Shown here: piece by piece, positions 1 through 58,149 of the stretch | How the letters are laid out: the number at the start of each line of letters is the position of its first letter | Numbering within the stretch: position 1 is the first letter of the stretch | Assembly: GCF_012910905.1 (NCBI RefSeq) | Contig: NZ_WTVN01000032.1 | Coordinates: 1-58,149 of the forward strand | Source of the DNA: Aromatoleum toluvorans | Lineage (GTDB): Bacteria > Pseudomonadota > Gammaproteobacteria > Burkholderiales > Rhodocyclaceae | DNA length: 58,149 nucleotides | Direction: 5' to 3' | Notes under the pieces: generated by a model | Database searches by the model: none | What the model was told of the DNA's origin: nothing | The model's input: the letters and a program-made list of their open reading frames with translations, nothing else | Position numbers and translations under genes: made by a program

Positions 1-46
1 GGGTTGGGGAAGGGGTGTCCCCGCCCGCACGAAGCCGGTGCCGAAC

Positions 47-1471
47 TCAGTTCTTCTTTGCGGTCGGGACGCAGACCAGCACGGCGAGGAGCGCGATCAC
101 GCAGGCGACGACGCCGGTCATGATTCCGCCGAAGGCGGCGCTTGCGAGTCCGGCGGGGTTGGCCGAGATCATCGTGCCGTACACCACCGTCGCGATCGCC
201 AGGCCGAAGCTGCCGCCGAGCGAGCTCGCCATCTTGTAGATGCCCGAAGCCGAACCGGCCTTTTCCGGGGGCGCTTCGCCGACCGCGATGTTGGTCGAAG
301 GGGTGGCCGAGATGCCGAAGCCGAGGCCCATCAGCGCGAGGCCGACCGCCACCAGCACGAGGTACAGGGTGCCGTCGATGAAGGTCAGGGCCTGCATCGC
401 GATGCCGACTGCGGCGAGCGTGCAGCCGACGAGCATCGGGCTGCGTGCGCCGAACTTGCGGCCGATCTTCTCGCCGACGCGGATCATCACGAGCGTTGCG
501 GCGGTGTAGCCGAGCGTGAGCATGCCGGCGTCGAAGGGGGTGAGCCCGCGACCCTGTTGCAGATAGGTCATCAGAATCATCAGGCTGCCGAGCGTCGAGT
601 TCAGCATGAAGTTGGAGATCACGGCGCCGTTGTAGGAGCGGCGCTTGAGCATCGAGAGGTCGACCAGCGGCGACTTGCGGCGCTTCTCGTACAGGGTGAA
701 GACGAGCAGCAGCGCGAAGGCGATGACGAAGCCGCTGACGATCAGGATGTCGGTCCAGCCGAGCGAACGGCCCTTGGTGATGCTCAGGTTGAGCGTCAGG
801 AGGCCCACGACCAGCAGGACGAGGCCGATGAAGTCGAAGCGCTGGTCGCGCGGTCCGTGTTCGTTGCGGCTTTCCGGCGTTTCAGCCATGCCGTACAGCG
901 CGATCAGTGCGACCGGGATCACGAGCCAGAAGGCCCAGCGCCAGCCGAGGTAGGAGGCCACCGCGCCGCCGAAGAGGTTGCACAGGCCGCCGCCGCCCCA
1001 CGACGAGATCGACCAGAAGCTCAGCGCGCGCAGGCGCTCCGGGCCGGTGTAATAGGCATTCACCAGCGCGAGCGTGGAGGGCATGATCATCGCCGCGGCG
1101 ATGCCCTGCAGGGCGCGGCCGACGGTCAGGATCGTGGTGTTTTCGGCCAGGCCGCACACCACGGCGCCGATCATTGCCACCACCAGGCCGGCGCGGGCGA
1201 CCTTAACGCGTCCGATCTTGTCGGCGATGCTACCTGCCGGGACGATGAAGACGCCGGACATCAGGGCGGTGATGCTGATCGGCAGGCCCAACTCGTCGGC
1301 GGTGATGCCGAAGGCGGCGCTGATGGTCGGCACCAGGGCCGTCATGGCGAGAGCGAAGAGCCAGTACGTCGATACGCCGAGACACATGCTCAGGATCAGG
1401 CGATTGGTACCGCGGTAACCGGATGCCAGGCCATCTACCGATGCCTGGGTTGTGGCTAGTGCATTGGACAT
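47..1471 (-). CDS. MFS transporter, DHA2-like drug/proton antiporter
   Basis: This is an inner-membrane secondary transporter of the major facilitator superfamily, about 474 aa, hydrophobic throughout with 12 to 14 predicted membrane helices. The loop motif DKIGRVKVARAG follows helix 2 (MFS motif A, D-x-x-G-R-x-x). The GRALQGIAAAMIMPSTLALV segment is the motif C/antiporter region typical of DHA2 drug exporters such as EmrB and QacA. The substrate cannot be told from sequence. I chose the ATG at 1471 because AGGTGAG lies just upstream on the minus strand; a GTG at 1480 is an alternative. The gene stands alone; its promoter region contains GTTGC-type dyads (1571-1625). It is complete, with the stop at 47-49. 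Confidence 0.85.
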   Translation of the reverse strand: MSNALATTQASVDGLASGYRGTNRLILSMCLGVSTYWLFALAMTALVPTISAAFGITADELGLPISITALMSGVFIVPAGSIADKIGRVKVARAGLVVAMIGAVVCGLAENTTILTVGRALQGIAAAMIMPSTLALVNAYYTGPERLRALSFWSISSWGGGGLCNLFGGAVASYLGWRWAFWLVIPVALIALYGMAETPESRNEHGPRDQRFDFIGLVLLVVGLLTLNLSITKGRSLGWTDILIVSGFVIAFALLLVFTLYEKRRKSPLVDLSMLKRRSYNGAVISNFMLNSTLGSLMILMTYLQQGRGLTPFDAGMLTLGYTAATLVMIRVGEKIGRKFGARSPMLVGCTLAAVGIAMQALTFIDGTLYLVLVAVGLALMGLGFGISATPSTNIAVGEAPPEKAGSASGIYKMASSLGGSFGLAIATVVYGTMISANPAGLASAAFGGIMTGVVACVIALLAVLVCVPTAKKN

Positions 1472-1570
1472 GTTGCTCACCTATAGTTTTTGCTGACTCG
1501 ATTCGCTGCCGATGCGTGTGACGCGTAACGCGTAACGCGGAGGTGCAGTCGGTGCTCTGGCGTCGAAGCA

Positions 1571-1625
1571 GAAGTTGCAAACTTCAACAGTTGCAAAAAT
1601 AAACTTAGTAGTTGCTGTGTGCAAC
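1571..1625. promoter_or_regulatory. Operator-like dyads upstream of the MFS gene
   Basis: The 390-bp gap 1472-1864 has no convincing gene. It holds a perfect dyad GAAGTT-GCA-AACTTC (1571-1585) and a second, GTTGC-TGTGT-GCAAC (1611-1625), with another GTTGCA between them. They lie 100-155 bp upstream of the transporter start and so could be operators for its repressor. No cognate regulator is identifiable nearby. The rest of the gap (1626-1864) shows nothing I can name. Confidence 0.4.
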
Positions 1626-1864
1626 TATATGCGAGCAGATGTTGACGGATGTCAAAGGGCCCGCCCTGGCGGGCATGCGCGCCATGGGGCAGGTGGTGGG
1701 GATGAAGGCGGGGGCGACCCTGGGCGCCCGCGGTTCCTTGCAGGTTTCCGTTGCAGCCGGGCGCGCCCGCCACGCCGGACGAGGCCAGGAGGCTTGTGCT
1801 TACGGGGTCATGCGGGTAGTTGCTGCTGCGATGACCGGTGTCCGATCAGCCGGGCGGCCGTGAG

Positions 1865-2482
1865 CTATGAGTCACCGAGTTCGTCGAGCACGAAAAGACG
1901 CGCCAGGGCGGCAATCGACTTGATCTCGAGTTTGCGGAAGAGATTCGTGCGATGGGCGTCGACCGTACGCGGGCTGATGCTCAGGACATCGGCCATCTCG
2001 GGAGAGGAAAGGCCTTCGGCGAGATAGCGGGCTACTTCGAGTTCGCGCTCGGTCAGCAATCCGAGTTTTGCGCGGGCCGCTGCAACCTGAAGGCGACGGG
2101 CACGGCGCGGCCTCGTCTCCGCGATCGCCATGCGCACCTGTGAAATGAGGAGTTCGCTGCTCAGGGGTTTCTGTATCACCGCAAAGGCCCCCGCCTGCAT
2201 GGCCTGTACGGCGACGGGGACGTCGGCGTTCCCCGAATAGATGATCACGGGCACATCGATGCCGCGATCCTTCAGCCGATCCAGGAGTTCGAGGCCGCCG
2301 ATCCGCGGCATGCGCAGGTCGAGGATGAGGCAGGCTTCTTCCTTGGGGATGTAGCTGGCCAGGAAGGTCTCCGGGCTGGCGAAACTTTCCACGCGAAAGC
2401 CGGCAGAGCGGAACACCCGTTCAAGGGCTTTCCGAAAGAAATCGTCGTCATCCACGATCGCCACCGACTGCTCGCCACTCAT
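1865..2482 (-). CDS. FixJ/LuxR-family two-component response regulator
   Basis: This cytoplasmic transcription regulator of 205 aa has an N-terminal receiver domain. It shows the acidic pair in VAIVDDDDFF, the phospho-acceptor Asp in CLILDLRMP and the conserved Lys in VIQKPLS. The C-terminal LuxR HTH spans about residues 140-200, with the hallmark LTERELEVARYLAEGLSSPEMADVL and SPRTVDAHR segments. Start at 2482 is preferred: AAGGA lies 8 nt upstream and the receiver domain begins immediately; the longer reading frame to 2560 adds unrelated residues. No partner kinase is adjacent. It faces an exported protein gene across a spacer rich in CTACGTAG-type repeats, which may be its binding sites. 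Confidence 0.88.
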   Translation of the reverse strand: MSGEQSVAIVDDDDFFRKALERVFRSAGFRVESFASPETFLASYIPKEEACLILDLRMPRIGGLELLDRLKDRGIDVPVIIYSGNADVPVAVQAMQAGAFAVIQKPLSSELLISQVRMAIAETRPRRARRLQVAAARAKLGLLTERELEVARYLAEGLSSPEMADVLSISPRTVDAHRTNLFRKLEIKSIAALARLFVLDELGDS

Positions 2483-2583
2483 CAAGGCTTCCTTGCATCC
2501 ATCCCGGGTCGGGGTGCCGGCGGTGACGGCGTCCGCCCCGAGATGAAAAAAAGCGGTCACTCTACTGGCTCTTCCCTGTTTGT

Positions 2584-2731
2584 TCTACGTAGATCTGCGT
2601 AGACATGCAAGGGCTCGTGCGAAATTTCACGCGGGGCTCCTCTTCGCGGACCGGTCACGGGAGAAGACAGGGAGCGGGGCGATTCGTCCAACGGGCGCAA
2701 GCTCGCAGAGCGTCTACGTAGTTCTACCAAG
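2584..2731. promoter_or_regulatory. CTACGTAG-type repeats between response regulator and exported protein
   Basis: The divergent spacer 2483-2805 (323 bp) contains CTACGTAG at 2585-2592 and again at 2714-2721, plus near copies CTGCGTAG (2595-2602) and CTACCAAG (2724-2731). The first pair forms the interrupted dyad TCTACG-N8-CGTAGA. Paired half-sites of this kind suit a dimeric LuxR-type regulator, and the adjacent regulator is the obvious candidate. This is inference from position and symmetry only. Confidence 0.45.
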
Positions 2732-2805
2732 AGCCAACGGCTGAATTGCGAATTTTCGCTGATACGCATTCCGAATAGACTCCGGGCATCGCTCACGGTG
2801 CCCTC

Positions 2806-3291
2806 ATGAAAACAAAATTCCCGCCGCAATCCCCGAAAATTCATTCCTGGTCGGCGATACGGCTGATCTGCAGCTTGCTATTGGCATTCGCGACGACCGG
2901 TGCGACTGCGCAAACGGCATCTCCGGAAGAGCCTACGTGGATCTGTTGGTACATCCGGGGCACGCAAATGCACTGCCGCCTCGGGAGCGACATCGCAATG
3001 AGCCCGGCCGGCGCCGCGTCGCCTTCCTCCGCCGTCGAGCCTGGTGCCGTCCCGAGCGGCCGTCGTCCCTTGCCGGAAATCGTGCGCACCATTCTGACGG
3101 AGCCGGAAAAGCTTGCCGGGCGGACCATCGCGATTCCGCTCTTTACCGAGTCGGGCGACCGTGGCTTTGTGCGCGAACTGGCGGAAGCCGTGATGTGCGG
3201 TGCGAAGAAGCTGTGTAGCGTCCTGTTCCTCGATGCGCCATCGGAGGTTGCCCTGGCCCTGGACGCGCTCGAGGATCCCGCTCGCAACTGA
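2806..3291 (+). CDS. Small exported protein of unknown function
   Basis: The product is 161 aa with an N-terminal signal peptide: basic start, hydrophobic core IRLICSLLLAFATTGATA, and likely cleavage near ATAQT at about residue 36. The mature part has cysteines in ICWYIRGTQMHC and VMCGAKKLC, which could form two disulfides in the periplasm. I do not recognise the family. It is divergent from the response regulator, and the repeats between them suggest joint control. Its stop lies close to the convergent LysR gene end. It is likely a real gene, because the signal peptide and a coherent frame are present, but function is unassigned. Confidence 0.6.
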   Translation: MKTKFPPQSPKIHSWSAIRLICSLLLAFATTGATAQTASPEEPTWICWYIRGTQMHCRLGSDIAMSPAGAASPSSAVEPGAVPSGRRPLPEIVRTILTEPEKLAGRTIAIPLFTESGDRGFVRELAEAVMCGAKKLCSVLFLDAPSEVALALDALEDPARN

Positions 3292-3327
3292 TATCGAATT
3301 GGTGGGGTGGGCGCAGGCGGAGGCGCT

Positions 3328-4224
3328 TCAGGCGGAGGCGAAGAGTTCTGCAATCCATTCGACGAAGACGCGGACTTTCGCGCTGAGGTGGCGGTTCGGC
3401 GGATAGACGACGTAGATCGGAATGCCCGGCGTCGTCCAGTCTTCGAGCACCGGAACCAGCTCACCGCGCTTCACATGCTCCTCGAGTACCGCGACGCCGC
3501 TCTGGATGATGCCGAGCCCCGCCAGGCCGGCGGCCATGTAGGCGTTGCTGTCGTTCACGGCAACGGCGTAATTGCCGACGAGTTCGATGCGCTCCCCGTC
3601 GCGCTCGAATTCGTACGGGGAGATGCGTCCCGTGCCGGCGGAAAAATAGCCGACGACGCGATGCGGCCCGTCGAGCTCGGAGGGATGCGTCGGCATGCCG
3701 TAAGTCGCCAGGTACGCCGGTGTCGCGCAGGTCATGAATTCGACCTGGCCGATGCGCCGCGCGACCAGTGATTCATCGATGAGCTTGCCGCCGCGGACGA
3801 CACAGTCGACGTTATCGGCAATCAGGTTCACCAGCCGATCCCCGACGCCCAGGTCGACCTGGATGTCGGGATACCGTGCATGGAAGCTGTGCAGCGCGGG
3901 AAGGATGATCCGGCTGGCGACCACGGCGGCAACGTCGACGCGGATCCGCCCCTTGGGCGAGGCCTGGGAGTTCGACAGGCTGGCGTCGATTTCCTCCAGC
4001 TCGGTGAGCAGCCGCGCGGTGCGCTCGTAGTAGGCGGCGCCGTCTGCGGTGACCGTGACGCGCCGCGTCGTGCGGTTGAGGAGCTTCACGCGCAGGTGCG
4101 ATTCGAGGCTCTGGATCAGCTTGGTGACGGTCGGCTTGGGCATCCCGAGCGAGTCGGCCGCCTTCGTGAAGGTGCCTGCTTCGACGACGCGCGCAAACAC
4201 GCGCAGTGCCAGGAATTGGTCCAT
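3328..4224 (-). CDS. LysR-family regulator of the RND efflux operon (BpeT/CeoR type)
   Basis: A LysR-type transcriptional regulator of 298 aa. The N-terminal winged HTH is clear (MDQFLALRVFARVVEAGTFTKAADSLGMPKPTVTKLIQSLE), followed by a periplasmic-binding-protein-like effector domain from about residue 90. The start at 4224 has GAGGGAGAAG upstream; the longer frame to 4296 lacks support. It is divergent from the llpE-like gene and RND operon. In Burkholderia (ceoR/llpE-ceoAB-opcM, bpeT/llpE-bpeEF-oprC) and Pseudomonas (mexT/mexEF-oprN) a LysR regulator in this position activates the pump, so the same role is inferred. The effector is unknown. Confidence 0.85.
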   Translation of the reverse strand: MDQFLALRVFARVVEAGTFTKAADSLGMPKPTVTKLIQSLESHLRVKLLNRTTRRVTVTADGAAYYERTARLLTELEEIDASLSNSQASPKGRIRVDVAAVVASRIILPALHSFHARYPDIQVDLGVGDRLVNLIADNVDCVVRGGKLIDESLVARRIGQVEFMTCATPAYLATYGMPTHPSELDGPHRVVGYFSAGTGRISPYEFERDGERIELVGNYAVAVNDSNAYMAAGLAGLGIIQSGVAVLEEHVKRGELVPVLEDWTTPGIPIYVVYPPNRHLSAKVRVFVEWIAELFASA

Positions 4225-4281
4225 CTGCTTCTCCCTCGGTCCGACAGCGACGATTGCTGCACTGCGATTATTCACCGACGG

Positions 4282-4312
4282 AAATAAAGAAGCCACTGGT
4301 TTCGTATTTATT
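4282..4312. promoter_or_regulatory. AT-rich dyad in the LysR/efflux divergent promoter region
   Basis: The 153-bp divergent spacer holds an AT-rich inverted repeat, AATAAA at 4283-4288 and TTTATT at 4307-4312, in otherwise GC-rich DNA. LysR regulators usually bind such imperfect dyads between divergent genes, so this is a candidate site. No convincing -35/-10 pair was assigned. Confidence 0.3.
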
Positions 4313-4377
4313 CAATTTCTGCGCGCATCTATCTTTCAGGGCGTCAACACAACCCTCGGCAAAACGCCGCGACGACG

Positions 4378-5277
4378 ATGCCCCGCTCCCCGCAATCCCG
4401 CTCCGCCACCCCGACGCTGCTGCCGCACGCGACGGACAGCCGCATCGACGTGGGCCTTCCCGCGCCGCTGGGCGTGCGGATCTACGGGCAGCGGCGCGCC
4501 GGGAACGGGCTCGTCGTCCCCTTGATCGTCCATCTCCACGGTGGCGCCTTCGTGTCCGGTTCGCTCGACAGCGGCGCGACCGTCGCCCGGCTGCTGGCCG
4601 ATGCGGGCGCGGTCGTGGTGTCGGTCGATTACCCGCTGGCACCGGCCAATCCGTTTCCCGCGGCGGTCGATGCGGCGTACGCCGCCTTGCAGTGGGCGTA
4701 TCGCAAACGCGCAAAGCTCGCAGGGCAGGGCGCTCGAGTCTTCGTCGCGGGCGAGGAGGCGGGCGCAAATCTGACCGCTGCCGCTGCGCTGATGGCGCGC
4801 GATCGCCACCTGCCGCCGCTGGCGGGACAGATCCTGATCTCGCCGATGCTCGACCCTTGCCTCGGCACCGCCTCGCTGCGCCGGAGCAACCAGGGCCCGG
4901 CCGATTGCCCTCTGGCCGCCGGCTGGTGCCAGTACCTACGCGAACCGGCTGCCGCGGAACACCCGTACGCAATTCCCGGCCGCTCGATGCGCCTCGCGGG
5001 ACTGCCGCCGACGCTGCTGCTCACCGCCGATGACGATCCGCTGCGCGACGAGGCGCTCGCCTACGCAGGTCGGCTGAATGAGGCGAACGTGCCGGTATCC
5101 GCGTCCGTGCTTCCGGGGCCCACCGGCTGGCCCGCTGCCCTGCAAGCGGTGGCGGGCGCGGAGGGGCCGTGGATCGAGGAAGCCGGCACTCGCCTGGCGG
5201 CCTTCCTCGCTCAGGCGTGCCATCGGGAAGCGACCGACCCAGAGCCGAACGATTTTCCGCTTCGAAAGGGCTGTTGA
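4378..5277 (+). CDS. llpE: LlpE-like alpha/beta-hydrolase-fold protein with degenerate catalytic triad
   Basis: This 299-aa protein resembles the hormone-sensitive-lipase family of esterases. The oxyanion-hole motif HGG is present (residues 54-56, VHLHGGAF), as is the DYPLAPANPFP segment. The nucleophile elbow, normally GDSAG, is GEEAG here (125-129), with Glu at the Ser position. The usual terminal HGF motif reads TGW (around 249-251), so the catalytic His is also gone; the Asp in TADDDPLRDE remains. It is therefore probably not an esterase. It sits between a LysR regulator and an RND pump, exactly where Burkholderia carries llpE (lipase-like protein), whose role in efflux is unclear. Homology by position and fold is fairly sure; function is unknown. 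Confidence 0.7.
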   Translation: MPRSPQSRSATPTLLPHATDSRIDVGLPAPLGVRIYGQRRAGNGLVVPLIVHLHGGAFVSGSLDSGATVARLLADAGAVVVSVDYPLAPANPFPAAVDAAYAALQWAYRKRAKLAGQGARVFVAGEEAGANLTAAAALMARDRHLPPLAGQILISPMLDPCLGTASLRRSNQGPADCPLAAGWCQYLREPAAAEHPYAIPGRSMRLAGLPPTLLLTADDDPLRDEALAYAGRLNEANVPVSASVLPGPTGWPAALQAVAGAEGPWIEEAGTRLAAFLAQACHREATDPEPNDFPLRKGC

Positions 5278-5278
5278 C

Positions 5279-5296
5279 TCCGTACTTAGCTACGGA
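5279..5296. promoter_or_regulatory. Inverted repeat before the membrane fusion gene
   Basis: TCCGTA-CTTAGC-TACGGA, a perfect 6-bp-arm inverted repeat, follows directly after the llpE-like stop and lies 66 bp before the next start. It could be an operator for internal control of the pump genes or a weak attenuating hairpin; it has no T-tract. Confidence 0.35.
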
Positions 5297-5362
5297 CTTT
5301 AGGGCGCCCCAGGTCCCGCCCCCGCGACCGCCGTTCATAACAATTCAACGAAGGAGTTTGCC

Positions 5363-6595
5363 ATGTCCCCCCAAAGCCAATCCAGGCACCGCCGGCTGTG
5401 GACCGCCGGCCTTGCCGTCACCGCGCTCACCGCCGTTTCCGCGGCCGTGCTCGGCCTGCGCCCGGCGCCGGTCGCAGCGAACGCGCCCGCAGCTGCCCCC
5501 GTCGCGACGCCGGTGTCGGTCGCAACCGTGGAGGTCCGCGACATCTCGACCTGGGACGAATTCTCCGGCCGCCTCGAAGCGGTCGAACGCGTGGACATCC
5601 GCTCGCGCGTCGCCGGCACCGTCCAGGCGGTGCATTTCCGCGAGGGCGGACTCGTGAAGGCAGGCGACCTGCTGATCACGATCGATCCCGCGCCCTATGC
5701 CGCCGAAGCCGATCGCGCCACGGCACAGGTTGCCGCCGCCCAGGCGCGCGTCGCCTTCACGACAAGCGAGCACGAGCGCGCACAGCGTCTGTGGGAGCAG
5801 CGTGCGATCGCCGAGCGCGAACTGGAGGAGCGCGCCAACGCCCACCGCGCCGCCGACGCCGAGCTGCGTGCCGCGCAGGCGGCGCTGCAGTCGGCGAAGC
5901 TCAACCTCGGTTACACGCAGGTGCGCGCACCGGTGTCAGGCCGGGTAGGGCGGCTCGACGTGACCGTCGGCAACCTGGTCGCGGCCGGCCCCGGCGCACC
6001 GGTGCTCACGACCTTGGTCTCCGTGAGCCCGATCTACGCGAGTTTCGACGCCGACGAGCAGGTCGTCGCCCGTGCGCTGCAGGATCTGCGCGAAGCGCAC
6101 GGCAAGGCGGCGCGGCTCGAAAGCATCCCGGTGCAGATGGGCACCGCGACGACGACCGAACTGCCTTTCGGCGGCCATCTGCAGCTCGTCGACAATCAGG
6201 TCGATGCGCGCAGCGGCACCGTGCGCGTGCGGGCCGTCTTCGACAACCCGGACGGCAGCCTGATGCCCGGCCAGTTCGCGAAGCTCCGCATGGGCCGCCC
6301 GAAGGCCGCGGCGGCCGTGCTGATCGACGAGCGCGCGGTCGGCACCGACCAGAGCCGTCGCTTCGTGCTGGTCATCGACGCCGAAAACAAGACCGAGTAC
6401 CGCGAGGTGAGCCTCGGCGGCACGTCCGACGGCCTGCGCATCGTCACAAACGGCCTCCAGCCGGGCGAGCGCATCGTCGTCAACGGCCTGCAGCGCGTGC
6501 GCCCCGGTTCGCTGGTCGCACCGCAGGCAGTCGCGATGGACGGACGCAAAGCAGGCAAGGACGCCACTGCGACGACCGCCGCGCCGCAATCCTGA
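5363..6595 (+). CDS. RND efflux membrane fusion protein (MexE/BpeE-like)
   Basis: The 410-aa periplasmic adaptor links the inner-membrane pump to the outer-membrane channel. An N-terminal hydrophobic segment (about residues 12-34) acts as anchor or signal. The lipoyl/hairpin halves follow (SRVAGTVQAVHFREGGLVKAGDLL, then the coiled-coil region and VRAPVSGRVGRLDVTVGNLV), then beta-barrel and membrane-proximal domains ending in a low-complexity Ala/Thr tail. GAAGGAG stands 6-7 nt before the ATG. It is 16 bp upstream of the pump gene and is almost certainly cotranscribed. No lipobox Cys is present, unlike AcrA and MexA. Confidence 0.9.
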   Translation: MSPQSQSRHRRLWTAGLAVTALTAVSAAVLGLRPAPVAANAPAAAPVATPVSVATVEVRDISTWDEFSGRLEAVERVDIRSRVAGTVQAVHFREGGLVKAGDLLITIDPAPYAAEADRATAQVAAAQARVAFTTSEHERAQRLWEQRAIAERELEERANAHRAADAELRAAQAALQSAKLNLGYTQVRAPVSGRVGRLDVTVGNLVAAGPGAPVLTTLVSVSPIYASFDADEQVVARALQDLREAHGKAARLESIPVQMGTATTTELPFGGHLQLVDNQVDARSGTVRVRAVFDNPDGSLMPGQFAKLRMGRPKAAAAVLIDERAVGTDQSRRFVLVIDAENKTEYREVSLGGTSDGLRIVTNGLQPGERIVVNGLQRVRPGSLVAPQAVAMDGRKAGKDATATTAAPQS

Positions 6596-6611
6596 TTCCC
6601 GAGGTTTCGTC

Positions 6612-9600
6612 ATGAATCTATCCCGCTTCTTCATCGACCGCCCGATCTTCGCAGGGGTGCTGTCGCTGCTGATGTTCATCGGCGGCTTGATCGCCGTGCG
6701 CGTGCTGCCGGTGTCGGAATACCCCGAAGTCGTGCCGCCCTCGGTCGTCGTGCGCGCGCAGTATCCCGGCGCGAACCCGAAGGTGATCGCCGAAACGGTT
6801 GCCACACCGCTCGAGGAATCCATCAACGGCGTCGAAGGCATGCTCTACATGGGCAGCCAGGCGACGACCGACGGCCTGCTGACGCTGACCGTCACCTTCA
6901 AGCTCGGCACCGATGCCGACAAGGCGCAGCAGCTCGTGCAGAACCGCGTGTCGCAGGCCGAGGCGCGCCTGCCCGAGGAGGTGCGCCGGCTCGGCGTGAC
7001 GACGGTCAAGAGCTCGCCCGACCTGACGATGGTCGTGCACCTGCTGTCGCCCAATGGCCGCTACGACATGACCTACCTGCGCAACTACGCGCTGCTCAAC
7101 GTCAAGGACCGCCTCGCGCGCATCGAAGGCGTCGGCCAGGTGCAGCTCTTCGGCTCCGGCGACTACTCGATGCGCATCTGGCTCGATCCGCAGAAGGTCG
7201 CCGCGCGCGGCCTCTCCGCGGGCGACGTGGTGCGTGCGATCCGCGAGCAGAACGTCCAGGCCGCAGCCGGCGTCATCGGTGCCTCGCCGGGCTTGCAGGG
7301 CATCGACCTGCAGCTGCCGGTGAACGCCCGCGGCCGCCTGCAGAGCGAGGAGGAGTTCGGCGACATCATCGTGCGCACCGGTGCGGATGGCGCCGTCACG
7401 CGCCTGCGCGACCTCGGCCGCATCGAGCTGGGCGCGTCGGACTACGCGCTGCGTTCGCTGCTCGACAACAAGGATGCGGTCGCGATCCCCATCTTCCAGG
7501 CGCCGGGTTCGAACGCGATCCAGATCTCGGACCACGTCCGCGAGACGATGCAGCAGCTCAAACAGAACATGCCCGAAGGCGTCGATTACGAGATCGTCTA
7601 CGACCCGACACAGTTCGTGCGCGCGTCGATCGAGGCGGTCATCCACACGCTGCTCGAAGCGGTCGCGCTGGTCGTGCTGGTCGTGATCTTGTTCCTGCAG
7701 ACCTGGCGCGCGTCGATCATTCCGCTGCTCGCGGTCCCGGTGTCGATCGTCGGCACCTTCGCGGTGATGCATCTCTTCGGCTTTTCGATCAACGCGCTGA
7801 CGCTCTTCGGTCTGGTGCTCGCGATCGGCATCGTCGTCGATGACGCGATCGTCGTCGTCGAGAACGTCGAGCGCAACATCGAGGCGGGGCTATCGCCGCG
7901 CGAAGCGACCTACCGGGCGATGAAGGAAGTCTCCGGCCCGATCATCGCGATCGCGCTGGTGTTGATCGCCGTGTTCGTGCCGCTCGCCTTCATCACCGGC
8001 CTCACCGGCCAGTTCTACAAGCAGTTCGCGCTGACGATCGCGATGTCGACGGTGATCTCGGCGATCAACTCGCTGACGCTGTCGCCGGCGCTCTCCGCGC
8101 TGCTGCTCAAAGGTCACGACGCCCCGAAGGACGCGCTGACGCGCGCCATGGACAAGGTCTTCGGCCGCTTCTTCGGCGCCTTCAACCGGACCTTCCGCCG
8201 CGGCGCGGAAGCCTACGGCGGTGGTGTGCGCGGGGCGATCGGGCGCAAGACGGTGATGATGGCGGTGTACCTCGCGCTGATCGGTCTGACCTTGGGACTC
8301 TTCAAGTCGGTGCCCGGCGGCTTCGTGCCGGCGCAGGACAAGCAGTACCTGATCGGTTTTGCGCAGTTGCCCGACGGCGCGACGCTCGACCGCACGGAGG
8401 AGGTGATCCGCCGCATGGGCGAGATCGCGCTGCAGCAGCCGGGCGTCGAGCACGCGGTCGCGTTCCCCGGCCTGTCGATCAACGGTTTTACGAACAGCTC
8501 GAACTCCGGGATCGTGTTCACGCCGCTGAAGCCCTTCGACGAGCGCACGGGCAAAGAACTCAGCGCCGGCGCGATCGCCATGGAGCTGAACAAGAAGTTC
8601 GCCGGCATCGAGGACGCCTTCATCGTGATGTTCCCGCCGCCGCCCGTGCAGGGCCTCGGGACGACCGGCGGCTTCAAGCTGCAGCTCGAAGACCGCGCCT
8701 CGCTCGGCTACGAGGCGCTCGACGCCGCGACCAAGGCCTTCCTCGCGAAGGCGTCGAAGGCGCCCGAACTCGCGGGGCTGTTCTCCAGCTACCAGGTGAA
8801 CGTGCCGCAGCTCTTTGCCGACATCGACCGCACCCGTGCGCGCCAGCTCGGCATCCCGGTCACCGACGTGTTCGACACCATGCAGATCTACCTCGGCAGC
8901 CTGTACGTGAACGACTTCAACCGCTTCGGCCGGACCTACTCGGTGCGCGTGCAGGCGGACGCCCCGTTCCGCGCCCACGCGGAAGACGTCGGCCTGCTGA
9001 AGGTGCGCTCGCAGACGGGCGAGATGGTGCCGCTGTCCTCGCTGATGAAGATCGAGTCGAGCTTCGGGCCGGAACGCGCAATGCGCTACAACGGCTTCCT
9101 GTCGGCCGATATCAGCGGTGCACCGGCTCCGGGCTACTCGTCCGGGCAGGCACGCGAAGCGATCGAGCGCATCGCGGCGGAGACGCTGCCGCAAGGCATC
9201 TCCTTCGAATGGACGGAGCTGACCTACCAGGAAATCCTCGCCGGCAACTCGGCGGTGTGGGTCTTCCCGCTCGCGATCCTGCTCGTCTTCCTGGTGCTCG
9301 CCGCGCAGTACGAAAGCCTGACGCTGCCGCTCGCCATCATCCTGATCGTGCCGATGGGGATTCTCGCGGCGATGACGGGGGTGTGGCTGTCGGGCGGCGA
9401 CAACAACGTCTTCACGCAGATCGGCCTGATCGTGCTGGTCGGGCTGTCGGCGAAGAACGCGATCCTGATCGTCGAGTTCGCCCGCGAGCTGGAGTTCGCC
9501 GGACGCACGCCGCTGCAGGCCGCGATCGAGGCGAGCCGGCTGCGTCTGCGCCCGATCCTGATGACCTCGATGGCCTTCGTGATGGGTGTGCTGCCGCTGG

Positions 9601-9854
9601 TGCTCTCGACCGGCGCCGGCGCCGAGATGCGCAGCGCGATGGGTGTGGCGGTGTTCGCCGGGATGATCGGAGTCACGGCCTTCGGCCTCTTCCTGACGCC
9701 GGTGTTCTACGTGCTGATGCGCCGCCTCGCGGGCAACCGGGCGCTGAAGCTGCACGGCGAGATCCCGCATCTCGAAGCCTTCGCCGCTTCGCCCATCACG
9801 GGTGGCGCCGCGATCGTCCCCGTCCTTGCTGCACCGCGTGCGCACCACGAATAA
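6612..9854 (+). CDS. RND multidrug efflux permease (MexF/BpeF/CeoB-like)
   Basis: This 1080-aa inner-membrane proton/drug antiporter has the full HAE1 architecture: TM1, a large periplasmic porter/docking loop, TM2-6, a second large loop, then TM8-12. The N-terminus MNLSRFFIDRPIFAGVLS and the helix-4 segment LVLAIGIVVDDAIVVVENVERN carry the paired Asp residues of the proton relay. The LTLSPALSALLL and KNAILIVEFA segments are also typical. The RYDMTYLRNYALLNVKDRL region closely matches my memory of MexF, the chloramphenicol/trimethoprim/quinolone group. Likely substrates are therefore such drugs, but this is inferred from the family. Confidence 0.93.
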   Translation: MNLSRFFIDRPIFAGVLSLLMFIGGLIAVRVLPVSEYPEVVPPSVVVRAQYPGANPKVIAETVATPLEESINGVEGMLYMGSQATTDGLLTLTVTFKLGTDADKAQQLVQNRVSQAEARLPEEVRRLGVTTVKSSPDLTMVVHLLSPNGRYDMTYLRNYALLNVKDRLARIEGVGQVQLFGSGDYSMRIWLDPQKVAARGLSAGDVVRAIREQNVQAAAGVIGASPGLQGIDLQLPVNARGRLQSEEEFGDIIVRTGADGAVTRLRDLGRIELGASDYALRSLLDNKDAVAIPIFQAPGSNAIQISDHVRETMQQLKQNMPEGVDYEIVYDPTQFVRASIEAVIHTLLEAVALVVLVVILFLQTWRASIIPLLAVPVSIVGTFAVMHLFGFSINALTLFGLVLAIGIVVDDAIVVVENVERNIEAGLSPREATYRAMKEVSGPIIAIALVLIAVFVPLAFITGLTGQFYKQFALTIAMSTVISAINSLTLSPALSALLLKGHDAPKDALTRAMDKVFGRFFGAFNRTFRRGAEAYGGGVRGAIGRKTVMMAVYLALIGLTLGLFKSVPGGFVPAQDKQYLIGFAQLPDGATLDRTEEVIRRMGEIALQQPGVEHAVAFPGLSINGFTNSSNSGIVFTPLKPFDERTGKELSAGAIAMELNKKFAGIEDAFIVMFPPPPVQGLGTTGGFKLQLEDRASLGYEALDAATKAFLAKASKAPELAGLFSSYQVNVPQLFADIDRTRARQLGIPVTDVFDTMQIYLGSLYVNDFNRFGRTYSVRVQADAPFRAHAEDVGLLKVRSQTGEMVPLSSLMKIESSFGPERAMRYNGFLSADISGAPAPGYSSGQAREAIERIAAETLPQGISFEWTELTYQEILAGNSAVWVFPLAILLVFLVLAAQYESLTLPLAIILIVPMGILAAMTGVWLSGGDNNVFTQIGLIVLVGLSAKNAILIVEFARELEFAGRTPLQAAIEASRLRLRPILMTSMAFVMGVLPLVLSTGAGAEMRSAMGVAVFAGMIGVTAFGLFLTPVFYVLMRRLAGNRALKLHGEIPHLEAFAASPITGGAAIVPVLAAPRAHHE

Positions 9855-9864
9855 GGAGTTGAAC

Positions 9865-11328
9865 ATGACATCGCTGACTCAACCGCTCCGCACCGCGTTC
9901 GCACCGCTCCTCGCCGCCCTCGTGCTGGCCGGCTGCGCGACGGCGCCGCAAATCGATCCGGCCGCGTTGCCGACTGCCCCGGCGGCCTTCAAGGAGGGCG
10001 ACGGCCGCTGGACGCAGGCCGTCCCGCCGACGGTGCAGGCTGACGGCGCCTGGTGGAAAACGTTCTCCGACCCGGTCCTCGACGGGCTCGTCGAGCGCGC
10101 GCTGGAGCGCAACAACAGCATCCAGATCGCCGCCGCCCGGCTCGCACAGGCTCGCGCGCTGCTGCAGGCAACCGACGCCCAGCGCGCGCCGCAGATCGGT
10201 ATCGGCGCGGACGCGACACGGCAGGGTGGGGCGATCACGCCCGCGGGCGGCGGTGCCGGCAACCTGTTCCGCGCCGGCGCGAGTTTCTCGTGGGAGCTCG
10301 ACGTCTTCGGACGCCTCTCGCAGGCGAGCCAGGCCGCAGCGCTCGACGCCGACAGCCGCGAAGCGCTTCTCCGCAACACGCGTCTCCTCGTGCAGGCCGA
10401 CGTCGCGCGCAGCTACCTCGCCTTGCGTGCACTGGATGCCGAACGCGCACTGGTACGCGAGACGGTCGGCGCCTACCGCGACACGCTCACACTCACCGAA
10501 CGGCGCTTCGAAGCCGGCGACATCGCCGAACTCGATGTCGCCCGCGTACGCACCGAGCTCGCCGCGACGGAGTCGGACGCACTCGCGCTCGACCGCCGCC
10601 GCGCCGAAGTCGAACACGCGCTCGCGGTGCTGGTCGGCGACCCGGCCTCCAACTTCGGTTTGGAGGCGGGGGAGTGGACCACCGTGCTGCCGGTGATTCC
10701 GGCCGGTGTCCCGAGCACCGTGCTCACGCGCCGTCCCGACATCGACGCCGCACGGCAATCGATGCTCGCCGCCCAGGCCCGCGTCGGCGTCGCCCAGGCC
10801 GCATGGTTCCCCGATATCGCGCTGACCGGTTCGGGCGGCTACGCATCGACCGATCTGGGCGATCTTTTCAAGTGGTCGGCCCGCTCCTGGGGCATCGGCG
10901 CGCTGCTGTCGCTGCCGATCTTCGACGGCGGCCGGCGCGAGGCCGGCGTGCGGAACGCCAGCGCCGAGCTGGATGCCGCGCTCGCGGGCTACCGCGAACA
11001 GGTGCTCGTCGCGTTCAAGGACGTCGAAGACCAATTGTCGGCATTGCGCCTGCTCGCCGACCAGAGCGAAGCGCAGTCGCGCGCCGTCGCCTCCGCGAGC
11101 CGTGCGACCGTGCTGTCCGACGTCCGCTACCGCAGCGGCCTCGTCAGCCAGCTCGACCTGCTGGACGCACGCCGCAGCGAACTGCGCAACCGCCGCGAGG
11201 CGCTGCAGGTGCGTGCCGCGCAGTACCAGGCGACCGTTGCGCTGGTGCGGGCGCTCGGCGGCGGCTGGGGGGCGGTCGACGACGGGAAGCGCGCCGAAGG
11301 GCCGGCGAGGGTACACGCCGGCGGCTGA
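9865..11328 (+). CDS. RND outer-membrane efflux lipoprotein (OprN/OprC/OpcM, NodT family)
   Basis: A 487-aa TolC-like outer-membrane channel. The signal peptide ends in a lipobox, LVLAGC, so Cys about 23 is acylated. Two repeated alpha-helical barrel halves follow (QIAAARLAQARALLQATDAQRAPQIG and the second-half equivalent ending RVGVAQAAWFPDIALTGSGG). It contains LTRRPDIDAARQ, a signature of NodT-type factors. The ATG at 9865 is supported by AAGGAG; a frame open from 9802 overlaps the pump gene and is rejected. It is the last gene of the operon; no strong terminator directly follows, the first being at 11666 inside the prophage end. Confidence 0.9.
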   Translation: MTSLTQPLRTAFAPLLAALVLAGCATAPQIDPAALPTAPAAFKEGDGRWTQAVPPTVQADGAWWKTFSDPVLDGLVERALERNNSIQIAAARLAQARALLQATDAQRAPQIGIGADATRQGGAITPAGGGAGNLFRAGASFSWELDVFGRLSQASQAAALDADSREALLRNTRLLVQADVARSYLALRALDAERALVRETVGAYRDTLTLTERRFEAGDIAELDVARVRTELAATESDALALDRRRAEVEHALAVLVGDPASNFGLEAGEWTTVLPVIPAGVPSTVLTRRPDIDAARQSMLAAQARVGVAQAAWFPDIALTGSGGYASTDLGDLFKWSARSWGIGALLSLPIFDGGRREAGVRNASAELDAALAGYREQVLVAFKDVEDQLSALRLLADQSEAQSRAVASASRATVLSDVRYRSGLVSQLDLLDARRSELRNRREALQVRAAQYQATVALVRALGGGWGAVDDGKRAEGPARVHAGG

Positions 11329-11525
11329 TTTTGGCGACTGCGGGCGGCGCGACCGTGCAGCCGCCCGAGTATTCGTGCGTGGCAGCGCCAATGGCGGGCG
11401 ATAGAAACGTGTGCTGGATGCAGGGGCTGTGAGTTTTGAAATTGCGTCCGGTGTGCGCGCTATTGCGAGTATGGGTCGGGCGCGTCGCAAGTCGGGCGTC
11501 GACGAGTAGCAGGACGAGTATCCGA

Positions 11526-11553
11526 AAACGCCATAATTGGCATTATGTCAACT
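11526..11553 (+). other. Left dif-like attachment site (attL) of the prophage
   Basis: A 28-bp dif-like site: XerC arm AAACGCCATAA (11526-11536), centre TTGGCA (11537-11542), XerD arm TTATGTCAACT (11543-11553). The 11-6-11 layout and the CATAA/TTATG inner halves match bacterial dif. A 13-bp core (ATTGGCATTATGT, 11536-11548) recurs at 20248-20260. Filamentous phages without an integrase commonly use host XerCD at dif, so these are read as the two junctions of the prophage. Confidence 0.75.
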
Positions 11554-11665
11554 TGGAGACGACTCAAGCGCGCCGCTGCAATGCTTTATGCATGCGCTGT
11601 TCCGCGACCCTGCTGAACGGATTAGCCAGACACCTGCACACCGCATGCAGGTGAAACGGATCAAC

Positions 11666-11697
11666 GCCCGCCGCTCTCAGGCGGGCTTTTTCTTTCC
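11666..11697 (+). terminator. Rho-independent terminator inside the left prophage end
   Basis: Stem GCCCGCC (11666-11672) pairs with GGCGGGC (11680-11686) across a 7-nt loop, followed by CTTTTTCT-type pyrimidine/T run. It would stop rightward transcripts from the efflux operon entering the prophage or, in circular phage DNA, transcripts of the 19903-20262 regulator that cross attP. Confidence 0.75.
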
Positions 11698-11868
11698 GGA
11701 TACGCCGGTACCACGTCCGCCGACTCGGGCGCGAACTGGACCGCGCCGCGCGCAGCCGCCAGTACAAATGCCGAAGGGTTGCCGACCATTCCGGAAACAT
11801 AGGGCCGCAGATTCTAGGTCAAGGACGGATCACGCCGTCGAGAACTACAACACGACCAGTCCCGGTCC

Positions 11869-11908
11869 GACCGCTGACGCGGTCAGTCAGGCGAACCGCA
11901 TGCGCGGT
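11869..11908. repeat. Tandem hairpins in the prophage left non-coding region (candidate origin)
   Basis: The gap 11329-12177 (about 850 bp) has no convincing gene. Besides attL and the terminator it holds two hairpins with nearly the same stem: GACCGC-TGAC-GCGGTC (11869-11884) and ACCGC-ATGC-GCGGT (11895-11908). Paired hairpins in a non-coding region are typical of filamentous-phage plus/minus-strand origins or packaging signals. Which role applies cannot be told from sequence. Confidence 0.45.
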
Positions 11909-12125
11909 CCGCAAGCCTGCGTTCCGTCCTGCTGACCCGTCCTTCCTAACTCCCTGCCTTCGACGCCTGCGTTTTGTTGTCGCACCTGTTCGCCGCTCCG
12001 GCAAGGGTGAAGTGCACACGATGAAGCCGTGCCCTTGCCTACACGTCGCCCAGGCGCGCCAAGTCACTACGGCGACGAACTCAGGGAGAACGGAAGGACT
12101 AGACGCCACAGCATGACGAAACGCA

Positions 12126-12146
12126 GGAGCCGAAACGATCGGCTCC
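12126..12146. repeat. Strong hairpin before the first rightward phage gene
   Basis: GGAGCCGA-AACGA-TCGGCTCC, a perfect 8-bp stem, sits about 30 bp before the gene at 12178. It has no T-tract, so it is more likely a structured leader, replication signal or packaging element than a terminator. Confidence 0.45.
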
Positions 12147-12177
12147 GAATCTAGGGACCCGGTAGGAGGGAAAAGCG

Positions 12178-12459
12178 ATGAAGATCAGCAAAGCATTCAT
12201 AAAGTGCACGGAATTTCTGGAACGGCAGAAGACGCTCGCGCTCGAATTCGTCCGCCCGCTCATGCGCAAGACGGAACCCCCGCTGCACGAAGCGCGCCGC
12301 CTGATCGCCCGCGCAATCCGCCTGATCGAGCGCAACCACCGCCCCCACGACGGCGCCGCCGCAGTCGGGAAAATGCTGGCCGACGTATGCACACCCTACT
12401 TCGGAGCCCCCTATCTCGCACACATCCGCAGCGGCCTACGCGCCCGCCGCTACCACTAA
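12178..12459 (+). CDS. Phage hypothetical protein, 93 aa
   Basis: Small, strongly basic protein (many Arg/His) with predicted helical content (KAFIKCTEFLERQKTLALEFVRPLMRK; EARRLIARAIRLIERN). I do not recognise the family. AGGAGGG stands 6-7 nt before the ATG, a strong ribosome site. It is the first of three rightward genes at the left end of the prophage, opposite in direction to the structural genes, and so probably an accessory or regulatory factor. The basic character would suit nucleic-acid binding, but that is only a guess. Confidence 0.6.
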   Translation: MKISKAFIKCTEFLERQKTLALEFVRPLMRKTEPPLHEARRLIARAIRLIERNHRPHDGAAAVGKMLADVCTPYFGAPYLAHIRSGLRARRYH

Positions 12460-12490
12460 CGCCACCAGTCCATACACGGAACCCGCCACC

Positions 12491-12688
12491 ATGAAAAATG
12501 AATACGTGTTCGAAACCCTGAAGGACAACCAAACCCGCGTATACATCATCCGTGACGACGACTGGGACGAGTACCGCGTGGAACTCTGGCTCAACGGCGA
12601 GCACCAGACCGCCGCCGACTACCACACCGACGACGCGCTCGACGCCAGCCAGACCGCCGAAAACATGCTCGCCGAGGCCACCAAATGA
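12491..12688 (+). CDS. Phage hypothetical protein, 65 aa, acidic
   Basis: A small acidic protein (rich in Asp and Glu, e.g. YIIRDDDWDEYRVELWLNGEH) with a beta-rich N-terminal half. It has no recognised domain. Its stop overlaps the start of the next gene by four bases (ATGA at 12685-12688), which indicates translational coupling. The charge profile and size recall DNA-mimic or phage accessory proteins, but there is no direct evidence. Confidence 0.6.
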   Translation: MKNEYVFETLKDNQTRVYIIRDDDWDEYRVELWLNGEHQTAADYHTDDALDASQTAENMLAEATK

Positions 12689-13170
12689 GCACGCCTTTCG
12701 ACCTCGCCCAAGGATGTACCCAACTCGCCGCCGAACTGCGCGAACTGGACGAATACCGCGAACGCCGCGAGCGCGACCTCGCCGCGCTGATCGCGCTGGG
12801 AACCACCCGGGCGACCGCGCATTGGCGCGAAGGCAAATACCTGTACCTGATCCACCCCACCGACAGCAGCGGACACCGCAAGCGCGAGTACATCGGCACC
12901 GATCCGACGAAGATCGCCAACGCACAAGCCGCCATCGCGCGCGAACACGCCGCCGATGCCCTGCGCGCGCAACTGCGCACAATCACTGAAAAGACCGCCA
13001 CCGCGTGGCAATACGTCGGATGGGCAAAGGCCGCGCTCGACGGCCTAATGGCGACAACCGGAGCTAACCAGGAGCACGCCGGCGTCACCAAACGCGCCGC
13101 CCCATTGGTGACAAGCCGCGCGCCCCAGGAGCACGCCAGCGTCACCAGTCATAACCTATGGGAACACTAA
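12685..13170 (+). CDS. Phage hypothetical protein, 161 aa, with repeat-encoded C-terminus
   Basis: The N-terminal half is helical and charged (QLAAELRELDEYRERRERDLAALIAL), followed by WREGKYLYLIHPTDSSGHRKREYIGTDP, which resembles the small beta-hairpin seen in phage proteins that contact DNA. I do not recognise a named family. The last roughly 35 codons (from about 13069) run through two copies of the 22-bp repeat containing GCGTCACCA, so the tail reads NQEHAGVT and PQEHASVT. This means the regulatory repeat array has invaded or coevolved with the gene end. It overlaps the previous gene by 4 bp. Confidence 0.6.
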   Translation: MSTPFDLAQGCTQLAAELRELDEYRERRERDLAALIALGTTRATAHWREGKYLYLIHPTDSSGHRKREYIGTDPTKIANAQAAIAREHAADALRAQLRTITEKTATAWQYVGWAKAALDGLMATTGANQEHAGVTKRAAPLVTSRAPQEHASVTSHNLWEH

Positions 13171-13275
13171 GCCCAATGCCCAGAACTGGTGACACGTTCA
13201 ACGCGCTCGAGCTCGCTGTTTGTCACCACACCATGGTGACAACCTGAACACTCCAGGAGCTCGCCTGCGTCACCA
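13069..13275. repeat. GTCACCA/TGGTGAC repeat array between convergent phage genes
   Basis: Three 22-bp direct repeats (13069-13090, 13126-13147, 13254-13275) begin CAGGAGC and end GCGTCACCA. Extra heptamers in both directions: TGGTGAC at 13106-13112, 13187-13193 and 13234-13240, and GTCACCA at 13222-13228. One pair makes a perfect 9-bp-arm hairpin TTGTCACCA-CACCA-TGGTGACAA (13220-13242). Related GTCACC/GGTGAC copies occur again near 14843, 19254-19300 and 19411. The array ends exactly at the zot stop. It could be a replication origin, packaging signal, bidirectional terminator or repressor array. Confidence 0.7.
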
Positions 13276-14379
13276 TCACCGCCCGACCGGAGCCATACCC
13301 GCATACGTGCCACCATCCCCGATCAACGCGAACCGCGCCGCATCTTCCCTAGATCGCTGATCCTCAACCCCATCGAGTGCACGCCGCCGATCCGGCCTAG
13401 CCTCTTGCTGCGCAAGCTGCGCCCGCTGGCCGCGGTCTTTGTCCCATTCCATGAAAAAGCCTTTATCGACAATCTGCCGGCATAGGCCGTCCGGCGTGTC
13501 CAAGATCGTGGCCTGATCCGTGTAGCAACGGCATGACTTACCCATCGCGACGCATGCCGCAGGATAGGGGGCACGGTCCGGACTCGTCACCTTATCAAAG
13601 GCCGGCGCTGTATGCGCCAGCCCCTGAACCCGCGGGATCCGCTCTTCCATCCACTGCGCCCGCGTCTTAACAGTGCCACCGCCCTGCCCGCTCGAACCGA
13701 CCGCGGCAACGTTCTGCCCCGCCGTGAGCTTTTCCGGCGCAACCGTCACTGAATCACGACCGGCGAACCATTTCACGAAACCCCACACGCAAGCCGAGAG
13801 CAGAATCGGAATCAGCAACAGGACCCAGACACGGCCCGGCAACTTGAACTTATGCGTATGGATCGTCGCAGACTTGTACGCGCCGTAGAGCTCAGCCGGA
13901 TAGGCAACAATTTCGGACATCGAGTCCGACCGACTCTTGTCACAGTGTTCCTTGACCTGCGGCCATTTGTGCAGCGTAGCGCCCTTTGCTCCGAACGGGC
14001 GCACCGCATGCACATGTTCCCCCGCGAGCCGCCGAACGTTGGCGTCAACCAACATCGGATGTTGCGTGACGAAGTACAAATCATGTCCCTGATGCCGGTG
14101 CGTTTCCATTTTCGCAACGTGTTCCGGAACCTGCGCACCAGTCCCGCGAGGACGATAAACCGTCTGAGCCTCGTCATGCACGAAAATCGCACCATCCGGG
14201 AGCTCGTGCCATTTAGTCGGATCCTTCAGTTCGACCCACCCCGGAAACATCTCGGGCTTCAGGATCTCGATCCCATGGTAATAGACCGCGCGGTTCTCTT
14301 CCTTGGCCCGATCAAGGATCCTTTTCAGCGTCAGAATTGTCTTCCCCGCCCCCGGAAGGCCTGTATGGAGGTAAATCAC
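13276..14379 (-). CDS. zot: Zot/pI filamentous phage assembly ATPase
   Basis: The 367-aa zonular-occludens-toxin family protein is the inner-membrane ATPase that drives extrusion of the filament. Walker A is GLPGAGKT (residues 7-14); the Walker B-like segment is GAIFVHDEAQ. A single membrane helix (VWVLLLIPILLSACVWGFVKWF, around residue 185-206) separates the cytoplasmic ATPase from a periplasmic C-terminal part. Translation starts at GTG (14379), which overlaps the TGA of the 40-aa gene upstream. It follows the coat genes as in other inoviruses. It is the strongest marker of the element's identity. Confidence 0.93.
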   Translation of the reverse strand: MIYLHTGLPGAGKTILTLKRILDRAKEENRAVYYHGIEILKPEMFPGWVELKDPTKWHELPDGAIFVHDEAQTVYRPRGTGAQVPEHVAKMETHRHQGHDLYFVTQHPMLVDANVRRLAGEHVHAVRPFGAKGATLHKWPQVKEHCDKSRSDSMSEIVAYPAELYGAYKSATIHTHKFKLPGRVWVLLLIPILLSACVWGFVKWFAGRDSVTVAPEKLTAGQNVAAVGSSGQGGGTVKTRAQWMEERIPRVQGLAHTAPAFDKVTSPDRAPYPAACVAMGKSCRCYTDQATILDTPDGLCRQIVDKGFFMEWDKDRGQRAQLAQQEARPDRRRALDGVEDQRSREDAARFALIGDGGTYAGMAPVGR

Positions 14380-14498
14380 AGATACCCCCCGGCAAACCAG
14401 CCGCCGACCCCCGTCGCAGACGCAAGTGCCACCGCAAGCCAGAATTGCGCATCAAGTGCCAGATCAATCGCGATCCGACACTGTTCTACTTCATCCAT
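14376..14498 (-). CDS. Small phage membrane protein, 40 aa
   Basis: This reading frame begins at ATG 14498 with AAGGGGG upstream and encodes 40 residues: an acidic start (MDEVEQCR) and a membrane helix (FWLAVALASATGVGGWFAGGYL). Its stop overlaps the GTG start of zot by 4 bp, so the two are translationally coupled. Small single-helix proteins next to pI/pVI are usual in inoviruses (minor coat proteins or pXI-like partners). It is short, but the ribosome site, coupling and hydrophobicity make it credible. Confidence 0.6.
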   Translation of the reverse strand: MDEVEQCRIAIDLALDAQFWLAVALASATGVGGWFAGGYL

Positions 14499-14851
14499 CC
14501 CGACCCCCTTAAAACCAAAAACCCTTAGGCTTTCCCACGGGCCGCGCGCGGCTCGACTGCGGACGCTCCGCTACGCTGCGCATCCTTGCCCCTTCGGGGT
14601 ATCGCCCGCCCCTTCGGGCGCGCTCATCTTCGCGCGGCCCGATGGCACTCCGAAGACACGCCAGCCCACTCGCATAGCGTGGCCCACTGTCCTACCTACC
14701 CGACCAGCAACGCCCCGCCGCCGCGCGCTGCGCCTCCTCCTCGCCGCTCCGCTACGCTCCGGGACTGCGGGCAGCCGCATCGCCCTACCCCGTGCCATCA
14801 CCCGCCGTCTGGCGACAACACCGCGCACCAGGAACGCTCCCTTTGTCACCA
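14499..14851. other. Non-coding phage spacer with TTC-loop hairpins
   Basis: About 350 bp between the 40-aa gene and the DUF2523 gene hold no credible gene. Two adjacent GC hairpins occur at 14588-14620: CCCC-TTC-GGGG (14589-14599) and GCCC-CTTC-GGGC (14608-14619). A GTCACCA copy lies near 14843. Because it interrupts an otherwise tight operon, it may contain an origin or an internal promoter for zot. Confidence 0.4.
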
Positions 14852-15190
14852 TCAACCCGTTAGCTTGCGCATAATGACGCGCAAGCCGACCATGCCGTAC
14901 AGCGCCATGAAGCCGCCAAGCATGATGTTCAGCGCATCAAACAGACCGCAATACGCCGCGAACTTCGCCATGAAGACGCCGACGTTGTGCCCACCGACCG
15001 CGCCCGACGCGGTATTCACCGCGCCAATCGCCGTGTTCATGTCGGCGATGATGAAGCCGGTAATTGTCTGCATGCCCTTCATGGTCGCAAAGCCGATCCC
15101 TAAGGACGCGAGAATCCACGCCCCACGACTGGCGAGGAAGTACGAAATACCGGAGAAGATCCCGGCCACCAACGGCGCTAGAAACTGCAT
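14852..15190 (-). CDS. DUF2523-family phage membrane protein (pVI-like)
   Basis: 112 aa with three hydrophobic stretches (LAPLVAGIFSGISYFLASRGAWILASLGIG; GVFMAKFAAYCGLFDALNIMLGGFMALYGMVGL). The composition and the position between the pIII-like gene and zot match DUF2523 proteins of Pf, CTX and Xanthomonas filamentous phages, which are thought to be the pVI-type minor coat protein at the adsorption end. GGGGGATG provides the ribosome site. It is located in the inner membrane before assembly. Confidence 0.85.
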   Translation of the reverse strand: MQFLAPLVAGIFSGISYFLASRGAWILASLGIGFATMKGMQTITGFIIADMNTAIGAVNTASGAVGGHNVGVFMAKFAAYCGLFDALNIMLGGFMALYGMVGLRVIMRKLTG

Positions 15191-15202
15191 CGCCCATCCC
15201 CC

Positions 15203-16738
15203 TTATTTCGAAAAGCCGCGACCCACGATCGACAGCACACCCATATAGGCAATGATGTGCATCATCATGCGAACAAAATCACCGATACCGCAGATCCAAC
15301 CAACATCGAAGGTATAACGCTGCCCCTTAAGATCGAAAAACAAATCCGGCAAGCATTCCGCGGTGAAATTGACGTACGTCTGCTGCGCCTCTTGGAACTG
15401 CTGCCAGACGTCGACGTCGTAATCCCCGGCCGCGTTGAGAGCCTGATCGACTTTCGCCTGGGGGATCTCCGCGGCAAAACCATTCAGGTAGGACTGCGCC
15501 GCGCCTTCCTGTTCCGACTTCTCGGCGAGCCGCGTACATTCCTGCTTGTGCAAGGCTTCAGCGGTCGCGCACTGGACGGCATCGCCGGTGCACGTGAAGC
15601 CGCCCGCGCAGGAGCCACCAAACGTGCCGTCCTTTTTCGTACCCTCGCAGCCGGCGACCGTGGGATTCTGCTGGCAGAAATCGCCCTTCGGCTGTTCCTG
15701 CTTGTTCGTCTCTGTAGTCGGCGATTTTGACGATCCATCGGCATTGGTGCCGCCCGTCGTTTTTGTCGTTTCCGTCGAGCAAATCGCGCCGCTACACGTG
15801 GTCTTTGACGATTCCGTCGTCGTCGTCGTGCTCCCATCCGGATTCGTCGTGGTCGTGGTCTTTGGCGCGGTTTCCGTGTTCGTGGTCTTTGTAGTGCCAT
15901 CGCCCGGCGTGGAGCGCACGCACGCATCCTGCCCATTCACCTGCCCCCAATAGCCGCCAGATTCCGCGCATTTCTTCGCATCATCCCCGGTCTTCCACCA
16001 CGGATTCTGATTAGCCTCAACGGAAATCAGCTTTGCCGAAGCGCCCGCATCGCCGCAGCTTTTCCCGGTATGCACGAACGGACCTTGTACGACGCAGGTA
16101 TAACCAAGCGCAACCGTATCGCCCGAGGCCCCGATAGACGATGCCGATTGACACTCGACCTTCCCCCCCGACACCGCACACTGCCCATCGCAAAAAGTCG
16201 TATTACCGGTCCCCCCCATCGTTGCTACATCGAGGGTTGCCCAGCTACTCGGCGAACCATAACTATTGCCCGCGAACTGGGAACAAGGGTCCTTACAGGT
16301 CTGTGCCGTCGAATCCCAAACTTTTCCCGCTGGACACATCGAAACGCACTGCCCCGATGCATCGCGCGCTTCCCCATCGGGGCACAACGGCGCATTCTGG
16401 CAAATCCACGGTGCCTGACTCGACAACGTGCCACCATACGGACACACCCATTTTTCCAGCACCGAGGGATAGGTATAGTTCGCGTTCCAGCATTGCCACG
16501 TCCCCGACCCCGGATAGGATTCCGCGACACCAGGCCCATACCTCGCATCCGCCGCATTCACCGCTGTACAGGTAGCCGAAGGCGTTGAAAACACCTGCGA
16601 CGGCGAAAGAATTACGCTCACGTAATACTGATGCGTTGCGTTGTACGTATCTGCAAAGGCCAGCATCGGCAGCGCCGCCAATAGCACACCGACCCCGAAC
16701 CAGCCCCACGCCCGAATCATGCGGAGAAAATCAACCAT
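15203..16738 (-). CDS. pIII-like phage adsorption protein with TSP-rich linker
   Basis: 511 aa starting at ATG 16738 and followed by a signal peptide (WGWFGVGVLLAALPMLAFA). The long exported part is rich in cysteine (e.g. CPDGEARDASGQCVSMCPAGKVW), which suggests disulfide-bonded receptor-binding domains. Next comes a Thr/Ser/Lys low-complexity linker (roughly TKTTNTETAPKTTTTTNPDG), a further Cys-rich domain, and a C-terminal membrane helix (FVRMMMHIIAYMGVLSIVG). This is the plan of pIII: N-domains, flexible linker, C-domain anchor. It should decide host range through pili/TolA-like receptors. A frame open from 16807 crosses the upstream terminator and is not used. Confidence 0.85.
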   Translation of the reverse strand: MVDFLRMIRAWGWFGVGVLLAALPMLAFADTYNATHQYYVSVILSPSQVFSTPSATCTAVNAADARYGPGVAESYPGSGTWQCWNANYTYPSVLEKWVCPYGGTLSSQAPWICQNAPLCPDGEARDASGQCVSMCPAGKVWDSTAQTCKDPCSQFAGNSYGSPSSWATLDVATMGGTGNTTFCDGQCAVSGGKVECQSASSIGASGDTVALGYTCVVQGPFVHTGKSCGDAGASAKLISVEANQNPWWKTGDDAKKCAESGGYWGQVNGQDACVRSTPGDGTTKTTNTETAPKTTTTTNPDGSTTTTTESSKTTCSGAICSTETTKTTGGTNADGSSKSPTTETNKQEQPKGDFCQQNPTVAGCEGTKKDGTFGGSCAGGFTCTGDAVQCATAEALHKQECTRLAEKSEQEGAAQSYLNGFAAEIPQAKVDQALNAAGDYDVDVWQQFQEAQQTYVNFTAECLPDLFFDLKGQRYTFDVGWICGIGDFVRMMMHIIAYMGVLSIVGRGFSK

Positions 16739-16776
16739 GACGCCCCCAAGATCGCCACCAGAACCCACACACCCAT
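16717..16776 (-). CDS. Putative 19-aa phage membrane peptide
   Basis: An ATG at 16776 with AGGGGG 6 nt upstream opens a 19-codon frame encoding MGVWVLVAILGASWLIFSA, wholly hydrophobic, ending inside the start of the pIII-like gene. Filamentous phages have tiny hydrophobic coat proteins (pVII/pIX, 30-odd residues) just here, between pVIII and pIII. It is shorter than those, so it may be such a peptide or a leader controlling pIII translation. Confidence 0.35.
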   Translation of the reverse strand: MGVWVLVAILGASWLIFSA

Positions 16777-16792
16777 GATTGCCCCCTGATGG

Positions 16793-16816
16793 AAAAACAG
16801 GGGCCAAAGCCCCTGT
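16793..16816 (-). terminator. Terminator after the major coat gene
   Basis: On the minus strand ACAGGGGC (16816-16809) pairs with GCCCCTGT (16804-16797) and is followed by a run of T. It is placed straight after the pVIII-like gene, as in fd/M13, where a terminator there limits minor-coat expression relative to the major coat. Confidence 0.85.
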
Positions 16817-16840
16817 CCGGTTTTCAGGCTGACACGCCGC

Positions 16841-17041
16841 TTACATCGCGCGGCGCACCCACTTGAACACCTTGATACCGACGAGGATCAGGAGCACAGC
16901 GGCCCCGATCGACGCAATCGGAGCAGCCGCGCCGCCGATTTCTGTAACCACCGCCGTCACATCCGGAGCCGCCGCGAACGACGAGGCCGAAGCGGAGAGA
17001 ACACCAACGGCAACAAGGCCGCGCTTGATTGCTTGACTCAT
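16841..17041 (-). CDS. Major coat protein, pVIII-like
   Basis: 66 aa with a signal peptide (MSQAIKRGLVAVGVLSASASSFA, cleavage near Ala23-25), a short acidic/neutral N-region of the mature form (APDVTAVVTEIGG), a membrane helix (APIASIGAAVLLILVGIKVF) and a basic C-terminus (KWVRRAM) that would contact the packaged DNA. This is the standard pVIII layout. GAGGAGG gives a very strong ribosome site, as expected for the most abundant phage product, and a terminator follows. Confidence 0.92.
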   Translation of the reverse strand: MSQAIKRGLVAVGVLSASASSFAAAPDVTAVVTEIGGAAAPIASIGAAVLLILVGIKVFKWVRRAM

Positions 17042-17044
17042 GGC

Positions 17045-17287
17045 TTATACCTCCTCAGGTTTATCGCCAATTGAAAGAGCCCGGACGAGTATCCGGAACA
17101 CATACCCCAGAGCCCACACACCGAGAATCGCGCCCCCGATTTGTGAGCCCTGTTCAGGAGTGAACGCAAACGGGCTGTTCAGCACGTCCGCCCCACTCGT
17201 GACCACCAGCGCACAGGCCGACACTTCCGCCGGTTGCGGATCGACCGCCACGAGCGCCCCGCCTGCATCGACCTGCACGCAAATCAT
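17045..17287 (-). CDS. Phage membrane protein, 80 aa
   Basis: The chosen start (ATG 17287) overlaps the preceding stop (ATGA), with GGGGAAG upstream. The N-terminal half (MICVQVDAGGALVAVDPQPAEVSACALVV) is beta-like with two cysteines; a membrane helix follows (QIGGAILGVWALGYVFRILVRAL). Proteins with this exact plan precede pVIII in Xanthomonas, Ralstonia and Pseudomonas inoviruses and are suspected to be minor coat components (pVII/pIX-like). The family role is not proven. Confidence 0.65.
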   Translation of the reverse strand: MICVQVDAGGALVAVDPQPAEVSACALVVTSGADVLNSPFAFTPEQGSQIGGAILGVWALGYVFRILVRALSIGDKPEEV

Positions 17288-17496
17288 TTCGCTTCCCCAA
17301 ACAAATCCCGCTCCCATATCGGAATCACGAGAGCATCCGCATCGAGGAGATACACACCCGCTTCCCGGGCCTCGTCCGCCGTTTCAAATCGCCCCGCATC
17401 CTGAAACAGCACACACAAGCCGACATCCCCCAAGCGCGGGCAAACGAATTGCCCCGTCTCCCGATCCTGAACGATGTAACGGCGAACGAAATCCAT
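17284..17496 (-). CDS. Phage hypothetical protein, 70 aa
   Basis: A soluble, acidic 70-aa protein (MDFVRRYIVQDRETGQFVCPRLGDVG, then FQDAGRFETADEAREAG). Its ATG overlaps the TGA of the ssDNA-binding gene (TGATG) and its own stop overlaps the next start, so it is embedded in the translationally coupled operon. The alternating beta pattern resembles small conserved inovirus proteins of unknown role. I cannot assign a function. Confidence 0.6.
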   Translation of the reverse strand: MDFVRRYIVQDRETGQFVCPRLGDVGLCVLFQDAGRFETADEAREAGVYLLDADALVIPIWERDLFGEAK

Positions 17497-17789
17497 CACT
17501 TCACCTGCGCGACCGGCTTGATAGCGTGCAGGACGACTTTCGACACCTTGCCCGACGTCACCATCTCCATTTCGGCCTCAGCCTCAAACGGAAACGGCAA
17601 ATGCTTATATTTGTCGAATTCGTCATGTTTGCCAAACGAGTATTCCGCTGTCGCGAACCCTTTCGCCGTGCCCTTGGAATCATCCAGGGGGATTTCGAGA
17701 AACACTTTCGTGGAGTCGTAACGCTGACCTTCCATCTCCACATCAACCGCCTTCATACCGGTGACTTTCACGCGATTATTGAATTTCAT
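17496..17789 (-). CDS. Probable phage single-stranded DNA-binding protein (pV-like)
   Basis: 97 aa directly after rep (12-bp gap), the place occupied by the gene V ssDNA-binding protein in filamentous phages. It is predicted mostly beta (MKFNNRVKVTGMKAVDVEMEGQRYDSTKVFLEIPL), with aromatic residues and Lys spread through the chain, consistent with an OB-like fold. Size and position support the assignment; I see no motif that proves it. GAGGG precedes the ATG. In the cell it would coat phage plus strands and may repress Rep translation. Confidence 0.6.
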   Translation of the reverse strand: MKFNNRVKVTGMKAVDVEMEGQRYDSTKVFLEIPLDDSKGTAKGFATAEYSFGKHDEFDKYKHLPFPFEAEAEMEMVTSGKVSKVVLHAIKPVAQVK

Positions 17790-17801
17790 CGTTCTACCCT
17801 C

Positions 17802-19043
17802 TCAAGCAAACACGCCAAATAAGCCCGATTCCACGTCGGCGGATACCGTGGGAGCTAAATGGATCCCCTTCCCGTACATCGTTTCATCCGGTGTTTTCAA
17901 CCGCACCGGATACACATCGTCATTGCGCTGGATCGCATCGAGCAACCCCACATCCCCCAGCGCCAAGCGCAAAACCCGGATATACGCACCGTAACTCTTT
18001 TTGACGTTATCCAGACACGCTTGAACCGTGATCTGCACCACCGCACGCGCCGTGCGAATCCGCTTCCCTTCGATATGCGGAGCAATCACGCACAACGCAT
18101 CATATTGCCCAAGGAAATAGCCCGACGGATGCAGCAACACATCCAACGGGATTACCCGATCATTGTTGTGCACTTCGACTTCACATCGCACCCACAACGA
18201 GCTTTCATCGCCTAGCTGTTTGCCCTTTTCATAGGTGCGACACAACTTGCCGTTTTTGCGCTTGCCGATATACAACGTTCGGCCCGATCCGTCCGGACGT
18301 TTCCAGTTCCCGCGGTATTCATGGGACGGCATGCGGCCTCCCATCTTCCACCAGCCCAAATCGAAAGCCCGGTCCGCATAATCGCAGGTCCAATACGCCC
18401 CCTCATAATCATCATGCGCCAAGTCAATCCGCGTGATAGTCGGACGACTCGCCACCGTCGAAAGAAATTGAAAAAGCCGACCTTCCCAGCCCGCCCGCGC
18501 CGCCATCGCCCCAGTACCGTGCAAGACAATCAGCATCGTCCCGCGCTGCGATTTACCCCCCATGCAGACGTATCCAAGGTCCTCGCCCAGCACGAAACAC
18601 GAGGTATAAAAATCCCGGCCATGGCCCAAGGATTTTGTAACGCCGAAGCCAAATACCCTTTCCATCATCAACGAACATTCCGTCATCACCTGAGAATCGG
18701 TGAGCAATGTTCCCTTCTCGCCCCGGTGCCACGTTTCGACACCAACCGTAAAACGCATCCCGTCGATAAAGGCGCATTCCCCATCGATCGGCTTACGCAC
18801 CATCACCATTTTGGTTTCGCCGCTATCGGTCAAAACCAACTTAACTTCATTCAGGTGCTGAGCATCGCGCCGCTTCGGAACCTTTCCCCCCCTTTTAGTA
18901 GGGGGGGGGAATCCGCAGCCTGTGGCGCCCGCGCTCCCGGCGCCGTCGCGCTGCGCTTGCGCCGACGCCGGGAGCGCCGCGCCGAACGTGGCGTATTCCT
19001 CAGGCGTAACCCGACACACGTTTTCCAATTGCGTAGGCGTCAT
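17802..19043 (-). CDS. Phage replication initiation protein (Rep, Rep_trans-like)
   Basis: 413 aa from the ATG at 19043. The C-terminal three quarters match rolling-circle initiators of the Rep_trans group seen in inoviruses: the metal/acidic segment TITRIDLAHDDYEG, the catalytic-type segment with Tyr/Lys GRTLYIGKRKNGKLCRTYEKGKQLG, and WVRCEVEVHNNDRVIPLDVL. It nicks the plus-strand origin and stays covalently attached during replication. The N-terminal 80 residues are low-complexity and run over a large inverted repeat and a G9 tract, so the true start may lie further in. The ribosome site at 19043 is weak. Confidence 0.82.
   Translation of the reverse strand: MTPTQLENVCRVTPEEYATFGAALPASAQAQRDGAGSAGATGCGFPPPTKRGGKVPKRRDAQHLNEVKLVLTDSGETKMVMVRKPIDGECAFIDGMRFTVGVETWHRGEKGTLLTDSQVMTECSLMMERVFGFGVTKSLGHGRDFYTSCFVLGEDLGYVCMGGKSQRGTMLIVLHGTGAMAARAGWEGRLFQFLSTVASRPTITRIDLAHDDYEGAYWTCDYADRAFDLGWWKMGGRMPSHEYRGNWKRPDGSGRTLYIGKRKNGKLCRTYEKGKQLGDESSLWVRCEVEVHNNDRVIPLDVLLHPSGYFLGQYDALCVIAPHIEGKRIRTARAVVQITVQACLDNVKKSYGAYIRVLRLALGDVGLLDAIQRNDDVYPVRLKTPDETMYGKGIHLAPTVSADVESGLFGVFA
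18931..18977. repeat. Large inverted repeat inside the 5' part of rep
   Basis: GCGCTCCCGGCG (18931-18942) is perfectly complementary to CGCCGGGAGCGC (18966-18977), with partial pairing continuing inward. Immediately to the left lies a C7/G9 stretch (about 18887-18909) that can also fold. Strong secondary structure here is compatible with an origin within rep or a translational control element. Confidence 0.5.
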
Positions 19044-19081
19044 GACCGTTTCACGCCGCGCGCGATTCGTGCCCTTGCACT

Positions 19082-19327
19082 TCACAGCACACCGTTCCAG
19101 TTTTTGCACTTCTCGCAGATCGCGAACGGCGACCGCTTACACACCGTGGTGAGCTCGAACCGCCCCACTTCCGCCGAGACAAAGCACAACGGCGAGAACG
19201 CACCCCCGGCCACCGCTTCCGCGACCGGGATACGCGCCGCACTTTCATCCGCACTGGTGACAGATGCGCACACCTGGCGCACACCCGTTGTCACCACCCG
19301 ACGCTCTTGCTCGACCCGTTCCGCCAC
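19082..19327 (-). CDS. Phage hypothetical protein, 81 aa, upstream of rep
   Basis: The GTG at 19327 has AAGGGGG 6 nt upstream and opens an 81-aa frame ending in a conserved-looking tail with a CxxC (GRFELTTVCKRSPFAICEKCKNWNGVL), which could bind zinc. The frame also extends to an ATG at 19384 without a good ribosome site. It is first in the leftward operon (before rep) and probably regulatory. I know of no family name for it. Confidence 0.45.
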   Translation of the reverse strand: MAERVEQERRVVTTGVRQVCASVTSADESAARIPVAEAVAGGAFSPLCFVSAEVGRFELTTVCKRSPFAICEKCKNWNGVL

Positions 19328-19515
19328 GTCATTCCCCCTTAAGAAACGGGAGGCATTTCCTCCTCCCGGTATTGCCAGATGCAAGGATTCGCCGCCCTGC
19401 CCTCGCGCCCGGTGTCACCACCGGCCATGGATCGCCTACCCCGTCCATCCTTCCCCGGTATCAGCCTTCCGGCTTCTATGGCATGGTTCAGATTCCTACG
19501 TCCTAACCACACCAC

Positions 19516-19791
19516 ATGAAACACGTCCTACTGCTGGCGACTGCCGCCACCCTCGTCCTACCACTCACCGCCAACGCGGAAACCGAACGCTGCCGCCGAC
19601 TGCGACAAGAAATCGATATCACCAACCCCCTCGCACCCCACTTTTCCACCCCCGAGCACCGCCGAAACATCCAGCAGGCAATGAAGAACTTCCGCTGCCC
19701 GGACGAAACCCGCGACCCTTCCGAACCGCTGCCACACCCTTGGAACCGGCTTCACTTCCCGAAACCCGACCCCCTACCCGCGCGCCATTGA
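19516..19791 (+). CDS. Small exported phage protein, 91 aa
   Basis: A signal peptide (MKHVLLLATAATLVLPLTANA) is followed by a short mature part with two cysteines (TERCRRLRQEID and NFRCPDETRD) that could form a disulfide, ending in a Pro-rich tail. It is transcribed divergently from the rep operon. The mature TERC...LR.EID pattern resembles small periplasmic proteins of unknown function; in a prophage it may be a moron gene affecting the host envelope (superinfection control). Function is not shown by sequence. Confidence 0.55.
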   Translation: MKHVLLLATAATLVLPLTANAETERCRRLRQEIDITNPLAPHFSTPEHRRNIQQAMKNFRCPDETRDPSEPLPHPWNRLHFPKPDPLPARH

Positions 19792-19824
19792 TCGGCCCGC
19801 CTGCGGGCTGTATGCTCGCGCTAC

Positions 19825-19886
19825 GCACATAAATTCACGTGCAAGCAAATTTCTGTACGCGACTGTAACCGCAAGTAAATTTGCGT
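19825..19886. repeat. Three 16-bp iterated repeats before the phage regulator (operator array)
   Basis: GCACATAAATTCACGT (19825-19840), GCAAGCAAATTTCTGT (19841-19856) and GCAAGTAAATTTGCGT (19871-19886) share the pattern GCA-n-n-yAAATT-n-n-n-GT. The first two abut; the third follows after 14 bp and ends 16 bp before the next start. Such iterons before an HTH gene are typical phage repressor operators. Confidence 0.6.
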
Positions 19887-19902
19887 GTCAAGAGGTAATG
19901 TC

Positions 19903-20262
19903 ATGGAACTACGCGAACTGATTGAACAAGGCGAAAACGCCGCAGGGGGCCGCAAAGAACTTGCGAAACTGCTACTCGTGCACGCACAGCAGATCACCGA
20001 CGCGAAAAGCGGCCGGAACGGCCTCCCCATATCCGCATGCTATGTCCTGGCTGAGCTGATCCACGAAGACGCGCGCTGCGTCATCGCCGCATCGGAACTC
20101 GTGACCGAGAAGAAACCCGAACGCCGGGCCGTGCTACTCCCTTTTGCGCGTCATGCCGCCATCATTGCGATAACGGCCGGTGTCAATTTGCTACTGACAC
20201 CCGCTCCGACCAATGCCAACACTGGCACGCCTTCTAGCGGTCCAACGATTGGCATTATGTAA
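19903..20262 (+). CDS. Phage HTH regulator with membrane helix (DUF3693-like), 3' end formed by attR
   Basis: 119 aa. The N-terminal 65 residues form a Cro/XRE-like HTH (GGRKELAKLLLVHAQQITDAKSG, ISACYVLAELIHED); a basic patch KKPERR leads into a hydrophobic helix (FARHAAIIAITAGVNLLL). This HTH-plus-helix plan is that of DUF3693 proteins found in many filamentous phages. AGAGGT precedes the ATG at 19903. The last codons, including ATTGGCATTATG and the stop, lie within the right dif core. In circular phage DNA the frame would pass through attP and gain 22 codons from the left end, so the integrated product is truncated. It probably controls the lysogeny/replication switch through the repeats at 19825-19886. 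Confidence 0.65.
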   Translation: MELRELIEQGENAAGGRKELAKLLLVHAQQITDAKSGRNGLPISACYVLAELIHEDARCVIAASELVTEKKPERRAVLLPFARHAAIIAITAGVNLLLTPAPTNANTGTPSSGPTIGIM

Positions 20263-20265
20263 ACT
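20238..20265 (+). other. Right dif-like attachment site (attR) of the prophage
   Basis: Centre TTGGCA (20249-20254) and XerD arm TTATGTAAACT (20255-20265) match the left site; the XerC arm CGGTCCAACGA (20238-20248) is degenerate, as expected for the phage-derived half. Joining the left XerC arm to this XerD arm rebuilds a better host dif (AAACGCCATAA / TTGGCA / TTATGTAAACT), so attB can be reconstructed. Confidence 0.7.
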
Positions 20266-20402
20266 AATAACCCTGGCTACCCGTCGATCCTCGTACCGAT
20301 GATGATGTCGATACCAGCAAATTTTCGTCAGCTGATCTTGTCGTAGCGTTAGAAACCGCCTTTCGTGACAAGAACTTGCCTAGAATAAAAGTGTATCGTT
20401 AT

Positions 20403-20418
20403 ACGTGCATATGCACGT
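20403..20418. promoter_or_regulatory. 16-bp perfect palindrome upstream of HTH gene
   Basis: ACGTGCATATGCACGT reads the same on both strands and overlaps a second small dyad GTAT-CGTT-ATAC (20393-20404). It lies 68 bp before the HTH gene at 20486 in the 220-bp spacer after attR and is a plausible autoregulatory operator. The rest of the spacer shows nothing specific. Confidence 0.5.
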
Positions 20419-20485
20419 CCGGTTGCTACGTCATCAATTCGCGACGGCTACACCCGCAGCCCAAACATAGAGAACAGGAATCACC

Positions 20486-20764
20486 ATGCCCCAAGAAGAG
20501 ACCCAGTCCCCCACGCCCCGACGCAAGACGAAGCAGCCAGCGCTGCGCTTCAAGACGGGCGAAGACGCGCGTGCACACCGCGCGAAATTGGGGATGAATC
20601 AGTCGCAATTCTGGAGCCCGCTCCACGTCACCCAATCGGGCGGGTCGAGGTATGAGTCGGGACGCACCATTCCAAAGCCGGTGCAGCTCCTGCTCCACCT
20701 GGTTTATGGAACGGAGAAGCAGGCGCAGGATCTGCTCGCCTGGTTGCGCGCGGAGAAGTCCTGA
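20486..20764 (+). CDS. Small HTH (XRE-like) transcription regulator
   Basis: 92 aa with a basic Lys/Arg-rich leader followed by a Cro-like HTH: RAKLGMNQSQFWSPLHVTQSGGSRYESGRTIPKPVQLLLHLVYG, where the recognition helix would be in VTQSGGSRYESG. It lies just outside the prophage, so it is probably chromosomal. The target may be its own promoter, given the 16-bp palindrome upstream. The ribosome site is modest (AGGAA). A GC hairpin follows its stop. Confidence 0.7.
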   Translation: MPQEETQSPTPRRKTKQPALRFKTGEDARAHRAKLGMNQSQFWSPLHVTQSGGSRYESGRTIPKPVQLLLHLVYGTEKQAQDLLAWLRAEKS

Positions 20765-20785
20765 TATCGCTTCAGCCAGGTAATG

Positions 20786-20814
20786 GAGCCGGCACTCGCT
20801 TCATGGGCCGGCTC
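20786..20814. terminator. GC hairpin after the HTH gene
   Basis: GAGCCGGC (20786-20793) pairs perfectly with GCCGGCTC (20807-20814). There is no T-tract, so termination efficiency is uncertain; it stands between the convergent HTH and EAL genes. Confidence 0.4.
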
Positions 20815-20876
20815 GCAACTTCGTGACGCATGAGTCATGGTCGTAACTGACGCTGTTCTGGCGGCCGCGGGATCGA

Positions 20877-21869
20877 TCACGTCGGCGCCCAGCGTCCGCG
20901 GCACACCGCGCCGCCAGCCTTCAGCAGATGCGTGATTTCGTCCGCCGGTTCGGGTTTTCCCGTCAGGTACCCCTGAACATGGTGACACCCATGTTCGCGC
21001 AGGAAGGCCAGTTCGCTCTCTCGCTCGACCCCCTCCGCAACAGCCCTCAGGCCTAGTCCGCGCGCGATCGAGAGCAAGCCGGCGACAATCGTCGCGTTTG
21101 CCGGGTTGCCGGCGAGGTCCTGCACGAAATCACGGGCGATCTTCAGCGTATCGAGGTTCATCCGTGTCAGGTGCATCAGGGACGAAAAACCCGTTCCGAA
21201 GTCGTCGAGTGCGATCGAAACGCCCAGGCTGCGGATCGTCTCGAGCGCGCGAAGCACGGGCTGGTCGTCGTGCGAAAGCTGGCTCTCCGTCAATTCGAGT
21301 TCAAGCCATCCGGCGGGCATGCGGGATTCCCGCAGGATGGCTGCGACCCGGAACGGGAAGTCGGCCGCACGCAGTTGTATCGGGGAGACATTCACCGCGA
21401 CTCGCGGGGGCATGATCCCTTTCGAACACCATCGTTTGTGCTGCGCGCAGGCCTCGCGCAGCACCCACTCTCCGAGGCGTACGATGGCCCCGCTGCGTTC
21501 GGCAACCGGAATGAACGTGTCGGGCGCAACGCGGCCGAACTTGGGGGAGTTCCACCGCAGCAGCGCTTCCACCGCCACGATCCGACCGCTGTCGAGGCAG
21601 GCCTGCGGTTGAAAGTGAACGGCGAATTCTTCGCGCTCCAGGGCTGAGCACAAGGCGGATTCGAGCGCGACTTCGCGTGCGTTCGTCGCCACGTCATTAC
21701 CGGGCCGTTTCCGGTCGAACGTGCTACCGCGAGCGCCGGCAATACGACCGGCAATTGCATCAAGCAGGCGTGCGATCCCCCTGCCCTCCCTGGCTCCTTT
21801 CGTCGCTTGGCGATCGGCTGTGCCGCTCGGAGTTGGAGCAGTGAGCGCATGCGTGACGATGAAATTCAT
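20877..21869 (-). CDS. EAL-domain cyclic-di-GMP phosphodiesterase
   Basis: 330 aa: an N-terminal region of about 80 residues without recognised domain, then a full EAL domain. Visible motifs: EALLRW (the EAL Glu), NVSPIQL, ELTESQL, LDDFGTGFSSL with the metal-binding Asp pair, the Lys in DTLKIARDFV, AEGVE, and QGYLTGKP. Usual KID reads KIA here, but the key Glu, Asn, Asp-Asp, Lys and Gln residues are present, so hydrolysis of c-di-GMP to pGpG is likely. It has no GGDEF or membrane segment. The start at 21869 (AGGA upstream) is preferred. It lies downstream of idrA on the same strand, separated by about 57 bp, so read-through from that operon is possible. Confidence 0.85.
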   Translation of the reverse strand: MNFIVTHALTAPTPSGTADRQATKGAREGRGIARLLDAIAGRIAGARGSTFDRKRPGNDVATNAREVALESALCSALEREEFAVHFQPQACLDSGRIVAVEALLRWNSPKFGRVAPDTFIPVAERSGAIVRLGEWVLREACAQHKRWCSKGIMPPRVAVNVSPIQLRAADFPFRVAAILRESRMPAGWLELELTESQLSHDDQPVLRALETIRSLGVSIALDDFGTGFSSLMHLTRMNLDTLKIARDFVQDLAGNPANATIVAGLLSIARGLGLRAVAEGVERESELAFLREHGCHHVQGYLTGKPEPADEITHLLKAGGAVCRGRWAPT

Positions 21870-21926
21870 CGGAACAGTCCTGGGGGAGGCGCGGCGACGC
21901 CTCACGGCGCCGCCGCACGGGGTCGA

Positions 21927-24605
21927 TCAGACGATGTTGCGCGGCTTGAGGCTCATCCGTGCGAACTCATGCTTGTACGGCGATTCCCCGACCTTGCTCA
22001 CAGCGCCGCGGCCGAGCTTGTAGCGGTAGTTGTTTGTCATCGGGTCCGGCACCGCCGAGACCACGGCGTTGGCGGGCGACTTCGGGAAGTTGAAGTTCGC
22101 CTTCGCGACGCCCGGGCGCATCTCGTCGGAGACGATCGCGACGGTGCGGAAGCGGCCGACCGTGGTCGTGATGTGACCATCGCGCATCAGGTCGTTGAAG
22201 TTCAGATCCGCGTCGAGCACGCCCTGCGGCTGGCCGGTCTGTACATACACGGTGTCGTTGACGACCTCGACGTAGTCGCCCGATTCGATGCCGCGTTTGG
22301 CCGCGTCATCCGGATGGATGAACAGGAAGGCTTCCGGCCAGCGCTGCGACAGGTAGGGCTTGCGCAGATCGTCGAAGCCCGACTGCCAGGTCTCGTTCAC
22401 GCGCCCGTTCGTCACCCACAGCTCGTCCTTCTCCGCGCGTGGCTTCACCGCTTCGTAGAACTGGATCCAGCCGGCGTACTTCCACGGCGACTTGAGCAGG
22501 ACCGCCTTGCCGCTCTGGGTGTTGAAGGCGTACAGCGCGGGGATCTGCACTTCGGGCCCTTCCATCTCGCCCCAGTCGTTGGCCGGGTCGTGCAGGCGCT
22601 GGGTGCCGACGAGCTTGCCGTCCCTGACGCGGATCGGAGTCTGGATGCCGGTCGTCCCGTAGCTGCGCAGCAGTTCCTGCGCCTTGATGCCCTTCTCCTT
22701 GGCCTGCATCGCGAGCGGGTGGTAGTTCAGCACGCCGGTGCGCGAGAAGCGGGCCGCTTCCTCGAACACGTCGTTGGAATCCTTCCATGCGTAGCTGCCA
22801 TCCTTGTCGAAGCCCATCTTGTGCGCGAACTTCTGCACGATCCACCAGTCGGGCTTGGCCTCGCCCGGCGCGTCGTAGAACTTGCTGTACAGGCGCAACC
22901 GGCGCTCGGAGTTGCAGCGGGTGAAGTTGTCCTCGCCCCACGAGGCGACCGGGAACACGATGTCGGCGAACTCGGTGCCGACCGGCACGACCGGGTAGAG
23001 GTCGGAGTTGGCCATCACCATGCCGCCCGAATCGACGCGCTTCTTGAGCGTCTCGAAGATCGCGGCGCGGTCCAGGCTCGTGATCTGGTGCGGGTTCTGC
23101 GCGGTGAGCTCGCGCATCTTCTCGGCCAGCGCGTTGGAGCCCATCATCGCTGCGACCCAGGTGGTGCCGATGACCCACGCGAAACGCAGCTTGCCTTGCG
23201 TGAGCCACAGGTCGAGGTTGAAATCCTTCTTGCGCCGTCCGGGATACTTTTCCGGGGACAGCCAGCCCGAGCCGCCGCCGGCCGACAGGCCGCCGCGCTG
23301 GTGGCCGCCGCCGCGCGAGATCATGCGCCCGGGGCGGTTGCCCGAGCCGCAGATCAGCCCGAGCGACGCGAAGGACGTCGTGTTCATGTAGTTGTTGGAC
23401 CAGTAATTGCCCTTCTCGCACATGAACGAGGTCTTCGGCATGCTGCCATCGGCCTTGGGCTTGGCGATCCACTCGGCGGCCTTGCGGATATCGTCGGGGT
23501 TCAGGCCGGTGATCTTCGCCGCGACGTCGAGCTTCGATTCTTCCTGTGCGACGATGAATTTCTTGTAGTCCTCCCAGTCGCTCTGCCAGGTGCCCCAGGT
23601 CGTGCGCCACTGCCAGCCAGTATTGCGTGTGCCGCGGCCGTAGCCGGAGTCGACTTCCCAGGGTTTGGCGATCCACTTGTCGATGAACGCCTGGTCCTGC
23701 CAGTTGTTCTCGATGATGATGCGCGCGAGCGCCATGTGCAGCACCGTGTCGGTGCCGGGGATGACCGGCAGCCACAGGCCGCGGCCTTCGCGGATCGACC
23801 AGGCGACCCCCATCGTCTTGTGCGGCGTGACGAAGATGAACTTCTTGTCCCCCGGCATCATGTGCGAGGTAAACAGCGTGGTCTTGGTCTCGTAGGGATC
23901 GACGCCGGACAGGAAGGCGACGTCGCACATCGCCCAGTCCTCGTAGCTCGACGCGAAGGAGTCGATGCCCGCGTCGTCGAGACCGGTTGCGTCGTTGGTC
24001 GCGGAACACTTGTCGTGCCACGCGAACGAGGGCGTGCCCACCGAGGTCATCGCGAGCTTGGTGATCGCGTAGACGTTCTCGAAGTACTGGTAGGAATGCG
24101 ACTTCACACCCCACGCGTGCTCGCCGTACTTCGCCAGGATGTACTTCGAGATGTCGGCCATGACCTCGGTCGCGAGGTCCCAGCTCACCGGGGTGAGCTG
24201 GCCGTTCACGCGCAGCATCGGGTGCTGCAGGCGCTCGCGGGTGCGATTCGACGGGTTGTAGCACTTTTCGGCCAGCGTGCCGCCGCGGATCGAGTGGTTG
24301 CCGCCGATGTTGACCACGGTCGCGTCCTTGTCGGGCACCACGACGACGTGGTGCGGCTTGCCCTTGTGCGTGACGACGTTGTGCATCGCCGGGCTGACCC
24401 ACGAAGACATCATCATCTGGTGCGGAAAGTCGGCGCCGAGCGCGTTCTGCGCGGCCTTCGCCCCGCCGTCCTTGCCCACCGGCCAGCGATACACCTTGTA
24501 GCCGCAGGCGATGGTGCAGTAGTCGCAGGCGGTCGTGAGGACGTCCGCGTCCTTCGGCGGCAGGGGCACGAAGTCGGGGGCCTTGTAGCTGTCTTGCTTG
24601 CTCAT
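21927..24605 (-). CDS. idrA: Iodate reductase catalytic subunit IdrA (molybdopterin, AioA-like)
   Basis: The 892-aa DMSO-reductase-superfamily subunit resembles arsenite oxidase AioA but diverges from it. The N-terminal cluster motif CDYCTIAC (Cys27, Cys30, Cys34) with Ser in NHSIRGG instead of a fourth Cys indicates a [3Fe-4S] cluster, as in AioA. It has no Tat signal and so would be exported with the Tat-bearing Rieske partner. The pocket differs from AioA: where AioA has CHATR with the arsenite-ligating His, this has CSATN, while the Arg...GGHQ element is kept (SRGGGHQRGG). With a Rieske subunit and two di-haem peroxidases in one operon, the set matches idrABP1P2, the iodate (IO3- to I-) reductase of Pseudomonas SCT and Denitromonas. 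GAAGGAG supports the ATG at 24605. Confidence 0.85.
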   Translation of the reverse strand: MSKQDSYKAPDFVPLPPKDADVLTTACDYCTIACGYKVYRWPVGKDGGAKAAQNALGADFPHQMMMSSWVSPAMHNVVTHKGKPHHVVVVPDKDATVVNIGGNHSIRGGTLAEKCYNPSNRTRERLQHPMLRVNGQLTPVSWDLATEVMADISKYILAKYGEHAWGVKSHSYQYFENVYAITKLAMTSVGTPSFAWHDKCSATNDATGLDDAGIDSFASSYEDWAMCDVAFLSGVDPYETKTTLFTSHMMPGDKKFIFVTPHKTMGVAWSIREGRGLWLPVIPGTDTVLHMALARIIIENNWQDQAFIDKWIAKPWEVDSGYGRGTRNTGWQWRTTWGTWQSDWEDYKKFIVAQEESKLDVAAKITGLNPDDIRKAAEWIAKPKADGSMPKTSFMCEKGNYWSNNYMNTTSFASLGLICGSGNRPGRMISRGGGHQRGGLSAGGGSGWLSPEKYPGRRKKDFNLDLWLTQGKLRFAWVIGTTWVAAMMGSNALAEKMRELTAQNPHQITSLDRAAIFETLKKRVDSGGMVMANSDLYPVVPVGTEFADIVFPVASWGEDNFTRCNSERRLRLYSKFYDAPGEAKPDWWIVQKFAHKMGFDKDGSYAWKDSNDVFEEAARFSRTGVLNYHPLAMQAKEKGIKAQELLRSYGTTGIQTPIRVRDGKLVGTQRLHDPANDWGEMEGPEVQIPALYAFNTQSGKAVLLKSPWKYAGWIQFYEAVKPRAEKDELWVTNGRVNETWQSGFDDLRKPYLSQRWPEAFLFIHPDDAAKRGIESGDYVEVVNDTVYVQTGQPQGVLDADLNFNDLMRDGHITTTVGRFRTVAIVSDEMRPGVAKANFNFPKSPANAVVSAVPDPMTNNYRYKLGRGAVSKVGESPYKHEFARMSLKPRNIV

Positions 24606-24616
24606 CTCGATCTCCT

Positions 24617-25207
24617 TCACGCGCGGCCCGCGGCCGTCATGGTGCTGTAGCCATAGACCAGGCCCATCACGCCGACCGCATAGATGTCGTCACCCTGCAC
24701 TTCGAGCATGATCTGCGGCAGGCTCTCGGTGGCGTGACCCGAAGCGACCATGCCGTGGCGCGTCAGGTCGAAGGTCGTCAGGTGTAGCGGACAGGGGCCG
24801 AGCACCTGGTGTTTGGGTTTGTAGGTGCCGTCGAGCGGGCCGCCCATGTGCGTGCATTGCTGGTTGAACGCGACGATGTCCTTCTGCGGGCCGATGCCGC
24901 CGCCCGCCTCCACGCCAAGCTTGACGAGGATGTTGCGCACGTCGGCGTAGGGATAGTTGAAGCTGATCGGCTCGCCGGCCTTCAGCGCCGACAGGCTGCC
25001 AATCTTCTGGCGCGGATAGCCCGCCTTCAGGAGCTGCGCGGCTTCGGCGAAACCGGGCACGCCGCCCAGGCCGACGAGCGCGAGGAAGGCGCCGCCGGAG
25101 AGCAGGAAGCTGCGCCGGCTCATGCACGCGCGCCCGCCCTCGTGGTGATGGTCGTGGCCGTGGTCGTGCTCGGGGGCCGACTGGATCTGGATCGTCTTGT
25201 GGCTCAT
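24617..25207 (-). CDS. idrB: Iodate reductase Rieske subunit IdrB with Tat signal
   Basis: 196 aa carrying a Rieske [2Fe-2S] site: C118-T-H120 and C139-P-L-H142 in CTHMGGPL and CPLHLTTFD. The two extra cysteines that make the disulfide in bc1-type Rieske proteins (CTHLGC...CPCH) are Gly and Leu here. A Tat signal (SRRSFLLSGGAFLALVG, residues 30-46) is preceded by an unusual His-rich leader (HDHGHDHHHEGG). It passes electrons between the c-type cytochrome pool and IdrA in the periplasm, and its Tat signal probably carries both subunits. It is separated from idrA by 11 bp, and from the peroxidase gene upstream by 10 bp. Confidence 0.88.
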   Translation of the reverse strand: MSHKTIQIQSAPEHDHGHDHHHEGGRACMSRRSFLLSGGAFLALVGLGGVPGFAEAAQLLKAGYPRQKIGSLSALKAGEPISFNYPYADVRNILVKLGVEAGGGIGPQKDIVAFNQQCTHMGGPLDGTYKPKHQVLGPCPLHLTTFDLTRHGMVASGHATESLPQIMLEVQGDDIYAVGVMGLVYGYSTMTAAGRA

Positions 25208-25217
25208 GTTCGGCTCC

Positions 25218-26357
25218 TCATTTCGCCGGCGCCGGCAGCGGCTGGTAGTCGCCCGGCAGCTTGGGGTCGTCGTGGATCAGCGGCTCGGTCATCGACAGCG
25301 CCTCGATGAAGGCGACGAGGTCCTTCTTCTGCTGCGCGGTCAGGCCGAGCGCCTTGATCAGCGGGCTCTTGTTGGTGCCCGCTTCGCCGCCGCGGTCGTA
25401 GAACTCGACCACCTCGTCGAGCGTCGTGAACACGCCGTTGTGCATGTAGGGCGCGGTGTATTTCACTTCGCGCAGCGACGGGGTGCGGAACTTGCCGGCA
25501 TCCTTGGGATTTTTCGTCACGTAGAACAGGCCGTAGTCGCGGTCGGCGTTGCGGTAGCGGTTCTCGCTCACGCCCTTCTGGTAGTGCTGCCAGCGGTGGG
25601 TGACCTGCAGCAGCGGGTCGTCCTTGAAGCCGGGGTGGTCGGTCAGCCCGAGGTCGTGGAACTGCTGGTCCGAGGCGAGCGCGCCGTTGTGGCACTGGAT
25701 GCAGCCGGCCTTGCCGTTGAAGAGCGCCATGCCGCGTTTCTGCGCGGCGTTAAGTGCTTTCTTGTCGCCGTTCATGTAGCGGTCGAAGGGCACTTTCGAT
25801 GCGTCCGACACGACGGTGCGCTGGTAGGCCGAGATCGCGCGATAGGCGTCGTTCATGCGCGGCCATTCCGCGCCGAACACTTTCCTGAACGACTCGACGT
25901 ACTCGGGGATGAAGCGCAGGCGCATCTCCATCACCGAGGGGTCGCCGTTGCCGGCGATGCCGCCTTCCGCAGCTGCTGCGGCCTGCGTTTCCAGGCTGGT
26001 GACGCTGCCTTCCCAGAATAGCTTGTTGTAGTAGGCCGAGTTGATGATGGTCTGCGAGTTGCGCCAGTGCTTGGTGCCGGGGTAGCCGCGCGACAGCGCG
26101 TTGTTGTCGCCCCAGCCGAGCGCCGGCAGGTGGCAGGAGACGCAGGGCATCGAGCCGTCGCCCGACAGGCGGGCGTCCCAGAAGAGCTGCTTGCCGAGTG
26201 CGATCTTTTCCGGGGACTGCGGGTTGTCCTTGGGGGGCGAGACCGGCGGCAGCGGCGCGAGCGGCGGGAAGGTCTGGCCGGTGGCGGCCGTCGCAGTGAG
26301 CAGCGCCGCGAAGGAGGCGGCGATCGCCGAGAGCTTGAGCGTTGTGCGGGTTTTCAT
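25218..26357 (-). CDS. idrP1: Di-haem cytochrome c peroxidase-like protein IdrP1
   Basis: 379 aa with a Sec signal (MKTRTTLKLSAIAASFAALLTATAATG) and two c-haem sites, C72-VSC-H76 and C219-IQC-H223, the layout of bacterial cytochrome c peroxidase/MauG proteins. The conserved KYTAPYMHNGVFTTLDEVVEFYDRGG near the C-terminus is typical of the family. In iodate-reducing bacteria, the two such proteins are thought to remove H2O2 formed during iodate reduction or to pass electrons to IdrAB. I named the copy next to idrB P1 only because published naming runs A-B-P1-P2; the labels could be swapped. Confidence 0.82.
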   Translation of the reverse strand: MKTRTTLKLSAIAASFAALLTATAATGQTFPPLAPLPPVSPPKDNPQSPEKIALGKQLFWDARLSGDGSMPCVSCHLPALGWGDNNALSRGYPGTKHWRNSQTIINSAYYNKLFWEGSVTSLETQAAAAAEGGIAGNGDPSVMEMRLRFIPEYVESFRKVFGAEWPRMNDAYRAISAYQRTVVSDASKVPFDRYMNGDKKALNAAQKRGMALFNGKAGCIQCHNGALASDQQFHDLGLTDHPGFKDDPLLQVTHRWQHYQKGVSENRYRNADRDYGLFYVTKNPKDAGKFRTPSLREVKYTAPYMHNGVFTTLDEVVEFYDRGGEAGTNKSPLIKALGLTAQQKKDLVAFIEALSMTEPLIHDDPKLPGDYQPLPAPAK

Positions 26358-26367
26358 CGTGCGTCCC

Positions 26368-27474
26368 TCAGTTCTTGCCGAAAGTACGGACCTGCATGTC
26401 GGGCTGGCCGGGGTTCGTGACGACGACCGGATCGCCCGACAGCGTCAGCAGGAAGGCCACGAGCGCCTTCTGTTCGCCGACCGAGAGGTTCAGCGGCTTC
26501 AGCACGGAGCCCTCGTCACCGCCCCGGTTGTAGAACGCGACGACCTCGTCGAGCGTCGCGAACACGCCGTTGTGCATGTAGGGCGCGGTGTATTTCAGGT
26601 CGCGCAGCTGTGCGGTCTGGAATTTGCCGATGTCGGCGGGCTTCTTGGTGATCGCGTAGGCACCGACGTCGGTGCGTGCGCTCATGTAGTTCGGCATGCC
26701 GCTGGTGGCGTAGTGGCGCAGCATCGTGATCGTGCGCAACGGGTTGGCGAGCACGTCCGGATGCTCGGGCACGCCGGTCCTGTGCAGCTTGCCGTCGGAG
26801 CCGATCGGACCGTTGTGGCAGGCGACGCAGCCCGCCTTGCCCTTGAACAGCGCGTAGCCTTCCTTGGCCTCGGCGCTGATCGCGTCGGCGTCGCCCTTCG
26901 CGAAGCGGTCGAAGGGCGCATTCGTGGTCTCGAGGCTGCGGATGAACTCGCCGATGACGTTGAACACGCGCATGCCGTTGATGTCGTCGTTGCGCCACTT
27001 CTTCCACAGCGCGTCGTACTCGGGCACCTGCTTCAGGCGCTCCTGCATCAGGCGCCCGTCCATGTTCATCGTGTGCGTCTCGGTGATCATGTCGCGCACG
27101 AGGGTGCCGGCGTCGGAGCCGTCGAGGCGACCATCCCACAGAAAGCGCTGCCGGTGCTTCGCATTGAGTACCGTGGGGACGTTGCGGAAATACTCCATCG
27201 ACGGATAGCCGGTCGACAGCGCCTGGCCGTCGCCCCAGCCCTTGGCCGGGTCGTGACAGGACGCGCAGGACCTGCCCCAGTCGCCGGACAGGCGGCGGTC
27301 GAAGAAGAAGTATTTGCCGAGTTCGATCATCGCGGTGTTGCCCGGCTTCACCTCGGGCATCGGCGCGAGGTCGGGAGCGGCCCCCTGGGCGCCGTGAGGG
27401 AGCAACCAGGCCGCCGCAGCCATGCTGCAGGCAGCGAGGAGGCGCCCCGTACGCGTGTTGTTCGTCGTATTCAT
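26368..27474 (-). CDS. idrP2: Di-haem cytochrome c peroxidase-like protein IdrP2, first gene of the idr operon
   Basis: 368 aa with signal peptide (RLLAACSMAAAAWLLPHGAQG) and haem sites C70-ASC-H74 and C216-VAC-H220, a paralogue of the next gene (both share TAPYMHNGVF). The computed longer frame begins at 27561, but AAGGGGA lies just before the ATG at 27474 and the signal peptide starts there; moreover a sigma-54 promoter (27520-27535) lies inside the longer frame, so transcription would start after it. It is the promoter-proximal gene of the operon P2-P1-B-A. It is periplasmic and probably detoxifies peroxide or hypoiodous intermediates; this last point is inference. Confidence 0.83.
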   Translation of the reverse strand: MNTTNNTRTGRLLAACSMAAAAWLLPHGAQGAAPDLAPMPEVKPGNTAMIELGKYFFFDRRLSGDWGRSCASCHDPAKGWGDGQALSTGYPSMEYFRNVPTVLNAKHRQRFLWDGRLDGSDAGTLVRDMITETHTMNMDGRLMQERLKQVPEYDALWKKWRNDDINGMRVFNVIGEFIRSLETTNAPFDRFAKGDADAISAEAKEGYALFKGKAGCVACHNGPIGSDGKLHRTGVPEHPDVLANPLRTITMLRHYATSGMPNYMSARTDVGAYAITKKPADIGKFQTAQLRDLKYTAPYMHNGVFATLDEVVAFYNRGGDEGSVLKPLNLSVGEQKALVAFLLTLSGDPVVVTNPGQPDMQVRTFGKN

Positions 27475-27519
27475 GATTTCCCCTTGCACGAAGAAAAACC
27501 CAACTGCTACAAGGGGTAT

Positions 27520-27535
27520 TGCAAGCCCTGTGCCA
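27520..27535 (-). promoter_or_regulatory. Sigma-54 (-24/-12) promoter of the idr operon
   Basis: On the minus strand TGGCAC (27535-27530), five bases, then TTGCA (27524-27520): an exact match to the sigma-54 consensus TGGCAC-N5-TTGCW. The GG (-24) and GC (-12) dinucleotides have the required 10-bp spacing. The expected transcription start is near 27509, some 35 nt before the idrP2 ATG. The adjacent gene encodes an NtrC-type activator. Confidence 0.85.
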
Positions 27536-27612
27536 TCTTCCATGGCACATGAAAGATTCAAAAAATCATGGGTTTGCTGGCGGAATTGGAAAAACGGCCG
27601 GTGGTTGGAAAT

Positions 27613-27626
27613 TGATCGGGCGATCA
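27613..27626. promoter_or_regulatory. Candidate enhancer site for the NtrC-type activator
   Basis: TGATCG-GG-CGATCA is a perfect dyad centred about 110 bp upstream of the predicted idr start site, the usual distance for a bacterial enhancer-binding protein. It overlaps the stop codon of the regulator gene itself. Nothing else in the 90-bp spacer is comparably symmetric. Confidence 0.5.
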
Positions 27627-29033
27627 GTTTTTGACCGGTTGAAAACCATCCTCGTCACCTTCGCCCGCGCCCGGTCGCAGCTCGTATTCGCGCAGCTTGG
27701 TGCGCAGCGTGAGCCGGGTGATGCCGAGGATCTCGGCCGCGCGCGTCTTGTTGCCGGCAGCGTGCTCCAGTACGCGCAGGATGTGCTGGCGCTCCACCGC
27801 GGCCAGCGACATGGTGGCCGCGCCCTCGCCCGCCGTCGCGGCGCTCTCCCCGCGTGCGGGTGCGGGCGCGTGGCCGAAGGGCAGTTGCTCGACGGTGATG
27901 ACGCCGTCGGACGCAAGGATCGCGGCGCGCTCCATCACGTTGCGCAGCTCGCGGATGTTGCCGGGCCAGCGGTAGGCGAGCAGGCGCGACATGACCTCCG
28001 ACTGGATCGCCGGGCTCGCCATGCCCAGATGCAGCGCGGCCTGCTCCAGGAAGTGGCGCGCCAGCGGCAGGATGTCGGCGGCGCGTTCGCGCAGCGGTGG
28101 CACGGCAATGCTGCCGACGTTGAGGCGGTAGAAGAGATCCTCGCGGAAGCCGCCGTCGCGGACCATCGCGGGCAGGTTGCGGTGCGTCGCGGCGACGAAG
28201 CGCACGTCGACGCGGATCTCCTTGCTGCCGCCCAGGCGGCGGAAGGTCTGCGTCTCGAGCACGCGCAGCAGCTTCGGCTGCAGGGCGGGCGACAGGTCGC
28301 CGACCTCGTCGAGGAACAGCGTGCCGCCGTCGGCCAGTTCGAGCAGGCCCTTCTTGGCCTGGCGCGCGTCCGTGAAGGCGCCCTTCTCGTGGCCGAACAT
28401 CTCCGATTCGAGCAGCCCTTCGGGCAGCGCCGAGCAGTTCAGCGTCACCCACGGTCCCGCGGCGCGGGCCGACAGGCTGTGGATCGACTGCGCGATGTGT
28501 TCCTTGCCGGTGCCCGACTCGCCGAGGATCAGCGCCGGCACGCGCCCCGCGGCGGCGATCTTGCGCGTCGTCTCGAGCAGCTCGCGGAACGCGGCGCTGT
28601 CACCGATCAGCCCGGGCACGACGTCTCCGCCCGCCTGCGCGCGGCGCCATTCGACCTCGCGCCGCAGTTGGCGCGTCTCGAAGGCCCGCCGGATCAGGCT
28701 GTCGAGGTCGTCGAGGTCGAATGGCTTGTTGATGTAGTCGTAAGCCCCCGCCTTCAGTGCCGCGACCGCTGTGCGCACCTCGGGGTAGGCCGTCATCGTC
28801 ACGACCAGCGCGTCCTCCTCGAACTCGTGCAGGCGTGCGATCACCTCCAGTCCGGGAATGTCGGGCAGGCGCAGGTCGAGCAGGATCAGCCCGAAGCGCG
28901 TCTCGCGCGCGAGCGCCAGCCCGTCGAGGCCGCAGGCGGCGGCCTGCACTTCGTAACCCTTGCGCGACAGCAGGCCCAGCAGGGTCAGGCGCAGGGTCTC
29001 GTCGTCTTCAATGATCAGGATGGTGTTGCTCAT
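27624..29033 (-). CDS. NtrC-type sigma-54-dependent response regulator
   Basis: 469 aa, three domains: receiver (residues 1-120, phospho-acceptor Asp53 in LLDLRLPD, Lys103 in NKPF), AAA+ activator (Walker A GESGTGKE 171-178; sigma-54 loop GAFTDA 218-223, a Gly-to-Asp variant of GAFTGA; VGDLSPALQPKLLRVL sensor region) and a C-terminal Fis-type HTH (NKTRAAEILGITRLTLRTKLREY). It should activate sigma-54 promoters on phosphorylation by the kinase whose gene overlaps its start by 26 bp. The exact sigma-54 promoter of the idr operon lies immediately downstream, so the iodate reductase is its likely target. The start at 29033 begins the receiver domain directly. Confidence 0.9.
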   Translation of the reverse strand: MSNTILIIEDDETLRLTLLGLLSRKGYEVQAAACGLDGLALARETRFGLILLDLRLPDIPGLEVIARLHEFEEDALVVTMTAYPEVRTAVAALKAGAYDYINKPFDLDDLDSLIRRAFETRQLRREVEWRRAQAGGDVVPGLIGDSAAFRELLETTRKIAAAGRVPALILGESGTGKEHIAQSIHSLSARAAGPWVTLNCSALPEGLLESEMFGHEKGAFTDARQAKKGLLELADGGTLFLDEVGDLSPALQPKLLRVLETQTFRRLGGSKEIRVDVRFVAATHRNLPAMVRDGGFREDLFYRLNVGSIAVPPLRERAADILPLARHFLEQAALHLGMASPAIQSEVMSRLLAYRWPGNIRELRNVMERAAILASDGVITVEQLPFGHAPAPARGESAATAGEGAATMSLAAVERQHILRVLEHAAGNKTRAAEILGITRLTLRTKLREYELRPGAGEGDEDGFQPVKN

Positions 29034-31335
29034 GCCCGCTCGCGGAATGTATTGGCCACAGCAGCGTGAAGCAGCTTCCATGCCGTCCGTCGCTGCTCAC
29101 GGCGATTTCGGCCCCGTGCTCCTGCACGATCTTGTGCACGATGGACAGGCCGAGGCCCGAGCCGCCCTCGCGAGTCGTGAAGAAGGGCTCGAAGATGCGC
29201 CGCTGCAGCGTCTCCGGGATGCCCGACCCGCTGTCGCGCACGTCGATGCGTACGCGCCCGCCGTCCGCTTCGGCCGCGATGTCGACGCTGCCGCCGTCGG
29301 GCTGCGCGCGCAGCGCATTGATGACGAGGTTCAGCAGCACCTGCTTGAGCTGCGCGGGGTCAGCGCGCAGTGGCGGCAGCACGTCGGGGATGTGCGTGGT
29401 GATCTCGACCTTCTGGTTGCGCGCCTCCTTGCGCGTCCAGAACAGGATGTCGGCCAGTGTCTCGCCCAGTGGTGTCGCGCGCAGATCGGGCGTGGTGGGC
29501 GCGGCGAAGCCGTGGAAGGTGCGCAGGAAATCCGAGAGTCGGTCCGTTTCTCCTTCCAGGCGACGCAGTGCCTCGAATACGCCGGGGGGCAGGTCCTCCT
29601 CGTACTGCAGGGCCTGTGCGACGGCCTTCATGCCCGCCAGTGGATTGCCGATCTCGTGCGCGAGCCCCATCGCGAGTTCGCCCATCGTCGCCATCTTGTC
29701 CATCTGGAACATCTGGCGGTCGAGCTCGCGGCGCTCATCCTGCAGGCGCCGCTCCTCGCTGATGTCGCGCGCAACGACCACGAACGAGCGGCCGCCACCG
29801 ACATCGCGCACCGAGGTGATCGACAGCGCAAGCACCCTCCCCCGTGCCTTCAGATCGCGACGCGTGGGCATGTCGTCCGCGACATCGACGGCGATGCCAG
29901 GCCATTCGCTCCAGAATTCCGCCAGACGAGCACCGGCCACGTCGGCATGGAAGCCGAGGAGCTCCCGTGCTGCGCCGTTTGCCAGCGTGATATCGCCGTC
30001 TTCGCCAACGACCAGGATGCCGTCGCCGGTGTGTTGAATGATCGCCGCAAGCCAGGCGCGCTCGTGCACGAGTTCCCGCGTTCGGGCGCCGACCTCATCC
30101 TCGAGCCGGTCACGATGCGCGGCGAGTTTCCCGTAAAGCTCGGAGAGGCGATCGGTCATCGCGTTGAACTTGGTGCCGAGGTCCGCGATTTCGTCGTCGC
30201 CCGAAATGCTCACGCGTCGCGTGAAATCCCCGCCGGCGATCGCTTCCGTCTCCTGCGCCAGGGCGTCCACGGGACCCAGAAGGCGGCGGGACAACGCGTA
30301 TCCGCCGATCGCCGTCACGATCATTGCGACAACGAGCACGGCATACAGGACGTACAGGTTGACGATGGAAAAGAACAGCGTCTGTTGCGCCACGTCCACC
30401 GCGATCACCCAGCGTCCCCCCTTCGTGTCGGGATAGGCCGCGCCGAATTCGACCGGTGCATACGCAACAATCCGTTGACCGGTCATCATCGTTCCCTCGC
30501 GTCCGCTCACGACCGCCGCAAGATGTGACGCGCCGAACACGTCCTTGAGGACATCGACCGACTTCATCGCGAAGCCTGATGCGGCTTCGCGCGACCTCGA
30601 CAGAAAATGTCCGGAGCGATCGAACAGATACGCCGTACCACTGCGTGCAACCGCCATCTGCTCGATCTGTGCGAGCAGGATGTCGGCATCGAGATTCACC
30701 ACCAGGATGCTGTCGGTACGCTCTCCCCGTTCGCCGAGCGCGACCGCGACCCGCACGACCGGACGCTCCGGGGTTTCGATCCGGCCGAACTCGACGTTCA
30801 GGTCGAGCGGAGAGACATACAGGCTGCCGGGTTCGAGCTGCACCGCCTCGCGGAAATAGTAACGATCGGATTTGTCCTGCAGGCCTGCCTTCGAGACCAC
30901 GACCACGTCATGGCCGCGCCGGTCGACGCGCACGCGCTCCTGGCCGTCGCGGCTGAGGAAACGGATCTGATAGATATGCGGATAGGTCGACGCGAGCGCA
31001 CTGTAGTCGTGCTCCAGACGCTGCGTGGCTGCTCGTGTGCGGGAGTTGTCTCCCTGCCGGATCGCGCTGCGCAACTCCGCGAGAGCCGGCGCTTCGGCCA
31101 GATAGCGCAACTCCGCGGAGAGTTGATTGAAGAAGAGCGACACGCCATTCGCCCGAACGGACACTTCCTGCCCCAGATGGCGCAGGGTTTCTTCGCGCAA
31201 CTGGTAGACCGAAAGCGTCACGCCGATGATGCCGGCAATGCCGGTAGGGATGGCCGCGGCAGCGAGAAATGCGAAGTAGATGCGCCGCGCGAGGCCTCGG
31301 CCGCCAAGCGTGCGCCTTAGTAACCGATCCAGCAA
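29008..31335 (-). CDS. Membrane sensor histidine kinase (Cache-like sensor, HAMP, PAS)
   Basis: About 775 aa. TM1 (RIYFAFLAAAAIPTGIAGIIGVTL), a periplasmic double-Cache-type region of some 260 residues (YPHIYQIRFLSRDGQERVRVDR, YYFREAVQLEPGSLYVSPL), TM2 (LYVLYAVLVVAMIVTAIGGYAL), HAMP, a PAS domain (AAIIQHTGDGILVVGEDGDITLAN), then HisKA (MGLAHEIGNPLAG) and the ATPase N, G1 and G2 boxes (NLVINALRAQ, DSGSGIPE, GGSGLGLSIV). It phosphorylates the adjacent NtrC-type regulator. The start is uncertain: a TTG at 31335 with GGAGG upstream looks better than an ATG at 31437. The ligand is unknown; the operon suggests iodate, iodide or redox state. Confidence 0.85.
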   Translation of the reverse strand: MLDRLLRRTLGGRGLARRIYFAFLAAAAIPTGIAGIIGVTLSVYQLREETLRHLGQEVSVRANGVSLFFNQLSAELRYLAEAPALAELRSAIRQGDNSRTRAATQRLEHDYSALASTYPHIYQIRFLSRDGQERVRVDRRGHDVVVVSKAGLQDKSDRYYFREAVQLEPGSLYVSPLDLNVEFGRIETPERPVVRVAVALGERGERTDSILVVNLDADILLAQIEQMAVARSGTAYLFDRSGHFLSRSREAASGFAMKSVDVLKDVFGASHLAAVVSGREGTMMTGQRIVAYAPVEFGAAYPDTKGGRWVIAVDVAQQTLFFSIVNLYVLYAVLVVAMIVTAIGGYALSRRLLGPVDALAQETEAIAGGDFTRRVSISGDDEIADLGTKFNAMTDRLSELYGKLAAHRDRLEDEVGARTRELVHERAWLAAIIQHTGDGILVVGEDGDITLANGAARELLGFHADVAGARLAEFWSEWPGIAVDVADDMPTRRDLKARGRVLALSITSVRDVGGGRSFVVVARDISEERRLQDERRELDRQMFQMDKMATMGELAMGLAHEIGNPLAGMKAVAQALQYEEDLPPGVFEALRRLEGETDRLSDFLRTFHGFAAPTTPDLRATPLGETLADILFWTRKEARNQKVEITTHIPDVLPPLRADPAQLKQVLLNLVINALRAQPDGGSVDIAAEADGGRVRIDVRDSGSGIPETLQRRIFEPFFTTREGGSGLGLSIVHKIVQEHGAEIAVSSDGRHGSCFTLLWPIHSASGHEQHHPDH

Positions 31336-31473
31336 GGGACCTCCGTGCGTCGGTACGGCAGCGACCGCGGCGCGGTACTCCGGACCGGAGTCGCACGGTT
31401 TCGCGCCTTGAAGCGTTCCGGGCACGGATCTTCGCATGAAATGCGCTTGCGCAGCGTCCGTGTAGCAACTGCT

Positions 31474-31500
31474 TGTAAGGAATCTGCGTTACCGTTCGAC
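31474..31500 (+). promoter_or_regulatory. Putative ECF promoter of the NPCAAK/cytochrome genes
   Basis: TGTAAGGAATC (31474-31484) and CGAC (31497-31500), 15 bp apart, recur almost identically before the ECF sigma gene (33172-33197, 14-bp gap). Such a shared pair suggests both operons are read by the same alternative sigma factor. The start codon is 78 bp downstream. Confidence 0.45.
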
Positions 31501-31577
31501 CAAGCATCGGGACCGCATGATGTGTGTCCTGCCTGCAAAGGCGTTCACATCCATTCTCTCGACGAAAAGGATTTCTC

Positions 31578-31874
31578 ATGAAGACCTTATCCCGCAAGAC
31601 CGTGTCGCTCGGGCTGGCTGCACTTGCCGCTGCTGCCTTTGCACTGCCCGTGGGAGCGGCCGAAGGCGCCGCCGCCAACCCTTGTGCGGCGAAGACGATG
31701 AACCCGTGCGCGGCAAAGAACCCCTGCGCGGCCAAGTCTTCCGGCGACGCCAAGAAGAAAGTCGCCAACCCCTGCGCCGCGAAGACCGCCAACCCGTGCG
31801 CTGCCAAGAACCCGTGCGACGCCAAGAATCCGTGCGCGGCGAAGGCCGCCAACCCTTGCGCGGCCAAGAAATAA
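31578..31874 (+). CDS. Periplasmic peptide with eight NPC(A/D)AK repeats
   Basis: 98 aa. A signal peptide (MKTLSRKTVSLGLAALAAAAFALPVGAA, cleavage near 28) leads to a mature peptide made almost entirely of eight NPCAAK units (one NPCDAK) at residues 34-39, 42-47, 48-53, 64-69, 72-77, 78-83, 84-89 and 92-97: eight cysteines and many lysines, no aromatic residues. Such a chain could bind metal or act as a sacrificial thiol pool in the periplasm. It is 6 bp upstream of a five-haem lipoprotein and shares a promoter motif with the ECF sigma gene. I know of no characterised family; the function is inferred from composition and neighbours. The start at 31578 is fixed by the signal peptide. Confidence 0.75.
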   Translation: MKTLSRKTVSLGLAALAAAAFALPVGAAEGAAANPCAAKTMNPCAAKNPCAAKSSGDAKKKVANPCAAKTANPCAAKNPCDAKNPCAAKAANPCAAKK

Positions 31875-31880
31875 GCGGCC

Positions 31881-33143
31881 ATGGCGATCGGGAGCCGGCC
31901 GGTCGAGTGCGTCGCATTGGCGCTGACGCTCATGCTGACGGCCTGTGGTCCCGATCGCAGTTCGTCCCCGTCGCCCGCGGCGTTGCCGGCGGTCGATGAT
32001 CAGTCGTTCCTGAAACAGCATTGGGCACGTCCGCTCGCGCCCCAGGGGACACCTCCTGCGGGGTTCGGCCCGTTGGAGGTTTCGCTCGCCCCGTCAGCAT
32101 GCGGGCAGTGCCACGTACGCCAGTTCGAGGACTGGCAGACGGCGCTGCACAGCAAGGCGATGGGCCCGGGGCTGGTGGGCCAGCTGCAGGAGATGGATGC
32201 AGGGGCCGTCGACGATCATCAGGCGTGCCTGCGTTGCCATGCGCCGCTTGCCGAACAGCAAACCGACCTGCAGCAGTTCCTGGCAGGGACCAGGACAGCT
32301 CCTTCGCGGCCCGACGGCGCTGCTTTCACCGACGGCCTGACGTGCGCCGGCTGTCATGTCCGGCAGAATCAACGATTCGGTCCGGCGCGCCGTGACGGCA
32401 GCGGACCGGCGGCCGGAGTCGTGCTACCGCACGACGGCTGGCAGGTCGCGGCGGCCTTCGAGGATTCGCGCTTCTGCGCCGCGTGTCATCAGTTCGAGCC
32501 CGACGGCTACAGCCTCAATGGCAAGCTGCTGGAGAACACCTACGAGGAATGGCGGGAAAGCCGCTATGGCCGCGAGAATCGCAGCTGCCAGTCGTGCCAC
32601 ATGCCCGACCGGCGCCACCTGTGGCGTGGCATCCACGACCCCGAAATGGTGAAGTCGGGGGTCGCGATGGAATTTCCGGAGCCTTCGATCGCCGCAGGCC
32701 GGGTGACGGCCGGATTCACGATCGCCAGCCGCGGCGTCGGCCATGCCTTTCCGACCTACGTCACGCCGCGGGTCATCGTCGAGATCGGCCAGGCGGGCCA
32801 GGACGGTGCCCTGCTCCCGGAGACGCTCGAGCGTCATGTGATCGGGCGCGACGTGAGCCTGGACCTTTCAGAGGAGCGTTCCGATACCCGCCTCCTGCCC
32901 GACGAGTTGCGCCGCTATCGCTACAGCCGGCCGCTCGCCGCCACGGCGGTGGCACTCGTCGCGCGTGTCCGCGTCGAACCGGATGCCTTCTACGCCGAGT
33001 TCTACCGCGCGACCCTGCGCGACCCGGACTTCATCAAGGGCCGCGAGGCCTTGAGCGCCGCCCTCAGGCAGGCCGAAGCTTCCGGTTACGTGCTGTACGA
33101 GTCGCGGCAGGCCCTGGCCACCGCGCAACGGCCGGCCCCGTGA
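31881..33143 (+). CDS. Pentahaem c-type cytochrome lipoprotein
   Basis: 420 aa; signal peptide with lipobox LTAC (Cys22), so anchored in a membrane facing the periplasm. Five CxxCH sites: Cys74 (CGQCH), Cys116 (CLRCH), Cys155 (CAGCH), Cys199 (CAACH), Cys236 (CQSCH), all in the N-terminal 240 residues, with spacing like cytochrome c554-type multihaem proteins. The C-terminal 180 residues (from about VTAGFTIASRGVGHAFPTYVTPRVIVEI) lack haem and look beta-rich. It probably transfers electrons and may act with the NPCAAK peptide, whose stop is 6 bp upstream. The physiological partner is unknown. Confidence 0.82.
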   Translation: MAIGSRPVECVALALTLMLTACGPDRSSSPSPAALPAVDDQSFLKQHWARPLAPQGTPPAGFGPLEVSLAPSACGQCHVRQFEDWQTALHSKAMGPGLVGQLQEMDAGAVDDHQACLRCHAPLAEQQTDLQQFLAGTRTAPSRPDGAAFTDGLTCAGCHVRQNQRFGPARRDGSGPAAGVVLPHDGWQVAAAFEDSRFCAACHQFEPDGYSLNGKLLENTYEEWRESRYGRENRSCQSCHMPDRRHLWRGIHDPEMVKSGVAMEFPEPSIAAGRVTAGFTIASRGVGHAFPTYVTPRVIVEIGQAGQDGALLPETLERHVIGRDVSLDLSEERSDTRLLPDELRRYRYSRPLAATAVALVARVRVEPDAFYAEFYRATLRDPDFIKGREALSAALRQAEASGYVLYESRQALATAQRPAP

Positions 33144-33171
33144 TGTTTGGACGATGATCGATCCGTGCGGC

Positions 33172-33197
33172 TGTAAGGATTCGCCGCCTGGCACGAC
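33172..33197 (+). promoter_or_regulatory. Putative autoregulated ECF promoter
   Basis: TGTAAGGATTC (33172-33182) and CGAC (33194-33197) mirror the pair at 31474-31500. The overlapping string TGGCAC-GACGA-ATGC (33189-33203) also resembles a sigma-54 site with one mismatch (ATGC for TTGC), so either assignment is possible; the duplicated ECF-type pair is the better explanation. Confidence 0.4.
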
Positions 33198-33357
33198 GAA
33201 TGCCCATGACCCCCTGTTTTGTGGTCGGTGGGTCGTGCCTGATAACGAATCGGTCCCGGAGGGCCGTCGCCGCGATGCTTTCCGCAGGTCCGGCCTCGGC
33301 AGAAGGGGTATAAGGATCATCTGAAGAATCCGTGATGGCGACCGCGACCGACAAGCG

Positions 33358-33972
33358 ATGACCACAAACGACGCACGAGCGAGGGAAATCCTGTGGGACG
33401 ATCCGGCCATCGCGCTGATCCGCCGCGACATGCTGCGGTTTGCGCAGTTGCAGCTGCGCGACGCCGGTGCCGCCGAGGACATGGTGCAGGAGGCGCTCTT
33501 CGCCGCGATGAGCCATGCGGAAAGCTTCGCCGGGCGGGCGGCGCTCAAGACCTGGGTGTTCGGGATCCTGAGACACAAGATCGTCGATCACCTGCGCGCC
33601 TCGTCGCGCGAGATCTGCGGCGCGGACCTCGTCGATGCGACGGGCCCGGATGGCTGCATGGAGGACTTCGACGCCCTCTTCGACCGGCGTGGCTTCTGGA
33701 ATCCCGAGGACCGGCCGGCCACGTGGTCCGACCCGGAGGCGTCGTTTTCGCAGAAGGAATTCTGGGCAGTGTTTGAAGCCTGTCTCGACCATCTGCCGGC
33801 CCACATCGCGCGTGTCTACATGATGCGGGAATTCCTCGAGCTCGATACCGGTGAGATCTGTCGACAACTTGGCATCACCACCGGCAATTGCTGGGTGATC
33901 CTGCACCGCGCCCGCCTCGGCCTGCGCGCATGTCTGGAGAACCGCTGGTTCCACGGAGAGGCCGCCACATGA
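33358..33972 (+). CDS. ECF RNA polymerase sigma factor
   Basis: 204 aa with sigma region 2 (LRFAQLQLRDAGAAEDMVQEALFAAMSHAESFAGRAALKTWVFGILRHKIVDHLR, containing the -10 recognition helix and core-binding surface) and region 4 (FEACLDHLPAHIARVYMMREFLELDTGEICRQLGITTGNCWVILHRARLGLRACLE, HTH for the -35). The linker is unusually long (about residues 82-140). The next gene overlaps its stop by 4 bp and looks like its anti-sigma. The putative promoter 33172-33197 suggests autoregulation. The regulon would include the NPCAAK/cytochrome operon. Confidence 0.88.
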   Translation: MTTNDARAREILWDDPAIALIRRDMLRFAQLQLRDAGAAEDMVQEALFAAMSHAESFAGRAALKTWVFGILRHKIVDHLRASSREICGADLVDATGPDGCMEDFDALFDRRGFWNPEDRPATWSDPEASFSQKEFWAVFEACLDHLPAHIARVYMMREFLELDTGEICRQLGITTGNCWVILHRARLGLRACLENRWFHGEAAT

Positions 33973-34160
33973 TGAACTGCAAGGAGGTGACCCGCCTCTT
34001 GTCCGAAGGGTACGAGCGAAACTTGACGCTGCGCGAACGCCTTGCGCTGACGCTGCACAGGATGGCATGCATCGGCTGCAACAACTACGGGAAGCACCTC
34101 GAATTCCTGCACAAGGCGGCAAACCGGCTGCGTGAAGGCAGGGACGACGTGACGCCCTGA
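33969..34160 (+). CDS. Small Cys-containing putative anti-sigma factor
   Basis: 63 aa, starting at the ATG that overlaps the sigma stop (ATGA). It begins MNCKEVTRLLSEGYERNLTLRERLALTLHRMACIGCNNYGKH: the Cys near the N-terminus plus a His...CxxC further on match a zf-HC2/ZAS-type anti-sigma domain that binds zinc and releases sigma when oxidised. It lacks a membrane helix, so it is a soluble sensor of cytoplasmic thiol stress or metal. Coupled translation with the sigma gene supports the assignment. Confidence 0.75.
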   Translation: MMNCKEVTRLLSEGYERNLTLRERLALTLHRMACIGCNNYGKHLEFLHKAANRLREGRDDVTP

Positions 34161-34209
34161 GCAGGGCGTCCTGTAGTACAGAAGGCCGCAGGCTTGCACG
34201 GGATGGCGC

Positions 34210-35385
34210 ATGAGCTCGATCCGATCCTCGAAACCATCGGCGGTGTCACCGCCCGCTGAATTCGTCGCGCCGCGCGGGTTGCGGCGGCCGTTCGCGGGAT
34301 TCGTCTGGCTCGCGCTCGCCGCAACGGTTGGCGCAGCCGCATATTCGGCGCAAGGTGGGCGCCATCTCGCGCTGTATGCGGTGAGCCTGCTGCTCGGGGT
34401 GACGCTGTTGCGGAGCGAGTTCGGCTTCACCGGCACTTTGCGGCGCTTCGTCGTCGATCGCGATCCGCTCGCCCTACGCGCACCGCTGGCGCTGCTTGCG
34501 CTGACGACGCTCGTGCTGGCTCCGGCACTTGCCGCCGGCGACGCCTTCGGCCAGCCGCTCGGGCCGGCGGCCGCTCCGGTCGCGGTGCAGGTGGCCGTCG
34601 GCGCCCTGCTCTTCGGCATCGGCATGCAGCTCGGCGGCGGCTGCGGATCGGGCACGCTCTACGCGCTCGGCGGCGGCAGCGGTCGCATGCTGGTCGTGAT
34701 CGTTTGCTTCTGCGCCGGCTCCTTTCTCGCGAGCCTGCACATGGACTGGTGGGCGGCGCTGCCCACAGCCGAAACCGTCGTGCTCGGCGAGCGCTTCGGC
34801 TGGCCGCAGGCCGCGGGGTTGCAAGCGGCGCTGATCGCCGGCTGGTGGTGGCGGCTCGGGCGTCCGCATCGCCCCCCTGCCTTGCCGGCGCACCGTGCAC
34901 GCACGCCGTGGATCGCCCTCGTCGCGCTCGCGTTCCTGAACCTCGCAACGCTACTGCTAGCCGGCCACCCGTGGACGATCACCTGGGCCTACGCACTGTG
35001 GGGTGCGAAGGCGGCGATGCTGCTGGGCTGGGAGCCGGCGAGCGCAGCGTTCTGGCAAGCGCCGTTCCAGTCGGCCGCCCTCGCCGGCGGAATCCTCGAC
35101 GACGTCACCTCGCTGATGGATATCGGGCTCGTGCTCGGGGCGGCGGGTGCGGCGCTGGCGGCCGGGCGCTGGGCGCCGCGCTTCGACCTGCGTCCGGGCG
35201 CCGTGATCGCGGCAGTGCTGGGCGGGCTGCTGATGGGATACGGTGCGCGCATCGGCTTCGGCTGCACGATCGGCGCGCTGCTCTCGGGGGTGGCCTCGAC
35301 CAGCCTCCACGGCTGGCTGTGGTTCGCGGCGGTGCTTCCCGGCACTTGGCTGGGCGCCAGGCTCCGCCCGCGTTTCGGTCTGTAG
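34210..35385 (+). CDS. YeeE/YedE (TsuA-like) sulphur-compound transporter
   Basis: 391-aa inner-membrane protein with about nine to ten helices. The two internal signature motifs of the YeeE/YedE family, GGGCGSGTLYALGGGS and GFGCTIGALLSG, are visible; the conserved Cys residues in them relay thiosulfate in characterised TsuA proteins. Uptake of thiosulfate or a related sulphur compound is therefore likely. No TusA-like partner is adjacent. It is followed by a trans-sulfuration enzyme, consistent with a sulphur-assimilation theme. The start is the first ATG after the anti-sigma gene, 50 bp downstream. Confidence 0.85.
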   Translation: MSSIRSSKPSAVSPPAEFVAPRGLRRPFAGFVWLALAATVGAAAYSAQGGRHLALYAVSLLLGVTLLRSEFGFTGTLRRFVVDRDPLALRAPLALLALTTLVLAPALAAGDAFGQPLGPAAAPVAVQVAVGALLFGIGMQLGGGCGSGTLYALGGGSGRMLVVIVCFCAGSFLASLHMDWWAALPTAETVVLGERFGWPQAAGLQAALIAGWWWRLGRPHRPPALPAHRARTPWIALVALAFLNLATLLLAGHPWTITWAYALWGAKAAMLLGWEPASAAFWQAPFQSAALAGGILDDVTSLMDIGLVLGAAGAALAAGRWAPRFDLRPGAVIAAVLGGLLMGYGARIGFGCTIGALLSGVASTSLHGWLWFAAVLPGTWLGARLRPRFGL

Positions 35386-35471
35386 GCCGGCGCCGAAAAC
35401 GCGTATCCGGCGCCCCGCGGGAAATCTTTGGTGCAACAATTCGGGGATTCTTCCGAGTCGGGAGCATCCCA

Positions 35472-36653
35472 ATGCATCATCTGCGTACCCGTGCCGTTCA
35501 TGCCGGTCAGAAGCCTGACCCCGCGAGCGGCGCGATTGCCACACCCATCAACCAGACATCCGCCTTCGCGTACGGCACGCTCGGCAACGGTGCCGCGATC
35601 TTTGCCGGCGAGGCGGACGGCTATCGTTACAGCCGTTTCGCCAATCCGACGGTCAAGGCGCTCGAGGACAAGATCGCCGACCTGGAAGGCGCCGAGGCGG
35701 CGGTGGCGTTCAGCAGCGGCACGGCCGCGGTGTCGTCGACCGTCCTTGCCCTGCTCTCGCCCGGCGACGAGATCGTGTTCCTCGGGCCGCTCTACGGGGG
35801 AACGGAAAGCCTGTTCAACGCGTTCGGCGGGCGTTTCGGCATTCGCGTCGTCGATGCCGCGGAGCGCGGGCTCGAAGCGAGCCTGTCGCCCGCGACGCGC
35901 CTGATCTGGGTCGAGACGCTGACCAACCCCACGCTGCGCCTGCACGACCTGGCGGCCGTCGCGGCGCTTGCACGGGCGCGCGGCATCACGACGGTCGCCG
36001 ACAACACATTCTGCTCGCCGTGCCTGACCCGTCCGCTCGAACACGGCATCGATCTCGTGATGCATTCGATGACCAAATACCTCGGCGGACATGGCGACAG
36101 CACGGGCGGCGTCCTCACCGGCGCGGAGCGGCTGATCGCCCCGGTGCGGGCAACCGGCCTCGGGCACGTCGGCGGCAATCTCGCACCGAACGAGGCCTTC
36201 CTGATCCTGCGCGGCGTCAAGACCCTGCCCCTTCGCATGGCGGCACATTGTGAAGGCGCCGCCGAGGTCGCCGCCTTCCTGTCGGCGCATCCCGCGGTTG
36301 CCGCGACGCACTATCCCGGGCTGGCGACACACCCGCAGCACGCGCTCGCGCGCCGGCAGATGGACGGCGGCTACGGCGGTATCGTGTCGTTCGAGCTGGC
36401 ACGAGGCACTCGTCGCGCGGCGGCGGCCCTGCTGGACAACCTGAAGCTGTTCACGCAGGCGGTGTCGCTGGGCGATGTCGACAGCCTCGCGTGCCATCCA
36501 GCGAGCACCACGCACAGTTTCGTTTCTCCGGAGGCGCGGGCGCGGAGCGGGATCGGCGAGGGACTGATCCGCCTCAGCGTGGGGATCGAGCACCCGCAGG
36601 ACCTGATCGCCGACCTGGGCGCGGCGCTGGCCGCGAGCCTTGCCGCGGCCTGA
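35472..36653 (+). CDS. PLP-dependent trans-sulfuration enzyme (cystathionine gamma-synthase/lyase family)
   Basis: 393 aa Cys/Met-metabolism PLP enzyme. Visible motifs: YRYSRFANPTVKALEDKIADLEGAEAAVAFSSGTAA (cofactor phosphate-binding region), LIWVETLTNPTLR, and the Schiff-base Lys in HSMTKYLGGHGDSTGG. In methionine gamma-lyase the residue after PLYG is Cys; here it is Gly (GPLYGGTESL), so gamma-lyase activity is less likely and gamma-synthase, beta-lyase or O-acetylhomoserine sulfhydrylase are possible. GGGAG precedes the ATG at 35472. The exact substrate cannot be told. Confidence 0.82.
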   Translation: MHHLRTRAVHAGQKPDPASGAIATPINQTSAFAYGTLGNGAAIFAGEADGYRYSRFANPTVKALEDKIADLEGAEAAVAFSSGTAAVSSTVLALLSPGDEIVFLGPLYGGTESLFNAFGGRFGIRVVDAAERGLEASLSPATRLIWVETLTNPTLRLHDLAAVAALARARGITTVADNTFCSPCLTRPLEHGIDLVMHSMTKYLGGHGDSTGGVLTGAERLIAPVRATGLGHVGGNLAPNEAFLILRGVKTLPLRMAAHCEGAAEVAAFLSAHPAVAATHYPGLATHPQHALARRQMDGGYGGIVSFELARGTRRAAAALLDNLKLFTQAVSLGDVDSLACHPASTTHSFVSPEARARSGIGEGLIRLSVGIEHPQDLIADLGAALAASLAAA

Positions 36654-36664
36654 GCGGAGGCGGC

Positions 36665-37507
36665 TTACTGCCGCTTCCGGCCCATGATCACCGCGGCGAT
36701 GCCCGTCAGCACCGCCACGGAGGCCAGGATCAGGCGCGGGGTGATGGCTTCGTCGAGAAACAGCGCGGCGCCCAGGGTCGCAATGACCGGCACGCTCAGT
36801 TGCACCGTCGCGGCGCTGCTCGCCTGCAGGCCGGGCAAGGCGCTATACCAGACGGCATAGCCCAGCCCGGAAGCCAGGGCGCCCGACGCTACGGCATACA
36901 GGACGCCCATGGCATCGGCGTCGAGCTGCGGCAGCATCAGAAGACTCAGTACCGCCGCGAAAGGCAGCGCGCGGATGAAGTTGCCGCCGGTACTCGCGGC
37001 GGGATTGCTGCCGCCCCGGCCGCGCAGGGAATAGATGCCCCAGGCGACACCGGCCACGATCATCAGCAGGGAACCTTCCAGTGGCGGTGCCGACAGCCCC
37101 GGCCGCAGCAGGATGACCAGGCCCGCGAACGCAAGCACCAGCCCCCCCGACTGCACGATGCCCAATCGTTCGCCCCGCCACAGACCGTAGCCGATCATGG
37201 TGGCCTGGACCGCGCCGAACAGCAGCAAGGCCCCGGCTCCGGCCGGCAACGTGAGGTAGGCGAAGGAAAAACCGGCCGCGTAGGCGAACAGTGCGGTCGC
37301 CGAAAGCCAGTTCCCGTGGTACGCGGACGCGCCGTCGCGCAACCGCACGATCAGCCACAGGATGAGCGCCCCCGAAGCCAGACGGATGCTCGTGAAGCCC
37401 GTAGCGTCGATGTGCGCTTCCCGCAACGCCAGGCGGCACAGCAGGGAGTTGGCGGCAAAGGCGATCATCGCCAGCGTCGTCAGCAGTACCACCCTGGTTT
37501 TGGTCAT
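36665..37507 (-). CDS. EamA/DMT-family transporter
   Basis: 280-aa inner-membrane protein with ten predicted helices arranged as two EamA repeats (ANSLLCRLALREAHIDATGFTSIRLASGALIL in the first, AAATVQLSVPVIATLGAALFLDEAITPRLILASVAVLTGIAAVIMG in the second). DMT transporters of this type export amino acids or metabolites. The start at 37507 is chosen because helix 1 begins at once; the frame upstream to 37666 is not transporter-like. It is convergent with the PLP enzyme gene, and its stop sits in a small GC hairpin. Confidence 0.82.
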   Translation of the reverse strand: MTKTRVVLLTTLAMIAFAANSLLCRLALREAHIDATGFTSIRLASGALILWLIVRLRDGASAYHGNWLSATALFAYAAGFSFAYLTLPAGAGALLLFGAVQATMIGYGLWRGERLGIVQSGGLVLAFAGLVILLRPGLSAPPLEGSLLMIVAGVAWGIYSLRGRGGSNPAASTGGNFIRALPFAAVLSLLMLPQLDADAMGVLYAVASGALASGLGYAVWYSALPGLQASSAATVQLSVPVIATLGAALFLDEAITPRLILASVAVLTGIAAVIMGRKRQ

Positions 37508-38225
37508 GCAGTTATTCCGTAACTGCCGGCGAGGCCGGCGATTCGAGGGAGAGACTTCGGGCCAGCCCTTGCAGTAAGCGGAGGCGCCGGTGATGGGCGC
37601 CATGACGCTCATCGAACGCGGTGACGAGTTTGTCATCCGCCCGCTCCGCGTGGGTAAGCGCTGCACGGCAAGCAGAATGCCCTACCCTGCAATCGCCGCG
37701 CAACTTCCACGCACGGCCGGCGAGGCGTTGCGACAGATGCTTGCTGGCCGATGGCACCACTCTCCGGGGCGACGCCCGGCAACCCATATCCGGGTAATTC
37801 CCCACCGCAATTGGGTGTTTTCCACCGATATTGGGGGTAGTGCCCCCAACACTTCCGAGAGGGCGAGTACGCGGGGACGGCGTAGCCCGCGACGCTCATA
37901 TGCACTGTCCGCAACGGGGCGAGGTGCTCGGGCCGCCACACTGGCGGTTCTCGGTACATTGCATATGACAAAGTTGTCATGCATCCGCTCACGAATATGC
38001 GTTCCGCGTGATGCACACATGCTGGGGGAAAGCGCCACGAAAAAGAACGCCGGATGGTGTAACCAAGTGTTGCGCGCGGCACGGGAATTGCCCTGCGCCC
38101 TCGTCGGCGTTGCCGCTCATCAAAAACGGTGCGGCCACGCAGTGCCTCGCTCCAGCGTTACCGCTCCACAAGAGCGGCGCCGAGCGGTTCGAGCAGTACC
38201 TGCAAGCCCGACATGAGGAAATACC
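37508..38225. other. Non-coding stretch before the MauG-like gene, with sigma-54-like promoter
   Basis: About 720 bp hold only short unrelated frames I do not believe are genes. At 38078-38091 GGCAC-GGGAA-TTGC matches the sigma-54 core (GG and GC 10 bp apart; consensus T before GG is C). Transcription would start near 38103, about 120 bp before the gene at 38226. A GGGGG-TAGTG-CCCCC hairpin lies near 37831-37846. Otherwise nothing is seen. Confidence 0.5.
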
Positions 38226-40685
38226 ATGAAAACGCAAAAATGCTCGTCACCCGTCTACCGGGTCTGCGCGCCGCTGTTATCCGGTACAGGCCTGCTGATC
38301 GTCGCCCTCAACCAGTCCGCCATCGCCCAGACCCCGATCGCTCCCGACCCCGTCGCGATCCGGACCCTGGCGCTCCATACCACCAATTCGCTGAAAACCG
38401 TCGGGGTCCCGAGTCCCGCGAACCTGAAGGACTTCGTTGCCAACCGCGGCATGCTCATCAAGCTGGGCAAGGCCCTGTTCTGGGATCAGCAGGTGGGCAG
38501 CGACGGTCAGGCCTGCGGCAGTTGCCATTTCCATGCGGGTGCGGACAACCGCTCGCTGCATCAGCTGAACCCCGGCTTCCGCAACGAGACACCGGGAGCC
38601 GACCCCAACGCCTTCGGGGAGCCGACCTTCCTGGGCCCCAACCCGAGCAACTTCGGCCCGAATTACCAGTTGAAGCCCGATGATTTTCCGCTTCACAAGC
38701 TGGGCGACGTGAATGACCGCGACTCGATCGTGTTTTCCGATACGAACGATGTCGTGTCTTCCCAGGGCGTATTCAACGCGACCTTCAATGCCATCGGTGC
38801 TTTCAATCCGGCCACCGTCTCGCGCGACAGCGGGACGACCAATCTCACCGGGCCCGGTGCGGTATTCCAGATCGGCGGGCGGCTGGTACGCAATGTGGAA
38901 CCGCGGAATACGCCGACGAACATCAACGCGGTCCTCAACGACCGCAATTTCTGGGATTCGCGTGCGCGGAACGAATTCAACGGTGTGAATCCGATTGGTG
39001 CGCTCGATCGGACCGCGATGGTGGTACAGGTCGATGCTTCCGGCACACCCTCGCTGGTTCAGGTGCGCATCGCCAATTCCTCTGCCGCCTCGCAGGCGGA
39101 TGGTCCGCCGCTGAGCGACCTGGAAATGTCCTTTGCCGGTCGGCGATTCCCCGAGCTGGGCCGGAAGATGCTCAACCCCGACCTAGTCGCGCTGGGTAGC
39201 CAGCTTGTCGCGAGGGACGACAGCATCCTGGGCGCCGACAGCAACCAGAAAACGATTCCCGGAAGCCGGGGCATCAAGCCGAAATACGCGGCGCTGATCC
39301 AGAGAGCGTTCGCCCCGCAGTGGTGGAATGTGCGGGGCTGGTTCGTCGATCTCGCCGGCGGCACACCCGTCCTGCGGCGCGGCACGCCCTCGGGGCCGAA
39401 TCAGTTCACCGTCATGGAGTACAACTTCAGCCTCTTTTTCGGGATGGCTGTGAACGACTATGAAAGGCTGCTGATCTCGGATCGCTCGCCGTTCGACCGG
39501 TTCATGGAAGGCGTCGGCACCAGCACGCTCGACCCATTGCCGCTCTCGGATGCGCAACTGCGTGGCCTGCAGACCTTCCTCACCAAGGGCGGCTGCATCA
39601 ACTGCCACGGCGGCCCGGAGCTCACCAACGCTTCCCTCAGCAACGTGCGCAAGTTCGAGATCCTCGAGCGCATGATCATGGGCAATGGCGGGGTCGCGGT
39701 CTACGACAACGGTCACTACAACATCGGCGTGCGTCCGACGCTCGAGGACGTCGGCATCGGCGCCATCATCGGGCCGGACAACCTGCCGCTGTCGAACACC
39801 GTCTTCTTCCAGAACTGCGTCCGGAAAGCGATGGACGACTCCCCGGGAATTTCCATGGCGGAGGCGAATCTGCAGTGCGGAGTGCCGCAGATCATGGCCC
39901 GTCCGGAGGAGGCTGCCGTGCTGCTGACCAGGGCGGTACAGTTCACCGACGACGCTGCGATCCGGGCTGAGGCCGAGGCGCTGATCGCTCGCGCCAACAC
40001 CTTGCTGACGCAGGACACGCCCGACCTCGTGGGGGCCTCGTGCAGCCTCGCGCGCAACCCGGTACTGTGCCCTACAGGCGTGCCGGGTGCGGCGGACCTG
40101 CTCGCCTTGGTCCAGTCCCCGCCACAGGAACTGACGGACCTGCTTGCGGCCGCGACTAGCCTGCTGCCCGATCGGGTCACGCCGGGCACCCCCGCACGAC
40201 TCCTTGCCCCGCCGCTGGGTCCCGAGGAACGTGTGGCCGTGATGGGCGCACACAAAACGCCTTCGCTGCGCAACGTCGAACTCACCGCGCCGTATTTCCA
40301 CAACGGCGGACAGGCGACCCTGCGTCAGGTGGTGGAGTTCTACAATCGGGGCGGCGACTTTGCCGCGGCAAATCAGGACAATCTCGATCCCAACATCCAT
40401 CCCCTGGGGCTGACCGACGAGGAGAAGGACGATCTCGTGGCGTTCCTGACGTCGCTCACCGACGATCGCGTGCGGTATGAGCGCGCGCCCTTCGATCGGC
40501 CGAGCCTCAGCGTCCCCAACGGGGCCCAGGCCAATGTGGCGACGGCGATCTGCCTGTTTACCCAGGATGTGTGTGCTGTTGAGGACCGGGTCGAGATTCC
40601 GGCAGTTGGCGCGGCGGGCCATGTGCAACCGCTGGGCACGCCGCACACGCCTTATGCGAACTTCCTCGACCCGCTGACACCGTAA
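38226..40685 (+). CDS. Large MauG-like di-haem cytochrome c peroxidase homologue
   Basis: 819 aa, about twice the length of an ordinary cytochrome c peroxidase. Signal peptide at residues 1-35 (LLSGTGLLIVALNQSAIAQ), N-terminal haem CGSCH near residue 97, second haem CINCH near 459, and the family C-terminal segment TPSLRNVELTAPYFHNGGQATLRQVVEFYNRGG. The extra length lies in insertions between the haems (a NFGPNYQLKPDDF...PPLSDLEMSFAGRRFPELG region) and after the second. Such enlarged members oxidise protein residues or organic substrates rather than H2O2 (MauG, RoxA types); the substrate here is unknown. GAGGAAA precedes the ATG. A sigma-54-like promoter lies upstream. Confidence 0.8.
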   Translation: MKTQKCSSPVYRVCAPLLSGTGLLIVALNQSAIAQTPIAPDPVAIRTLALHTTNSLKTVGVPSPANLKDFVANRGMLIKLGKALFWDQQVGSDGQACGSCHFHAGADNRSLHQLNPGFRNETPGADPNAFGEPTFLGPNPSNFGPNYQLKPDDFPLHKLGDVNDRDSIVFSDTNDVVSSQGVFNATFNAIGAFNPATVSRDSGTTNLTGPGAVFQIGGRLVRNVEPRNTPTNINAVLNDRNFWDSRARNEFNGVNPIGALDRTAMVVQVDASGTPSLVQVRIANSSAASQADGPPLSDLEMSFAGRRFPELGRKMLNPDLVALGSQLVARDDSILGADSNQKTIPGSRGIKPKYAALIQRAFAPQWWNVRGWFVDLAGGTPVLRRGTPSGPNQFTVMEYNFSLFFGMAVNDYERLLISDRSPFDRFMEGVGTSTLDPLPLSDAQLRGLQTFLTKGGCINCHGGPELTNASLSNVRKFEILERMIMGNGGVAVYDNGHYNIGVRPTLEDVGIGAIIGPDNLPLSNTVFFQNCVRKAMDDSPGISMAEANLQCGVPQIMARPEEAAVLLTRAVQFTDDAAIRAEAEALIARANTLLTQDTPDLVGASCSLARNPVLCPTGVPGAADLLALVQSPPQELTDLLAAATSLLPDRVTPGTPARLLAPPLGPEERVAVMGAHKTPSLRNVELTAPYFHNGGQATLRQVVEFYNRGGDFAAANQDNLDPNIHPLGLTDEEKDDLVAFLTSLTDDRVRYERAPFDRPSLSVPNGAQANVATAICLFTQDVCAVEDRVEIPAVGAAGHVQPLGTPHTPYANFLDPLTP

Positions 40686-40711
40686 CGCATCCGCATCGGC
40701 GGTGACGGCCG

Positions 40712-40738
40712 AGCGGCGGCCCTGCGGGGCCGCCGCTT
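40712..40738. terminator. Bidirectional terminator between MauG-like and porin genes
   Basis: AGCGGCGGCCC (40712-40722) pairs with GGGCCGCCGCT (40727-40737) over a 4-nt loop, an 11-bp perfect stem located between the two convergent genes. Few T residues follow, but the stem is strong on both strands. Confidence 0.65.
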
Positions 40739-40746
40739 CTGCCGTG

Positions 40747-41496
40747 TCAGAAACTCTTCGACACGGCAAACACGTAGCGCTGCTTGAAGATCTCGCGGCC
40801 GTCGTGGCTGCCGTAGACCTTGTGGCTGCTGTCGATGTCGGTGTCGTGGTAACGCAGGTCGAAATTCAGCCCCCACATCGACTTCGTCACGCCGACGTTC
40901 CAGTGCCGCCAGCCTTCGGCGCCGCGGCCGGTAAGCCGCTGGTAGCCGAAGGAGCCGTCGAGGCCCCAGCCGTCGCCGAGCGCGACTTTCGGGTGGATCG
41001 CGTAGTTCACGCCCTTCCAGCCATCGACGCCGAACCAGTCGTTGAGCGTCGGAGTTACTTCGAGCTTGAGGTTGACCGGCCCGAAGTTGCGGTCGAGGTA
41101 CATGTACAGCTCGCTGTAGTTGTACCGGCTGGCGCCCGGATACTGGTACGCGAAGGCCATCACGTTGTAGTTGAGGCCGGTGTCGCCGATGCTGCCGTAC
41201 TTGCCGAGATAGGGGCCGACGACCGCGGAAATGTCCGGCGAGCCCTTGAACTTGTTGGTCGAGCCGAAATACCCGAGGTAGACGCCGCTGGCGTGCGTCC
41301 AGGTCAGCGAAGCCTGGACGGCGGGGATCTCGCCGTTGACGGTTTCCGACTCGCCGCGGAAGACGTAGTCGGTCGCAAACTTCACCGAGCCCCCTATCGT
41401 GCCGCCCAGCACGTCCGGCTTGTCTTCGGCGAGCGCAGCCTGGGTGAGCACCACTGCGGCTCCCGCGAGCAGCATCTTCGAGTAACGCGTTTTCAT
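40747..41496 (-). CDS. torF: TorF-family putative outer-membrane porin
   Basis: 249 aa with signal peptide (KTRYSKMLLAGAAVVLTQAALA) and amphipathic beta-strands ending in Phe (KQRYVFAVSKSF), the usual outer-membrane insertion signal. The N-terminal FATDYVFRGESETVNGEIPAVQASLTW and YLGYFGSTN segments match the TorF family (TIGR02001), named for its place in tor loci. It is divergent from torA across the tor-box region, so TMAO-dependent expression is likely; it may let TMAO or a similar solute into the periplasm. The ATG at 41496 with GGGAG six bases upstream is preferred over 41499/41514. Confidence 0.82.
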   Translation of the reverse strand: MKTRYSKMLLAGAAVVLTQAALAEDKPDVLGGTIGGSVKFATDYVFRGESETVNGEIPAVQASLTWTHASGVYLGYFGSTNKFKGSPDISAVVGPYLGKYGSIGDTGLNYNVMAFAYQYPGASRYNYSELYMYLDRNFGPVNLKLEVTPTLNDWFGVDGWKGVNYAIHPKVALGDGWGLDGSFGYQRLTGRGAEGWRHWNVGVTKSMWGLNFDLRYHDTDIDSSHKVYGSHDGREIFKQRYVFAVSKSF

Positions 41497-41710
41497 CATT
41501 GGCTCCCTGAGCATCGTTGCAAATCGTCGCGAGTCGCGCAGGCTTCTCCGGACTCGTTCGGATCGGATGATGCGGAGCCGGGATGAACGGCGGCGCCGAG
41601 AAACGTGAATGCAGGTAGCGTTTTGTAGTGCCCTTCTTAGGGGTTAGCTCTTTGTATCGAAAGGCGTTTGACGGGGTTTGGGGGACTTTTCGGGTTAATC
41701 CCGCAGGCCG

Positions 41711-41772
41711 CTGTTAACAGCGGTTAACAAATCCCCACACGGCCGCAACAAAACGGCGCGGACTGTTCATCG
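41711..41772. promoter_or_regulatory. tor-box-like decamers between torF and torA
   Basis: Two tandem decamers CTGTTAACAG (41711-41720) and CGGTTAACAA (41721-41730), and a third, CTGTTCATCG (41763-41772), resemble the Escherichia coli TorR-binding tor box CTGTTCATAT; the last has eight of ten bases identical. They lie 65-126 bp before torA. A torR gene is present in this locus, supporting function. Confidence 0.65.
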
Positions 41773-41836
41773 CCGCTCTCTAGCATGGTGATCGGGAAAG
41801 GCAATCAAGCAACCGGCACTGAATGGAGATGCAATC

Positions 41837-44497
41837 ATGAGCATGTCGAGAAGATCGTTTCTGAAGGCTTCCGTCGCTTCCGCGGTCGCGGCGAACGGGC
41901 TGGCGTGGTTCGGTGTGAACGAAGTGTTCGGCGCCGACACGGTGGTGATCCCGAGTGCGAGCCACTGGGGGCCGTTCAAGGCCGTCGTGAAGAACGGCGT
42001 GCTGGTCGGCATTCAGCCGCTGGCGGACATCGACGCGATGCCGACGAAGATGCTCACCGAAGGCCTGATCAGCCGCGTTTATCACAAGACCCGGGTGATG
42101 TACCCGATGGTGCGCAAGTCCTACCTCGCGAACCCGACCGGCGACACCAAGCCGCATCTGCGCGGCAAGGAGCCTTTCGTGCGCGTGACCTGGGACGAGA
42201 TCCTTGCGATCACCGCCAACGCGATCCTGACCACCGCCGAGCAGCACGGCAACGAGGCACTCTTCAGCAGCTCCTACGGCGGCTGGTCGCATGCCGGCCT
42301 GCTGCGCCCGCAGGTGCTGCAGGGCCGCCTCTTCGGTCTCATCGGCGGGCATTCGGTGACGACCGGCGACTACTCCGGCGGCGCGTCGCAGATCAGCCTG
42401 CCGCACATCATCGGCGACATGGAAGTCTATTCGCCGCAGACGGCATGGGAAGTGATGGCCGAGCACACCGAGGTGATGGTGTGGGTGGGCTGCGACCCGT
42501 TCAAGAACAACCGCATCGAATACACCGTCGCCGACCACCAGATGTTCCCGCGCTGGCAGCTCATCAAGGAGCGCGGCGTGAAGTTCATCTCGATCAATCC
42601 GCAATACACGCCGACCGACGTCGCGATGGGCTCGGAATGGGTGAAGATCGTCCCGAACACCGACGTCGCGCTGTTCCTCGCGATGGCCTACCACGTGTAT
42701 ACGACGGGCAAGTACGACAAGGCTTATCTCGACAAGTACACGGTCGGCTTCGACAAGTTCCTGCCCTACCTGCTCGGCAAGGACGCCGACGGCACCCCGC
42801 CCAAGACCCCCGAGTGGGCGGCGAAGATCACCGGCATCCCGGCGCAGAAGATCGTCGAGCTGGCCGAACTCTTCGCGACGAAGCGCACCCAGTTCGCCGG
42901 CGCCTGGGCGCTGCAGCGCGCGCATCACGGCGAGATGACGCACTGGGCGATCATCAACTTCGCCGCGATGCTGGGCAAGATCGGCAAGCCCGGCCAGGGC
43001 GTGGGCTTCAGCTGGCACTACGGTGGTGGCGGCATGCCGCAATCGACGCACCCGATGCCGGTCGGCCTGTCGCAGGGCCGCAATCCGATCAAGGCGCGCT
43101 GCCCCGCCTCGCGCATCAGCGAGATGCTGATGAACCCGGGCAAGCAATACACCCGCGACGGCGCGACGCACACCTACCCCGACGTGCACCTGATCTACAA
43201 CGCCGGCAACAACTTCATGTCGCACCAGCAGAACACCAACGAGCTGCTGCGCGCGATGAACAGGAAGGTGCGCACGGTGATCTGCCAGGACCCGTGGTGG
43301 TGCGCGTCGTCGCGCTTCGCCGACATCGTGCTGCCGGCGACCTCGGCGCTGGAGCGGGACGACATGAGCACCGGCGGCACCTACAGCAACGACAAGATCT
43401 ACGCGATGCGCCAGGTGATCCAGCCCTACGGCGAGAGCCTCGACGACTTCGAGATCTTCCGCCGCCTGGGCGACCTGATGGGCGTCGGCTTCCAGTTTTC
43501 GGAAGGCAAGACCGTGCCGCAGATCCTGCGCGAGTCGTACGACCGCGTGAATCCGCCCGTGCCCTTCGACGAGTTCTGGGAGAAAGGCATCACCCGCATC
43601 GAGGTGCCGGAGAAGATGCGCAAGTGGGTGCGCCACGGCGACTTCTATACCGATCCGGAGAAGAGCCCGCTGCACACCAAGTCCGGCAAGATCGAGCTGT
43701 ACTGCTCGGAGATCGCGAGCTTCAACGTGCCCGACTGCCCGCCGATCCCGAAATTCCTCGAACCCGCGGAATACCTCGGCAACGCGAAGCCCGGCCAGGT
43801 GCACGTCGTCAGCCCGCACCCCTTCAACCGCGTGCATTCGCAGATGGCGCAGGCCGACGTGCGCAAGTACGAGAACGTCAAGGGCCGCCAGCACGTGCGC
43901 ATCAGCGTCGAGGATGCCAAGGCGAACGGCATCAAGAGCGGCGACCTCGTCGAACTCTACAACGATCGCGGCGCGCTGATCGCCGGCGCGGTGGTCACCG
44001 ACCAGATCATGAAGGGTGTCGTGAGCCTGGAGGAAGGCAACTGGATCCAGCTCGACTCGAAGGGGCGCTGCAACAGCGGCGCGATCAACATGATCACGAC
44101 CAGCGTCGCCTCCAGCGGACTCAGCCAGGCGACGAGCGCGAACACCTGCATCGCGAGCCTGAAGAAGTGCACCGATGCGGAGTCCGAGAACCGCGCCTAC
44201 GAGCCGCCGCTGGTCGAGAAGGCCGGCAAGGTCGCGCTCGACGTCGCCGGGATGAAGATCATGGAACGCGCCTCCGCGCTGAAGGGCGCGACGATGGCGA
44301 GCATGACGCCGGGCGAGAAGCTCTTCTACGAGCGCTGCACGCTGTGTCATGTGCCGCGCGAGCCGGGCGATTACACGAAGAAGCAGTGGCACGGCATCAC
44401 GCAGAGCATGTTCCCGCGCGCCGGCCTCGACGATGCGCAGAAGAAGATCGTGCTGGACTTCCTCGAGAAGAACGCGAAAGACGCTGCAGCGATGTAA
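41837..44497 (+). CDS. torA: TMAO reductase TorA with fused C-terminal cytochrome c domain
   Basis: 886 aa. A Tat signal (SRRSFLKASVASAVAANGLAWFG) sends the folded enzyme to the periplasm. The Mo-bis-MGD fold is of the DMSO/TMAO reductase type, with Ser180 in TTGDYSGGASQ as the probable Mo ligand and no N-terminal Fe-S cysteines. After the reductase ends (about residue 790) a c-haem domain follows: CTLCH at 834-838 and a likely axial Met858 in QSMFPR. This segment (GEKLFYERCTLCH...QWHGITQSM) resembles the C-terminal monohaem domain of TorC. It reduces trimethylamine N-oxide or a related N/S-oxide. No torD chaperone or full torC is in the window. Confidence 0.87.
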   Translation: MSMSRRSFLKASVASAVAANGLAWFGVNEVFGADTVVIPSASHWGPFKAVVKNGVLVGIQPLADIDAMPTKMLTEGLISRVYHKTRVMYPMVRKSYLANPTGDTKPHLRGKEPFVRVTWDEILAITANAILTTAEQHGNEALFSSSYGGWSHAGLLRPQVLQGRLFGLIGGHSVTTGDYSGGASQISLPHIIGDMEVYSPQTAWEVMAEHTEVMVWVGCDPFKNNRIEYTVADHQMFPRWQLIKERGVKFISINPQYTPTDVAMGSEWVKIVPNTDVALFLAMAYHVYTTGKYDKAYLDKYTVGFDKFLPYLLGKDADGTPPKTPEWAAKITGIPAQKIVELAELFATKRTQFAGAWALQRAHHGEMTHWAIINFAAMLGKIGKPGQGVGFSWHYGGGGMPQSTHPMPVGLSQGRNPIKARCPASRISEMLMNPGKQYTRDGATHTYPDVHLIYNAGNNFMSHQQNTNELLRAMNRKVRTVICQDPWWCASSRFADIVLPATSALERDDMSTGGTYSNDKIYAMRQVIQPYGESLDDFEIFRRLGDLMGVGFQFSEGKTVPQILRESYDRVNPPVPFDEFWEKGITRIEVPEKMRKWVRHGDFYTDPEKSPLHTKSGKIELYCSEIASFNVPDCPPIPKFLEPAEYLGNAKPGQVHVVSPHPFNRVHSQMAQADVRKYENVKGRQHVRISVEDAKANGIKSGDLVELYNDRGALIAGAVVTDQIMKGVVSLEEGNWIQLDSKGRCNSGAINMITTSVASSGLSQATSANTCIASLKKCTDAESENRAYEPPLVEKAGKVALDVAGMKIMERASALKGATMASMTPGEKLFYERCTLCHVPREPGDYTKKQWHGITQSMFPRAGLDDAQKKIVLDFLEKNAKDAAAM

Positions 44498-44530
44498 GCG
44501 GGAGCGCCCCGACCGGGGCCTTCCGGCGCG

Positions 44531-44553
44531 AAGCCCGGCCACGAGCCGGGCTT
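44531..44553. terminator. Terminator between convergent torA and torT
   Basis: AAGCCCGGC-CACGA-GCCGGGCTT, a perfect 9-bp stem, 34 bp after the torA stop and ending on the first base of the torT stop codon. It serves both convergent transcripts. Confidence 0.8.
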
Positions 44554-45632
44554 CAGTGCGTCGACGCGGGTGAAAAGCGGAACTGCGGCGTGAAGGTGTT
44601 CGGCGGCAAGGAATCGCCGAGCTCGATGCGTTTCAGCGCCGCGTGGTCGACGATCTGCACGCGCGGACCGACGTGGCGCGCAAACGGGCGCCCTTCGAGC
44701 AGGTCCACGGCCTGGTCGATCGACAGCCGCCCCTGCAGCACCGGCGCATCGGTCGGCGCGGCGAGCACGCGTCCGCGCAGGATGCCGCGATATACCGCGG
44801 GCGTGAAATAGGTCGCGACGATGTCCGTCCGGTCCTGCAGCCCGCGTTCGCGCAGCACGCTGATGGCGGCTTCGGCCATCAGGGCGTTGCCGACCAGGTA
44901 GCGGACCTCCGGATGGCTGTCGAGCGTGCCCTGCACCAGGTTGCGCTGGATCGACTTGGCGGTGTCGCCCCAGGCGGTGGTGCGGATCGCGATCCGGCTG
45001 CCGGCAATCGCGTCGCGGAATCCGCGGTCCACGAAGGGCACCCAGCCGGCGCCCTGCGGTCCGGGAAACCACGCAATGGGCACTTCTTCGCCGTGCCCCG
45101 GGTGACGGCGCACGAGATACTCGCCGGCGAGGCGCCCCATCTCGTACCACGACACGCCGACCTTCGCCGAGATCCCCTCGCTGGCGATGTCGTTGACCGT
45201 CGCCAGCACCGGAATGCGCCGGGCGATCTCGCCGATCACGTCGGTGAGGCCGTCGTACGACACCGTGCCGAGGATGACTGCGTCGACGGCCGGATCCGCG
45301 CCGCAGGCCTTGAGCTGTTCGCGCTGGATCTCGAGGTTCGGATACCCGCCCGCCTCGACGAGGCGCACCTCCACGCCCAGCCGCCTCGCCTCGTCCATCA
45401 TGCCGAAATTGACGCCCAGCCAGTAGGCATCCTTGATGTGCGGAAAGGCGGCGCACAGCGTCCAGCGCTTCGCCGCCGCCCGGGCCGGCACGTACGGCGC
45501 AACGGCCGCCGGGCGGGTGTCGTCGGCGGAAGGATCGCGGCGCAGGATCTCGCGCGCCGCCGATGCCGGAAGCGGCGCGGCGCCACTGAGGCCCAGCAGC
45601 GCGGCTGCGATGACGACGGGGATACGCCGCAT
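44553..45632 (-). CDS. torT: TorT-like periplasmic TMAO-binding sensor protein
   Basis: 359 aa with a signal peptide (IPVVIAAALLGLSGAAPLPASA) and a periplasmic-binding-protein type I fold (WTLCAAFPHIKDAYWLGVNFGMMDEARRLGVEVRLVEAGGYPNLEIQREQLKACGADPAVDAVILGTVSYDG). This matches TorT, which binds TMAO and, with the sensor TorS, starts the phosphorelay. It is divergent from torS (169-bp spacer) and convergent with torA. The start at 45632 is the only ATG directly before the signal peptide. Confidence 0.88.
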   Translation of the reverse strand: MRRIPVVIAAALLGLSGAAPLPASAAREILRRDPSADDTRPAAVAPYVPARAAAKRWTLCAAFPHIKDAYWLGVNFGMMDEARRLGVEVRLVEAGGYPNLEIQREQLKACGADPAVDAVILGTVSYDGLTDVIGEIARRIPVLATVNDIASEGISAKVGVSWYEMGRLAGEYLVRRHPGHGEEVPIAWFPGPQGAGWVPFVDRGFRDAIAGSRIAIRTTAWGDTAKSIQRNLVQGTLDSHPEVRYLVGNALMAEAAISVLRERGLQDRTDIVATYFTPAVYRGILRGRVLAAPTDAPVLQGRLSIDQAVDLLEGRPFARHVGPRVQIVDHAALKRIELGDSLPPNTFTPQFRFSPASTH

Positions 45633-45800
45633 GAATGTGTTCTCGACGGAAGGACTTGCCGCACGCTAGGCCACCGGGCGTTGCCGGGCCACGTGCAGGG
45701 CGCGCAAAATGGTAGTCCAACCGCCAACGGGGGACAACGTCATTCTCGCCACGCCTTGCGGCGCGCCCGCCGCGCCGCGGCCTCGACACGCGGAGCTGCG

Positions 45801-48728
45801 ATGAAAGCCTGGCTCGCACGCCTCGACGCGCGCCTCGGCCTGATCGGCAAGGTACGGCTGGCCCTCGCGGCGGCAGCGCTGCTGACCCTGGTCGTGACCG
45901 CGACCGCATGGTTGAGCTTCCAGCAGGTCGTCGCCACGCAGCGCGCGATCATCGACGACGCGGTGCCCGCGATGGACGCCGTGCAGGCCGTCACGCGCCT
46001 CAACCTGCGCGTCGGCGCCCTCGTCGAACAGCTCGGCCGCGCCGAGACCGGCGCCGACGTCGAACGCCTCCAGCAGGCGTCGCGCGAACAGCTTGCCGAG
46101 ATGCGGAACCTGTTGCAGCGCCTCGGGCGCCAGCACTTCGAGCCGGCCCTCGGCACCGCCGCCGCGGCGACCCTGGATGCCATCGAGGCGAACCTCGCCC
46201 GCCAGGCCGACGACATGCGCCAGCGCATCACCCTGGGCGAGCGCGAACGGACGCTCCTCGCCGCCCACCAGCGCGCCGTGCTCACGCTGGTCATGCTCGC
46301 CGAATCCCTCGCGGCGAATGCCTCGACCGCGACCACGGCGACGATTTCGGGCCTGTATCCGCTGATCGGCGCCGGGCGGGCAAGGGAACGCATCTACGAC
46401 TCGCTCGACCGCCTCATCGAGGTGAACTTCGACCGCATGGAGCGGATGGCCGAGCTGCAGATGGTCTGCTTCAAGCTCAAGACCCTGCTCGAACGCCTCG
46501 AGCGCGAGGAAAACGCGGACGCGCTCGCGGGCCTGCGCGACGAGTTCGACGGCAACCTCGCCGTGCTCCATCGCCGCCTGCAGGACATCATCGATCCCAA
46601 CCGCAAGGCGAGCGGCGTCGCCGAGTACGAGACGCTGGCCGGTGGCGTTGCTGTCGACGGCCTGTTCGCCGTACGCGGGCAGCGCCTCGAGCGGGCAGTC
46701 TCTTTCCGCCGCCTGCGCGACGAAGGCGGCACGCTCGCTGCGCAGCTCGGCGAACAGGCCGGTGCGCTCGCCGCCTCCGCGGGACGCGCCATCGACCTGG
46801 CAGGCGAAGAGTCCCGGCGCGCGGTCGAGCGCGGCATCGTCGGCTTCCTCACGGTCGGCGCGATCCTGTTCTTTGCGCTCATGGCGACGCTGTGGGTGCT
46901 GTTCCGCTTTCACGTGCTCGGCCGCCTCAAGGACATGGAGACTGCCGTGCGCGCGGTCGGCAGCGGCGACTACGACATCCCGATTCCCGACGTGGGCAAC
47001 GACCCGCTCACGCCGCTCGCACGTGCGCTGGAGCAGTTCCGCGACAACGCCCGCGAACGCCGGCGACTGGAATGCGAGCTGCTGCGCCACCAGCAGGAAC
47101 TCGAGGACCAGGTGGCCGCGCGCACCACCGAACTCCAGCAAAGCAACGCCCTGCTCGCCCGCGAAGTCTCCGAGCACGCGGCCGCGCGGCGCGAGGCCGA
47201 GGAAGCCAACCGCGCCAAGAACCTGTTCCTGGGAAGCCTGAGCCACGAGCTGCGCACGCCGCTCTCCGGCGTCAACGGCAGCGTGCAGCTGCTGCGCGAT
47301 ACGGGCCTCGATGCGCGCCAGCAGGAATACGTGCGCATGATCGGCTACGCCAACGCGACCCTGCTCGAAATCCTCGAGGACATGCTGAGCTTCTCGCGTC
47401 TGGAAGCGGGCAAGTTCGACCACGAACACCTGCCCTTCGCGCTGCGCGACGCCATCGACGACATGCTGGCGCTGCAGGGCGTCGCGGCGCGCGCGAAGGG
47501 CATCGCCCTCGTCCGCGATATCGCCGCGGAGGTGCCCCGCGTCATCATCGGCGACCGCCGCAAGCTCAACCAGATCCTGCTGAACGTGATCGGCAATGCG
47601 ATCAAGTTCACCGACGAAGGCTCGGTGACGGTCGCCGTGCGCGGCGGCCCGGCCGCGCCGGGCGAGCGCGCCGCGCTGAGCTTCACGGTCAGTGACACCG
47701 GCATCGGCATCCCGCCCGAGCAGTGCGCGGAAGTGTTCAAGCCCTTCGTCCAGGTCGAGGGTGCGAGCCACCATCGCCCCGGCGGCACCGGCCTCGGGCT
47801 GGCGATCTGCAAGCGGCTGGTGGAGCTGATGCACGGCCGCATCGGGCTCGAAAGCGTGCCCGGGGAAGGCACGCAGGTGAGTTTCGAACTCGGCTTCGAG
47901 GTCGGCGAATCCCTCCCCGGCCAGGTACGCGAAACCCTTCCCGCCACGCCGCAGCAGCCGCTCGACGTGCTGCTCGTCGAGGACGACGAGATCAATCGCA
48001 TCGTCTGCGTGCGGTATCTCGAATCGCTCGGCCACCATCCGCTCGTCGCCGGAGATGGCGATGAGGCCCTCGCCCTGCTGCGCCGGCGCGAAGCACCGCT
48101 GGATGTCGTCCTGATGGACATCAGCCTCCCCGGCGCGTCCGGTATCGAAGTGGCGCGCGACATCCGCGCGCTGGACGGTGGCCGCTGGGCGTCGGTGCCG
48201 GTCGTCGCGATGTCGGCGCATCTCCCCGGCGACGCCTTCGACAGCATCGCGGGCGCCGGCATGGCCGGCTTCCTCGGCAAACCCTTCGACCGCGCGGAGC
48301 TCGCCCGCGCCCTTGCCGCGGCAACCGCAGGGCACGGCGCCGTGGAGGCCCCTCCTCCCCCGTCCGCCGACGACGCGGCGCTCGACGAAGCCTATCTCGT
48401 CGGCGAACTGGAAAGCCTCGGTGCCGCAACGCTCGTCCGTCTGCGGGATCTGTTCCGTGCGGAGGCCGACAGCGCGTTGGCCGAATTCGACGAGCATCTC
48501 GTGGCCGGCAACCACGCCGCGATCGCCAAACGCGCGCACCGTCTCTGCGGCGCCGCAGGCAATCTCGGCTTGCGGCAGGTGATCACTATGGCGCGGCAAC
48601 TTGAAAGCGCTGCGAACGACCCCGCCACCGCGCCGGACGAACTCCGACAGCACATCGCCACATTGCATGAAACCTGCCGCGCCGCGTGTCAGGCGTTGGC
48701 GGAATGGCTGCATGCGAATGAAATGTGA
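45801..48728 (+). CDS. torS: TorS-like hybrid sensor histidine kinase
   Basis: 975 aa. TM1 (LALAAAALLTLVVTATAWLSF), a long helical periplasmic sensor (about 45-350), TM2 (VGFLTVGAILFFALMATLWVLF), HAMP, coiled coil, HisKA with SLSHELRTPLSGVNG, HATPase (LNVIGNAIKFTDEG, DTGIGIPPEQ, GTGLGLAICKRL), receiver (VDVVLMDISLPG region, with EDDE acid pair) and a terminal Hpt domain (AKRAHRLCGAAGNLGL). This tripartite plan is that of TorS, which reads TorT/TMAO and phosphorylates TorR. The ATG at 45801 has GGAG upstream; the frame is open far upstream but that part reads as antisense of torT. Confidence 0.9.
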   Translation: MKAWLARLDARLGLIGKVRLALAAAALLTLVVTATAWLSFQQVVATQRAIIDDAVPAMDAVQAVTRLNLRVGALVEQLGRAETGADVERLQQASREQLAEMRNLLQRLGRQHFEPALGTAAAATLDAIEANLARQADDMRQRITLGERERTLLAAHQRAVLTLVMLAESLAANASTATTATISGLYPLIGAGRARERIYDSLDRLIEVNFDRMERMAELQMVCFKLKTLLERLEREENADALAGLRDEFDGNLAVLHRRLQDIIDPNRKASGVAEYETLAGGVAVDGLFAVRGQRLERAVSFRRLRDEGGTLAAQLGEQAGALAASAGRAIDLAGEESRRAVERGIVGFLTVGAILFFALMATLWVLFRFHVLGRLKDMETAVRAVGSGDYDIPIPDVGNDPLTPLARALEQFRDNARERRRLECELLRHQQELEDQVAARTTELQQSNALLAREVSEHAAARREAEEANRAKNLFLGSLSHELRTPLSGVNGSVQLLRDTGLDARQQEYVRMIGYANATLLEILEDMLSFSRLEAGKFDHEHLPFALRDAIDDMLALQGVAARAKGIALVRDIAAEVPRVIIGDRRKLNQILLNVIGNAIKFTDEGSVTVAVRGGPAAPGERAALSFTVSDTGIGIPPEQCAEVFKPFVQVEGASHHRPGGTGLGLAICKRLVELMHGRIGLESVPGEGTQVSFELGFEVGESLPGQVRETLPATPQQPLDVLLVEDDEINRIVCVRYLESLGHHPLVAGDGDEALALLRRREAPLDVVLMDISLPGASGIEVARDIRALDGGRWASVPVVAMSAHLPGDAFDSIAGAGMAGFLGKPFDRAELARALAAATAGHGAVEAPPPPSADDAALDEAYLVGELESLGAATLVRLRDLFRAEADSALAEFDEHLVAGNHAAIAKRAHRLCGAAGNLGLRQVITMARQLESAANDPATAPDELRQHIATLHETCRAACQALAEWLHANEM

Positions 48729-48852
48729 TGTCGTCGGTGCCGTGAAACGAATCCGGCGCTGAGACCGGGCTGGAAGGCCGGCAGAACCTTTTCCCGGATT
48801 CATTTGTCTTTCCGTTGGGCCTCGCATCACATTCCAACGACAAAGCAGATTC

Positions 48853-51588
48853 ATGACAAACCGCTCGACCGTTGAACGCACAGGGACTCCTCCGTCTTTT
48901 CATTGGCATACGCTCCCCGCGGAGCGGGTCGCGGAAGCGTTGCAATCCCCGACGAGCGGCCTGACCGCGGCGGAAGCTGCGCGCCGCCTCGCGCAGTACG
49001 GTCCGAACCGGCTGGCCCCGCCCAAGCGGCGCGGTCCCCTGCTGCGCCTGCTCCTGCAGTTCCACAACATCCTGCTGTACGTGATGATGGCGGCCGCCCT
49101 CATCACGGCCCTGCTCGGGCACTGGATCGACACGGGCGTTCTGATGTCGGCCGTGGTCATCAACGCAATCATCGGTTTCATCCAGGAAGGCAAGGCCCAG
49201 TCCGCGCTCGACGCCATCCGCGCGATGCTGTCGCAGCACGCCACGGTGATCCGCGACGGACAGCGACAGGAAATCGAAGCGGCCAATCTGGTGCCCGGCG
49301 ATGTGGTGGTGCTCGCCTCCGGTGACCGCGTCCCGGCCGATCTGCGACTGGTCTCGGTGAAGGAGCTCCGCATCGAGGAGGCCGCCCTGACCGGGGAGTC
49401 GCTCCCGGTGGAAAAATCCGACGCTGCAGTGTCCGCCGACGCTCCGCTCGGCGACCGCTACGGCATGGCCTACTCCGGCACGGTAGTGGTCTACGGGCAG
49501 GCGACCGGCATCGTGGTCACGACCGGCGCGGCGACCGAGCTGGGCCGGATCAACCAGATGCTGTCCGACATCCGCAACCTGACGACCCCCCTGCTGCGCA
49601 AGGTGGACCGCTTCGGCCGGGTGCTGGCCCTGGCGATCGTGGCCATGTCGGCCGTGACCTTCATGCTCGGCGTCTGGTGGCGCGGGCATCCGGCGGCGGA
49701 GATGTTCATGATGGTCGTGGCGCTCGCGGCCTCGGCGATCCCCGAAGGGCTGCCGGCGATCATGACCGTCACGCTGGCGCTGGGCGTGCAGCGCATGGCC
49801 CGCCGCAATGCCATCGTCCGCCGCCTGCCCGCGGTGGAGGCGCTGGGTTCGGTGACGGTGATCTGCTCGGACAAGACCGGCACCCTGACCCGCAACGAGA
49901 TGACCGTCCAGCGCGTGGTCTGTGCCGGACACGTGTTCGACGTCGGCGGCGTGGGCTATGCGCCGGTGGGCGACCTGAGCATCGACGGCCGCATCATCGA
50001 CGTCGAGCACTACCCCGCGCTGGCGATGGCGATCCGCACCGGCGTCCTGTGCAACGATGCCCGCCTGTGCGAGGAAGACGACCTGTGGCGGGTGGAGGGT
50101 GACCCCACCGAAGGCGCCCTGCTGGTGCTCGGAGCGAAAGGCGGTTTCACCCAGCACGCAGGCCACGCAGCCTGGCCGCGGCTGGATGCCATTCCCTTCG
50201 AATCGCAGCACCGTTTCATGGCCACCTATCACCGCGACAGTGACGACGAGCCGTGGATCTTCGTCAAGGGCGCGCCGGAAGCCATCCTCGACATGTGCGC
50301 CTCGCAGCTCGCTCACGACGGCGAACTGCCGCTGGACGTCGATTACTGGCGGCGCATGGCCACCGACACGGCGGCCCAGGGGCTGCGCATGCTGGCCCTC
50401 GCCTGCAAGCGTGCCGGCCCGCTGGAAGCCCGCCTGGGTTTCGACGACACGAGATCGGGCTACATGCTGCTCGCCCTGGTCGGCATCATCGACCCGCCGC
50501 GCGAAGAGGCGGTGCGGGCGGTGGGCGAGTGCCACCATGCCGGCATCCGCGTCAAGATGATTACCGGCGATCACGCCGAAACGGCGCGCGCCATCGGTGC
50601 GCAGCTCGCCATCGGCGTCGGCAAGCCCGCCATAACGGGCGCCGAGGTGGCGATGATGGACGATGCCGCCCTGCGCCGCGTGGCACTCGAAGTGGACGTG
50701 TTCGCGCGCGCCAGCCCCGAACACAAGCTGCGCCTCGTGCAGGCGCTGCAGGACGACGGGCAGGTGGTGGCCATGACGGGGGACGGCGTGAACGACGCTC
50801 CCGCCCTGAAGCGCGCCGATGTCGGCGTCGCGATGGGCAGGAAGGGGACCGAGGCCGCCAAGGAAGCCGCGGACATGGTGCTGGCCGACGACAACTTCGC
50901 CACCATCGCCGCTGCGGTGCGCGAAGGCCGGGCGGTCTACGACAATCTGAAGAAGTTCATCCTCTTCATGCTGCCGACCAACGGTGGCGAGGCGCTGGTC
51001 GTGATCGCCGCCATCCTGTTCGAACTGGCCCTGCCGCTCACCCCCGCACAAGTGCTGTGGATCAACATGGTCACGTCCAGCACGCTCGGCCTCGCCCTCG
51101 CCTTCGAGCCCGCCGAGCACGGAATCATGAGCCGCCGGCCGCGGCCGCCAGGCGAGGCGCTGCTGTCGGGCTTTTTCGTCTGGCGGGTGCTGATGGTCTC
51201 GGTGCTGATGATGACCGGCGCGCTGGGACTCTTCCTGTGGGAGCTGAACGACGGGACGAGCCTCGAGACGGCGCGCACGATGGCCGTCAACGCGGTGGTG
51301 GCGGCGGAAATGTTCTACCTGATCAACAGCCGCTTCATCCTCGCCACGGTCGTCAGCCTCGACGGCCTGACCGGCAACCGCTACGTGCTGCTGGCGATCG
51401 CCGCGTGCGTTCCGCTCCAGATCGCCTACACCCACCTGCCGGCCATGCAGGCCATCTTCGGGTCGACCGACCTGACGCCGGTGGAATGGGGCAAGGTACT
51501 GGCGGCCGGCATGCTGGTGTTCAGTGTGGCCGAGCTGGAGAAATTCGTCATCCGCCGCACCCGGCTGGCTGGCCGCCTGAACGGTTAG
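48853..51588 (+). CDS. P2A-type cation-transporting ATPase
   Basis: 911 aa, about ten membrane helices. N-terminal cation ATPase domain (HWHTLPAERVAEAL), TGES actuator loop (EAALTGESLPVEK), the metal-site helix with PEGLPA, the phosphorylation motif DKTGTLTRNE, KGAPE in the nucleotide domain, and TGDGVNDAPALK near the hinge. The PEGLP and later helix content correspond to Ca2+/Mn2+-type P2A pumps rather than Cu/Cd P1B. It lies between torS and torR on the plus strand, without an obvious link to TMAO respiration; 125 bp separate it from torS. Confidence 0.9.
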   Translation: MTNRSTVERTGTPPSFHWHTLPAERVAEALQSPTSGLTAAEAARRLAQYGPNRLAPPKRRGPLLRLLLQFHNILLYVMMAAALITALLGHWIDTGVLMSAVVINAIIGFIQEGKAQSALDAIRAMLSQHATVIRDGQRQEIEAANLVPGDVVVLASGDRVPADLRLVSVKELRIEEAALTGESLPVEKSDAAVSADAPLGDRYGMAYSGTVVVYGQATGIVVTTGAATELGRINQMLSDIRNLTTPLLRKVDRFGRVLALAIVAMSAVTFMLGVWWRGHPAAEMFMMVVALAASAIPEGLPAIMTVTLALGVQRMARRNAIVRRLPAVEALGSVTVICSDKTGTLTRNEMTVQRVVCAGHVFDVGGVGYAPVGDLSIDGRIIDVEHYPALAMAIRTGVLCNDARLCEEDDLWRVEGDPTEGALLVLGAKGGFTQHAGHAAWPRLDAIPFESQHRFMATYHRDSDDEPWIFVKGAPEAILDMCASQLAHDGELPLDVDYWRRMATDTAAQGLRMLALACKRAGPLEARLGFDDTRSGYMLLALVGIIDPPREEAVRAVGECHHAGIRVKMITGDHAETARAIGAQLAIGVGKPAITGAEVAMMDDAALRRVALEVDVFARASPEHKLRLVQALQDDGQVVAMTGDGVNDAPALKRADVGVAMGRKGTEAAKEAADMVLADDNFATIAAAVREGRAVYDNLKKFILFMLPTNGGEALVVIAAILFELALPLTPAQVLWINMVTSSTLGLALAFEPAEHGIMSRRPRPPGEALLSGFFVWRVLMVSVLMMTGALGLFLWELNDGTSLETARTMAVNAVVAAEMFYLINSRFILATVVSLDGLTGNRYVLLAIAACVPLQIAYTHLPAMQAIFGSTDLTPVEWGKVLAAGMLVFSVAELEKFVIRRTRLAGRLNG

Positions 51589-51589
51589 A

Positions 51590-51604
51590 GGCCGGTTGCC
51601 GGCC
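51590..51604. terminator. Hairpin between convergent ATPase and torR
   Basis: GGCCGG-TTG-CCGGCC, a perfect 6-bp stem with 3-nt loop, occupies the 27-bp gap between the convergent stops. It lacks a T-run but is well placed to separate the two transcripts. Confidence 0.5.
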
Positions 51605-51615
51605 GCCCGGGGGCG

Positions 51616-52335
51616 CTACAGCGCGGTGACCTCGGCGGCGAGCAGGTAGCCCTCGCCGCGCACCGTCACGATCAGTTCGGGCTTCTTCGGGTCATCCTCG
51701 AGCTTCTCGCGCAGGCGGGAAATCAGCACGTCGATCGTACGGTCGTTGGGGTCCCATGCGCGGTGGCTGATGGCCTGCATCAGCCGGTCGCGGCTCAACA
51801 CCACGCCCGGCCGCCGGACGAGGCTCGCGAGCAGTTCGAACTCCCCGCGCGTCAGCGTCTCGCGGCTGCCGTCGCTGCCGACCAGGCGCCGATGGCCGAT
51901 CTCCAGCGTCCAGCGGCCGAAGCGATAGGCGTTGCGCTCCTGCGCCGCGGGACGGTTGCGGTTGCCGCGCAGCACGATCTTCACGCGCGCGAGCAGCTCG
52001 CGCGAGTTGAAGGGCTTGGTCACGTAGTCGTCGGCGCCCGACTCCAGCCCCACGATCTTGTCGATGTCGTCGCTGCGTCCCGTGACCAGGATGATCCCGA
52101 GGCGCTCGTCGTGGGCGCGCAGCTCCCGCGCCAGCTCCAGCCCGTCCTTGCCCGGCAGCCCGATATCGAGCAGCACGACGTCGACGGGCTCCGCGTGAAG
52201 GATGCGCCACATCCCCTCCCCGTTCGTCGCGGCCAGCACTTCATAACCCTCGTTGGAAAAGTACGCATCGAGGCGCGTGCTGGTGACCGGATCGTCATCG
52301 ACAACGAGCAGTCTGGCGGGTCGGTTTTCGATCAA
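51616..52335 (-). CDS. torR: TorR-like OmpR-family response regulator
   Basis: About 239 aa: receiver (LLVVDDDPVTSTRLDAYFSNEGYEV, phospho-acceptor Asp in VVLLDIGLPGKDG, Lys in YVTKPFNSRELLARVK) and an OmpR-type winged HTH (LTRGEFELLASLVRRPGVVLSRDRLMQAI...RTIDVLISRLREKL). IILVTGRSDDIDKIVGLESGADDYVTKP is nearly identical to my memory of E. coli TorR. It would bind the tor boxes before torA. The start is uncertain: no good ATG precedes the receiver, so a TTG at 52335 is proposed; an ATG at 52479 would add 48 unrelated residues. It is separated from torS by the P-type ATPase. Confidence 0.87.
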   Translation of the reverse strand: MIENRPARLLVVDDDPVTSTRLDAYFSNEGYEVLAATNGEGMWRILHAEPVDVVLLDIGLPGKDGLELARELRAHDERLGIILVTGRSDDIDKIVGLESGADDYVTKPFNSRELLARVKIVLRGNRNRPAAQERNAYRFGRWTLEIGHRRLVGSDGSRETLTRGEFELLASLVRRPGVVLSRDRLMQAISHRAWDPNDRTIDVLISRLREKLEDDPKKPELIVTVRGEGYLLAAEVTAL

Positions 52336-52519
52336 GGCGGACTGGCGGGAACGGTCGGGGACAGGACGGCAATTATATCGGGATTCGCCCCCGTGACGTC
52401 CGGGGACGCAGGCGGCCCGCGCCCGCCCGGGCTCAAGAAGCGAAGATTTGCGAACTCCGGTGGCCGGCCGTCGATCCAAGAAGGTGGAGTTTCTTCCTCC
52501 GAAAGCAGGGGACGCTCGA

Positions 52520-52936
52520 ATGACGATGCTGAAGCTTTCCTCCCCCTTGCGTGATTCGATCCTCGCGGCTGCGCAGGCGGGCTACCCGAATGAGGTGTGC
52601 GGGCTGCTGCTGGGACAGCAGGACGGCGACGTGATCACCGTGTGCGCCGTGCATCCCGTGCGCAACGTGCATCCGGACCGCACCGCCGATCGCTTCCTGA
52701 TCGAGCCGCAGGATTACCTCGACGCCGAATATGCCGCCGCCGCCGGCGGCGTGCAGGTGGTGGGCGTGTGGCATTCCCACCCCGACCACCCGGCGAGACC
52801 CTCGGCAACCGACCGCGAATTCGCCTGGGGCGGCTGGTCGTATCCGATCGTGTCCGTGAAGGCCGGCGTCGCCACCGAGCTGCGTTCGTGGCGGCTCGAC
52901 GGCGAAGCGTTCGGCGAAGAGGAGGTGCTGTCATGA
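52520..52936 (+). CDS. mec: JAMM/MPN metallopeptidase, Mec-like
   Basis: 138 aa. The JAMM zinc-peptidase signature is complete: Glu25 in NEVCGLLLG, then H85-S-H87 followed by seven residues, Ser95 and Asp98 (HSHPDHPARPSATD). Mycobacterium Mec+ (Rv1334) of this family cleaves cysteine from the CysO-cysteine adduct. Its stop overlaps the start of the CysO-fusion gene by 4 bp (ATGA), and cysM follows, so the same function is likely. An extra role in cutting the fusion protein after its internal Gly-Gly is possible but unproven. It is cytoplasmic. Confidence 0.87.
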   Translation: MTMLKLSSPLRDSILAAAQAGYPNEVCGLLLGQQDGDVITVCAVHPVRNVHPDRTADRFLIEPQDYLDAEYAAAAGGVQVVGVWHSHPDHPARPSATDREFAWGGWSYPIVSVKAGVATELRSWRLDGEAFGEEEVLS

Positions 52937-54384
52937 GCCGGGTCATCGTTCGCATTCCGACCCCGCTGCGCCCATATACCGGCGGGGCCGACGAAGTCGA
53001 GATCGAGGCCGCCACCGTCGGCGAAGCGCTCCGCTCGCTGGGCGGCCGCCACGAGGGCCTGCTGGCGCGGGTGTGCGCGGCGGATGGCAGCCTGCGTCCG
53101 TTCGTGAACGTCTATCTCGGCGCCGAAAACGTGCGCGATCTGGGCGGGCTCGACGCCCCCCTGCCCCGCGACGGTGCGGTGCTCGCGATCGTCCCGGCGG
53201 TGGCGGGCGGCGCCGGCAGCGCGCGTGAACGCCGGCTTGCCGAGCTGAAGGCCAGCGTACCCGAAGTCAGCCCGGGCGAAGCGCTCGCGCGGCAGGCGCA
53301 GGGTGCCGCGCTGATCGACGTGCGCGAGGCGGACGAGATCGCCCAGGGCAGCCCGCGCGGCGCATTCCGGCTTGGTCGCGGCTTTCTCGAACTGCGCATC
53401 GAAGAGGCCATTCCCGACACCGACCGGGCGATCCTCGTCATGTGCGGGGGCGGAACGCGCTCGCTGTTTGCCGCCGAAGGGCTGCAACGGCTCGGCTACC
53501 GCAACGTCGCCTCGGTCATGGGCGGCTTCTCGCGCTGGAAGGCTGAGGGCCTGCCGTTCGAGACGCCGCGCGGCCTCGATCCGCATGCGCGCGAGCGCTA
53601 CGCGCGCCACCTGACGATGCCCGAGGTCGGCGAAGCCGGCCAGCGGCGCCTGCTCGACAGCCGCGTGCTGCTGATCGGCGCCGGCGGGCTCGGCTCTCCG
53701 GCCGGGCTGTATCTGGCCGCGGCCGGCGTCGGCACGCTGGGCATCGTCGATCACGACGTCGTGGACCGCTCCAACCTGCAGCGCCAGGTCCTGCACAACG
53801 ACGAGCGCATCGGCCAGCCCAAGGTCGAGTCGGCGCGCCGCACGCTGCAGGGCCTCAACCCCTCGGTGAAGATCGAGACCTTTGCGGAGCGCCTGAGCTC
53901 GGCGAACGTGGAACGCATCCTCGCCGGCTACGACGTGGTGGTCGACGGTTCCGACAACTTCCCGACCCGCTATCTCGTCAACGATGCCTGCGTGCATCTG
54001 CAGATCCCCTGCGTGCACGGCTCGGTGTACCGCTTCGAGGGCCAGGTCTCGGTGTTCTGGCCGCAGTGCCCGCAGCGCCGCGGCCCGTGCTACCGCTGCC
54101 TATATCCCGAGCCGCCGCCCGCCGAATTCGCGCCCTCGTGCGCCGACGCCGGGGTGCTCGGCGTGTTGCCGGGCGTGGTCGGACTGCTCGAGGCGGTGGA
54201 AACGGTCAAGCTGCTGTTGGGCCTGGGCGACCCGCTGGTCGGCCGCCTGCTGCATTACGACGCCCTGCACGCGCGCTTCGACGAATACCACCTGGTGGCG
54301 AACCCCGACTGCGCCGTGTGCGCGGAAGGACGCCCGTTCCCGGGCTATGTCGATTACGAAGCGTTCTGCGCGACGGCGGCCTGA
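52933..54384 (+). CDS. CysO sulphur-carrier / rhodanese / E1-like (MoeZ-type) fusion protein
   Basis: 483 aa with three domains. Residues 1-93 are a ubiquitin-like CysO/ThiS domain (VRIPTPLRPYTGG..., ending PAVAGG at 88-93, the same length and ending as mycobacterial CysO). Residues 94-215 are a rhodanese with active Cys171 in VMCGGGTRS. Residues 216-483 are a ThiF/MoeB adenylyl-transferase (GAGGLGS 249-255, NLQRQ, DNFPTRYLVND, CYRC and CAVC zinc cysteines, CADAGVLG). In the usual pathway these are separate proteins (CysO, and MoeZ with E1 before rhodanese). The carrier Gly-Gly is internal here, so processing or an intramolecular mechanism is needed. It lies between the JAMM peptidase and cysM. 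Confidence 0.88.
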   Translation: MSRVIVRIPTPLRPYTGGADEVEIEAATVGEALRSLGGRHEGLLARVCAADGSLRPFVNVYLGAENVRDLGGLDAPLPRDGAVLAIVPAVAGGAGSARERRLAELKASVPEVSPGEALARQAQGAALIDVREADEIAQGSPRGAFRLGRGFLELRIEEAIPDTDRAILVMCGGGTRSLFAAEGLQRLGYRNVASVMGGFSRWKAEGLPFETPRGLDPHARERYARHLTMPEVGEAGQRRLLDSRVLLIGAGGLGSPAGLYLAAAGVGTLGIVDHDVVDRSNLQRQVLHNDERIGQPKVESARRTLQGLNPSVKIETFAERLSSANVERILAGYDVVVDGSDNFPTRYLVNDACVHLQIPCVHGSVYRFEGQVSVFWPQCPQRRGPCYRCLYPEPPPAEFAPSCADAGVLGVLPGVVGLLEAVETVKLLLGLGDPLVGRLLHYDALHARFDEYHLVANPDCAVCAEGRPFPGYVDYEAFCATAA

Positions 54385-54407
54385 AGACGCCGCGACGGAA
54401 GACGGTC

Positions 54408-55334
54408 ATGGCAGCCATCCCCGTGCGTGAATCCCCCCTGCTCGCCCGCGTCGGACACGTCCCGCTGGTCGAGGTCGGCAGCGCCTGCGAACTGGCGGGA
54501 TGCCGCGTGTTCGCGACGCTGGAAGGCGTGAATCCCGGCGGATCGATCAAGGACCGGCCGGTCGTGCGCATGCTGATGAAGGCCTTGCAGACCGGCCACC
54601 TCGACGGCGAACGGCGGCTGCTCGATTCGTCGTCGGGCAACGCCGGGATCTCGTATGCGCTGTACGGGGCCGCCCTGGGGGTGCCGGTAACGCTGGTCGT
54701 GCCCGGCAATGCCAGCCGCGAACGGCTGGACCGCATCCGCGCGAGCGGCGCCGAACTGATCCTCACCGACCCGCTCGAAGGTTACGACTTCGCCGTCGCC
54801 GAGGCACGCCGCCTCGCGAGCGAACAGCCCGAACGCTACTGGTACTGCGACCAGTACTCGAACGAGGAAAACTGGCGCGCGCATTACGACACCACCGGCG
54901 TCGAGCTGCTGCGCGGCATCATCGCCACGACCGGCCGGCCGCCGGACGTCTTCGTCGCGGGCATCGGCACCGGCGGCACGCTGACCGGGGTCGGGCGCCG
55001 GATGAAGGAGGCCTACCCGGCAACGCGGGTGGTCGCGGCCATTCCGGACGAATTCCCCGGCATCGAGGGTCTCAAGCCCCTCGGTCATCCGGGCGACATG
55101 GTGCCGGCGATCCTCGACGAAAGCCTGATCGACCGCCGCCTGCCGGTGCGCATGGAGGATGCGATTCCGATGTGCCGCAGGCTCGCCAGGGCGGGCCTGT
55201 TCGTCGGCCCGTCGGCCGGGGCCCTGGTCTACGCCGCGTGCCGCGTGGCGGCCGAGGACGATGTGCGGTGCATCGCGACGGTGCTGCCGGATACCGGCGA
55301 ACGTTACGTGTCTACAGGACTGTGGGCATCATGA
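54408..55334 (+). CDS. cysM: CysM-type cysteine synthase (CysO-thiocarboxylate dependent)
   Basis: 308 aa PLP beta-replacement enzyme. PLP Lys48 in NPGGSIKDRP, the substrate loop SSSGNAG, and the phosphate-binding GIGTGGTLTG; C-terminal GPSAGA. In Mycobacterium tuberculosis CysM uses O-phosphoserine and the thiocarboxylate of CysO to make a CysO-cysteine adduct, later cut by Mec+. With both partners directly upstream, the same route is inferred instead of the sulfide-dependent one. The start at 54408 lies 24 bp after the fusion gene stop. Confidence 0.88.
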   Translation: MAAIPVRESPLLARVGHVPLVEVGSACELAGCRVFATLEGVNPGGSIKDRPVVRMLMKALQTGHLDGERRLLDSSSGNAGISYALYGAALGVPVTLVVPGNASRERLDRIRASGAELILTDPLEGYDFAVAEARRLASEQPERYWYCDQYSNEENWRAHYDTTGVELLRGIIATTGRPPDVFVAGIGTGGTLTGVGRRMKEAYPATRVVAAIPDEFPGIEGLKPLGHPGDMVPAILDESLIDRRLPVRMEDAIPMCRRLARAGLFVGPSAGALVYAACRVAAEDDVRCIATVLPDTGERYVSTGLWAS

Positions 55335-55378
55335 GACAACGGGAGTGACAGGGAGCCAGGAATTCACGGAGGTTTGAA

Positions 55379-56038
55379 ATGGCATTGCGGCTAGGCGACG
55401 ACGCACCGGACTTCACGGCCGAAACGACCCAGGGAACGATCCGGTTCCATGAATGGATCGGGGATGGTTGGGCGATCCTGTTCTCGCATCCGAAAGATTT
55501 CACGCCCGTCTGCACCACCGAACTCGGTTACATGGCCGGGCTCAAGAAGGAGTTCGACAAACGCAACACCAAGATAATCGGCCTGAGCGTGGACAGCGTA
55601 GGCGACCACGAACGCTGGTCGAAGGACATCGAGGAAACACAGGGCCACAAGGTCAATTACCCGCTGATCGGCGACCCGGATCTGAAGGTGGCCAAGCTGT
55701 ACGACATGATCCACCCCAACGCCAGCGGCAGCGCGAAGGAACGCACGGCGCAGGACAACCTGACGGTGCGCTCGGTCTTCGTGATCGGCCCCGACAAGAA
55801 GGTCAAGCTGATGCTCACCTACCCGATGAGTACCGGCCGGAACTTCGACGAGGTCCTCCGCGTGCTCGACTCGATCCAGCTGACGGCAAAGCACAAGGTC
55901 GCGACGCCGGTGAACTGGAAGGCGGGCGAGGATGTGATCATCGTCCCCGCGGTCTCCGACGAAGAGGCGAAGACGCGCTTCCCGGGCGGCTGGAAGGCAC
56001 CGAAACCCTACCTGCGCATCGTGCCGCAGCCCAAGTAG
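55379..56038 (+). CDS. 1-Cys peroxiredoxin (Prx6 family)
   Basis: 219 aa. Peroxidatic Cys45 in FTPVCTTELG; the long C-terminal extension (KAGEDVIIVPAVSDEEAKTRFPGGWKAPKPYLRIVPQPK) is that of Prx6/AhpC-like 1-Cys enzymes and no resolving Cys is seen. It reduces peroxides in the cytoplasm using thiols. GGAGG stands before the ATG. It is 45 bp after cysM, and cotranscription is likely; the pairing of thiol synthesis and peroxide removal makes sense for oxidative stress. Confidence 0.92.
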   Translation: MALRLGDDAPDFTAETTQGTIRFHEWIGDGWAILFSHPKDFTPVCTTELGYMAGLKKEFDKRNTKIIGLSVDSVGDHERWSKDIEETQGHKVNYPLIGDPDLKVAKLYDMIHPNASGSAKERTAQDNLTVRSVFVIGPDKKVKLMLTYPMSTGRNFDEVLRVLDSIQLTAKHKVATPVNWKAGEDVIIVPAVSDEEAKTRFPGGWKAPKPYLRIVPQPK

Positions 56039-56150
56039 CCGTGCACGGATCGCTTGCGCAGGCGGACTGCCGGGTGTAAACCTCTTGCGACGAGAGGGGA
56101 TGCTGCTATACCGAAAACGATCCCCTTCCGACGCGAGAGAGGAGCAGAAC

Positions 56151-56591
56151 ATGTCCAAGCAGACCGTGGCGCAAGAGTCCCGAAGAGCGCCCCATAAGGA
56201 GCGCGCCTCCCAAGCGCAAGAGACCACCCCGTCGCCGATGACCGAGCTGGCCGCCGCCATGATGGGCGTGCCGTGGCTGAACCTGTGGGCGGACGCCTGG
56301 ACCGCGTGGCTGCAGCAGTGCGAAGCGAACATGTCGGCGTTGCAGCCCGGAGATGCCGAATCCGCGGACCGTCGCCAGAACGGTGCGTCCTGGATGCCGC
56401 AGTTCGAGTCGAAGGTCATCCCCTTCCGCCGCAGCGACGACAAGCCGGGCATCGAAGGCACGAAGCTGTCGATGCGTTTCCGCGTCCCATCGTTTCCGTG
56501 GATGGTGGGGAGCAACATCATCGCGATCGACACGGTGATGCCCCGCCCCATCGAGCCGTCCGACGAGAGGTTCCGCACGCCGGAGAAGTGA
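56151..56591 (+). CDS. Hypothetical protein with phasin-like helical segment
   Basis: 146 aa. AGAGGAG is well placed before the ATG at 56151. A Gln/Lys/Thr-rich leader is followed by an amphipathic helix (MTELAAAMMGVPWLNLWADAWTAWLQQCEANMSAL) rich in Trp, like the surface helix of polyhydroxyalkanoate-granule proteins, then a Pro/Arg-rich part with a hydrophobic patch (PSFPWMVGSNIIAIDTVMP). It has no signal peptide. The family is unknown to me; association with granules or membranes is only a suggestion. Confidence 0.55.
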   Translation: MSKQTVAQESRRAPHKERASQAQETTPSPMTELAAAMMGVPWLNLWADAWTAWLQQCEANMSALQPGDAESADRRQNGASWMPQFESKVIPFRRSDDKPGIEGTKLSMRFRVPSFPWMVGSNIIAIDTVMPRPIEPSDERFRTPEK

Positions 56592-56739
56592 CGGCGCACC
56601 GCAGGGCCGGGCGCGAAACGGGTCCCTACCACGGCGCCTTCCGCCGCAGGCCGCCTGCGCGGGCCCTTGCGGCATAGGGTATCATCATGGCATCCGCGAG
56701 CCCGCCCTCCCGGCGGGTTCCACTCGTTCGAGGGATGCG

Positions 56740-57363
56740 ATGATGGTCTGGTCATTTTTTTGCCGCTTTCCGGCAGTCCTCGCGCTGCTCGCCGCCATCG
56801 GCCTCGGCGGTTGCGGCTACAACGACTTCCAGCGGCTCGATGAACAGAGCAAGGCCGCCTGGGCGGAGGTGCTGAACCAGTACCAACGCCGCGCCGACCT
56901 CATTCCCAACCTCGTCGCCACCGTCAAGGGCGAAGCGAACTTCGAGCAGGAAACGCTCACGAAGGTGATCGAGGCGCGTGCCAGGGCGACCGCGATCCAG
57001 GTCACGCCCGCGATGCTCAACGACCCCCAGGCGATGGAGCGTTTCCAGCAGGCGCAGAGCCAGCTGGGCGGCGCCCTGTCGCGCCTGCTCGCCGTCGCCG
57101 AGAACTACCCCAGCCTGAAGGCCAACCAGGCGTTCCAGGATCTGCGCGTGCAGCTCGAAGGGACCGAGAACCGCATCACCGTCGCGCGCAACAGCTACAT
57201 CAAGTCCGTGCAGGAGTACAACATCCTCGCGCGCAGCTTCCCCACCAACCTGACCGCGATGGTGTTCAGTTACGCGCCCAAGGCGGGCTTCACGGTCGCG
57301 AACGAGCAGGAGATCTCGCGGCCGCCCTCCGTCGATTTCGGCGGCGGCGCAGGGAAGTACTGA
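56740..57363 (+). CDS. lemA: LemA family protein
   Basis: 207 aa. A hydrophobic N-terminus with a possible lipobox (LLAAIGLGGC) anchors it in the inner membrane. The signature YQRRADLIPNLVATVKGEANFEQETLTKVIEARARA and the later ENYPSLKANQAFQDLRVQLEGTENRITVARNSYIKSVQEYN and the closing FPTNLTAMVFSY match LemA. Its function is poorly known; the protein is regularly encoded next to a TPM-domain (YgcG) protein, as here. GAGGGATGCG precedes the tandem ATGs at 56740/56743. Confidence 0.9.
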   Translation: MMVWSFFCRFPAVLALLAAIGLGGCGYNDFQRLDEQSKAAWAEVLNQYQRRADLIPNLVATVKGEANFEQETLTKVIEARARATAIQVTPAMLNDPQAMERFQQAQSQLGGALSRLLAVAENYPSLKANQAFQDLRVQLEGTENRITVARNSYIKSVQEYNILARSFPTNLTAMVFSYAPKAGFTVANEQEISRPPSVDFGGGAGKY

Positions 57364-57400
57364 GACCATCCCCGCCCTGCTCCCGGCCTGCGACCGACCG

Positions 57401-58149
57401 ATGCCCGCGCTCGAATCCCTCCTGCGGCTGGCGTTGTGCATCTGCGCGCTGCTGGCGTGGCCGGGGATTGCCGGGGCGCAGGAACTGCTCCCGGTTCCCC
57501 CGCTCACGGCGCGCGTCATCGACCAGACGGTCACGCTTTCGTCCGGCGAACGGCAGGCGCTCGAACAGAAGCTGGCGGCATTCGAAACCGGGCGCGGCAG
57601 CCAGCTGGTCGTGCTGATCGTGCCCACCACGGCGCCCGAGGACATCGCCGCCTTCGCCAATCGCGTCGCCGCGGAGTGGAAGATCGGCCGGCGGGATGTC
57701 GGCGACGGGCTGCTGCTGGTCGTCGCGAAGAACGACCGACGCGTGCGTATCGAAGTGGCGCGTGCGCTGGAAGGGGCCGTGCCCGATCTCGCCGCTTTCC
57801 ACATCATCGACCGCGCCATCACGCCCGCCTTCCGCGAAGGCCGGTTTGCGGCCGGCATCGAGGCCGGTGTGGAGGCGCTGATGGCGCGCGTGCGCGGCGA
57901 AAACCTGCCCCTGCCCGAACCCGAAACCCGTGACTCGGGCGGCTTCGGTTCCTTGCAGGACATCGCCGTCTTCATCATGTTCGGCGTGCCCATCGTCGGC
58001 GGTATGCTCGTCGCGATCCTGGGGCGCAAGCTCGGCGCGCTGGCAACCGGGGGCGTCTTCGGCCTCCTCGCGAAATTGTTGCTCGGCAGCCTCGTGCTCG
58101 GCGCCATCGTGGGCGTGCTCGCCTTCATCTTCGTCCTGGTGCTCGGCAC
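57401..58149 (+). CDS. TPM-domain (YgcG-like) membrane protein, 3' truncated by the window
   Basis: At least 249 aa, open at the window end. Signal peptide (LRLALCICALLAWPGIAGAQ), then a TPM domain (LTARVIDQTVTLSSGERQALEQKLAAFETGRGSQLVVLIVPTTAPEDIAAFANRVAAEWKIGRRDVGDGLLLVVAKNDRRVRIEVARALEGAVPD) and a Gly/Ala-rich membrane region near the C-terminus (FIMFGVPIVGGMLVAILG; LLLGSLVLGAIVGVLAFIF). This is the usual partner of LemA. The ATG at 57401 is 37 bp after the lemA stop. No function is established; a role in envelope stress is suspected for the pair. Confidence 0.85.
   Translation, partial: MPALESLLRLALCICALLAWPGIAGAQELLPVPPLTARVIDQTVTLSSGERQALEQKLAAFETGRGSQLVVLIVPTTAPEDIAAFANRVAAEWKIGRRDVGDGLLLVVAKNDRRVRIEVARALEGAVPDLAAFHIIDRAITPAFREGRFAAGIEAGVEALMARVRGENLPLPEPETRDSGGFGSLQDIAVFIMFGVPIVGGMLVAILGRKLGALATGGVFGLLAKLLLGSLVLGAIVGVLAFIFVLVLG

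Follow-up and report, generated by a model that had tools for sequence, protein, structure and literature searches.

An iodate reductase operon of Aromatoleum toluvorans with its own sensor-regulator pair and two 'peroxidases' that appear to lack the residues used to break down H2O2

Introduction

Few isolates have been shown to respire iodate; the trait is mobile and is relevant to the iodine cycle and to radioactive iodine in groundwater. A four-gene operon in Aromatoleum toluvorans raises the question of whether an enzyme that is annotated automatically as an arsenite oxidase is instead a dissimilatory iodate reductase, how such an operon would be switched on, and what its two peroxidase-like proteins would do. 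In this study, we analysed the 58,149 nucleotides of contig NZ_WTVN01000032.1 that carry the operon (the window).

Results

The operon occupies 27474-21927 on the minus strand. A sequence-only reading had described four genes on one strand with gaps of about 10 bp, and the open reading frames confirmed this layout, with gaps of 10, 10, and 11 bp. The genes are as follows.

26368-27474, minus strand: idrP2, 368 aa, first gene of the operon, di-haem protein of the CCP_MauG family (Pfam CCP_MauG, E 6e-35)
25218-26357, minus strand: idrP1, 379 aa, di-haem protein of the CCP_MauG family (Pfam CCP_MauG, E 1e-41), aligned with Tyr320 at the CCP methionine position and without the distal Glu
24617-25207, minus strand: idrB, 196 aa, Rieske [2Fe-2S] subunit with a twin-arginine motif (Pfam Rieske, TIGR02694)
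21927-24605, minus strand: idrA, 892 aa, molybdopterin catalytic subunit, assigned from the tree, the CX2CX3CX70S motif, and IdrA-diagnostic residues

The molybdoenzyme with a [3Fe-4S] motif and the Rieske protein with a Tat signal, both expected from the earlier reading, were recovered. IdrA has CX2CX3CX70S from C27 and the Pfam domains Rieske_3 (3Fe-4S), Molybdopterin, and Molydop_binding. IdrB has SRRSFL at residue 30 and CXHX18CX2H from C118, and IdrP1 and IdrP2 contain two CXXCH motifs each. The three IdrA and IdrB motifs are reported in identical form for Azoarcus DN11 (PMC10149662). Two CCP_MauG genes and a Rieske gene adjoin idrA in the order P2-P1-B-A, the composition of the idrABP1P2 set. 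All four genes were adjacent in this order in 68 of the 83 idrA loci fetched, Denitromonas iodatirespirans IR-12 among them, and the order is therefore standard; we ruled out that it is unusual or reversed. In 13 of the other 15 loci, idrA starts less than about 2 kb from the end of the DNA examined. The operon had been called complete, which holds for the four core genes. It does not extend to the c-type cytochrome and moaA genes, which come after idrA in Azonexus and Thiothrix and do not adjoin idrA in the window. As described in PMC10149662, the DN11 operon is likewise without an adjacent c-type cytochrome gene or most cofactor genes. The idr neighbours reported for strain TC-10 are fbiD, moaA, and mer (PMC8801600), and genes of this type were not seen among the 37 window ORFs, a subset, that were run against Pfam. 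In gene order and motifs the operon is a standard one, predicted to be a further carrier of the known iodate reductase type.

We then compared IdrA with arsenite oxidases. NCBIfam names IdrA the 'arsenate reductase (azurin) large subunit' (448 bits against a cut-off of 359) and IdrB the small subunit of the same enzyme (118 bits against 96). Automatic naming of the arsenite oxidase type thus hides an iodate reductase, as the sequence-only reading had warned. Taken literally, this annotation would make the operon an AioAB arsenite oxidase with the peroxidase-like genes as mere bystanders. The well-scoring solved structures for IdrA are also arsenite oxidases only, and IdrA keeps H197, R431, and H435 at positions aligned with the His and Arg/His of AioA, which we take to be arsenite-site residues. 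However, the tree separated the two enzymes: 83 IdrA rows and 8 AioA rows, including NT-26 and T. thermophilus HB8, formed two groups, each split off once (SH-aLRT 100; tree from a fast search with a simple model, which gave a long-branch warning at the root). The phylogeny that had been proposed as a check on the 892-aa subunit therefore placed it outside the AioA clade. It clustered with 82 other IdrA proteins, including the genetically proven one of IR-12. The IdrA relatives found were 77% (IR-12) to 91% identical to it, compared with 28-31% for AioA. At 17 positions that are invariant or nearly so in IdrA and different in 7-8 of the 8 AioA (four of them gaps), the window protein has the IdrA letter every time; IdrA-only residues include the changes HQEG to HQRG and HN to HD.

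The neighbouring genes agreed with the tree. The two di-haem genes lie directly upstream in the window, and the P2-P1-B-A order found at most idrA loci contrasts with no P1 or P2 match within 6 kb on either side of any of the 8 AioA loci, consistent with the earlier statement that aio operons lack the two peroxidase genes. AioBA systems with AioXSR, such as that of NT-26, share with the window the enzyme superfamily, the [3Fe-4S] and Rieske subunits, and upstream kinase and response-regulator genes. They differ in having no di-haem genes nearby, in their clade, and in their residues. A second IdrA/AioA-type protein was not found in the host genome, and no ars gene was found among the same 37 window ORFs. 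We rejected the arsenite oxidase reading, which is extremely improbable given the tree, the neighbouring genes, and the residues. The clade shared with IR-12 and the neighbouring genes support an iodate reductase operon, as first read.

Upstream of the operon, we found the following elements.

29008-31437, minus strand: sensor histidine kinase with dCache, HAMP, and PAS domains (Pfam), overlapping the regulator gene
27624-29081, minus strand: NtrC/AtoC-type sigma-54-dependent response regulator (Response_reg, Sigma54_activat, HTH_8); start uncertain, at 29081 or about 29033
27620-27638, minus strand: palindrome 1, CCGGTCAAAAACTGATCGC, matching the consensus at 12 of 14 bases, a candidate site for the regulator
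27601-27619, minus strand: palindrome 2, directly adjoining palindrome 1 and weaker, matching the consensus at 9 of 14 bases
27520-27535, minus strand: sigma-54-type -24/-12 promoter upstream of idrP2, TGGCACAGGGCTTGCA, a pattern match

The regulator was AtoC-like by NCBIfam, under the cut-off of the AtoC family, and together kinase and regulator resemble an AtoS/AtoC system. Among 17 genomes of the genus, the kinase was found (E 1e-150) in all four that bear idr and in none of the 13 that do not. The exact pattern TGGCAC-N5-TTGCW has its sole match in the window at the promoter, with 0.05 expected, and a similar -24/-12 site was present in 14/14 betaproteobacterial loci carrying the regulator. 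CCGGTCA-N5-TGACCGG palindromes together with the -24/-12 promoter were common to betaproteobacterial loci with the regulator and absent from loci without it. The core of palindrome 1 is one of three exact matches in the host genome. The promoter and palindrome consensus was derived from the same sequences that were later scored, so the p-values for these elements are flattering. An activator gene that adjoins the operon, a -24/-12 element, and candidate sites upstream of it are together what a sigma-54/NtrC-type operon has. These results indicate an idr operon that is accompanied by a sensor-regulator pair of its own and has a defined candidate switch.

This arrangement was compared with characterised strains. 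IR-12 matches the window in the four genes, their order and strand, the upstream kinase-regulator pair, and a similarly placed -24/-12 site; its IdrP2 is 64% identical. Its palindromes are weak (10/14 consensus bases, p 0.073), unlike palindrome 1 of the window. It has been reported that deletion of idrA abolished growth of IR-12 on iodate (PMC8692401), which proves iodate respiration in that strain, whereas the window operon is known from its sequence. In Azoarcus DN11, which grows on iodate, atoC and atoS lie upstream of the same core operon, and the three idr genes whose expression was measured were induced 12- to 104-fold (PMC10149662). IdrA, P1, and P2 were among the numerous proteins contained in the active gel bands of DN11 (PMC10149662).

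The presence of idr is patchy: among the genomes sampled, 4 of 17 from the genus and 21 of 395 from the family carry it. We considered whether the operon is degenerate or silent, brought by gene transfer and unused by the host. The mosaic sequence of the operon would fit such a history: a 3.4-kb tract that begins midway through idrP1 and covers most of idrA looks like sequence of a different Azoarcus lineage. The nearest IdrA proteins in the tree, those of Azoarcus sp. Aa7 and the Azoarcus MAG BE2011_69_25, are 91% identical and their IdrP2 86-88%, and yet the kinase is only 54% and the regulator 63-64% identical. Relative to genus genome G011, the window has the 3.4-kb tract of the other lineage and two segments that are absent from the G011 stretch: one of about 4 kb, which separates the kinase gene from the next block in common, and one of about 11.4 kb further on. 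The flanks common to the window and G011 were not collinear in the stretches fetched from Aa7 and BE2011_69_25. The block at 52.5-58.1 kb is present in four genomes that lack idr, where the adjoining 13-14 kb that we fetched match no other part of the window; in a fifth such genome (G009) the sequence fetched includes just 56.8-58.1 kb of it. One flank was covered in each case. Against disuse, the four frames are intact with their motifs retained, the kinase-regulator pair is intact, the promoter is retained, and the GC content of the operon is 65.8% against 66.0% for the window. The same lack of contrast led us to reject a genomic island defined by GC. A silent copy is therefore very unlikely.

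Both published models give IdrP1 and IdrP2 the task of removing H2O2. We examined their haem pockets in an alignment of 73 IdrP1 and 70 IdrP2 rows with ten comparators, including six CCPs, one MauG, and MbnH-type proteins. The distal catalytic Glu, present in 6/6 CCPs and in the one MauG, was found in 0/73 IdrP1 and 0/70 IdrP2, and the distal Pro and the CCP P-haem His were equally absent from both sets. The distal Gln was aligned in 67/73 IdrP1 and in just 3/70 IdrP2. At the second (C-terminal, E-) haem, where a CCP has Met or His as sixth ligand and all six CCPs aligned have Met, the ligand appears to be Tyr in 72/73 IdrP1 and 68/70 IdrP2, including both window proteins. Between the anchors flanking the distal site, IdrP1 aligned with the CCPs free of gaps. 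In both MbnH-type comparators the aligner treated a Glu-Met-Gly close to the distal site as inserted sequence, so this column is unsafe for them.

Tyr as the second axial ligand of the C-terminal haem is shared in the alignment with MauG and MbnH; in MauG it is Tyr294 (PMC7567364). MauG was the top-scoring of the ten comparators for both proteins, after an orphan IdrP1-like protein, and the best NCBIfam matches, both below cut-off, were an MbnH-type family for IdrP1 and the MauG family for IdrP2. Unlike IdrP1 and IdrP2, however, MauG keeps its distal Glu113, Gln103, and Pro107; in the alignment IdrP1 retains the Gln only, and neither protein the Glu or Pro. The name cytochrome c peroxidase, given to the pair in the earlier reading, therefore stands as a CCP_MauG family label and is doubtful as a function.

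Whether the two proteins nevertheless detoxify peroxide formed during iodate reduction was weighed on these residues. Family membership and the two CXXCH motifs of each protein favour true peroxidases, as do the inter-haem Trp, retained in 71/73 IdrP1, and the distal Gln of IdrP1. In 69/70 IdrP2 rows, the residue three positions ahead of the missing Glu is acidic (62 Glu, 7 Asp) and might substitute for it. Micromolar H2O2 has also been reported for strain SCT (PMC8692401). On the other side, changing either the Glu or the Gln singly inactivates bacterial peroxidases (PMC10094543), and the peroxidase activity of BthA is impaired when its Glu is replaced by Gln (PMC6405878). The Glu is missing from both proteins here and the Gln from most IdrP2, together with the Pro, the P-haem His, and the E-haem Met. 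A Tyr ligand is by itself compatible with peroxidase activity, since BthA has it and reduces H2O2 (PMC6405878). On balance, true H2O2 peroxidases are possible, at somewhat worse than even chances. A similarly tentative proposal is that IdrP1 and IdrP2 are not peroxidases and are instead two MauG-like Tyr-His di-haem proteins whose pocket is remodelled, and that they form one periplasmic complex with IdrAB, bringing it electrons or reducing HIO to iodide. If true, HIO reduction by these proteins would fill a step for which no chlorite-dismutase-like enzyme was found in the genus (0/17 genomes matched chlorite dismutase; 7/14 controls gave a signal). These results suggest that the two 'peroxidases' appear to be without the residues that their kind uses to break down H2O2.

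Discussion

We conclude with high confidence that this locus encodes a dissimilatory iodate reductase whose operon is controlled by a local two-component system, and we infer that the host strain respires iodate. In the proposed mechanism, the sensor kinase would respond to iodate or one of its products and phosphorylate the NtrC-type regulator, which would bind the paired palindromes and fire the sigma-54 promoter. IdrAB would be exported to the periplasm via Tat, TatC being present in the host genome, and bc1 would supply it with electrons through a c-type cytochrome. The Mo site of IdrA would reduce iodate to hypoiodous acid, which would yield iodide through disproportionation or further reduction. 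IdrP1 and IdrP2 would be exported di-haem proteins on the MauG side of their family. Their pocket differs from the one found in ordinary H2O2 peroxidases, and we therefore favour a role in passing electrons to IdrAB or in processing HIO over simple H2O2 removal; this is the weakest step of the mechanism. The role of the two proteins was called unclear in 2024 (PMC11445184).

This locus adds a further Azoarcus-type carrier with an intact idr operon and a candidate switch. The missing distal Glu and the MauG-type Tyr mean that the published H2O2-removal role of IdrP1 and IdrP2 needs testing, and the pocket residues, as they appear in the alignment, give a direct reason to doubt the peroxide-removal step in both published models of iodate respiration.

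The idr Operon and Its Distribution

The sequence-only reading described four genes on one strand with gaps of about 10 bp, and this was borne out by ORFs, Pfam and motif checks. The ORFs are as follows.

27474-26368, minus strand, idrP2
26357-25218, minus strand, idrP1
25207-24617, minus strand, idrB
24605-21927, minus strand, idrA

The genes are separated in turn by 10, 10 and 11 bp, and each start codon is preceded by a purine-rich stretch. As had been predicted, a plain annotation would miss the operon: NCBIfam alone names IdrA and IdrB as arsenate reductase (azurin) subunits, and an Azonexus plasmid copy, whose IdrA is 87% identical to that of the window, is annotated in the same way. Downstream of idrA, and likewise on the minus strand, an ORF for a stand-alone EAL-domain protein (20877-21905) begins after 21 bp.

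IdrA relatives were collected by a scan of genome contigs, from which the best 80 of at least 590 confirmed loci (at least 594 stretches matched) were taken; three further loci from plasmid records gave 83 loci (L009-L091). IdrA identity among the best 80 ranged from 91% (Azoarcus sp. Aa7, Azoarcus MAG BE2011_69_25) through 77% (Denitromonas iodatirespirans IR-12) down to 48%. The four idr genes are clustered, with their order unchanged, in 68 of the 83 loci, and in 13 of the remaining 15 the available DNA ends no more than about 2 kb from the start of idrA. The true exceptions are L030, with its P2 match downstream of idrA, and L035, which has no B, P1 or P2 match within 10 kb. The L035 gene (10001-12712) is a Planctomycetaceae MAG idrA, 53% identical. 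Consistent with the earlier statement that arsenite oxidase operons lack the two peroxidases, P1 or P2 matches were found at 0 of 8 AioA loci.

At E ≤ 1e-100, idrA was present in 4 of 17 genomes of the host's genus, the host counted, and in 21 of 395 sampled genomes of the family. Azoarcus sp. Aa7 (G012) and the Azoarcus MAG (G013) fall in this genus, and both bear idr. A sensor kinase match at E 1e-150 occurs in all four idr-bearing genomes and in 0 of the other 13. The remaining IdrA matches in the host genome were weak and partial (24-42% over pieces, best E 2e-13), and thus no second protein of IdrA type was found there.

IdrA Is Separate from AioA

A tree of 94 rows was built from the window, G011 (another idr-bearing genome of the genus), 81 of the 83 loci, eight AioA and three host paralogues as outgroup; L048 (partial) and L029 (over-long match) were left out. 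The AioA rows came from plasmid records and were hand-picked among 34 lower-scoring matches. A position of IdrA inside the AioA clade had been named as one outcome that would refute the sequence-only reading. IdrA (83 rows) and AioA (8 rows) were each set apart by a branch of support 100, in a quick search under a simple model with long branches flagged near the root. The window IdrA grouped with Azoarcus sp. Aa7 and the Azoarcus MAG (support 98). At seventeen positions ≥97% of the 83 IdrA rows share one residue from which 7-8 of 8 AioA rows differ, examples being HD at 197-198 versus HN, and R437 versus the Glu of AioA GGHQEG; AioA has a gap at four of them.

Mosaic History of the Locus

The window is collinear with G011 over 20836-31450 (with a break at 21630-21911), 35410-40797 and 52204-58149, and the DNA between these blocks is missing from the G011 stretch compared. 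The operon has 510 informative sites, 358 of them between 26039 and 22599 and 152 outside. Sites siding with G012/G013 against G011 numbered 299/358 within this tract and 45/152 outside, and the observed segment score was reached in 0 of 10000 permutations. The operon ends side with G011 (first 400 bases, 33 sites versus 6; last full bin, 29 versus 4); the signal is mixed at 27074-26275 (24 versus 24). Across the tract G011 and G012 are 78-88% identical, but the window and G012 mostly 87-92%. This suggests that the window's lineage was the recipient of an Aa7-lineage-like tract (22599-26039) via homologous recombination, a direction that we infer.

The kinase DNA is 87.9% identical to the window in G011 and 63.3% in G012, and the regulator DNA 93.5% and 71.5%, respectively. 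Since kinase and regulator track G011 and the operon tract tracks G012, these identities indicate that the enzyme and regulator genes differ in history.

The EAL-domain gene is partly collinear in G011 (81.5% over 795 bases). About 2-8 kb downstream of it lie filamentous-phage-like genes (13276-19109): Zot-family (13276-14379), DUF2523 (14852-15190) and a Rep_trans replication initiator (17802-19109). GC is lower around them, at 60.0% over 11400-20300, and region 13276-19109 is likely an inovirus prophage. A cytochrome with MtrC/MtrF-like and C554-like domains (31881-33143), divergent from the sensor kinase, is missing from the G011 stretch. Within an 11.4-kb stretch also missing there, 41837-48728 encodes a molybdopterin enzyme (Molybdopterin_N domain, weak Tat-signal match) and then a TorS-type hybrid kinase, which we read as a putative TMAO/DMSO-reductase-type system.

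A Candidate Sigma-54 Promoter and Palindromes

Three elements were located upstream of idrP2.

27535-27520, minus strand, candidate -24/-12 promoter TGGCACAGGGCTTGCA, exact TGGCAC-N5-TTGCW
27638-27620, palindrome
27619-27601, second palindrome, weak (9/14 consensus bases)

The exact promoter pattern has this one match in the window (0.05 expected; present in 5 of 100 shuffles). We scored 70 regions upstream of idrP2, although the region in L043 precedes the P1 gene and that in L030 the P2 gene downstream of idrA.

Upstream regions reaching each threshold, by position of the regulator gene
Regulator; -24/-12 score ≥9/12; CCGGTCA-N5-TGACCGG ≥12/14 bases
Adjacent (betaproteobacterial, window included); 14/14; 12/14
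More distant match (L030, L033, L057, L060, L061, L063); 0/6; 0/6
None; 5/50; 0/50

The two adjacent-regulator loci below the palindrome threshold are IR-12 and Azonexus, and seven betaproteobacterial loci without the regulator reached neither threshold. Two or more palindromes stand in tandem at several loci. Shuffle p-values went up to 0.083 for the promoter (L018), and for the palindrome were 0.07 in IR-12 and Azonexus; these are lenient, because the consensus was derived from the same sequences that were later scored. The contrast with regulator-less loci is the better argument. The palindrome core occurs three times in the host genome versus once for a reversed control, which gives no indication of a larger regulon. 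In the open-licence literature, sigma-54 was found with iodate reductase in one paper alone, on the iodate-respiring Azoarcus strain DN11, which names atoC and atoS upstream of the idr genes and gives no promoter in its Results or Discussion (PMC10149662).

Haem Pockets of IdrP1 and IdrP2

We aligned 73 IdrP1 and 70 IdrP2 (window included) with 10 comparators. Six of these were CCPs (three from PDB chains and three from plasmid genes annotated as CCP), and the other four were an orphan relative, two MbnH-type proteins and the annotated MauG of a mau cluster. IdrP rows were dropped when short, poorly covered, or when P1 and P2 matches coincided. In this alignment, the sixth-ligand position of the C-terminal haem is Met in 6/6 CCPs and Tyr in MauG and the MbnH-type proteins. 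It is Tyr in 72/73 IdrP1 and 68/70 IdrP2, the exceptions being L027 (P1 and P2) and L073 (P2). A Tyr ligand has been described as MauG-type, and Met or His as CCP-type (PMC7567364).

The distal Glu, present in all seven of the CCPs and MauG, is Ala or Ser in 73/73 IdrP1 and occurs in 0/70 IdrP2. The distal Pro is missing from both, and the distal Gln is kept in 67/73 IdrP1 and in 3/70 IdrP2. Glu, Gln and Pro are reported as conserved over bCCP, MauG and BthA, and BthA reduces H2O2 despite its Tyr ligand (PMC6405878); in bacterial peroxidases, changing either the Glu or the Gln by itself is reported to leave the enzyme inactive (PMC10094543). Acidic residues near the lost Glu (in IdrP2, Glu/Asp three before in 69/70 and Asp four after in 70/70; in IdrP1, Glu/Asp four after in 67/73) would caution against over-reading its loss. 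The position of the CCP P-haem His is Tyr in all 143 IdrP rows. The inter-haem Trp is found in 71/73 IdrP1 and 29/70 IdrP2, with His in 39 IdrP2.

The only CCP_MauG-family members in the host genome are IdrP1, IdrP2, a large protein at 38226-40685 (819 aa, common to the window and G011) and one short match. Chlorite dismutase had no match in the 17 genomes of the genus. No paper joining IdrP1 with MauG was found in the open-licence literature. A Rhodobacteraceae S2214 plasmid without any IdrA match encodes an orphan IdrP1-like protein (L165, 5899-7326; 49% to IdrP1), which has the Tyr ligand and lacks the distal Glu. On a Methylocystis parvus plasmid (L164), a di-haem protein (2360-3520) adjoining an MbnP-family gene is annotated 'methanobactin export MATE transporter MbnM', a name that looks shifted from a neighbour.

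Judged by its sequence, the window locus is a real, intact and standard idr operon in one more host. Beyond another idr carrier, it contributes the anatomy of its regulation, its mosaic make-up, and evidence from the IdrP1 and IdrP2 pockets.
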